In this document: one piece after another, positions 1 to 26,626 of the stretch | Position numbering within the stretch: position 1 is the first letter of the stretch | Layout: the number at the start of each line of letters is the position of its first letter | Origin: a virus | IMG/VR virus record: IMGVR_UViG_3300025282_000201 | Span: 1-26,626 of that record | Reading direction: 5' to 3' (one strand) | DNA length: 26,626 nt | Translations under genes and position numbers: made by a program | Notes under the pieces: generated by a model | Seen by the model: only the letters and a program-made list of their open reading frames with translations | Told to the model about the DNA's origin: nothing | Databases searched by the model: none

Positions 1-39
1 ATTATCGCTAGCACACCCCATACCACAATAGCCAAAAAT

Positions 40-180
40 TCAAGTATCGGCATTATCCTCTTGAGCATCTTTAAATTCTACCTTTTCCTGTAAATTTTCC
101 TGATTCCCGTAAAAAATTTCCTCTTCAATTGGCCAACCTTTTCCTTGATAGTTACTTAAGTCGTCAGAATAATCGTACAT
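40..180 (-). CDS. Small acidic hypothetical protein, 46 aa
   Basis: I do not recognise this protein. It reads from an ATG at 180 to a TGA at 40-42 and is acidic and hydrophilic, with no membrane segment. A purine-rich AAAGG lies about 8 nt upstream of the ATG, which supports the start. It is the last complete minus-strand gene before the left edge and lies just beyond a hairpin terminator (201-231). It may therefore be expressed by read-through or have no strong promoter of its own; I see no room for a promoter between the terminator and the start. Short, but its RBS and tight packing fit the neighbouring small genes. Confidence 0.5.
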   Translation of the reverse strand: MYDYSDDLSNYQGKGWPIEEEIFYGNQENLQEKVEFKDAQEDNADT

Positions 181-200
181 GATGCTTACCTTTCTGTGCT

Positions 201-231
201 TAAAAGACGCAACCCCCCGAAAGAGGTTGCG
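201..231 (-). terminator. Rho-independent terminator (minus strand)
   Basis: Read on the minus strand, CGCAACC pairs with GGTTGCG around a short loop, and the hairpin is followed by TCTTTT. It sits 40 bp downstream of the stop of the SH3-like gene and probably ends the transcript covering 272-883. There is no T-run on the plus strand, so it looks one-directional. Confidence 0.7.
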
Positions 232-271
232 CCCTATGAATCTAAGCCCTAGTGATATTTATCAGTATTAT

Positions 272-442
272 TTACTTGGCTAGGAACTCAGCTTTACTTT
301 GTCGATACGATTTGAAGTGGTCGCCATGATCCACACAAAATGCAGGCTCTGGTTTATTGCTGAATACTCGTTCAACTTTACCTTGCCGCACTTTATTATG
401 ATACACAAATTTGACGTTTTGTCCTACTTTTAGCTTTGACAT
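272..442 (-). CDS. Small SH3-like beta-barrel protein, 56 aa
   Basis: The protein starts MSKLKVGQNVKF and continues with a KVRQGKVERV segment, the hydrophobic/basic strand pattern of small SH3-like barrels in phage early regions. The exact role is unknown. I chose the ATG at 442 because GAGGG precedes it by about 5 nt. A longer reading from 481 would run 52 bp into the upstream gene without an obvious RBS. With the 442 start it overlaps the 3' end of the upstream gene by 13 bp, so the two are likely translationally coupled. The fold assignment is by pattern only. Confidence 0.65.
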   Translation of the reverse strand: MSKLKVGQNVKFVYHNKVRQGKVERVFSNKPEPAFCVDHGDHFKSYRQSKAEFLAK

Positions 443-693
443 TTTTCCCTCTGGTAAATGGTTCGGTTTTCCATTAAACATAACAAATCATTCCTATCTA
501 GTGGGGCTCTTCCTATTCGTTGTGGATAGCCCGCATCAATCCACATTTTCATCAGTTCTTCATCATCATTGTAAGGGCTTATGTCAGCGTACACCTCCTG
601 CCCGTTGGGCTTCTTGACTATATGCCATGCCTTGATATTGTCCTCTTCCCGATCATACTCTATGCGGCACTTGTGGTCTTTGTAATCAAACAT
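430..693 (-). CDS. Conserved-type phage hypothetical protein, 87 aa
   Basis: A soluble, mixed-charge protein. The central part (ADISPYND, then MWIDAGYPQRIG) resembles hypothetical proteins I associate with phage early regions, but I cannot name a function. The ATG at 693 has AAGGAG about 7 nt upstream. It also has its own near-perfect promoter (712-739) embedded in the end of the preceding gene. It overlaps the SH3-like gene by 13 bp, and the pair forms a short operon ending at the 201-231 terminator. Confidence 0.75.
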   Translation of the reverse strand: MFDYKDHKCRIEYDREEDNIKAWHIVKKPNGQEVYADISPYNDDEELMKMWIDAGYPQRIGRAPLDRNDLLCLMENRTIYQREKCQS

Positions 694-711
694 GGTTTCT
701 CCTTGTACTTT

Positions 712-739
712 ATTATACCACAGATTCTGGGTCTGTCAA
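712..739 (-). promoter_or_regulatory. Sigma70-type promoter inside the end of a gene
   Basis: Minus-strand TTGACA (734-739) and TATAAT (712-717) with a 16-bp spacer: both hexamers match consensus. The promoter overlaps the last codons of the 713-883 gene and the stop codon lies in the -10 box. It drives 430-693. The TGTGG just before the -10 also occurs in the 2437-2464 promoter. Confidence 0.85.
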
Positions 740-883
740 GTGCTGCAATGGATAATTATCCAAAAAGTCCGCAACACATTCGAGTTCCTCATCGGGAATC
801 TCATCGACTTCATTTGCCCATGTGTCGAAATCGTCGCAGTAGTATTCCTCGCAGCTAACTTCCGAATCAAAGTGATCAAACAT
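713..883 (-). CDS. Small acidic protein with a CEEYYC motif, 56 aa
   Basis: ATG at 883 is preceded by AAGGAG, and the stop TAA lies inside the next promoter. The protein is very acidic. Its N-terminus (FDHFDSEVSCEEYYCD) closely matches the N-terminus of the 3951-4256 gene (DHFDTEITCEEFYCDE) although the codons differ, so the motif is under selection. The two cysteines spaced CxxxxC could bind metal or form a disulphide; that is inference. It is the first gene after the module-head promoter at 924-951. Function unknown. Confidence 0.75.
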   Translation of the reverse strand: MFDHFDSEVSCEEYYCDDFDTWANEVDEIPDEELECVADFLDNYPLQHLTDPESVV

Positions 884-923
884 GATTGCTCCTTGGTCGT
901 GGGTTGTTTCTTCTTACTCCCCC

Positions 924-951
924 ATTATAACTATATATCGACCAAAGTCAA
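924..951 (-). promoter_or_regulatory. Module-head sigma70-type promoter (class 1)
   Basis: Minus strand TTGACT (946-951), 16 bp, TATAAT (924-929). The spacer carries GTCGATATATAGT, shared with the other module-head promoters. It lies just downstream (minus sense) of intergenic element R1 and 40 bp before the 713-883 gene. Confidence 0.85.
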
Positions 952-962
952 CCCCCACCATC

Positions 963-1072
963 AATAATTCTGAAAGATTTCCCACATTGTCATAAGTCGT
1001 TACTACATAAGGAGTTACGTCGAGCGCGGCCCGCCCCCATCGCCGTAAGTCGTTACAGCGTAAGGGTTTACG
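963..1072. repeat. Intergenic element R1 of a six-copy family
   Basis: Plus-strand reading: an AATAATTCTGAAAG leader, TAAGTCGTTA at 993, TAAGGAGTTA at 1008, a GC-rich core, TAAGTCGTTA at 1046 and TAAGGGTTTA at 1061. All four are TAA-N4-TTA dyads, so this is the most complete copy. It separates the end of the 1079-1258 gene from the promoter at 924-951. Confidence 0.9.
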
Positions 1073-1078
1073 TCAAGT

Positions 1079-1258
1079 TTACAATTCATCTCTAAGGTTA
1101 AGAAATTTGATGTGGTATTTTCCAAGTGGAATAAATTGCCAATTAAACTTTTCACCTATCCACTGTGCAATTGCAAAGGGATCATTTCCAATTTCTGTTG
1201 GAATTTCCACATTAATAACGCTTCCGGTACTTGGTCGCATAGCTTTACAAGTTATCAC
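1079..1258 (-). CDS. Hypothetical protein, 59 aa, GTG start
   Basis: A soluble protein with segments IPTEIGNDPFAIAQWIGE and FLNLRDEL; no family recognised. The GTG at 1258 is favoured because AAGGA precedes it and the stop TAG of the upstream miniprotein overlaps it by one base (TAGTG), a classic coupling arrangement. An internal ATG six codons later is the alternative start. It is the last gene of a four-gene overlapping run (1774 to 1079) and ends just before element R1. Confidence 0.65.
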   Translation of the reverse strand: MITCKAMRPSTGSVINVEIPTEIGNDPFAIAQWIGEKFNWQFIPLGKYHIKFLNLRDEL

Positions 1259-1350
1259 TAAAAATCCTTATCGTTATAGCTAACGTATATAATCGTAGTC
1301 CATACTCCAATCACAGCACCCAACCATAAAATAGTCCAAACTAAGGGCAT
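1258..1350 (-). CDS. Single-helix membrane miniprotein, 30 aa
   Basis: The product begins MPLVWTILWLGAVIGVW and is one hydrophobic helix (about residues 3-24) with a short charged tail, SYNDKDF. GAGGAG precedes the ATG by 5 nt. The gene overlaps the upstream gene by 10 bp and the downstream GTG by 1 bp, so it is embedded in an operon. It is one of six comparable miniproteins in this arm. Such peptides commonly act on membrane complexes, but nothing here specifies the target. Confidence 0.65.
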   Translation of the reverse strand: MPLVWTILWLGAVIGVWTTIIYVSYNDKDF

Positions 1351-1505
1351 AAAATCTCCTCTACTTGTTTTTGTGTGAGCTTAGTTATTTTCCCATTTTT
1401 ATCAGAGAAAATACAAACCACACCACCGCTCTTGGTGTTTTCAATTTTTGTAAAAGTCAATTCCGTACCATCAAACTCAATCTTGCTACCATAAGGGAAA
1501 TTCAT
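1341..1505 (-). CDS. Hypothetical protein, 54 aa
   Basis: A small beta-rich-looking protein (MNFPYGSKIEFDGTELTF, then GGVVCIFSDKNGKITKL). The alternation of hydrophobic and polar residues suggests a small barrel, but I cannot assign a family. AAGGA precedes the ATG at 1505, and the upstream gene stops 3 bp before it. Its 3' end overlaps the start of the 30-aa membrane miniprotein. Confidence 0.65.
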   Translation of the reverse strand: MNFPYGSKIEFDGTELTFTKIENTKSGGVVCIFSDKNGKITKLTQKQVEEILCP

Positions 1506-1507
1506 TT

Positions 1508-1774
1508 TTAGTTTTCCTTGAAGTTAAAATAATAACGTGGACCGTGTTGAAATTCTAGCGTACCGGCAACATTATCAGCTTTACGTTCCACAATAATATA
1601 TGGGGCCGCAAAACTCTTCGCTACAAAATCTTTTTGAAGTTGTTGTGTATTCCACACTTGTCCATACTCCGCTTCCAGCCGTACTCGTTCCGCATCCTCG
1701 TCTGAACTCTCTACCTCCGTGTTGATTCTAGTGACTTCGCTTCTGCGAATAGTTTCGGTTGGATCGTGGCTCAT
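1508..1774 (-). CDS. Conserved-type phage hypothetical protein, 88 aa
   Basis: The N-terminal half is acidic (VESSDEDAERVRLEAEYG). The C-terminal half has the pattern VWNTQQLQKDF, FAAPYIIVERK, LEFQHGPRYYFNF, which I associate with a recurrent phage hypothetical family of unknown function. I chose the ATG at 1774 because GGAG sits 6 nt upstream; the longer reading from 1810 would enter the structured RNA element. First gene of the 1774-1079 operon. Confidence 0.75.
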   Translation of the reverse strand: MSHDPTETIRRSEVTRINTEVESSDEDAERVRLEAEYGQVWNTQQLQKDFVAKSFAAPYIIVERKADNVAGTLEFQHGPRYYFNFKEN

Positions 1775-1803
1775 AGTTTTCTCCAAAAAATAAAGTGTAG
1801 GAT

Positions 1804-1907
1804 GCCCCACATCGGACTTGCACCGAGAATGTTTGCAGTGGCTACTTGTGGCTAGGTTACCGCACCATATCCACTAACCTATCAAACATCGTCTCTTTGA
1901 CCGGGGC
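1804..1907 (-). ncRNA. Structured RNA element with a tRNA-like T arm
   Basis: On the minus strand GCCCC (1903-1907) can pair with GGGGC (1804-1808) to close a 104-nt element. Inside are an 8-bp stem GATGTTTG/CAAACATT (1883-1890 with 1828-1835, one G-U), a perfect 7-bp stem TAGGTTA/TAACCTA (1875-1881 with 1853-1859) and a hairpin TCGG-TGCAAGT-CCGA (1812-1826) resembling a tRNA T arm. I could not fold a normal D arm or anticodon arm, so it is not a standard tRNA. It lies between the lipoprotein stop and the RBS of the 1508-1774 gene: a 5' leader element, a degenerate tRNA or an ncRNA. Confidence 0.4.
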
Positions 1908-2069
1908 TCAATATGCTCGTGATACTTCCTGTGAAATTTCGTAGTTAATGTGATCGTCTGGGAATGCGTGTCGTACCACAACCTTTGTAGTTGTAACACA
2001 ACCGTTCAGGAAAATCAACCCCCAAATAATAAGCAATACGCCGATATATCTCACCGTAGTTTTATTCAT
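1908..2069 (-). CDS. Small lipoprotein, 53 aa
   Basis: Starting at the ATG at 2069, the protein has a basic N-region (MNKTTVRY), a hydrophobic stretch (IGVLLIIWGLIFL) and a lipobox ending NGC with Cys at residue 24. That is the pattern for signal peptidase II processing. The mature part is about 30 residues (starting CVTTTKVVVRH) and would sit on a membrane face. Phage early lipoproteins can block receptors or exclude superinfection, as T5 Llp does; applying that here is inference. The start codon overlaps the stop of the upstream gene, and the RBS is a modest GGA. Confidence 0.7.
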   Translation of the reverse strand: MNKTTVRYIGVLLIIWGLIFLNGCVTTTKVVVRHAFPDDHINYEISQEVSRAY

Positions 2070-2406
2070 CTTCCATATCCAAATTGGTTCTTGCTGCAAA
2101 TTTTAATTGTGCCCGATACCGAGCGTCTTCATCCACATGAACCTTTGACCTATCAAACTCACCAGCTAAGTCAACGAACTGACCTATCGAATCGTACCTA
2201 CTTAGTTCATCGGCTTGTTCACGGTATAACTTGATATTTTCTTGCCGTTCTTGCTCATAATCTTTGGCGAATTGTTCACGCATATATTTTTCTTCAAGTT
2301 CCTTTTGGATTTTTTTGTTCTCTTCATCCCATTCCGCCAAGCTCTTACCATTGTATTCAAAGCATTCGGAAATAGTCGCTTCAAGTTCGGTCAGTTCGTA
2401 AGTCAT
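2062..2406 (-). CDS. Highly charged hypothetical protein, 114 aa
   Basis: A hydrophilic, Glu/Lys/Arg-rich protein. The segment EWDEENKKIQKELEEKYM onward to about residue 70 is probably helical or coiled coil. No catalytic motif is seen. The ATG at 2406 is preceded by AAGGA and lies about 30 nt downstream of a consensus promoter (2437-2464); an upstream in-frame ATG near 2448 falls at the promoter -10 and cannot be the start of that transcript. It heads an operon with the lipoprotein gene, which it overlaps by 8 bp. Confidence 0.75.
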   Translation of the reverse strand: MTYELTELEATISECFEYNGKSLAEWDEENKKIQKELEEKYMREQFAKDYEQERQENIKLYREQADELSRYDSIGQFVDLAGEFDRSKVHVDEDARYRAQLKFAARTNLDMEDE

Positions 2407-2436
2407 AATTTTTTCCTTCGTGTTAAGTGTCTCTTT

Positions 2437-2464
2437 ATTATACCACAAAATTCCTACTTGTCAA
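2437..2464 (-). promoter_or_regulatory. Sigma70-type promoter, perfect hexamers
   Basis: Minus strand TTGACA (2459-2464), 16-bp spacer, TATAAT (2437-2442). The spacer ends TGTGG, as in the 712-739 promoter, and lacks the CGATA motif of the module-head class. It drives 2062-2406 and probably everything down to 1079. Confidence 0.85.
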
Positions 2465-2482
2465 CCCCTGTAGCAGATAATT

Positions 2483-2737
2483 TTACTTTCTCAACAGGTT
2501 GTTACATTCAATCATATTGTCTGAGGGTGAGGGAGCATTACGGCAAAAAATCTCGTCGCTGATCAACCATCCAAACCATCCGTCTTCAGATCTTAAGAAT
2601 ACACTAGGAACGCCATCCATGCAAGCTGGATTGTCAAACGCTTCCAATTTAAACACGGGACCGTGTTCCCTAATTCTATCCTTAGTACGTTTACTTGCGT
2701 TTGGCATACAAGTAATTTCTGCCATTAAATCTAACAT
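2483..2737 (-). CDS. Hypothetical protein, 84 aa
   Basis: A soluble protein with four Cys spread along it and a segment VPSVFLRSEDGWFGWLISDE that suggests a small beta domain. I do not recognise a family. The ATG at 2737 lies 9 nt after the stop of the 34-aa gene, with AAGGG between the two; an ATG four codons later is a possible alternative. It is the second gene of the module that starts at promoter 2876-2903, and is followed by the internal promoter 2437-2464. Confidence 0.65.
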   Translation of the reverse strand: MLDLMAEITCMPNASKRTKDRIREHGPVFKLEAFDNPACMDGVPSVFLRSEDGWFGWLISDEIFCRNAPSPSDNMIECNNLLRK

Positions 2738-2746
2738 TTTGGACCC

Positions 2747-2851
2747 TTATCCTTTTGCTTGGCGAACCATTGCAGCCCAACGAGCTACGCTGATGTGAGC
2801 CGGGCGAACCTGAGTGAAGCGAATTCGGAGTTGAACTTGTGCGAGTGTCAT
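2747..2851 (-). CDS. 34-aa basic microprotein, copy 1
   Basis: This short ORF has a paralogue at 4952-5056 that is 26/34 identical by my alignment. Both begin MTLAQV, end in AMVRQAKG, and contain VRP and HISVARW. The variable positions cluster in residues 7-14. Each copy has an AAGGAA-type RBS at similar spacing and is the first gene after a class 1 promoter. The protein is basic with an amphipathic C-terminal half, so nucleic-acid or membrane-surface binding is possible. Conservation between copies is the main evidence that it is a real gene. Confidence 0.75.
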   Translation of the reverse strand: MTLAQVQLRIRFTQVRPAHISVARWAAMVRQAKG

Positions 2852-2875
2852 TGTTTATTTCCTTGTGATGCTCTT

Positions 2876-2903
2876 ATTATAACTACTTATCGACAAAAGT
2901 CAA
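2876..2903 (-). promoter_or_regulatory. Module-head sigma70-type promoter (class 1)
   Basis: Minus strand TTGACT (2898-2903), 16 bp, TATAAT (2876-2881), with GTCGATAAGTAGT in the spacer. It drives the first 34-aa gene and lies next to element R2. Confidence 0.85.
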
Positions 2904-2913
2904 TACCTACAAT

Positions 2914-3022
2914 CAACAATTCTGAAAAGTTTCCGAGATAGCTGTAAGTCGTTGGTATGAAAGGAGTTACGGCGAGCGTGGCCCGCCCCCGTCGTCGTAA
3001 GTCGTTACTACGTAAGGGTTTA
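2914..3022. repeat. Intergenic element R2
   Basis: Same order as R1: a CAACAATTCTGAAAAG leader, TAAGTCGTT at 2945, AAAGGAGTTA at 2960, a GC-rich core, TAAGTCGTTA at 2998 and TAAGGGTTTA at 3013. The last dyad supplies the TAA stop codon (3020-3022) of the neighbouring minus-strand miniprotein gene. Confidence 0.9.
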
Positions 3023-3127
3023 GGAGTATCTCATGTATAGCTCAAAAATATAAGATCCTAACATAATCCACAATGCCAGTACGATCAGCCATCTCTGTAG
3101 TCTAGTTATTCTTGAATGAAATGTCAT
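3020..3127 (-). CDS. Single-helix membrane miniprotein, 35 aa
   Basis: A basic N-terminus (MTFHSRITRLQRW) is followed by one hydrophobic helix (LIVLALWIMLGSYIF) and a short tail (ELYMRYS). The positive-inside rule suggests the N-terminus faces the cytoplasm. AAGG precedes the ATG at 3127. Its stop codon lies within the last dyad of element R2. It sits just beyond a hairpin terminator (3136-3168), so expression may depend on read-through. No family recognised. Confidence 0.6.
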   Translation of the reverse strand: MTFHSRITRLQRWLIVLALWIMLGSYIFELYMRYS

Positions 3128-3135
3128 TTTTCTAC

Positions 3136-3168
3136 CTTAAAAAGGGAAACCCCCATATAGGGGGCTTT
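3136..3168 (-). terminator. Probable intrinsic terminator (minus strand)
   Basis: Minus strand AAGCCCCC-TATAT-GGGGGTTT forms an 8-bp stem (one G-U) followed by CCCTTTTT. It lies 3' of the 3245-3430 gene and just upstream of the 35-aa miniprotein, so it may attenuate rather than fully stop transcription. Confidence 0.55.
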
Positions 3169-3176
3169 AGTAGGGC

Positions 3177-3220
3177 TGGGTAAGATGGGACATTGAGCAA
3201 CAGAGCTTTATCCCATCCCA
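3177..3220 (-). other. Long imperfect stem-loop in a 3' untranslated region
   Basis: On the minus strand TGGG/CCCA and ATGGGA/TCCCAT pair around an internal AGC/GCT stem, giving a three-part hairpin of 44 nt. It lies between the stop of 3245-3430 and the terminator at 3136-3168. It may stabilise the transcript end or be part of a small RNA. Confidence 0.4.
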
Positions 3221-3244
3221 CCTGCTTCACCTATTTCCCTTTAT

Positions 3245-3430
3245 TTATGATTTAGTATATACGTTTACTCCAACCGACACAACTCGCCCATTCAACGCAA
3301 TCTGCTGATTGCCGCGCGTGGTAGCTAGAATTTCATTCTTGCCGCTAGCCGATAGCGTTCCCTTGGCCGACAAGGGCAGCACGATGGTCATTGTGTTTGT
3401 TTCGTCATTCTTAGTAACTTGAATTGACAT
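3245..3430 (-). CDS. Conserved-type small phage protein, 61 aa
   Basis: The pattern TMTIVLPL, then SASGKNEILATTRGNQ, then VVSVGVNVY resembles small phage and bacterial hypothetical proteins that share an SASGKT..ASTRGN core; no function is known to me. AGGAG precedes the ATG at 3430 at normal spacing. A promoter at 3533-3560 leaves a leader of about 95 nt. It is the only gene between that promoter and the terminator at 3136-3168, so it is probably transcribed mainly alone. Confidence 0.75.
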   Translation of the reverse strand: MSIQVTKNDETNTMTIVLPLSAKGTLSASGKNEILATTRGNQQIALNGRVVSVGVNVYTKS

Positions 3431-3532
3431 CTTTGCATCTCCTAAAAAGTAAAGAAAGTAAAAGTAAAACCTATTCAGTAGCTTTTAAGCTCTACCCCGT
3501 AGGGTCCAGTTAGGTCTTGGTTCTGTGCTTTT

Positions 3533-3560
3533 ATTTTACCATAGTAATTGTGAAAGTCAA
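3533..3560 (-). promoter_or_regulatory. Sigma70-type promoter
   Basis: Minus strand TTGACT (3555-3560), 16 bp, TAAAAT (3533-3538). The spacer ends TATGG, like the internal promoters at 712 and 2437. It serves the 3245-3430 gene. Confidence 0.75.
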
Positions 3561-3577
3561 CCCCCCAGATCATTTTT

Positions 3578-3688
3578 TTACATATTAGATACAAGTACCA
3601 AAGCTCCCACGGCGGAAGCAATCAAGATCATACTTGTAAAAACAAACATTATTACAATTTCCTTGATCCAATAAAATAGAGTTCTCAT
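3578..3688 (-). CDS. Single-helix membrane miniprotein, 36 aa (paralogue A)
   Basis: It is 24/36 identical to the product of 4837-4947. Both start MR, contain IKE then IMFV, and share the core TSMILI-SA-GALVL; both end NM. The helix spans about residues 11-33 and is flanked by a short basic/acidic N-terminus. The ATG at 3688 has AGGA upstream, and the gene ends 18 bp before the -35 of the next promoter. The core resembles the 6668-6781 miniprotein (VLIASAVL). Conservation between copies supports a real membrane function of unknown nature. Confidence 0.75.
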   Translation of the reverse strand: MRTLFYWIKEIVIMFVFTSMILIASAVGALVLVSNM

Positions 3689-3714
3689 TTTATTTTCCTT
3701 AAAAAAGTTAATTG

Positions 3715-3945
3715 TCATTCACAACCCCAACGGCCATGACCTGTTACCATTTCCGCTGTGATCTCGGGAACCGCTTCCCAACTTAAAATCTCACAAAACG
3801 GATTAAATCTATTATAGTGAAAACCTCCACATTTCAGATCGTTTGCGAGTCTCTCTCCAGACACTTGCTGGTGATTCTCAACCCGACCTTTTGGGCTTAC
3901 TATCCGAACATTGTACATTCTGTTTAATTCAACTTTATTTGACAT
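3715..3945 (-). CDS. Hypothetical protein, 76 aa
   Basis: A soluble protein beginning MSNKVELNRMYNVRIVSPKG, with KCGGFHYNRFNPFCEILSW in the middle. Nothing identifies a family. GGAG lies 9 nt before the ATG at 3945; the longer reading from a TTG at 3960 would bury that RBS. The upstream gene stops 5 bp before this ATG, so the two are co-transcribed. Confidence 0.7.
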   Translation of the reverse strand: MSNKVELNRMYNVRIVSPKGRVENHQQVSGERLANDLKCGGFHYNRFNPFCEILSWEAVPEITAEMVTGHGRWGCE

Positions 3946-3950
3946 TTTAA

Positions 3951-4256
3951 TTAACTCCAAAGATTTTTTAGTTTATCCAAATTTTCAGTGTATTCTTTAT
4001 GAGCTTTTTTTAGCTCATTTTTTTCAATTTCCTTTAGACATCTAGCAGCTTCTTTTTCTGCTCTTACTCCGCGAAAACCCTTAGCTTTAAGGTGATTTAA
4101 AATCTTAATCCAATCTTCTTTTGTTTTTTGACTTCTTTTTTCTAGATTCATTTTCTTTTCCTTTTCTTCAAAAAATAGTGTTCTTTCTTCCCATGCGAGT
4201 CGGTCCTCGTCACAGTAGAATTCTTCGCAAGTAATTTCCGTGTCAAAATGGTCCAT
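3951..4256 (-). CDS. Charged coiled-coil protein with a CEEFYC motif, 101 aa
   Basis: The N-terminal ~25 residues (MDHFDTEITCEEFYCDEDRL) match those of the 713-883 gene. The rest is Lys/Glu-rich and probably helical or coiled coil (EEKEKKMNLEKRSQK, then ELKKAHKEYTENLDKLKN). The ATG at 4256 has AGGAG close upstream; the in-frame ATG at 4340 lies in a leader with no RBS. The shared N-terminus on different bodies suggests a portable interaction module. First gene of the 4256-3578 operon. Function unknown. Confidence 0.7.
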   Translation of the reverse strand: MDHFDTEITCEEFYCDEDRLAWEERTLFFEEKEKKMNLEKRSQKTKEDWIKILNHLKAKGFRGVRAEKEAARCLKEIEKNELKKAHKEYTENLDKLKNLWS

Positions 4257-4348
4257 TTTCTCTCCTGTGGTTGTAGTTCGTTCAGTGTCTCTTAAACCTA
4301 ATCTTGCGATTCCAGTCGAACTTGTGTTAACGCTTTTCATAATAGTAT

Positions 4349-4360
4349 ATAGTGCACTAT
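4349..4360. promoter_or_regulatory. Perfect 12-bp palindrome, possible operator
   Basis: ATAGTGCACTAT is a perfect palindrome about 90 bp upstream of the ATG at 4256, close to TATACT- and TATTAT-like boxes on the minus strand. It could be a repressor site for the 4256-3578 operon. No second copy was noticed in the window. Confidence 0.35.
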
Positions 4361-4482
4361 TCGTGCCATTCAGAATAAATGATTTTTGTGTTGTCGTAAG
4401 TCGTTTCGTACCATCGAGTTAAAATCTTGAAAATAGTTTTTTAGTAACGTTTCATTAAATTACCTTAACGTCATAATGGCAG

Positions 4483-4511
4483 ATTTTAGCACCCCTATGC
4501 CAAAATGGCAA
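4483..4511 (-). promoter_or_regulatory. Candidate sigma70-type promoter
   Basis: Minus strand TTGCCA (4506-4511), 17 bp, TAAAAT (4483-4488). The -35 lies in a TGCCA/TGGCA inverted repeat, which could be an operator. It would leave a leader of more than 200 nt before the gene at 4256. Confidence 0.5.
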
Positions 4512-4543
4512 ACCGCATTTAAGTCGTTTGATATCATATACTT

Positions 4544-4569
4544 AGGAGAAATTAGTCGGCTTTTCTCCT
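4544..4569. repeat. Inverted repeat, 8-bp arms
   Basis: AGGAGAAA (4544-4551) and TTTCTCCT (4562-4569) flank a 10-nt loop. There is no T-run on either side, so it is not a typical terminator. Confidence 0.6.
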
Positions 4570-4640
4570 GTCAAAGTGGCAGGGAAGGATTCTCATTATG
4601 AGATTAGATTGTGTTTGGCACATGAGTTGCTCTGCGGAAT

Positions 4641-4711
4641 CGTCGTAAGTCGTTAGTATCAAAGGAGTTACGGCGAGCGGGGCGGGGCTCCATCGCCCTA
4701 AGTCGTTACCA
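4641..4711. repeat. Intergenic element R3 (truncated on the right)
   Basis: TAAGTCGTTA at 4646, AAAGGAGTTA at 4661, a GC-rich core and TAAGTCGTTA at 4699 keep the 15- and 53-bp offsets. The fourth dyad and the AATTCTGAAAG leader are absent, and no gene stop overlaps it. Confidence 0.85.
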
Positions 4712-4836
4712 CATCAGCACTTATAAAATAACTCGCGTGCCCTGAGCACCTACCGTATCTCGCAGAAGTCTACCATGGGTAAGACTCTCATTCAGTGGCG
4801 ATTAGCCCTAGCCTTACGGCTCCAGTTGAGCGTATC

Positions 4837-4947
4837 TTACATGTTGTTTAGTAGTACCAGTGCCCCTATGGCAGATGTGATCAGTATCATACTGGTCCAG
4901 ACAAACATGATAGCTACTTCTTTGATGATCCAGATAACGTTACGCAT
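4837..4947 (-). CDS. Single-helix membrane miniprotein, 36 aa (paralogue B)
   Basis: Paralogue of 3578-3688 (24/36 identical), with the same length, the same IKE/IMFV motif before the helix and the same TSMILI-SA-GALVL core. AAAGGG precedes the ATG at 4947 and overlaps the end of the second 34-aa gene, so the two are a tight pair behind promoter 5081-5109. The protein is predicted to span the membrane once (about residues 11-33). The duplication argues for a dosage- or partner-specific role, but none can be named. Confidence 0.75.
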   Translation of the reverse strand: MRNVIWIIKEVAIMFVWTSMILITSAIGALVLLNNM

Positions 4948-4951
4948 TGTC

Positions 4952-5056
4952 TTATCCCTTTGCTTGACGAACCATTGCACTCCAACGTGCAACACTGATG
5001 TGAGTCGGACGAACTGTACTGTACTTGATGTAGAGTTTAACTTGTGCGAGTGTCAT
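4952..5056 (-). CDS. 34-aa basic microprotein, copy 2
   Basis: Second copy of the microprotein at 2747-2851, identical in length. The N-terminal MTLAQV, the VRP and HISVARW segments and the C-terminal AMVRQAKG are unchanged; residues 7-14 differ. AAGGAA precedes the ATG at 5056, as in copy 1, and it is again the first gene after a class 1 promoter. Here the next gene is a membrane miniprotein rather than the 84-aa protein found after copy 1, so the module heads are conserved while their followers differ. Confidence 0.75.
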   Translation of the reverse strand: MTLAQVKLYIKYSTVRPTHISVARWSAMVRQAKG

Positions 5057-5080
5057 TGTTTCTTTCCTTGTTATGCCCTT

Positions 5081-5109
5081 AGTATATACTAGTTATCGGC
5101 GTTTGTCAA
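5081..5109 (-). promoter_or_regulatory. Module-head sigma70-type promoter (class 1)
   Basis: Minus strand TTGACA (5104-5109), 17 bp, TATACT (5081-5086), with GCCGATAACTAGT in the spacer. It drives 4952-5056 and 4837-4947. Confidence 0.85.
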
Positions 5110-5121
5110 TAGGGTAGGCCA

Positions 5122-5230
5122 CTTATTATTAAAGATTACCGAGATAGTTATAAGTCGTTGCTGTGTAAGGAGTTACGTCGCCGGGGCCGGGGCGCCGTCG
5201 CCCTAAGTCCTTTGGTAGTATAGGGTTATG
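5122..5230. repeat. Intergenic element R4
   Basis: A degenerate leader (AAAGATTACCGAGATAG), TAAGTCGTT at 5151, TAAGGAGTTA at 5166, a strongly GC-rich core (CGCCGGGGCCGGGGC) and a variant TAAGTCCTT at 5204, again 53 bp from the first. The stop codon of the 5226-5333 gene lies in its right end. Confidence 0.85.
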
Positions 5231-5333
5231 ACCAGATGTCTCTGTCTTCCCGTGTTGCCTTCCATATGCCGCGCCATACCATAACCACAAGCACTACCCA
5301 CACAACCATAAAGGAAATAAAGTTCCAATCCAT
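5226..5333 (-). CDS. Single-helix membrane miniprotein, 35 aa
   Basis: One hydrophobic helix at the N-terminus (FISFMVVWVVLVVMVW) is followed by a charged tail (KATREDRDIWS), suggesting N-out/C-in topology. Its ATG at 5333 lies 7 nt after the stop of the upstream gene, and the SD is weak. Tight packing and a membrane-type composition support it as a gene. Its sequence is not close to the 3578/4837 pair. Confidence 0.6.
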   Translation of the reverse strand: MDWNFISFMVVWVVLVVMVWRGIWKATREDRDIWS

Positions 5334-5340
5334 TTTAATT

Positions 5341-5496
5341 TTAATATCCTAAGAAGTTAAGTATCTCATAACCATAGTACTCCTCCCTATCGCCACGCTC
5401 TTGCGTGAACTCATAGAAGGGGGCATCGTGTGCCTCTAGTTCAAGTCGTGCTTCCTGTCGTGATACAATCGCTTCACATGCTTCGTGATAATCCAT
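5341..5496 (-). CDS. Small acidic hypothetical protein, 51 aa
   Basis: An acidic, probably helical protein (EACEAIVSRQEARLELEAHD, then a Tyr-rich C-terminus). GGAGG lies 5 nt before the ATG at 5496; another ATG nine nt upstream would destroy that spacing. It is the first gene behind promoter 5544-5572 and forms a pair with the 35-aa membrane miniprotein. No family recognised. Confidence 0.7.
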   Translation of the reverse strand: MDYHEACEAIVSRQEARLELEAHDAPFYEFTQERGDREEYYGYEILNFLGY

Positions 5497-5543
5497 ATCA
5501 ACCTCCATTCTCTACGAGTGTTAGTGTTGTTTGTCATTCTCTT

Positions 5544-5572
5544 ATTTTAGCAAAATTGCGATTGGTTGTCAA
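5544..5572 (-). promoter_or_regulatory. Sigma70-type promoter inside the end of a gene
   Basis: Minus strand TTGACA (5567-5572), 17 bp, TAAAAT (5544-5549). The whole promoter lies in the last codons of the 5547-5744 gene, whose TAA stop forms the first half of the -10 box. It drives 5341-5496 and 5226-5333. Confidence 0.8.
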
Positions 5573-5744
5573 TAGCTCTTTTTTTCATAATCTCTTGAGC
5601 TTTCGATTCGCAACCGCCGTCATTATGCCAGCGAGTACCTTCAATAACCTTACCATCAAACTTTGCAACAAAGTGCCGAAAGTGTACCTTTACTACTTCG
5701 ATACCAAATACGTTTCCGCCATTGTTGAATGTGATTTTAGTCAT
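5547..5744 (-). CDS. Hypothetical protein, 65 aa
   Basis: A basic, beta-rich-looking protein (MTKITFNNGGNVFGIEVV, then HFRHFVAKFDGKVIEGTRWH) with a helical basic tail. It could be another small barrel, but no family is recognised. AAAGGAAATGAG precedes the ATG at 5744. A longer reading from 5780 would start at or before the predicted transcription start and is rejected. Its 3' end contains the next promoter. Confidence 0.7.
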   Translation of the reverse strand: MTKITFNNGGNVFGIEVVKVHFRHFVAKFDGKVIEGTRWHNDGGCESKAQEIMKKRAIDNQSQFC

Positions 5745-5786
5745 CTCATTTCCTTTCGTGTTATCATTGTTTCTTATCATGCTCTT

Positions 5787-5815
5787 AGTATATACTATAT
5801 ATCGTCATTTGTCAA
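5787..5815 (-). promoter_or_regulatory. Module-head sigma70-type promoter (class 1)
   Basis: Minus strand TTGACA (5810-5815), 17 bp, TATACT (5787-5792), with GACGATATATAGT in the spacer. The sequence after the -10 (AAGAGCATGA) resembles that of the other class 1 promoters. Confidence 0.85.
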
Positions 5816-5828
5816 TAGCTATGGCCAC

Positions 5829-5945
5829 TAATTCCCAGAGATTCCCAAAGATTTCCAAAGTAGTTGTAAGTCGTTACTGTATAAGGAGTTACGTCGCCGG
5901 GGCCGGGCCGCGCTCGTCGTAAGTCGTTTGATAGTAAGGGTTTAT
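5829..5945. repeat. Intergenic element R5
   Basis: TAAGTCGTTA at 5867, TAAGGAGTTA at 5882, a GC-rich core, TAAGTCGTT at 5920 and TAAGGGTTTA at 5935. The last dyad provides the TAA stop (5942-5944) of the 153-aa gene. The leader holds short tandem copies related to AGATTCCCAAAG. Confidence 0.9.
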
Positions 5946-6403
5946 GGCACAACCACACATCGGTTTCTTTTTCCCCCTGTTTTTTTATATTGAGGAAGAA
6001 GCTTGGTAAAGAAATTACTTACACTTCTTGTTTTTATATTATATTGATTATCTAAAGTTTTTTTCAACCAAGCGAATGGAACTCGGGTTGATCGCGGGTT
6101 TAATGCTCTATACTCTGAGAACAGTTTAAGAAGTAAAGTCTTTTTTTGTTCTTCTGTTACATAATTTGGTCGAATATTATCTATACGTTCTTCGGGTTCT
6201 ATAAGGTTAAACATTTCTTTAACGTTTTCTAATTCTTTATATTGTTCTAGCTTAATTTGATTTTCTTTAAGCCTATTGTTAATAGCGTTGGCATTATTGT
6301 GTAGCTTAACTATTTCTTGCTGTATTACTTTTGCTTGATTGTTTAATTGTTGTTGAGCATTCTTTAAGTTGACAAAGTCTTGTAGGTCTTTTGCTGAGTA
6401 CAT
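5942..6403 (-). CDS. Coiled-coil hypothetical protein, 153 aa
   Basis: Residues about 5-70 are Gln/Asn/Lys-rich with heptad-like spacing (AQQQLNNQAKVIQQEIVKL) and probably form a coiled coil. Residues about 80-150 look like a compact basic helical domain (TLLLKLFSEYRALNPRST, then SVSNFFTKLLPQYKK). This layout would suit a DNA- or host-protein-binding oligomer, but no family is recognised. GGAG precedes the ATG at 6403, which lies 1 nt after the upstream stop. Last gene of the module driven by promoter 6821-6848. Confidence 0.75.
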   Translation of the reverse strand: MYSAKDLQDFVNLKNAQQQLNNQAKVIQQEIVKLHNNANAINNRLKENQIKLEQYKELENVKEMFNLIEPEERIDNIRPNYVTEEQKKTLLLKLFSEYRALNPRSTRVPFAWLKKTLDNQYNIKTRSVSNFFTKLLPQYKKTGGKRNRCVVVP

Positions 6404-6404
6404 T

Positions 6405-6656
6405 TTAATTTCTCCAGTGTGGATCGTCGTGTACGGATAGAATCATGTCTTTTGTAAACTCATCATGTAATCTATCGAGAGCTTCATCTAGTTCGTTCTC
6501 ATTGTGACATATGACAGATAGCCCATCATTCACACTATCACACCTATGCCATACCTCAACAATCCTATTGCCTACCTCAATCTCAATATCATGGGCTTGT
6601 GCCCACTTGATTGTATTAGGGTGTACTCTTTTCTTTGCATCAAAATTAAAGTCCAT
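6405..6656 (-). CDS. Acidic hypothetical protein, 83 aa
   Basis: A soluble acidic protein beginning MDFNFDAKKRVHPNTIKW, with a central GNRIVEVWHR strand-like segment and an acidic helical C-terminal half (NENELDEALDRLHDEF). AAAGGA lies before the ATG at 6656. It is the middle gene of a three-gene run and nearly abuts both neighbours. No function can be assigned. Confidence 0.7.
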   Translation of the reverse strand: MDFNFDAKKRVHPNTIKWAQAHDIEIEVGNRIVEVWHRCDSVNDGLSVICHNENELDEALDRLHDEFTKDMILSVHDDPHWRN

Positions 6657-6667
6657 TGTAGTTTCCT

Positions 6668-6781
6668 TTACTGGGTGATAAGGCTAGTGAGAACTGCGGA
6701 AGCAATCAGTACAATGCTTGCGGGAATGAAGATTGAAACCAGAAGATATACGCCGTACAAAACTCTGCTAAGATTAATCAT
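6668..6781 (-). CDS. Single-helix membrane miniprotein, 37 aa
   Basis: The product is almost entirely hydrophobic (VLYGVYLLVSIFIPAS, then VLIASAVL) with a short tail. AAAGGAG precedes the ATG at 6781 and the module-head promoter lies just upstream. The SIVLIASAVLTSLI part resembles the SMILIASAVGALVL core of the 3578 miniprotein, so it may be a distant member of that family. It is first in an operon with 6405-6656 and 5942-6403. Confidence 0.65.
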   Translation of the reverse strand: MINLSRVLYGVYLLVSIFIPASIVLIASAVLTSLITQ

Positions 6782-6820
6782 GGCAACTCCTTTTGTGTGA
6801 TTGTTGTTTGTCATGCTCTC

Positions 6821-6848
6821 ATTATATACTATTATCGTCTCATTGCAA
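6821..6848 (-). promoter_or_regulatory. Module-head promoter (class 1), weaker -35
   Basis: Minus strand TTGCAA (6843-6848), 16 bp, TATAAT (6821-6826), with GACGATAATAGT in the spacer. It drives 6668-6781, 6405-6656 and 5942-6403. Confidence 0.75.
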
Positions 6849-6859
6849 TAGCAGTATGA

Positions 6860-6970
6860 AATAATTCTGAAAGAATAACAGAATAGCCATAACTCTATAC
6901 ACTGTAAGGAGTTACGTCGCCGGGGCCGGGGCTCGGTCGCCCTAAGTCCTTTGGTGGGTATAGCTTAGGG
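6860..6970. repeat. Intergenic element R6 (degenerate)
   Basis: It has the AATAATTCTGAAAG leader, a degraded first dyad (TAACTCTAT at 6890), an intact TAAGGAGTTA at 6905, a GC-rich core and TAAGTCCTT at 6943. The 15- and 53-bp offsets are kept although the outer dyads have drifted. Confidence 0.8.
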
Positions 6971-6978
6971 TGAGCGAA

Positions 6979-7032
6979 CCGTTTTGAGCTGCCGAGGCAG
7001 CAAGTTGGGCCGTTTTGAGCTGTCGAGGCAGC
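6979..7032. repeat. Two 23-bp direct repeats, each with an inner inverted repeat
   Basis: Copies at 6979-7001 and 7010-7032 differ at one base and are 31 bp apart start to start. Each begins CCGTTTTGAGCTG and contains an inverted repeat (GCTGCC-GA-GGCAGC in the first, AGCTG/CAGCT in the second). The spacing of about three helical turns suits paired protein-binding sites. Confidence 0.65.
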
Positions 7033-7171
7033 TACAGATCGCATATATAGGGTGGGGTTTTCTAATTCAAGTGAATTCTCGTATAAAATAGGAAAAAAGC
7101 CGAGGTGGTTCAAACAAACTAAAACCCATCAAACCAAATGTCCACTTTTATCCTAAAGATAGTGATAACAC

Positions 7172-7468
7172 TCACCACCCCTTCTTCGGTTGCTCTAAGT
7201 CCCTATCTTTTCTATAGTCCACGACCAATTCTTCCCCCTCTTCAATTTCCCTAAGAGTCACTAAATATTTAAAATTTCCCAGAGTAAGAGATCGACAGTT
7301 GGGTTTGCCCGAATGGTTATAAGAACAGTTCGGCACTAGATTAAGCCACTCAAAAGCGCCGCTTGTCTTTTTATGGGTCTCGAAAAGAACTTTGTTTTCG
7401 GGTATAATTTCCGTCGCAAAGATACCCTTTCCATGTACCTCACTATCTTTGAACTCACACCAGCTCAT
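7172..7468 (-). CDS. Minimal SET-domain protein (candidate lysine methyltransferase), 98 aa
   Basis: The SET hallmarks are in order: HGKGIFA (residues 12-18, cofactor-binding N-motif), NHSGKPN (51-57) and GEELVVDY (78-85, with the catalytic-type Tyr). The family transfers methyl groups from S-adenosylmethionine to lysine in proteins. At 98 residues it is close to the minimum for the fold and lacks an obvious post-SET cysteine cluster. GGAGG precedes the ATG at 7468, which overlaps the upstream HTH stop by 4 bp. The substrate is unknown; a host or phage protein is inference. Confidence 0.85.
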   Translation of the reverse strand: MSWCEFKDSEVHGKGIFATEIIPENKVLFETHKKTSGAFEWLNLVPNCSYNHSGKPNCRSLTLGNFKYLVTLREIEEGEELVVDYRKDRDLEQPKKGW

Positions 7469-7662
7469 TTTTCCTCCAGTTCGCATCTGCCTCGTCCGCT
7501 TTTTTTAACAATACCAAGACGTTGTCTAAGCTTACGTACAGCATCTAATGAAATAGTGCGTTGATTACGCAAGCTTAATTCTTTAGCTAAATCTTTATCT
7601 TTAATATGATGAGCATTTTCCCTAATAAATCGCTTATCTTCAGTAGTCCATTTATTATTCAT
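7465..7662 (-). CDS. Small HTH DNA-binding protein, 65 aa
   Basis: The segment EDKRFIRENAHHIKDKDLA followed by RTISLDAVRKLRQRLG reads as a Myb/SANT-like or resolvase-type HTH used by phage terminase-like and regulatory proteins. The C-terminal tail is basic (KKSGRGR). It resembles the N-terminal HTH of the 8646-9443 product. No clear Shine-Dalgarno is seen before the ATG at 7662. Position at the divergent boundary and coupling to the SET gene (4-bp overlap) suggest a regulator of either arm. Confidence 0.7.
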   Translation of the reverse strand: MNNKWTTEDKRFIRENAHHIKDKDLAKELSLRNQRTISLDAVRKLRQRLGIVKKSGRGRCELEEK

Positions 7663-7686
7663 TTACAAGAGAGCCTATTTTGTGTA

Positions 7687-7715
7687 TTAATAAAGTGGTC
7701 ATTTGCATATATAAT
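7687..7715 (+). promoter_or_regulatory. Candidate plus-strand promoter for the right arm
   Basis: TTAATA (7687-7692), 17 bp, TATAAT (7710-7715) lies 25 bp before the first right-arm ATG. The -35 is weak. The -10 is embedded in an AT-rich stretch, so a phage-specific promoter is also possible. Confidence 0.5.
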
Positions 7716-7739
7716 ATTATAGTCAAGGAGATCATAAGA

Positions 7740-7916
7740 ATGAAAAAAATTATTCAAGCTACAGAACCCATAGCCATTGCTGCTAGCGGTTTAGACGAGG
7801 CCGTAATGACTCAAGCAAGTATTTCCACCGAAAAAGATATCATAGACCTTTTAGGAGAACAAAATGAGATTAAAGATAGTATCGGAAGGGACGGGAGATA
7901 CAACGAAAGTAGTTGA
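7740..7916 (+). CDS. Hypothetical protein, 58 aa
   Basis: A small acidic protein beginning MKKIIQATEPIAIAASGLDE; no family recognised. CAAGGAG lies 9 nt before the ATG at 7740, so this start is preferred over the in-frame extension to 7680. It is the first gene of the plus-strand arm, and its last 53 bp overlap the next gene. Confidence 0.65.
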   Translation: MKKIIQATEPIAIAASGLDEAVMTQASISTEKDIIDLLGEQNEIKDSIGRDGRYNESS

Positions 7917-8127
7917 TGCAGATACCGGAGAAGAGGTAGAAAATATTATAGGCCTCGAATTGAGCATGGACGCTTTTAATGTAGAAGCAGCTATTTTAGT
8001 TAGTGACCCCCATTTAAATATTGAAAATTTAGAAGCACGGGAGATTAGACAAGGTGATTCCGCAGGGTATGACGGAAGAACAGGTGATCCAGATAATAAA
8101 CAACATAGCGAATCGATTAGCAAATAA
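7864..8127 (+). CDS. Hypothetical protein, 87 aa
   Basis: The N-terminal half (MRLKIVSEGTGDTTKVVDAD, then IIGLELSMDAF) looks like a small beta domain; the C-terminal tail is polar and likely disordered. AGGAG precedes the ATG at 7864, which supports a real gene despite 53- and 74-bp overlaps with its neighbours. Function unknown; early position in the right arm suggests a regulatory or structural accessory role. Confidence 0.65.
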   Translation: MRLKIVSEGTGDTTKVVDADTGEEVENIIGLELSMDAFNVEAAILVSDPHLNIENLEAREIRQGDSAGYDGRTGDPDNKQHSESISK

Positions 8128-8677
8128 ATTTAAGTTTGGTTATCATGCATTAGAAGATATGAAACAACAGGCACGCTTATTTGCTTGGGAAGGTATTGAA
8201 AATTACGATGGCATCAGACCTCTAGAAAACTTTCTTTGGACACATGTTAGAAACCGTCTTTATAACTTTAAGAGAAATAACTTTGGAAGGCCGGATAAGC
8301 CTTGCGATTCCTGTCCATATTTCGATATAGCTTTTGAAAACGATAAAGGATATGGATGTAGGGCATATGATAATCATGAAGAATGTGATTTGTATATGGG
8401 ATGGTTAAAAAGAAACACTGCAAAACGCAATATCATGAACACTGCACAACTAGACCTAGATATCAAACAGTCCGATGCTATAGAGGATATGATAGATAAA
8501 AAACAAATTTTTAACCTAGTTGATAAATCTATTCCAGTACAATATAGAGAAGATTGGATTAGGCTGGTAAATAATCTCAAATTAGCAAAGGTTAAACGCG
8601 ATATACTTATTGAAGTTATCATACAAATATTCAAGGAGAATAACATTGACGAAGAAGCGTGGAAAACTGTCGATTGA
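8054..8677 (+). CDS. T4 gp55-like late sigma factor candidate, 207 aa
   Basis: Residues about 20-75 match sigma region 2: ALEDMKQQARLFAWEGIENY, then PLENFLWTHVRNRLYNFKR. Region 2 binds RNA polymerase and the promoter -10. A Cys4 cluster follows (C84, C87, C102, C111), probably zinc-binding. The rest is helical, and there is no region 4, as in T4 gp55. The likely role is directing host RNA polymerase to phage late promoters. GTG at 8054 is chosen because GGGAG lies 10 nt upstream; an ATG five codons later is the alternative. Overlaps 74 bp with the preceding gene. Confidence 0.75.
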   Translation: MIPQGMTEEQVIQIINNIANRLANKFKFGYHALEDMKQQARLFAWEGIENYDGIRPLENFLWTHVRNRLYNFKRNNFGRPDKPCDSCPYFDIAFENDKGYGCRAYDNHEECDLYMGWLKRNTAKRNIMNTAQLDLDIKQSDAIEDMIDKKQIFNLVDKSIPVQYREDWIRLVNNLKLAKVKRDILIEVIIQIFKENNIDEEAWKTVD

Positions 8678-9443
8678 CGAAATGAACTTTATTCGGCAAA
8701 ATTGTTTCAATATTTCCATAGAAGAAATTGCTGAAACTTTAAATAGGACTAAAACGCCGGTACAAAAGTTTATCGACAAAGAAAATCTCAAAATGCGCAA
8801 TATGAGTGACGATGAACATCTTCTTGTAGGGCTAAGAGACCGCTATTATTATAAGGAACTTAAAAAACAGTTCGGAGATCCCGAATTAATTTTTTTCGAA
8901 CACCAGTGGATTGACTACTTTAAACAATTCTCTGAGGACGTTACTCATACAGAGGAAATGGAAATACTAGAGGTTATTAGAACAGAGGTGCTTATCAATA
9001 GAGGCATGGAAGACCGCCAAGAAGTTTTAAGAAACATCGCTAGATTAAATAAACTTATTGAAGACGAAATGGATAAACCGCCAGCAACGCGCGACACGCA
9101 AGCGCTAGCTTCATTCCAAACTCAACTAGGCGCGGCTATATCATCTAAGTCCGCGTACATTAATGAGCACGAAAAGTTGTTAACAAAAAAAGAGCGGCTT
9201 TTGAAAGATCTTAAAGGTACAAGGGAACAGAGGAAAAGAAATGCCGATGATGCGAAGACGAATTTTACTTCGTGGTTGCGTCAGTTAGACAGTAAGGAAT
9301 TTAGACAGCAAGAAGGATTTGATATGGAAGTTCATCGGGTAGCGGCTGAAAAGGCAATGGATAAGCTTGCTCAGTATCACGAATATGAAGACGGCACTGT
9401 CGATCAGCCAATGTTAAATTCAGACACCTTTATTGAGGAGTAA
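8646..9443 (+). CDS. HTH/coiled-coil protein, candidate small terminase, 265 aa
   Basis: The N-terminus has an HTH-like segment (LSIDEMNFIRQN, then IEEIAETLNRTKTPVQKFID). A long helical middle (about residues 110-205) contains oligomerisation-type repeats, and the C-terminus is acidic. This order, DNA-binding domain then coiled coil, and the position before the packaging genes fit a small terminase subunit, but metabolic genes intervene and no signature proves it. The TTG at 8646 is preferred: AAGGAG lies 7 nt upstream. The longer reading from 8610 lacks this. It overlaps the sigma gene by 32 bp. Confidence 0.6.
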   Translation: MTKKRGKLSIDEMNFIRQNCFNISIEEIAETLNRTKTPVQKFIDKENLKMRNMSDDEHLLVGLRDRYYYKELKKQFGDPELIFFEHQWIDYFKQFSEDVTHTEEMEILEVIRTEVLINRGMEDRQEVLRNIARLNKLIEDEMDKPPATRDTQALASFQTQLGAAISSKSAYINEHEKLLTKKERLLKDLKGTREQRKRNADDAKTNFTSWLRQLDSKEFRQQEGFDMEVHRVAAEKAMDKLAQYHEYEDGTVDQPMLNSDTFIEE

Positions 9444-9444
9444 T

Positions 9445-9804
9445 ATGACATCTAAAACTCAGGAAGAAGTTCAGGAATGGATAGTTCAATGGTTAGTAGA
9501 TGTTGCAGAAGTGTCAAGGGAGTCTATTGAACTTGATAAGCCGTTTGCAGACTATCGCTTAGACTCGTTAACGGCGGTTGAGTTTAGTGGCGATATCGAA
9601 GAGTGGTTAGATATTACGGTAACAGCAACGGTTCTTTGGAATCATCCGACATTGCGCCATATGACTATATATCTAGCAGAACGTTCTAGTGGTCAAACAG
9701 AAGTCAAAAAGCTTTTTGAGCCTACTACAGGAGCTGTGGAGGCGATTTTGGCAGGTGTTGAAAACGTGAGCGATGAAGAAGCTAAAAAATTATTGGAGGA
9801 ATAG
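9445..9804 (+). CDS. Acyl carrier protein, PKS type, 119 aa
   Basis: The four-helix carrier fold is clear: EEVQEWIVQWLVDV, then FADYRLDSLTAVEFSGDIEE with the phosphopantetheine-attachment Ser41 in a DSL motif, then NHPTLRHMTIYLAE. It resembles the carrier domains of type I polyketide synthases, including cyanobacterial ones, more than fatty-acid AcpP. The C-terminal tail (NVSDEEAKKLLEE) resembles PKS C-terminal docking peptides, so it may plug into a host synthase; that is inference. GAGGAG precedes the ATG at 9445. First of a three-gene cassette with a methyltransferase and GDP-mannose dehydratase. Confidence 0.85.
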   Translation: MTSKTQEEVQEWIVQWLVDVAEVSRESIELDKPFADYRLDSLTAVEFSGDIEEWLDITVTATVLWNHPTLRHMTIYLAERSSGQTEVKKLFEPTTGAVEAILAGVENVSDEEAKKLLEE

Positions 9805-10713
9805 ATGAACAAGGGCTCTGTTAACATTGATGATGTACAATACTTCTTTCCAATAGAAAATAGAGATATAGACAAACCCGATTCTATTGTAGAAGCCTTA
9901 ATTGAAGAAAAACAAATTCTTCATGGAGAGGCTACGGTAGCAATTCAGCTTGGTTTAAATTTTTTAGGAGCTATTGTTGATGTGGGATGTCATATAGGTA
10001 CACATACTTTATATCTTGCGTCATATGGAATGCATGAGTTTATAGGTATAGATGCTTGCAAAGAAAGTATTGACTGTTTAAATCTTAGTATAAAGAAAAA
10101 CGGTTTTAAAAATATTAAAGCTGTTCATGCGGTTGCTTCCCACTCAAACTTTAAGTGTGCATTTTCTACACGCACGCATGAGGATTCTCAACTATGGCAA
10201 GATGTGGGCTTTTGGAAAAGCTTGTGGAGGAGAAAAGAAATAAAAAGAATGCAAACTCAGACAGTAGACGAAATAGTGGGAGATACCCATTGTGGAGTAA
10301 TAAATGTAGATGTAAACGGTTATGAATTGGCTGTATTACATGGAGCGCAAAATACTATTGTAAGAGATCTTCCAAACCTAGTGGTTAGATTTGACCCACA
10401 ATATAAACACTTAGATATGATACTGGACTTTTTACACGAATTAGAATATACTGCATATTATGTGGCTCCGATTGATTTTAATAGTCCTAAGCCTCAGTTG
10501 TTGGAAATACGTGAGCCATGTACTCATTGCGACCCAACATATATTTTGTGTTTTCCAAATGGTTATGACACAGTTAATCGCTTTCATATTGTTCCACCAA
10601 CTACGTCTTCAAGTTCAGAGAAAGAAAGTGGTCCAAATCAAAAACAGCTCTTAGTTGATATTTTAACACAGGGCGCTGTAAATGTAGAAATTGTTACAGA
10701 AAAGGGCTCATAA
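9805..10713 (+). CDS. FkbM-family S-adenosylmethionine methyltransferase, 302 aa
   Basis: FkbM-type motifs are present: DVGCHIGTHTLYLA (residues 59-72, SAM-binding motif I), GIDACKES (81-88, acidic loop) and VINVDVNGYELAVLHGA (about 165-181, a family signature). Relatives methylate hydroxyls of polyketides or glycans. The C-terminal ~90 residues add a Cys-containing segment (EPCTHCDPTYILCF) and a polar Ser/Glu-rich tail. GGAGG precedes the ATG at 9805, and the ACP stops directly before it, so the two are coupled. The substrate is unknown: an ACP-bound acyl chain or a sugar made by the neighbouring dehydratase are both plausible. Confidence 0.85.
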   Translation: MNKGSVNIDDVQYFFPIENRDIDKPDSIVEALIEEKQILHGEATVAIQLGLNFLGAIVDVGCHIGTHTLYLASYGMHEFIGIDACKESIDCLNLSIKKNGFKNIKAVHAVASHSNFKCAFSTRTHEDSQLWQDVGFWKSLWRRKEIKRMQTQTVDEIVGDTHCGVINVDVNGYELAVLHGAQNTIVRDLPNLVVRFDPQYKHLDMILDFLHELEYTAYYVAPIDFNSPKPQLLEIREPCTHCDPTYILCFPNGYDTVNRFHIVPPTTSSSSEKESGPNQKQLLVDILTQGAVNVEIVTEKGS

Positions 10714-10746
10714 GTGCCTCCCATGTTTCCGAGTGATTCTCCATTT

Positions 10747-10754
10747 TATAAATA
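10747..10754 (+). promoter_or_regulatory. Candidate T4-type late promoter (TATAAATA)
   Basis: TATAAATA matches the T4 late -10 consensus exactly. It lies 19 bp before the ATG of the dehydratase gene, in one of the few intergenic gaps of the right arm. The candidate gp55-like factor upstream makes the match meaningful, but an AT-rich genome can give it by chance. Confidence 0.4.
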
Positions 10755-10772
10755 TTTTCAGGATTGTAAAAA

Positions 10773-11876
10773 ATGAAATCAGCTTTAATAACTGGCGTGA
10801 CAGGACAAGATGGTTCCTATTTAGCAGAATTGTTGCTAAGTAAAAATTATCAAGTTGTAGGATTAAAGAGACGTACTAGCACCGATAATTTTAGTAGACT
10901 TACTAAATGTATTAATCATCCGAACTTTATTATTACTGAAGGCGAAATTTCAGATGCTGGATGTGTTTATGATGTTGTTAGTAAATACCAACCGGATGAA
11001 ATTTATAACCTTGCTGCACAATCTCATGTGGCTACTTCTTTTGAACAACCCGACTTTACTTTTCAAGTTAATGCATTAGGGCCGTTGCATTTTTTAGAGG
11101 CTATTCGGCGTTTTTCACCTTTTACAAGATTTTATCAAGCTTCTACAAGTGAAATGTTTGGTAAAAATTATACAGAGTTAAATGATTTGTATGATGGAAG
11201 AACAGTTGAAATAAAATATCAAAATGAAGAAACGCCCTTTGAGCCTCAATCTCCATATGCTATAGCAAAAGTAGCTGCACATAATTTAGTCAGGGTTTAT
11301 AGAGAAGCTTATGATGTTTTTGGATGTTGTGGAATATTGTTTAATCATGAAAGCGAAAGGCGTGGAGAGAACTTTGTTACGCGGAAAATTACTAAATGGA
11401 TTGGTGAATTTTTTGTGTGGATAAATAAACACAATATTACATATAAAGATTTAGTGTTTGATAAAGACGAAGTCTATATACCGGGACGAACATCTAGAGA
11501 TCAAAACTTTCAATTTCCAAAGCTTCGTTTGGGTAATATCGAAACTCGTCGTGATTGGGGACATGCACAAGATTATGTTGAAGCCATGTATCTTATTATG
11601 CAACAGGAAAATCCTGAAGATTATGTTATTTCTACCGGCAAAACGCACTCTATCAGAGAATTACTTGAGGCTGCATTTACTCATATTTTTATACATGACT
11701 GGGAAAAATATATAGTCATTGATCCAAAATTTTATCGACCAGCAGAAGTGGAATATTTATTAGGATTGCCAAAGAAAGCTAAAGATCAACTTGGTTGGGA
11801 ACCTAAAGTAACCTTTGAAGAATTAGTTAAACTCATGGTGGATAACGATATTGATGAAGCACAGAAATTGGAATGA
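10773..11876 (+). CDS. gmd: GDP-mannose 4,6-dehydratase, 367 aa
   Basis: Converts GDP-D-mannose to GDP-4-keto-6-deoxymannose, the precursor of fucose, rhamnose and perosamine. The evidence is the NADP-binding GVTGQDG (residues 8-14), NLAAQSHVATSFE, the catalytic STSEMFG (S124-G130), Y162xxxK166 and the diagnostic NHESERRGENFVTRKIT (from 191; most homologues have Pro where this has Glu195). A segment of about 25-30 extra residues lies between that motif and LGNIETRRDWGHAQDYV. Length is close to the family's 340-370. It overlaps the HNH gene by 23 bp. It probably feeds a glycan modification with the FkbM enzyme; this pathway link is inference. Confidence 0.93.
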   Translation: MKSALITGVTGQDGSYLAELLLSKNYQVVGLKRRTSTDNFSRLTKCINHPNFIITEGEISDAGCVYDVVSKYQPDEIYNLAAQSHVATSFEQPDFTFQVNALGPLHFLEAIRRFSPFTRFYQASTSEMFGKNYTELNDLYDGRTVEIKYQNEETPFEPQSPYAIAKVAAHNLVRVYREAYDVFGCCGILFNHESERRGENFVTRKITKWIGEFFVWINKHNITYKDLVFDKDEVYIPGRTSRDQNFQFPKLRLGNIETRRDWGHAQDYVEAMYLIMQQENPEDYVISTGKTHSIRELLEAAFTHIFIHDWEKYIVIDPKFYRPAEVEYLLGLPKKAKDQLGWEPKVTFEELVKLMVDNDIDEAQKLE

Positions 11877-12126
11877 TCCTGCTTATGCGCAATGGCGTAA
11901 AGATATTCGTAGGCGGGATAAAAATAAATGTAGATGGCCCGGTTGTCACTCTAGAAAGAGACTAGAGGTGCATCATATAAAAAGATGGGAGAGCCATCCG
12001 GCTCTTCATTATTCTATTAATAACGGCATTACTCTTTGTAAGTCTTGTCATCGCAAAATTAAGGGGCATGAAGAAAATTATGAAATATTTTTCTTAAAGC
12101 TTTTAGAGTGGGGTGCTCGTGAATGA
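11854..12126 (+). CDS. HNH nuclease, 90 aa
   Basis: A compact ββα-metal nuclease: C26 and C31, then VHHIKRW (His40-His41), NNGITLC with N57, then CKSCHRK (C62, C65, His66). The cysteines make the usual structural zinc site. The ATG at 11854 lies inside the end of gmd, and its stop overlaps the next gene (ATGA). HNH proteins next to the large terminase assist DNA packaging cleavage in several phages; others are free-standing homing enzymes. The tight overlaps favour a fixed role in packaging, as inference. Confidence 0.88.
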   Translation: MKHRNWNDPAYAQWRKDIRRRDKNKCRWPGCHSRKRLEVHHIKRWESHPALHYSINNGITLCKSCHRKIKGHEENYEIFFLKLLEWGARE

Positions 12127-12587
12127 GTAGGTTTACCGTTGTTAGAGACACAAGAGAAAAACAAGGACATGGATGGTGGTATGATGAAAATGCTTATTGC
12201 ATAGGTACAGAAACTACTAAGCTTGATATTGGCGACTATAGCATAAAAGATAAAGAGCACATATTGTGTATAGAAAGAAAGGAATCAGTTTCCGAACTTG
12301 CTGGAAACTGTGGGGAAAAACGATTTTTGCGAGAACTAAAAGCAATGTCCTCATTTCCCCACCCCTTTCTTCTATTGGAGTTTGGGTGGCATCAAATAGA
12401 ACAATATCCAGTTGGATCTAGCGTTCCTAAAGCGAAATGGAAAGAATTACGCATTAAGGGCAAATATATAATGCGAGTGCTTACAAGTGCTCAGATAGAA
12501 CATGGTATTCACGTAATAGCATGTGGAGATAGCAAACGTGCAGAAGAGATGGCCTTTAGAATAATGAGGCATATTCATGACTTATAA
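12123..12587 (+). CDS. ERCC4-type nuclease, 154 aa
   Basis: The XPF/ERCC4 nuclease motif is visible: VVRDTREK (residues 6-13), LDIGDYSI (34-41) and CIERKESVSELAG (49-61), containing the GDY...ERK metal-binding pattern. Family members cut branched DNA or flaps. There is no helix-hairpin-helix tail, so it is a stand-alone catalytic domain. It starts 4 bp inside the HNH gene and overlaps the terminase by 11 bp. A likely role is resolving branched replication DNA before packaging, as T4 gp49 does with a different fold; that comparison is inference. Confidence 0.85.
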   Translation: MSRFTVVRDTREKQGHGWWYDENAYCIGTETTKLDIGDYSIKDKEHILCIERKESVSELAGNCGEKRFLRELKAMSSFPHPFLLLEFGWHQIEQYPVGSSVPKAKWKELRIKGKYIMRVLTSAQIEHGIHVIACGDSKRAEEMAFRIMRHIHDL

Positions 12588-14649
12588 CGTAGAACATGCA
12601 GAACATGCTTGGCTTAATATAGCTCAATCTGATCTTAATAGTATCAAAAATCCTCTTATTGATTTAACACAAAAACAAAAGGATAATTTACATCTACATA
12701 TTTTGGGTTTAATGCAAAAACCTAAATATTTTCAATGGACTGTAAAAAAGTTATTAAATGTAGAACTCTTACCAGAACAAGTAGCGATTTTGCAAGAGCT
12801 TTGGAATCGCGCTTTTCCAATGTATATTGCGTCTCGTGGATTTGGTAAATCCTATCTCTTAGCGGTATATGGTATTTTAAAATGCATTCTCATTCCTGAT
12901 ACTAAGATTGTTATCGTAGGTGCGGCCTTTAGACAAAGTAAAGTTATTTTTGAATATATGGATACTATATGGCGTAATGCTCCTATTTTACGTAGTGTAT
13001 GTTCCGATAATAGCGGTCCACGTCGTGATGTAGATAGATGTACTATGCGCATTAATGATAGCTGGGCTATGGCAGTTCCTTTAGGAGATGGAAGTAAGAT
13101 AAGAGGTTTGCGTGCTCATACTATTATTGCTGACGAATTTAATAGTATTCCTGTAGAGATCTATGAGACTGTTGTTGCTGGTTTTGCGGCGGTTTCTGCA
13201 AATCCTACCGACAATGTTAAGCAAGCAGCTAGAAGAAAGTTATTGCAGGATTCTGGCAAATGGGATGAGACTATGGAAGTTGATTATAAAGATCGCCAAA
13301 CCAATCAGTCTATTATTGCTGGAACTTGTGGTTATGGCTTTGAACACTTTGCTTCTTATTGGAAGAAATATAAATCGACTATTCAGACCAAAGGTGATTT
13401 TCAAAAAGCAGCAGAAGAAGCTGGAGATGACGTATCAGATGAAGTTCCTGAATATATGAAGCGTTTAGATTGGAAATCATTTTCAATTGTGCGTATCCCT
13501 TATGAGCTGATTCCCGAAGGATTTATGGATGATCAACAGGTGGCACGTTCTAGAGCAACCATGCATAATGGTATATATCAAATGGAATATGGAGCATGTT
13601 TTACTTCTGATAGTCAAGGCTTTTTTAAAAGAAGTTTAATTGAAGGTTGCGTAGCTCATGATAGAAATTGTTCTACTGCGGGATGGTGTAATTGGTGCGT
13701 TAACCCTTTCGATCCTATGACCAGAGGTAATCCAGACTTGAAGTATGTGTTTGGTATTGATCCTGCATCTGAGCAAGATAATTTTGCTTTGATTATTATT
13801 GAAATACATCCAGAGCATCATAGGGTTGTATATACGTGGACCACCAATAAAAAGGACTTTCAGAGTCGTAAACGTATTGGACTAACAGAAGAAAATGATT
13901 ATTACAGTTTTTGTTGTAGAAAAATTAGAGAATTATATAAAGTATTTCCTTGCGTTCGTATAGGTATAGATTCACAGGGTGGTGGTTATGCTATCGCTGA
14001 AGGCTTGCGAGATAGTGATAAGCTTTTCTCTGGTGAACGTCCCATACTTCCTATTATTGAAGATAAAAAAGAAAAAGATACAGATAGGATTGCGGGAGAT
14101 CATATTGTTGAATTAATTAATTTTGCTAAAGCAGAATGGACATCTCAAGCCAATCATGGGCTTAGAAAAGATATGGAAGATAAGGTATTGCTATTGCCAA
14201 GATTTGATACCTTAAGTCTTAGTTTGATGAGTGAAAAAGACAAGATATCTTTCAAACAATTAAAAGATAAAGTAGGAGAATCTAATGCTTTACGGTTATA
14301 TGATACTTTAGAAGATGCAGTTATGGAAGTTGAAGAGCTGAAAGACGAGCTAGTGACAGTTGTAGTTTCTGTAACTGCTGGTGGTCGAGAGCGATTTGAT
14401 ACACCAGAAATTAAAACTAATATTGGCAAAAAGGGGCGTATGCGTAAAGATCGTTATAGCGCATTAGTTATTGCCAATATGATAGCTAGACAATTACAAA
14501 GAGAAATACCTGCTCCTGCATACAGCAATATTGGAACTGTCATTAAACCGGGCACGTTTCAAACAAGCCCTTCAAACAAGATGTATGTGGGTCAAGAGTG
14601 GGCGGCAAACATGAATCACAATACTTGCTTTGCAATTAAGAGAAATTAA
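12577..14649 (+). CDS. Large terminase subunit, 690 aa
   Basis: The packaging motor ATPase-nuclease. Walker A is ASRGFGKSYL (K91), Walker B is TIIADEF (D186, E187). The RNase H-like nuclease domain shows acidic residues D395 (FGIDPASE), D465 (RIGIDSQGGG) and D625 (KDRYSAL). It cuts concatemers and drives DNA through the portal. At 690 residues it is long for the family (typically 450-620), partly from an insertion around 210-290. It follows the HNH and ERCC4 nucleases with overlapping reading frames and precedes the portal. The ATG at 12577 lies within the end of the previous gene. Confidence 0.95.
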   Translation: MTYNVEHAEHAWLNIAQSDLNSIKNPLIDLTQKQKDNLHLHILGLMQKPKYFQWTVKKLLNVELLPEQVAILQELWNRAFPMYIASRGFGKSYLLAVYGILKCILIPDTKIVIVGAAFRQSKVIFEYMDTIWRNAPILRSVCSDNSGPRRDVDRCTMRINDSWAMAVPLGDGSKIRGLRAHTIIADEFNSIPVEIYETVVAGFAAVSANPTDNVKQAARRKLLQDSGKWDETMEVDYKDRQTNQSIIAGTCGYGFEHFASYWKKYKSTIQTKGDFQKAAEEAGDDVSDEVPEYMKRLDWKSFSIVRIPYELIPEGFMDDQQVARSRATMHNGIYQMEYGACFTSDSQGFFKRSLIEGCVAHDRNCSTAGWCNWCVNPFDPMTRGNPDLKYVFGIDPASEQDNFALIIIEIHPEHHRVVYTWTTNKKDFQSRKRIGLTEENDYYSFCCRKIRELYKVFPCVRIGIDSQGGGYAIAEGLRDSDKLFSGERPILPIIEDKKEKDTDRIAGDHIVELINFAKAEWTSQANHGLRKDMEDKVLLLPRFDTLSLSLMSEKDKISFKQLKDKVGESNALRLYDTLEDAVMEVEELKDELVTVVVSVTAGGRERFDTPEIKTNIGKKGRMRKDRYSALVIANMIARQLQREIPAPAYSNIGTVIKPGTFQTSPSNKMYVGQEWAANMNHNTCFAIKRN

Positions 14650-14718
14650 AACAGTTGGTGTAATCTACAATAGGTATTGATTCTAATTCAATTACTATTA
14701 CTTCTATAGGATAACAAA

Positions 14719-16974
14719 GTGACAAAAAAATCTTCTCCAAATGCAAAAGTAAACTTCCCTCCAGATGGTCCAGCTTATGTGAGTTGGGATGGTACGAAGG
14801 CTGAACGTAATGCTTCTTTGAAGGTCTATACCAATGCTATTCAAGAAGCTGCTACCGCATCTCAAGGTTCTCGAACTAGGAATTTCTCGGATTTAACTAC
14901 TCATCTCAGTGGAAGACCCGGCTTAAGAGGTTCTGATTATGATTATTTCAGACCGGACCAAGCTATTCCTGAAAAACATAAGGATATTATAGCTTTTGCA
15001 AGGACAGCGTATAGAAGGATAGGGTTGATTCGAAATTCTATTGATCTTATGGGGGATTTTGCTTGCCAAGGTGTACGCTTAGTTCATCAAAATAAGCGTG
15101 TAGAAAGGTTCTATAACGATTGGTTTAGTCGTGTAAAGGGGAAGGAAACTTCTGAACGGCTATGCAACCTTTTGTTTCGAGAGGCAAATGTACCTATAAG
15201 AATGCATACTGCTAAAATTAATAAGCAAAAAAGGTTAGAAATGCAACGATCAGTTGCCTCTCCTGATATGAATGCAGACATTAAGCTTTCTAGCTTTTCT
15301 AAAGGCGAGATTCCTTGGCAGTATTCTTTTATTGATCCCCTAACAGTAGAAGTTGTTGGAGGCGCTCTTGCTTCGCTTGTTGGGGATCGTAAATATATGA
15401 TAAAGTTACCATCTAATATTGCTAATATGATTAGAAAGTTGCGTAATTCTACTAATGCTCGAGAAAGAGAACTATTATCTCAAATTCCTAAAGAAATTTT
15501 AGAGGCAGCGGAAAATAAACAGGGTGTCTTACTCCCTCCCGATAAAACATTTGTTTATTTTTACAAAAAAGACGATTGGCAAGAATGGGCTGATCCCATG
15601 ACTTATGCATGTTTTAACGATCTCATTCTATATGAACGACTTAAACTTGCAGATAAAACAGCCTTGGATGGAGCTATATCTAAAATAAGAATTTTCAAGC
15701 TTGGTAGTTTAGATCACAAGCTAGCACCAACTCCCGCTGCTGCTTCTGCTTTACAGTCCATTTTAGGATCAAATGTAGGTGGTGGAACAACGGATATTGT
15801 TTGGGGTCCAGATATTGAGTTACTTGAAACTGGCACTGATGTACAAAGGTTTTTAGGTGAGGAAAAGTATCGTCCTACCCTTATGGCTATCTATGCTTGT
15901 TTGGGCATTCCTCCGACTCTAACCGGCACATTTGGAGCTAGCGGCACAACTAATAACTTTATTTCTTTAAAAACTTTAACCGAGAGATTAAACTATGTTC
16001 GGAATATAGTATTATCTTTTTGGAATCATCAGATTAAAATTATTCAAGAGACAATGGGTTTTAGATTTCCTGCTCAAGTAGAATTTGACTTTATGTATCT
16101 TGATGATCCTGCGGCCATGACCAATCTATTATTAGCAATGGCTGATAGAAATATTGTTAGTGATGAGTTTGTTCAAAGGCATATTAAGGCTAAACCAGAT
16201 ATTGAGCAAAGAAGGGTTATGTCGGAAAATAGAAGTAGAGATAGTAAAAACCTTGAAAAGGTTAGTCCATACCACTCTGTAGATAAAGAGCATGGATTAG
16301 AGAAGATTGCATTGCAAACGGGTGTGGTTTCTCCCAGTCAGGTTGGTGTAAAGTTGAAAGATAAAGATGGTGATGAATCTGCATTAGAACTCAGACGACC
16401 AAAAGAAACTCCTCCGTCAGAACCTGTGGACGAACCAGACAACACGAACGAGCCCGGAAGACCCAAAAATTCAAGAGATATTGAGCCTAGAAAGCCAAAA
16501 GAGTTTAAGCCTAAGATCAAGGCTTCTGTTGAGCTTTGGGCTAAGGAAGCACAGTCTAAAATAGCTGAAATTTTAAATCCGGGAATTCTAAAACAATTCA
16601 ACAAAAAGAACATGCGTAGCTTAACTGCTGAAGAATACAATAAGGCAGAACAAATTAAATTTTCTATTTTATATTCTTTAGATTATCTCGAACCCATAAC
16701 AGCAGAAACGATTCAAGTAATATTAAACGCAAAGTTGTCAAATGGTGTAATTGAGAAATGTGAAGAATGGATATCTGACGCTAAATCTGATATCAATAGA
16801 AAACTTAGTATTGAAGAAATTAGAAATATACGTGCTTCTTTCTATGCTGAACATTATACTACCGAAGGTAAATTTGCCTATAAAGACCTTTATACTGGAG
16901 AAATTTATTATTACTCCAGAAGGGGAGTTTATCGAAAAAATGGTAGATTGTTAGTGTTTGTGCAAAACCCGTAG
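14719..16974 (+). CDS. Portal protein, 751 aa
   Basis: Forms the dodecameric ring at the capsid vertex for DNA passage. It is called from position after the terminase, length and portal-like segments such as RTAYRRIGLIRNSIDLMGDF and LGIPPTLTGTFGASGTTNN followed by SLKTLTERLNYVRNIV. About residues 545-600 form a polar, Pro-rich linker (PRKPKEFKPK); an extra C-terminal domain of about 150 residues follows, with no match I recognise. The start is GTG at 14719 with AGGA nearby; no ATG is close by. The long C-terminus may be a phage-specific extension. Confidence 0.85.
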   Translation: MTKKSSPNAKVNFPPDGPAYVSWDGTKAERNASLKVYTNAIQEAATASQGSRTRNFSDLTTHLSGRPGLRGSDYDYFRPDQAIPEKHKDIIAFARTAYRRIGLIRNSIDLMGDFACQGVRLVHQNKRVERFYNDWFSRVKGKETSERLCNLLFREANVPIRMHTAKINKQKRLEMQRSVASPDMNADIKLSSFSKGEIPWQYSFIDPLTVEVVGGALASLVGDRKYMIKLPSNIANMIRKLRNSTNARERELLSQIPKEILEAAENKQGVLLPPDKTFVYFYKKDDWQEWADPMTYACFNDLILYERLKLADKTALDGAISKIRIFKLGSLDHKLAPTPAAASALQSILGSNVGGGTTDIVWGPDIELLETGTDVQRFLGEEKYRPTLMAIYACLGIPPTLTGTFGASGTTNNFISLKTLTERLNYVRNIVLSFWNHQIKIIQETMGFRFPAQVEFDFMYLDDPAAMTNLLLAMADRNIVSDEFVQRHIKAKPDIEQRRVMSENRSRDSKNLEKVSPYHSVDKEHGLEKIALQTGVVSPSQVGVKLKDKDGDESALELRRPKETPPSEPVDEPDNTNEPGRPKNSRDIEPRKPKEFKPKIKASVELWAKEAQSKIAEILNPGILKQFNKKNMRSLTAEEYNKAEQIKFSILYSLDYLEPITAETIQVILNAKLSNGVIEKCEEWISDAKSDINRKLSIEEIRNIRASFYAEHYTTEGKFAYKDLYTGEIYYYSRRGVYRKNGRLLVFVQNP

Positions 16975-16982
16975 GATATACT

Positions 16983-18554
16983 ATGAGTAAAAAAATACAA
17001 GTCTATAAAGCTGAAAAAGACGCCGGTTTAGAAGATGTTATTATAGCAAATGCGTCTATAGCTTATGAGTCTCCCGTTCTATTGCCTGACAAGCCTGTTA
17101 CTAAGAATGAATTAACGAAATTTCTTCCAGCTACAGTCTCTCTTGCAGCCAAAGACGATGACGATATTTATCATGTGTACTCAATTTTGGTCAGTACTTC
17201 ATGGAATAAGAATGATGATGTTTTTGATAAAGATGAGGTGTGGGGATCTAAGGACACTCCCAAATATAAGCCTACAAATTTAGAACATGACGAACGACAG
17301 ATAGTAGGTGGAATTATTGATAATTGGGCTGTTGATGAAAGTTTTAATATAATTAATGAAAATTTAGCCATTAAAGAACTTCCAGACCACTATCATATAT
17401 TAGTGTCGTCTGTTATTTATAAACAATGGCAAGATCCAGCCTATCGTAAACGTGCTTTGGACCTTATAGAAAAAATTGAAGCTGGAGATAAATATGTCTC
17501 TATGGAGTGTATTTTTAATGGATTTGATTACGCGGTTATTGGTCCTGATAACAAACATCATGTTGTGGCTCGTAATAATGAAACCGCATTTTTAACGGAA
17601 CACCTTAGAGCTTATGGTGGAACAGGTGCATATCAAAATCATCAGGTTGGTAGGCTTTTAAGAAATATAACCTTTAGTGGTAAAGGATTTGTTGATAGAC
17701 CGGCTAATCCTGAAAGTATTATTTTTGATAAAGATAAAGTATTTGAATTTAATAGTGCTTCACTTTCGTGTAAAAATACCCTTTTTAATGAAAATGGTGT
17801 ACTAACAAAAGTAGACAACTACAATCATTCTGATTTACAGGAGAGTACTAATATGTCTAACGAAATTTTAAGTGATCAAATCACTGATTTGAAATCTGCT
17901 CTGGATTCTGCTCAGGCAGAAAATAAAGAATTAGCTGACAAGCTCGGAGAAGCTAATGTCGAAAAATATGAGCAGAGCATTAAGGAGCAGGCCGAACAGC
18001 TTGCTGCTACAACTGAGCAAATTGAAACTTTAACTACGGAATTAGAAACTGCCCAAAAGAACATTTCTGAGCTGACTACTGCTTTAGAAGAAATGACAAC
18101 AGATCGTAATGGTCTTGGTAGTAAAATTGCAGAGATGCAAGATGCTGAAAAAGCACGTTCTAGAAAAGCCATGCTAGTTGAGGCTGGTTTAACTGATGAG
18201 GAAGCAGAAGCTAAAATGGAAACGTTTGGTTCGCTTTCTGACGAACAGTTTACTGCTTTATCGGAAACTTTAGCTGCTTATACCGATGTTGAAAAGAAAC
18301 AAAGCGATGATAAAAATGACGAAGCCGAAGCTTCTGTTGAAGTTGAAGCTGTTGACGAAACACAAGAAATTGCAGCTACCGAAGAGGTTGAGGCTAAAGT
18401 TGATGAAGAAGTTTTAGAAACTGTTCAGGCCGAAGACGCTACCCCACTTTCCGTTGAATCGGATGTAAGTGTTGGTTCTGACGAAGGTTTGGAGGTAGTT
18501 CGTGCCGGTCTTCAAGATTGGGTACAAACCGTTATTTTAGACAACAATAATTAA
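16983..18554 (+). CDS. Prohead protease fused to scaffold, 523 aa
   Basis: Residues 1-270 look like a prohead serine protease: LEHDERQIVGG (His102) and KYVSMECIF (Ser173) fit the herpes-type His/Ser catalytic pair, followed by GKGFVDRPANP near 235-245. Residues 291-523 are an acidic, coiled-coil scaffold (SDQITDLKSALDSAQAENK onward, then a Glu/Val/Ala-rich region). In other phages such fusions are made as one polypeptide and cleaved during head maturation. It starts 8 bp after the portal gene. A separate internal start for the scaffold is annotated below. Confidence 0.85.
   Translation: MSKKIQVYKAEKDAGLEDVIIANASIAYESPVLLPDKPVTKNELTKFLPATVSLAAKDDDDIYHVYSILVSTSWNKNDDVFDKDEVWGSKDTPKYKPTNLEHDERQIVGGIIDNWAVDESFNIINENLAIKELPDHYHILVSSVIYKQWQDPAYRKRALDLIEKIEAGDKYVSMECIFNGFDYAVIGPDNKHHVVARNNETAFLTEHLRAYGGTGAYQNHQVGRLLRNITFSGKGFVDRPANPESIIFDKDKVFEFNSASLSCKNTLFNENGVLTKVDNYNHSDLQESTNMSNEILSDQITDLKSALDSAQAENKELADKLGEANVEKYEQSIKEQAEQLAATTEQIETLTTELETAQKNISELTTALEEMTTDRNGLGSKIAEMQDAEKARSRKAMLVEAGLTDEEAEAKMETFGSLSDEQFTALSETLAAYTDVEKKQSDDKNDEAEASVEVEAVDETQEIAATEEVEAKVDEEVLETVQAEDATPLSVESDVSVGSDEGLEVVRAGLQDWVQTVILDNNN
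17853..18554 (+). CDS. Scaffold alone from an internal start, 233 aa
   Basis: Inside the protease-scaffold gene, AGGAGAG (17839-17845) lies 9 nt before an in-frame ATG (Met291) exactly where the scaffold begins (MSNEILSDQITDLK). This matches the lambda C/Nu3 arrangement, in which the scaffold is also made alone in larger amounts. The coding sequence is the same frame as the parent gene. The site is seen in the sequence; its use is inference. Confidence 0.6.
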   Translation: MSNEILSDQITDLKSALDSAQAENKELADKLGEANVEKYEQSIKEQAEQLAATTEQIETLTTELETAQKNISELTTALEEMTTDRNGLGSKIAEMQDAEKARSRKAMLVEAGLTDEEAEAKMETFGSLSDEQFTALSETLAAYTDVEKKQSDDKNDEAEASVEVEAVDETQEIAATEEVEAKVDEEVLETVQAEDATPLSVESDVSVGSDEGLEVVRAGLQDWVQTVILDNNN

Positions 18555-18572
18555 TTAATCGGGAGAGACAAA

Positions 18573-19076
18573 ATGGCTTTAAGACCAGATAGAGTTGAAC
18601 ATTTAACCGATCTTAGCTATTTCATGAACGAAACTGCTGAGCGAGGTATTGTAGTTATTCACGACACTGGAGGTTCCGGTGCCGCTATGGATGACTCAAG
18701 TGCATTAGTAAAGGCGCCCGCTGGAATTGCCACTACTGTTAGTGGTACTAATCCGGCTGGATTGTTATTAAACGATGTTGTTAACCTAGATCTTACCAGA
18801 CAGCATATTAATTATGCTAAAGACGAAGTTCAAAAGGGAAGTAAGGTTCTCTTGCTTCGTCGTGGTACGGTTGTAACTGATCAGATTTCTGGCACTCCGA
18901 CCATTGGTGCCGATGCTTACGTTACTCGTGTTGGTACTATTTCTGCAACGGCAATAGAGGGAGTTATGACTGTCTTTGATGGTACAATTCCTCGACCAAT
19001 TACACCTAAAGTTGGTAGATTTCTTAGTACCTTAGATGCGGATGGTTTTGCCAAGGTTGAAATCAACATTACTTAA
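18573..19076 (+). CDS. Head decoration/stabilisation-like protein, 167 aa
   Basis: A Gly/Ala/Thr/Val-rich beta protein located between scaffold and major capsid gene, where decoration proteins usually lie. Segments LLLRRGTVVTDQI and KVGRFLSTLDADGFAKVEIN fit the compact beta-sandwich style of such proteins. GGGAGAG precedes the ATG at 18573. The assignment rests on position and composition; a minor head protein is the alternative. Confidence 0.65.
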   Translation: MALRPDRVEHLTDLSYFMNETAERGIVVIHDTGGSGAAMDDSSALVKAPAGIATTVSGTNPAGLLLNDVVNLDLTRQHINYAKDEVQKGSKVLLLRRGTVVTDQISGTPTIGADAYVTRVGTISATAIEGVMTVFDGTIPRPITPKVGRFLSTLDADGFAKVEINIT

Positions 19077-19103
19077 TTAATAATATATAAAGGGAGAGAT
19101 TAC

Positions 19104-20111
19104 ATGTCTACTAAAAAGTATTTTGAACCTACTCCAGAAATGAACGAGCTTCTTACCAGAGCTGGTTCTATGAATCGAGAGGAATCTCTTGCAGCTACTC
19201 GTGAGTTAGCGAAAGCACTAGAGCTTCCTCTTCGCAAGGGCGTTATGAGTGGAGATATTCTTGATGGTGTATTTGAGGCGATTACTTTAGCGCCCGGTGC
19301 TACCTCGGAATTTCCGCTCGATTTCTTAGCGCCCGGTACTGAAAAGGAATTTGTGGCTTACACAATTCCTAATCATGGTCGTATTCCAGAGCGACACGTA
19401 GAAGGTGACTATGTCATGGTTCCGACATATGACGTTGGTGCCTCAATTGACTGGTTGCTTAAATATGCCCGTGATGCAAGGTGGGATGTTGTTGGGCGTG
19501 CTATGGATGTCCTTCAAGGTCAGTTCACTAAGAAAATGAACGACGATGGATGGCACACCCTGATCTCTGCTGGTGCTGATCGCAACGTTATGATTTACGA
19601 TGCAGATGCCTCCGCTGGTCAGTTCAGCAAGAGACTGGTTTCTCTCCTGAAAGTTATTATGAGACGAAACGGAGGAGGTAATTCCACCTCAATTAATCGT
19701 GGTGAGTTGACTGATCTTTATCTTAGCCCTGAAGGTATCGAAGATATTCGTAACTGGGGTGTGGATGAAGTTGATCCAACAACTCGACGCGAACTTATCG
19801 TTAGCGATAGTGGCTTGTTGACGCGCATTTTCAATGTAAACCTTCATACTTTAGATGAGCTTGGAGAAAGTCAAGAGTATCAGAATTTCTATAGTTCTGA
19901 TCTTTCTGGTTCATTCCCCAGTAGTAAAACCGAATTGGTAGTTGGTCTTGACCTTCGGAATAGCGATAGTTTCGTTATGCCGGTTCGTGCTCCTGTAGAG
20001 GTTTTCGAAGACGATACTCTGCATCGTCAAAGACGCGCAGGACTATACGGATGGGGTGAGCATGGCTTTGCTGTACTTGATACCAGACGTGTCTTGCTAG
20101 GAGCTTTCTAA
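19104..20111 (+). CDS. Major capsid protein, 335 aa
   Basis: An HK97-fold-type capsid subunit by position, size and pattern. The N-terminal ~50 residues are charged and helical (MNELLTRAGSMNREESLAAT). A middle segment PERHVEGDYVMVPTYDVGAS resembles the strand region near the E-loop, and the C-terminal part (LRNSDSFVMPVRAPVEVFED, then HRQRRAGLYGWGEHGFAVLD) matches the A-domain end of phage capsids. GGGAGAG lies before the ATG. A strong terminator 35 bp downstream fits a highly expressed final gene of the head operon. Whether the N-terminus is removed by the upstream protease cannot be seen. Confidence 0.85.
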   Translation: MSTKKYFEPTPEMNELLTRAGSMNREESLAATRELAKALELPLRKGVMSGDILDGVFEAITLAPGATSEFPLDFLAPGTEKEFVAYTIPNHGRIPERHVEGDYVMVPTYDVGASIDWLLKYARDARWDVVGRAMDVLQGQFTKKMNDDGWHTLISAGADRNVMIYDADASAGQFSKRLVSLLKVIMRRNGGGNSTSINRGELTDLYLSPEGIEDIRNWGVDEVDPTTRRELIVSDSGLLTRIFNVNLHTLDELGESQEYQNFYSSDLSGSFPSSKTELVVGLDLRNSDSFVMPVRAPVEVFEDDTLHRQRRAGLYGWGEHGFAVLDTRRVLLGAF

Positions 20112-20145
20112 ACTACGTTAACTAAATTTGGAAAACGGGATATTT

Positions 20146-20180
20146 ATCCGGTGGTGGCACTCGCTGCCACCGGATTTTTT
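20146..20180 (+). terminator. Strong intrinsic terminator after the capsid gene
   Basis: ATCCGGTGG (20146-20154) pairs perfectly with CCACCGGAT (20167-20175), extendable by TGGCA/TGCCA with a small bulge, and runs into T6 (20175-20180). It ends the head-gene transcript. Confidence 0.9.
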
Positions 20181-20214
20181 CTTACAGTTTTTTATATTAA
20201 AGGAAGGGTAAGTA

Positions 20215-20490
20215 ATGGCAACTTTTGCAATTGAAATTCCTGATGAACAGGTAGAGCGAATACTAACGGCTTTATGTGCTAACTATCAATATAATGCAAC
20301 AGTTTCAGATCCTAATTCTGATAATCCGCAGGATAGTATAGATAATCCACAAACTCCGTATCAGTTTGCTAATGAAATAGTACGAAAATATTTGGTAGAA
20401 AATACTGTATCTTATGAAGCAAAATTAGCTAGACAACAGGCTATGAACAGTCTTGATGCTGCTCCCGTGATTACAGATCCGGCTATATAG
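20215..20490 (+). CDS. Small structural-region protein, 91 aa
   Basis: MATFAIEIPDEQVERILTAL followed by a polar insert (SDNPQDSIDNPQ) and a helical C-terminus. The opening resembles small hypothetical proteins found next to tail and head genes of several phages; no function is established. AAGGAAGGG precedes the ATG at 20215. It lies alone between the terminator and the fibre gene, so it presumably has a promoter in the 20112-20214 gap, where I see none that is convincing. Confidence 0.7.
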   Translation: MATFAIEIPDEQVERILTALCANYQYNATVSDPNSDNPQDSIDNPQTPYQFANEIVRKYLVENTVSYEAKLARQQAMNSLDAAPVITDPAI

Positions 20491-20518
20491 TTTTAATTTA
20501 ATCGAGGGAGATTAAATC

Positions 20519-23500
20519 ATGGGTGATATAGTGTTTTTAGATCGTGCCAAGGAGAATAGCTCCACCGTTGGCACCGGTCCCATTGCTTTAGGAGGAGCTA
20601 CAAGTGGATGTGTTGTTCTCTCTGGTATTGGCAATGGAAATACTACTTATTATACTATCGAAGAAGGTATTACTTTTGAGGTAGGCAAGGGCACATACAA
20701 TTCTAGTGCTAATACTTTATCAAGAGATACGGTATTTACAAGTTCTAATAGCGATGACAGTAAACTTACTTTAGTTGGTGATTCTACTGTGTTTGTTACT
20801 CTTCCCGCTACCATTATGTCGCCATTAAGATCGGGTGCTGATGGAAATTTTGATTCTATTACTTTTGGTGATGGTACATCTCAAATCACATCTCCTACCG
20901 GTGATATTGCTACTGTTTCAGGATTGACTGTCACTAATGTGACTAATATAGCATCTACAGGAGCGACTAACGCTACTGCGATTGCAACGAACGTTACCAA
21001 TATTGCGACTAACGTTACGAATATTGCTGCTACAGGAGCGACGAATGCTGCTAATATTACAACAGTTTCTGGGCTCGTACAAACCTATACTGCTGGAACT
21101 GGCTTAACTCTTGTTGGAACAGAATTTAATACAGCTAATACTGGCAATTTTGATGCTATAACATTTTCGGATGCTATAGATCTTATCACGCCAACCAATA
21201 CTGGAACAATTAAAATTGGAAATGCTGTTGGAAGCGGCACTCAGTCAGGAATGCAGTATATTGGTGGAAGGCAGACAAGTAATGGCTTGAATAAGAACGC
21301 ATGGTTGTATCTTGGTGGTGGAAGTAGACCACTTTCTATAAATTCTTATCAGGGAGATCTCTTTACGTATCAGGTTGGAGACCGCGTGATGCATACCGGA
21401 GATGGTGCTGGCGGTGGAAGTTTTGGGTATATATGTAACTACAACGATCCCGGTGGTGGACGCGATTTAGATTCACAATATTGGACCAGAGAAGACTCTC
21501 TCAAAAACCCTGCCATTATCAAGGCCGACCTTGAAAATAAAATGATGGTAATTGGTGACACAGATGGAAATATGGATAATTATCCATCTGGTACTACTGT
21601 TACAATAGTGCCAAAGAGTCAAGTAGATACCGCTTTGGTTATACGACCCCCGTTACCATCATCGGGTGGAGGAACGGGAGTTCCAGATACAGCGGGCGCT
21701 GGCGCCGTAAATTATGTACCCAATTTAACTGAGTGGTATAGTACAACTGGAAGTTTATCCGCTTGGATGAGATCCAATGGGATTTTATATTGTTCTGGTG
21801 TGCGGCTCGTTGGTGGGGTTGACCAGTTTGGTTTTCCAATACTCGGACAAGGAGGAAGTCTTAGAGTTGATAATGTTGGTGCAACTTCTTCTCTTGAAAT
21901 TAAAGGTGGTTCCAATGTAGGAATTCACTTTTCTGATTCAACTGTAATGGATACTTCTCCCACAGGCGACATTTCGATTGTTTCTGGAATGGCAACTGCT
22001 GGTGGTACGGTGAGTAATATTCAATTTAACGCTGGAACTGGAATTGAGTCTGGTTCTTTTTCAGGATCAACTCAGTTATCTTTTATAGAATCAGACACAT
22101 ACGGAAGTCATCTTTTATTTAGTGGAAATCCAATATCATCTTATAGTCATTCAGGATATGGAAATATTATTTCTATTGGGCATGGAGCTGGAAGCGGAGC
22201 TGTATCGGACCATAATCTGTTTATTGGTAAGGACGCTGGAACTGGAACCATTGGTTCTGATACTATCTTTATAGGTTCTTCTGGATTGATGTCTAGTGAT
22301 GTTGGCTTAACTGAAGGCGTTGTTAGTATAGGTTCAAATACTAGACCAAATTCGACATCTACTATAGTTGGAAAGGTTGACTCATCTCTTGCAGATGCAT
22401 CACTTAGGCAAGGTGGTGCAGGAGCTGTGGCTATAGGTCATAATGCTCTAAGAAATTCAAGAGGTGATTATGCTATTGCTATAGGTGAAAATTCAGCATC
22501 TACAGCGGGTACATCGGGCAAATATACCGTATCTATAGGCGGCACCACCTATTTAAGAGGTGACTATGGAGTGTCTGTTGGTGGATACTCTTCTGCATTG
22601 CTTACTGCGGTAAATTCTTCATATTATACAGCTTTAGGTTATGGAGCATCGGCGGGTAAAAGTGGGGTAGCATTAGGTTATTATGCATCGGCTCCAGCAG
22701 GTGCGTATGTATTAGCTAATGGTTCGGCTACGGCAAATATAGGATTGTCAGGTATTTTTGGATCTCAACTATATATTAATGGTAAGCTGGGTGTTAATGA
22801 AGTAGCTCCAGATGCCACACTAGCAATTGCAAGCACAACAGCTTCAGAGAATGTTGTAGAGATACAGGGAGCGGTAACTCAGTTAGGCTATCTTACCGTG
22901 TGGACAAACTCATCGCTAACTACTTTGGCAGGTATAGGTAATGACGGTACATTTCATTCCTATGGGGGAGATGTTGATTTACATAATGATGGCCGACTTT
23001 TGTTTAACAAAGAAATTAGGATTGGTGATTATGCTGGTTCTACGGGAAATGATACCGACCGTAGTATTTATATAGGGAATTATGCTGGTAGTGGTAGTTA
23101 TGAGGTTGCTCGTGATAATGTTGTAATCGGTTCTTATGCTGGAACGGGAATCTCTTCGCGATTTACTACTTTAATAGGTAATTATGCGGGTAGGAGCTTA
23201 GGAACTGGTAGCTTTAGTTCTTTAGAGGGTTCTGATTATTCTACATACGTTGGATATCTTGCTGGAAAATTTGCAACTGGTATTAATGGTGTTGGTCTTG
23301 GCACTAGCGCAGGAAGCAACTTTGAAGGTAGGGATAGTGTTCACATTGGAGCTAATGCGGGAGCTTATGGGAGTGGGGCGTGGCAAGTCAATCTAGGCTC
23401 AAGCGCTGGAGGCGGCGCTGATTCAAGTGCGAACTATGCAATTAATATAGGTTATGGTGCTGGAATATTATCAACCGGAGATAACACTATATTTATAGGA

Positions 23501-26500
23501 AAATATGCAGGTAAAACTATTAGTGGTGATGATAATATCGAGATAGTTACTGACGGAGCAAACCCAAGTATTATTGGAGTTAATAGTAATAAGCTACATA
23601 TTCAAAATGTTCTTGTAGGTGATACTTCAGCTAAAAAATTGGCCATTGGGAATGTAGGAGCGTCAGATCTATCTCCTGATGCAACCCTAGAAGTTAAGCC
23701 AAATGCTAATTCAGATGTTGGTTTTATTGTGCAAGGAGCATCTAGTCAGACAGCAAATTTAACAGAGTGGCAAGATAGTTCTGAAACTATTTTAGCAAGC
23801 GTAACGGCTGATGGGGCTGTCTCTGCAAGTGGAGCTATAACAGCGGCCACTGGTGTTGCACTTCAGCGTAATACTCCCGCTAGTACAACTGACAAGCTAT
23901 ATAATGTTGGTGGTGCGCTTTACTTTAATGGATCTGCCGTTGATGGTGACACAACTTATACGGCAGGAAGTGGTCTTCAACTAAATGGCACAACGTTTGA
24001 TGCTTTAACCGCGACTACTTCTGCTAGCGGTATAATACAGTTACAAGATTCGGCTACAGATGGAACAATAGATAGGGCAATTACTCCTAATGCTGTATAC
24101 GACATATCCGGTGTTTTAGCTGCGGACGTTGCAAGTACAGGAACAACTAACGCTGCTGCTATCGCAACGAACGTTACCAACATTGCAACCAACGTTACGA
24201 ACATAGCTTCTACTGGTGCAACGAATGCTGCTGCTATCGCAACGAACACGACCAACATTGCGTCTACTGGTGCGACGAACGCTGCTGCGATTGCAACGAA
24301 TACGACCAACATTGCGTCTACTGGTGCGACGAACGCTGCTGCGATTGCAACGAATACGACCAACATTGCGTCTACTGGTGCATCTAATTATAACCTTCTC
24401 AGAAGCTATATCGATACTTCCGATAATGCTACATTCAACAATCTTATCGCCCAAGGTAATTTGACAGTAAGTGGAACTTTAACTTATCTAGACAGTACTA
24501 CCGTAACTATTGCCGACAAACAATTAGAATTGGCTTCTAACAGCGGTACTCCTATTGGAAATGACTCCGCAGTGAATGATGGCGGAATTGTTGTAAAATC
24601 TACTGATAGTGATAAGAAATGGACTTGGTTAGATGCTACAGATGCTTGGCATTCTACTGAAAATATTAGCCTTGCATCTTCTAAGTCATTGATTTTCGGA
24701 GACAGTACCACACAAGCTACATCGGCCACTGGTGAGATTAGCATAGTGTCTGGTTTGACGGTTACTAATGCGACTAATATAGCATCAACAGGTGCGACGA
24801 ACGCTGCTGCTGCCGCAACGAACGCAACTAACATAGCGACTAACGTTACGAACATCGTTGCTACAGGAGCTACTAATGCTGCTGCTGCCGCAACGAACGC
24901 AACTAACATAGCGACTAATGTTACGAACATCGCTGCCACTGGAGCAACGAACGCTGCTGCTATCACAACGAACACAACGAACATCGCTGCTACTGGAGCG
25001 ACGAACGCTGCTGCTGCCGCAACGAACGCGACTAATATTGCGACTAACGTTACGAACATCGCTGCTACAGGAGCTACTAATGCTGCTGCTGCCGCAACGA
25101 ACGCAACTAACATAGCGACTAATGTTACGAACATCGCTGCCACTGGAGCAACGAACGCTGCTGCTATCACAACGAACACAACGAACATCGCTGCTACTGG
25201 AGCGACGAACGCTGCTGCTATCACAACGAACACAACGAACATCGCTGCCACAGGCGCAACGAACGCTGCTGCTATCCTAGCAAGCACTTATACCGCAGGA
25301 ACTGGTTTAACTCTCGTAGGAACAGAGTTTAATACCGCTAACACTGGTAATTTTGATCAAGTTACATTTACTGATAATATCATTAGAATTGGAGATGGGG
25401 CAGGAGCTGAGCATGACGCAACTAATGATGATTTAATTGCTATTGGATATAGAGCTGCAAGTGGTATGGGAGCCAATTCAGATAAGGTGACCGCTATTGG
25501 ATGGAAAGCTGGGATACTGGCTTCTGGAGATACAAATACATTTATAGGATATACCGCTGGCAATGCGATGGTTGGAAATGATAATATATGTATAGGAGAA
25601 GCAGGATATGCTGCGGTTGGAAATGAAAATATATACATAGGTGAAGATGCAGGAATTCAAGTTGATGGTAGTAACAATATAGAAATTGTAACGGACAATG
25701 GCTCAATGACGAGCCCAATTGATAATTCAGATAATAAAATACATATTGAATTTACTCTTATTGGGGATACATCAGCTAAAAAACTTGCTATTGGTAATGT
25801 AACAAGTTCAGACGTATTACCGGATGCTACTTTAGAAATCAAACCCAAAGAACACACAGATGTTGGGCTTATCGTACAGGGTGATACGAGCCATTCGGCT
25901 AATCTCACAGAGTGGCAAAATAGTTCGGAGACTGTGTTAGCAAGCGTAGCTGCTGATGGAGCTATCTCTGCAAGTGGAGCTATAACAGCGGCCACTGGCG
26001 TTGCACTTCAGCGCAATACTCCTGCCACTACAACTGACAAGCTATACAATGTTGGTGGTGCGCTTTACTTTAATGGGTCTGCCGTTGATGGCGATACTAC
26101 ATATACTGCGGGTACTGGACTATCTTTAGCTGGCACAGTGTTTAATATTAGTGGTATCGATAGCACTATGATTGTAAATGGCAGTATAGCCAATGCAGAC
26201 TTAGCTAATTCTTCTGTTACTATTACTGCTGGAACTGGTCTTTCTAATGGTGGTGCTGTATCTCTTGGGTCTTCTGTTACAGTAGATGCCGATACTGCAA
26301 GCACTAGTCAAGTTGGAGTCGTTCAGCTACAAGATTCTGCTACAAATGGAACGACAGACAAGGGAATTACACCTAACGCTGTATATGATATATCTGGCGT
26401 TTTAGCTGCGGACATTGCAAGCACAGGAACAACTAACGCTACTGCTATTGCAACGAACACGACCAACATTGCGACGAACACAACGAACATCGCTGCTACA

Positions 26501-26626
26501 GGTGCGACGAACGCTGCTGCTATTGTAACGAACGCTGCTTCTGCCGCAACGAACGCAACTAATATAGCGACTAACGTTACAAACATTGCTGCTACAGGAG
26601 CGACGAACGCTGCTGCTATTGTAACG
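20519..26626 (+). CDS. Giant tail fibre/adhesin, 3' end beyond the window (>2036 aa)
   Basis: One frame is open from the ATG at 20519 (RBS GAGGGAG) to the window edge. The N-terminal ~100 residues (FLDRAKENSSTVGTGPI, GIGNGNTTYYTI, GKGTYNSSANTLSRDTVF) resemble phage fibre attachment domains. Residues about 540-740 and 830-1010 carry repeats of the IGxxAxxxG type, like the beta-roll head of YadA-type trimeric adhesins. Residues about 1205-1290, 1415-1585 and 1965-2036 are ATN-rich coiled-coil-type repeats. A block containing ANLTEWQ occurs twice. The protein is probably a trimeric receptor-binding fibre. The C-terminal tip is not seen. Confidence 0.85.
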   Translation, partial: MGDIVFLDRAKENSSTVGTGPIALGGATSGCVVLSGIGNGNTTYYTIEEGITFEVGKGTYNSSANTLSRDTVFTSSNSDDSKLTLVGDSTVFVTLPATIMSPLRSGADGNFDSITFGDGTSQITSPTGDIATVSGLTVTNVTNIASTGATNATAIATNVTNIATNVTNIAATGATNAANITTVSGLVQTYTAGTGLTLVGTEFNTANTGNFDAITFSDAIDLITPTNTGTIKIGNAVGSGTQSGMQYIGGRQTSNGLNKNAWLYLGGGSRPLSINSYQGDLFTYQVGDRVMHTGDGAGGGSFGYICNYNDPGGGRDLDSQYWTREDSLKNPAIIKADLENKMMVIGDTDGNMDNYPSGTTVTIVPKSQVDTALVIRPPLPSSGGGTGVPDTAGAGAVNYVPNLTEWYSTTGSLSAWMRSNGILYCSGVRLVGGVDQFGFPILGQGGSLRVDNVGATSSLEIKGGSNVGIHFSDSTVMDTSPTGDISIVSGMATAGGTVSNIQFNAGTGIESGSFSGSTQLSFIESDTYGSHLLFSGNPISSYSHSGYGNIISIGHGAGSGAVSDHNLFIGKDAGTGTIGSDTIFIGSSGLMSSDVGLTEGVVSIGSNTRPNSTSTIVGKVDSSLADASLRQGGAGAVAIGHNALRNSRGDYAIAIGENSASTAGTSGKYTVSIGGTTYLRGDYGVSVGGYSSALLTAVNSSYYTALGYGASAGKSGVALGYYASAPAGAYVLANGSATANIGLSGIFGSQLYINGKLGVNEVAPDATLAIASTTASENVVEIQGAVTQLGYLTVWTNSSLTTLAGIGNDGTFHSYGGDVDLHNDGRLLFNKEIRIGDYAGSTGNDTDRSIYIGNYAGSGSYEVARDNVVIGSYAGTGISSRFTTLIGNYAGRSLGTGSFSSLEGSDYSTYVGYLAGKFATGINGVGLGTSAGSNFEGRDSVHIGANAGAYGSGAWQVNLGSSAGGGADSSANYAINIGYGAGILSTGDNTIFIGKYAGKTISGDDNIEIVTDGANPSIIGVNSNKLHIQNVLVGDTSAKKLAIGNVGASDLSPDATLEVKPNANSDVGFIVQGASSQTANLTEWQDSSETILASVTADGAVSASGAITAATGVALQRNTPASTTDKLYNVGGALYFNGSAVDGDTTYTAGSGLQLNGTTFDALTATTSASGIIQLQDSATDGTIDRAITPNAVYDISGVLAADVASTGTTNAAAIATNVTNIATNVTNIASTGATNAAAIATNTTNIASTGATNAAAIATNTTNIASTGATNAAAIATNTTNIASTGASNYNLLRSYIDTSDNATFNNLIAQGNLTVSGTLTYLDSTTVTIADKQLELASNSGTPIGNDSAVNDGGIVVKSTDSDKKWTWLDATDAWHSTENISLASSKSLIFGDSTTQATSATGEISIVSGLTVTNATNIASTGATNAAAAATNATNIATNVTNIVATGATNAAAAATNATNIATNVTNIAATGATNAAAITTNTTNIAATGATNAAAAATNATNIATNVTNIAATGATNAAAAATNATNIATNVTNIAATGATNAAAITTNTTNIAATGATNAAAITTNTTNIAATGATNAAAILASTYTAGTGLTLVGTEFNTANTGNFDQVTFTDNIIRIGDGAGAEHDATNDDLIAIGYRAASGMGANSDKVTAIGWKAGILASGDTNTFIGYTAGNAMVGNDNICIGEAGYAAVGNENIYIGEDAGIQVDGSNNIEIVTDNGSMTSPIDNSDNKIHIEFTLIGDTSAKKLAIGNVTSSDVLPDATLEIKPKEHTDVGLIVQGDTSHSANLTEWQNSSETVLASVAADGAISASGAITAATGVALQRNTPATTTDKLYNVGGALYFNGSAVDGDTTYTAGTGLSLAGTVFNISGIDSTMIVNGSIANADLANSSVTITAGTGLSNGGAVSLGSSVTVDADTASTSQVGVVQLQDSATNGTTDKGITPNAVYDISGVLAADIASTGTTNATAIATNTTNIATNTTNIAATGATNAAAIVTNAASAATNATNIATNVTNIAATGATNAAAIVT
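24140..24384 (+). repeat. 54-bp (18-codon) ATN repeats in the fibre gene
   Basis: Tandem copies encode ATNAAAI-ATNTTNI-ASTG with minor changes: two heptads plus four residues. The last copies are almost identical at DNA level, implying recent duplication or gene conversion. Related units occur at about 20926-21060, 24767-25275 and 26430-26626. Confidence 0.9.
24861..25015 (+). repeat. 155-bp perfect direct repeat, copy 1
   Basis: Identical to 25065-25219, with an offset of 204 bp (68 codons), within the ATN region of the fibre gene. The frame is kept. Perfect identity, silent positions included, suggests a recent duplication. Confidence 0.9.
25065..25219 (+). repeat. 155-bp perfect direct repeat, copy 2
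   Basis: Second copy of 24861-25015. Such repeats can expand or contract by recombination and alter shaft length in whole-codon steps. Confidence 0.9.
25763..26411 (+). repeat. Duplicated fibre block (homologous to 23618-24118)
   Basis: Both blocks begin GDTSAKKLAIGNV, continue through PDATLE, NLTEWQ and ITAATGVALQRNTPA, and end VYDISGVLAAD. The second copy has an extra segment (about residues 1875-1935, including SSVTITAGTGLSNGG). Both lead into ATN repeats, so the fibre consists of repeated head-linker-stalk units. Confidence 0.8.

Follow-up and report, generated by a model that had tools for sequence, protein, structure and literature searches.

A paired palindrome in helical phase with promoters, a probable upstream regulatory element in one family of uncultured tailed phages

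Results

The stretch of DNA analysed here, hereafter the window, comprises the 26,626 nucleotides of the IMG/VR virus record IMGVR_UViG_3300025282_000201. Six intergenic elements, R1 to R6, lie in its minus-strand arm, all in one orientation, and this placement agrees with the preliminary description. Each element contains two dyads on the minus strand: R1 (987..1076; dyads 993-1017 and 1046-1070 with scores of 42.2 and 44.0, CGnCRA extensions and a GC core at 1018-1045), R2 (2939..3028; dyads 2945-2969 and 2998-3022), R3 (4640..4729; dyads 4646-4670 and 4699-4723, the latter degenerate), R4 (5145..5234; dyads 5151-5175 and 5204-5228), R5 (5861..5950; dyads 5867-5891 and 5920-5944) and the divergent R6 (6884..6973; dyads 6890-6914 and 6943-6967 with scores of 24.8 and 16.9). 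The element starts reported before (963, 2914 and so on) were placed about 5-40 bp ahead of the first dyads. Three elements supply the stop codon of the adjacent gene, as was also reported, since the TAA of the distal dyad ends a 35-aa gene in R2, another 35-aa gene in R4 and the gene at 5942-6403 in R5.

Five of the elements have a promoter on the same strand. The promoter of R1 runs leftward at 924..951 (TTGACT-N16-TATAAT, with GGTCGATA within the spacer), that of R2 is at 2876..2903 (TTGACT-N16-TATAAT with TGTCGATA), that of R4 at 5081..5109 (TTGACA-N17-TATACT with GCCGATA), that of R5 at 5787..5815 (TTGACA-N17-TATACT with GACGATA) and that of R6 at 6821..6848 (TTGCAA-N16-TATAAT with GACGATA). 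The gap between the element and the -35 hexamer is 41 bp at R1, R2, R4 and R6 and 51 bp at R5, where the linker seems to contain a tandem duplication of 10 bp (AATCTTTGGG AATCTCTGGG) by which a whole turn was apparently added. R3 has no consensus promoter at any phased distance and no strong promoter; 15 bp beyond it a second motif, GCAACTCATGTGCC, is present on the minus strand (4617..4630), and motifs of this class recur 14-16 bp past the elements in relatives. An extra single divergent dyad, TAAGTCGTTTCGTACCATCGAGTTA, was detected on the minus strand at 4397..4421 (motif scan score 20.4). The plus strand encodes a phage sigma factor of the region-2 type (Sigma70_r2; 8054..8677), which is conserved in element-bearing relatives, and a D5-like protein (8610..9443) predicted to have an N-terminal helix-turn-helix and long helices.

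The 62-bp gapped pattern TAAGTCSTT-N44-TAAGTCSTT had five exact matches in the window and none in 100 shuffles. A motif scan of the window returned exactly the 12 dyads of R1-R6, the divergent dyad at 4397-4421 and one weak match, compared with a mean of 0.3 dyad matches in shuffled windows, and the six elements are therefore real. The motif AAGGAGTTAC is exact in all six copies and the 53-bp offset is kept, R6 included (6890 to 6943), both as first described. The first box, on the other hand, is not common to all six as had been claimed, because R6 carries TAACTCTAT instead of TAAGTCGTT, and TAAGGGTTTA, formerly assigned to most copies, is present in R1, R2 and R5 but degenerate in R3, R4 and R6. 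The reading of the motifs as TAA-N4-TTA dyads was mistaken. In 541 relatives TT is followed by A in 41%, by G in 40% and by T in 15%, and thus TAAGTCGTT and AAGGAGTTA together form a single 9-7-9 dyad, of which each arm is extended outward by CGnCRA. The unit is a palindrome of about 37 bp rather than four 10-bp dyads.

The half pattern TAAGTCSTT-N7-AAGGAGTTAC was found in 118 IMG/VR stretches. With a relaxed pattern, dyads whose arms are separated by exactly 7 numbered in the hundreds, compared with two in reversed controls. A weight-matrix scan of IMG/VR contigs totalling 2.03 Mb recovered 1121 dyads, whereas the reversed sequence gave 7; the element-bearing contigs are kin to each other, and these dyad counts, like the promoter counts below, are consequently not independent. 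The consensus of 541 unique dyads is TYGnCGTAA[ACG]YC[CG]TTR-N5-YAA[CG]GACTTACGnCRA. The palindrome is mostly doubled, with a GC-rich core between the two copies, which are 49-53 bp apart (53 bp in 99 cases, 52 in 29, 50 in 22 and 49 in 8); the spacing is kept even in divergent relatives, and the refuting outcome named beforehand, a lack of conserved spacing in relatives, thus did not arise. Ten larger contigs were examined and had overlapping sets of core genes (portal, terminase, capsid-region genes, DnaB, PolIII, SSB, RecA and sigma factor), so that they represent one uncultured family of large tailed phages, to which the element is essentially confined. Among cultured phages, no carrier of the element was found at the sensitivity used: megablast gave no match, and the matches from distant blast searches, to Microbacterium and Gordonia phages, were all partial and lay around the GC core. 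A search of the published literature for the motif class gave no match.

Sigma70-type consensus promoters within 250 bp of the elements pointed outward in 227 cases and inward in 27, and a promoter was present in about 6% of shuffled flanks. In 259 of 334 cases it was the AACGACTTA arm that lay nearer to the promoter. Both asymmetries are those of a helix-phased upstream site, and so is the whole-turn periodicity of the distances: after dereplication, the gap from the last dyad to the -35 hexamer peaked at 30-31, 41, 51-52, 61-62 and 72 bp, with a best period of 10.6 bp (Rayleigh nR2 56.5, n=217 dereplicated cases). When relatedness was reduced by drawing one element per locus (500 draws from 81 loci), the mean nR2 was 16.8 and the lowest 7.0, compared with a maximum of 8.4 in 2000 nulls jittered over one turn. 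Sites for a phage protein had been among the candidates put forward earlier, and this one has gained ground, the sites being palindromic, present across the family and in helical phase with the promoter that follows.

The linker upstream of the -35 hexamer is AT-rich, and the element promoters are near consensus, with 9-12 of the 12 hexamer positions matching. Spacers of 16 bp are common among them, which is also the spacer length of rrn P1. About 43% of the double elements (152 of 353), including R3, had no consensus promoter at the expected distance; many of those inspected had TTGC-type or more distant promoters and some had none. The motif NNCGAT occurs in all five element promoters of the window and is absent from its four strong element-free promoters. 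Overall it was found in 68% of the element promoters, mostly in the spacer, and GNCGAT is also present in some phage promoters without an element.

The position after a stop codon and ahead of the next promoter, together with the GC-rich core, would suit a terminator or insulator hairpin separating the modules. Folding of the RNA, proposed as a check in the preliminary description, was in part favourable to such a hairpin, as the whole element folds better than its shuffles (mean z -2.5). However, this signal stems from the dyads, which are palindromes; the core by itself folds no better than its shuffles (z -0.2). Neither a T-run nor a terminator-like site of the intrinsic type coincides with any of R1-R6, and the earlier statement that these are not plain terminators is upheld. 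Moreover, the mismatches between the arms are fixed, and a terminator leaves the phasing unexplained. In a working folded RNA or single-stranded DNA the paired columns should covary, but no consistent covariation was found in the arms and spacers, and a weak signal appeared only in the centre of the core. Rfam gave no match at E<=1 for positions 1-8000 of the window. On the covariation, folding and Rfam results the RNA hairpin reading was dropped, and a terminator or insulator is considered quite improbable.

The elements are placed like the borders of cassettes, in the same orientation and directly after stop codons, with one to few small genes between copies, and have two arms, a non-complementary spacer and a variable core. 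In these respects they resemble the attC sites of integrons, and phage-borne attC clusters (CALINs) have been published (PMC9892861); the modules would then be gene cassettes shuffled by an integrase. In the comparison of the window with L110, two gene indels end at the promoter-distal edge of an element (boundaries 1074/1259 vs 3735/3739 and 5227/5334 vs 6180/6179), and the gene order of the window differs from that of L071. However, attC sites follow an R-box rule (RYYYAAC ... GTTRRRY, with AAC before and GTT after the spacers) and the polarity here is the opposite, GTT-N7-AAC. No tyrosine recombinase (Phage_integrase domain, PF00589) was found in cis in 30 element-bearing records, the search control being positive in 14 of 14. 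The arm and spacer columns are without compensatory pairing, and attC sites do not need the helical phasing to a promoter that is present here. Membership in attC was rejected because of the opposite box polarity, the lack of a tyrosine recombinase in the 30 records and the missing covariation, and integron-like cassettes are regarded as extremely improbable. A recombinase core site was also dropped, since the same records had no tyrosine recombinase. The earlier suggestion of recombination seams is weakly possible: two indels end at element edges, but the 30 records had no PF00589 protein. Homologous exchange between copies could be the source of the indels.

A mobile repeat of the REPIN or MITE kind, carrying a promoter and spreading within these phages, would be in keeping with the many copies per genome and with the similarity of element, linker and promoter among R1, R2 and R4. 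However, inspection by eye showed neither target-site duplications nor terminal repeats, both spacing and phase are kept at high divergence, and the copies are tied to promoters at orthologous places (window and L107/L110), so that such a repeat appears very improbable. Replication iterons, another of the earlier candidates, are not supported, because the copies are not clustered at one origin; they are dispersed over the arm, each tied to its own promoter, and in the window's own virus nearly all elements stand beside a promoter.

Discussion

With the motif, its spacing, the outward promoters, the helical phasing and the near-restriction to one phage family observed directly, the element is probably an upstream regulatory site (an operator or upstream activating sequence) of phage promoters. 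The element is real, family-wide and helix-phased and probably regulatory, and the main uncertainty concerns the sign of its effect and the putative protein. Palindromes of fixed design that are phased over 2-7 turns would suit a DNA-bound regulator touching RNA polymerase. We infer that a protein binds to the dyads, with one putative dimer per 37-bp dyad and the two dimers about five helical turns apart, flanking the GC-rich core; by sequence arithmetic, the dyads of the window centre near -90 and -143. Positioned always on the same helix face and at a whole number of turns upstream of the -35 hexamer, the putative protein would contact RNA polymerase or, alternatively, might bend the AT-rich linker toward it, and would thereby set the output of a short gene module. 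The putative protein is probably encoded by the phages themselves, because the element hardly occurs outside this family. The D5-like protein was considered as the dyad binder, but it is a weak candidate that could equally be a small terminase. It had no significant fold match in the PDB and its weak matches included the HK97 small terminase, and for these reasons it is not claimed as the binder.

Activation by the putative regulator is somewhat favoured over repression, because the layout resembles that of the Fis sites at rrnB P1 and the p4 sites of phi29. On the other hand, promoters near consensus should not need an activator, and this counts against an activating role. In the repressor version, the putative protein on the two dyads, perhaps with another at NNCGAT between -35 and -10, would loop or occlude the promoter, and early modules would stay off until needed. 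This version is rather unlikely; in its favour are the near-consensus hexamers and the frequent NNCGAT, mainly in the spacer, and DNA loops require helical phasing too. However, NNCGAT also pairs with TAAAG at 20-21 bp and has a second register just after the -10 hexamer, so that a second promoter fits better than an operator.

For class I activator sites, such as those of CRP, activity hinges on a promoter distance of whole helical turns. The element has such a whole-turn distance, but it differs in being a tandem double dyad and in that its protein is putative. At rrnB P1 of E. coli, the Fis sites are centred at -71, -102 and -143 on one face (PMC2885671). Common to both systems are several palindromic sites on one helix face upstream of a strong sigma70 promoter, whereas the sites described here are sequence-specific 37-bp dyads with a GC-rich core, occur in phages and have a gap that varies by whole turns. 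The protein p4 of phi29, bound upstream at A3/A2c, stabilises RNA polymerase at a phage promoter (PMC11476376) and is likewise a phage regulator acting on the polymerase from upstream, although the protein proposed here is putative. The p4 sites lie between one promoter pair, whereas up to about 14 dispersed elements were found per record here, with a sequence unrelated to that of the p4 sites. The kind of site is already known from Fis at rrnB P1 and from phi29 p4, and the bipartite architecture looks new.

Further regularities were found in the promoters. TAAAG and [GT]nCGATA were 20 or 21 bp apart in 104 cases, with most other distances having 0-6, and the pair overlaps TTGACA/TATAAT in two registers; the spacing is that of a sigma28-like promoter. 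Of 48 matches to the second motif, GCAnnnnnnnTGCC, 24 were located at a distance of 14-16 bp past an element, R3 having it at 15 bp. The 30 records include 13 that encode sigma70-family proteins with region 4, with few exceptions long contigs, and none of these proteins reaches the FliA/WhiG cut-offs. It is possible, though on balance not probable, that these parts make up a promoter code in which the phased double-dyad element, a second operator (GCAnnnnnnnTGCC) that is optional but keeps a set distance of 14-16 bp, and overlapping sigma70-type and sigma28-like (TAAAG-N15/16-[GT]nCGATA) promoters would be read successively by the host polymerase and phage-encoded sigma factors.

The element provides a sequence-level signature of transcription control in a widespread phage family, for which the present searches found no cultured member, and with it DNA alone suffices to predict promoters, operons and a dedicated regulator. 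Its helical phasing, recurring in dozens of phages, amounts to a natural experiment on the upstream distance over which a regulator can act, and the motif can link fragments of these phages in metagenomes. The best full-length relatives of the terminase, which were sought for host assignment, were about 24% identical. Matches to the element in genomes comprised 35 stretches, mainly from termite Treponema and the flanks of planctomycete tRNA genes.

Promoter classes

Across the uncultured large tailed phages bearing the element (L006-L123 and L159-L205), the promoters can be read as a sigma70-type promoter on which a sigma28-like promoter is superimposed, the latter following the pattern TAAAG-N15/16-[GT]nCGATA with fixed spacing. 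Relative to TTGACA/TATAAT, this pattern took two registers. Its CGAT portion was present in the element promoters of the window (924-951, 2876-2903, 5081-5109, 5787-5815 and 6821-6848, minus strand). Four strong promoters without the element, also on the minus strand (712-739, 2437-2464, 3533-3560 and 5544-5572), had CGAT in none and TG ahead of the -10 in all; they form a class distinct from the element promoters. As for phage-encoded proteins, several divergent sigma70-family factors, each with region 4, were found at loci L222-L238 of the phage records, with at most three per record. A SET-domain protein (7172-7486, minus strand) and an acyl carrier protein (9433-9804, plus strand) are also encoded in the window.

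Other motifs

A second sequence motif, GCAAATAYCRTGCC-like (GCAnnnnnnnTGCC), was located at 4617-4630 of the window (minus strand) and also in the stretches L033, L020, L013 and others; half of its occurrences lay 14-16 bp past the element. Between R3 and the next module (4470-4590) there are three inverted repeats of the type TGCCA-N4-TG[AG]C[AG], which are possible operators.

Occurrences in bacterial bins

The phage element was also carried by L137, a 6.2-kb contig in a Thalassolituus MAG bin, together with a gene for a phage-like GDP-mannose dehydratase; this is probably a misbinned phage contig. In planctomycete MAG stretches from Thermoguttaceae (L126, L133, L138, L139, L147, L157) and Gemmata (L130), a dyad, TAAGTCCTT-N7-AAGGAGTTACGnCRA, directly abutted the 3' ends of tRNA or tmRNA genes. 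Repeats of TAAGTCGTTACAGGATAAGGAGTTACATGGGGGG occurred in a termite-gut Treponema MAG (L124, L125, L127, L132, L134, L136, L140, L142, L144, L146, L150-L156), frequently beside long G runs and close to contig ends.

Follow-up and report, generated by a model that had tools for sequence, protein, structure and literature searches.

Two 34-residue open reading frames of an uncultured phage belong to a family of small, basic, probably early-expressed proteins

Introduction

Do two very short, similar open reading frames (ORFs) in a phage genome encode proteins and, if so, of what kind? The question is raised by the window analysed here, the whole 26,626-base stretch of an IMG/VR phage record, for which an original prediction held that the ORFs at 2747-2851 and 4952-5056, each at the head of a module, probably represent a so far unrecognised family of early microproteins in phages. 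Small phage genes are a known kind, with over two million reported (PMC11323111); the family itself is absent from the libraries that we searched.

Results

Both ORFs were confirmed on the minus strand, each running from ATG to TAA over 105 nt and encoding 34 amino acids, of which 26 of 34 are identical between the two (hereafter copies A and B; Table 1). Although short, an ORF of this length may still be within reach of gene callers. A tblastn comparison of the copies gave an E-value of about 2e-14, so their likeness is not due to chance. As predicted, they share a ribosome-binding site (AAGGA) and a promoter type, with near-consensus sigma-70 -10 boxes ending 24 nt before the ATG in both cases, and each is the first gene behind its own promoter. 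Module A is short, as a 12/12 promoter follows its second gene at 2464-2437. Variation between the copies had been placed at residues 7-14, which holds for six of the eight differences (residues 7, 9 and 11-14); residues 18 and 26 differ too.

Table 1. Features of the two microprotein loci in the window
Feature	Position	Strand	Description
Microprotein gene, copy A	2747..2851	-	MTLAQVQLRIRFTQVRPAHISVARWAAMVRQAKG; ortholog in G003/G004
Microprotein gene, copy B	4952..5056	-	MTLAQVKLYIKYSTVRPTHISVARWSAMVRQAKG; syntenic counterpart in G048
Second gene of module A	2483..2737	-	84 aa; relatives in G048 and G003 lie downstream of the lone microprotein gene there
Second gene of module B	4837..4947	-	36 aa, hydrophobic, MRNVIWIIKEVAIMFVWTSM...; not related to its counterpart in module A
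Promoter of copy A	2876..2903	-	TTGACT-16-TATAAT, TTGACTTTTGTCGATAAGTAGTTATAAT; TCGATA element in spacer
Promoter of copy B	5081..5109	-	TTGACA-17-TATACT, TTGACAAACGCCGATAACTAGTATATACT; CCGATA element in spacer
Upstream repeat cassette A	2925..3024	-	half-site pair CGTAA(C/G)TC(C/G)TT-N6-AACGACTTA, twice, 53 bp apart, GC-rich core between
Upstream repeat cassette B	5131..5230	-	same element as cassette A
Duplicated block A	2746..3006	-	ORF, leader, promoter and operators
Duplicated block B	4951..5212	-	counterpart of block A

The likeness extends upstream of the ORFs: blocks A and B are 75% identical in DNA across about 263 bp, and the similarity ends at the ORF stop codon, which indicates that the ORF was duplicated together with its promoter and operator repeats. 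Two phages with a single copy bear on the history of this duplication. In G048, the genes upstream of the microprotein are those that precede copy B in the window (5341-5508 and 5226-5333), and downstream there is one other gene and then a relative of window gene 2483-2737, which lies behind copy A; in G003, the single copy has the context of copy A. The simplest reading is that one ancestral unit was duplicated and then separated in the window's lineage, perhaps through recombination between repeated cassettes; synonymous distances are too noisy for dating the duplication.

Intergenic cassettes of about 100 nt occur six times in the window (907-1072, 2859-3024, 4626-4725, 5131-5230, 5847-5946 and 6870-6969), upstream of early promoters. 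Most contain a pair of imperfect inverted repeats, CGTAASTCSTT-N6-AACGACTTA, at a spacing of 53 bp around a GC-rich core. The cassette resembles an operator used throughout the phage and is a possible substrate for module shuffling. A second early gene pair, apparently paralogous, was also seen in the window at 713-883 and 3951-4256 (minus strand), with the acidic N-termini MFDHFDSEVSCEEYYCDD and MDHFDTEITCEEFYCDE.

Relatives of the microprotein were gathered through terminase relatives and then by iterated searches with growing alignments, yielding 18 distinct members spread over 17 further phage contigs, a count that leaves out the window itself and G002. Bases 1-8851 of the window are 99.3% identical to loci in two records, G001 (57 kb; locus L003) and G002 (L004), and the collections may omit records very near the window. 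The G001 record, nearly identical to the window, also carries a tmRNA gene (L014, 14649-14990; tag AETSFALAA) and genes for tRNA-Asp, tRNA-Leu and tRNA-Arg. G003 and G004, at about 70-88% DNA identity over matching stretches, have one copy of the microprotein each, and one per contig is the rule except in the window's own lineage. Members are 34-51 amino acids long, carry a net charge of +2 to +6 in every case, and share M1, T2, P17, I20, R24, W25 and M28 at fixed spacing (18/18 distinct members). A DNA pattern written for M1-T2, P17, I20, R24-W25, [A/G]27 and M28 retrieved 20 IMG/VR stretches, namely 19 true members and one chance match. The motifs HISVARW and AMVRQAKG, originally taken to be fixed, are fixed in the window pair only: in the family H19 can be N and V22 can be P, and M28 is the only invariant residue of AMVRQAKG. 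HISVARW-x-AMVRQAKG would therefore be too narrow a query for the whole family.

The pattern of nucleotide change is that of protein-coding sequence. Copy A and its G003 ortholog differ at 14 nucleotides, distributed 2/1/11 over the three codon positions (pN/pS about 0.09), so that third positions dominate. The value was 0.06 for G049 against G050 and 0.08-0.43 for other pairs, giving 0.06-0.43 in 13 of the 14 pairs tested; the remaining pair, G003 and G004, has synonymous differences only (pN/pS 0). The A-B pair, whose synonymous and non-synonymous changes it had been proposed to compare, has a higher pN/pS, 0.43, its replacements falling mostly at residues 7-14, which in the structural model described below span the last part of helix 1 and the first residues of the loop. 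Stops or frameshifts in relatives, which would speak against a gene, were sought as well: members have zero internal stops, and the lone frameshift lies near the stop in G004, where an extra A in a run replaces the last residue with a short tail (...QAKRIENAQ), which is due to a sequencing error or else alters the C terminus slightly. Taken together, the substitutions point clearly to purifying selection on the protein sequence, and we consider it nearly certain that this is a genuine family of protein-coding genes.

Two readings that dispense with a functional protein are affected by these results. Small size and the frameshift in the last codons of one relative would fit chance ORFs, or remnants of larger genes kept through duplication, but the 18 members evolve under strong purifying selection and none of the libraries has a longer relative; this reading is already refuted by the codon-position pattern and is exceedingly improbable. 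Alternatively, the ORF could be a cis-acting leader peptide whose translation, rather than its product, controls the module through attenuation or transcript stabilisation. The ORF is indeed short, first in its module and equipped with a good ribosome-binding site, and the duplication took only promoter and ORF, the genes that follow the copies being different. Against this, amino acids are kept while synonymous sites change, downstream genes are not conserved, a new promoter lies right after the ORF in four phages (G052, G053, G045 and G010), an Rfam scan of the early arm gave no match, and a confident fold is predicted, which together make a leader peptide very unlikely.

The link between microprotein genes and their promoter type extends beyond the window. 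Sigma-70-like early promoters carry YCGATA in their spacer at 951, 2903, 5109 and 5815 of the window (minus strand) and in relatives, and TTGAC-N-YCGATA-N-TATAAT promoters number 1-9 per phage record compared with 0-0.4 in shuffled sequence. YCGATR lies no more than 75 nt upstream of the microprotein gene in 15 of 18 members (5.8% of random positions), and at least two operator half-sites (CGTAASTCSTT) lie upstream in 12 of 18 (4.7% of random positions), random positions being a lenient control for promoter linkage, as many early genes there follow such promoters. Exceptions to the position directly behind YCGATR are the G054 member, which is second in its unit, and those of G025 and G053, in which CGATA is displaced relative to the predicted promoter. 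In three loci, L110 (G049), L111 (G050) and L108 (G017), the -10 box ends just 7-9 nt before the microprotein ATG, and these transcripts may be leaderless.

Such tight linkage to promoter type and operators, in a basic protein with an invariant arginine, would be expected if the microprotein were a DNA-binding regulator of early promoters, acting at the operator half-sites or YCGATA as an autorepressor or activator. Yet G032 and G042 have the promoter type with no gene detected (the early arm of G042 is truncated), G051 and G045 have the gene with no recognisable operators, and two helices in 34 residues fall short of a standard helix-turn-helix domain, with no match to a helix-turn-helix family. 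We regard a DNA-binding regulator as unlikely. An obligatory regulator of this promoter class is weakened in particular by G032, an 81-kb record from this phage group that shares the promoters and the sigma-like gene and has no detectable copy, which also implies that the microprotein is not obligatory, or not essential everywhere.

On every contig that also includes structural genes, the microprotein gene belongs to the arm divergent from them and is oriented away from the junction; the sigma-like gene with which the structural arm begins is some 1-11 kb distant. From the strong sigma-70 promoters and this position divergent from the structural operon, early expression is likely. The sigma-like gene (8054-8677, plus strand, near the start of the structural operon) matched a PHROG sigma factor profile (E 1.7e-4) and Pfam Sigma70_r2 just below the cut-off (E 1.4e-4); it is kept in all relatives reaching that region, and its product is possibly a phage late sigma factor. 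Other genes seen in the window encode a SET-domain protein (7172-7486, minus strand), an acyl carrier protein (9433-9804, plus) and an FkbM-type methyltransferase (9805-10713, plus). An ORF of at least 2,036 codons with repetitive coding sequence (20519-26626, plus; six-frame list) runs past the window end; judging by its position, it may encode a tail or adhesin protein.

The microprotein is kept where terminase identity is only 44-50% and nearly all other tested early genes are gone. A 65-aa ORF (7465-7662) is the only other tested early gene of the window to reach the remote relatives G049 and G050, and G051 has the microprotein even though it lacks relatives of all the window genes tested. 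This persistence in remote relatives places it among the most widely retained early genes of the phage group. It also bears on the main rival to the explanation that we favour, a counter-defence or host-inhibiting effector directed at a specific host protein outside transcription, such as a protease, a nuclease, a cell division protein or a defence system. Effectors of this kind usually turn over fast, whereas the microprotein is kept across phages down to 44% terminase identity. The neighbours are small proteins of rapid turnover, as an effector's might be, and small phage proteins often act in this way (PMC11323111). PADLOC gave no match, its models being of defence rather than counter-defence proteins. 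On this evidence, an effector role outside transcription is conceivable and rather doubtful.

AlphaFold2 confidently predicts a two-helix hairpin for both members modelled, from thin input alignments of 15-18 rows: copy A has helix 3-12, loop 13-21 and helix 22-33 (pLDDT 86.2), and the remote G014 member (38 aa) has helices 3-12 and 22-35 (pLDDT 92.9). In these models the core and caps are likely formed by I20, S/T21, W25, M28 and hydrophobic residues at 3, 6, 10 and 12, with P17 in the loop. R24 is invariant without an invariant acidic partner, which suggests that it makes a contact.

Foldseek found no significant structural neighbour and VIA-align no Z of 2 or more. The first-ranked Foldseek match, ribosomal protein S18 (1g1x_C), resembles the microprotein in a helix-loop-helix stretch and a P-x-x-I-T motif; it was rejected at E 6.6, TM 0.38 and a profile comparison probability of 0.1%. 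HeH/LEM/SAP domains (PF12949) are likewise about 35 aa long, have the same helix-loop-helix order and occur in phages, and a 34-aa viral 'HeH/LEM' model was among the weak Foldseek matches, with poor superposition (rmsd 8.1, E 4.1). The HeH domain was set aside as being without sequence support, since none of nine members scanned matched Pfam at E up to 5; PF12949 also had no match on nine member-bearing or related phage records, a search in which its own controls were silent too. PDB sequence matches (peroxiredoxin, Vip2) were short chance stretches.

Library searches gave no credible relative. Three query members found none in 50,697 isolated-phage records, where two remote members gave chance matches only and the microprotein region had no DNA match; two scans of species genomes likewise found none. 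The best PHROG E-value was 0.037 and the best NCBIfam E-value 0.014 (a transporter, by chance). Nothing was found in the literature on the motif or the source sample number. The proposal that these early phage microproteins form a family not recognised before is thus borne out by 18 members, protein-level selection and the lack of a library match, with 'early' expression as the inferred element. The family is new relative to the libraries searched; metagenomic small-gene catalogues may already contain it as an unnamed cluster.

Discussion

The explanation that we consider best, with about an even chance of holding as a whole, is that the microprotein is a small basic helix-loop-helix ligand of a conserved partner, made from early operator-controlled promoters. 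The two ORFs are paralogs in a family of small basic proteins, each predicted to be a free-standing hairpin, encoded in first position behind strong, operator-controlled sigma-70 promoters in the early arm of a group of uncultured tailed phages. Early in infection, the hairpin would bind its partner via its basic face and the invariant R24. Among partners, the transcription machinery of host or phage would be the first candidate, given the sigma-70 region 2-like gene and the gain from weakening host transcription; as the actual target, to which gene context points, it is a tentative suggestion that we would not expect to hold. Copy B, in which most of the change is in helix 1, may differ somewhat in its partner or affinity. 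A more specific version is improbable: a minimal two-helix modulator of host RNA polymerase/sigma-70 that would aid handover from host-sigma early promoters to the phage sigma-like factor, with copy B adapted to another set of promoters or another partner.

The microprotein can be compared with a known class of small phage proteins that includes T7 Gp0.4, lambda Kil, lambda Orf73/TraR and Aqs1 (PMC11323111). Those are phage-encoded, shorter than 100 aa and bind one host protein, and some are made early. The microprotein is shorter than most, is found in uncultured phages only and showed no sequence relation to isolated-phage proteins.

A suspicious pair of tiny ORFs has become a testable protein family with a confidently predicted fold, small enough for chemical synthesis, and a family of 34-residue proteins proved traceable by translated search and codon statistics without any cultured member. 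Its retention amid almost wholly different early genes suggests that the target, whether of host or phage origin, is conserved.
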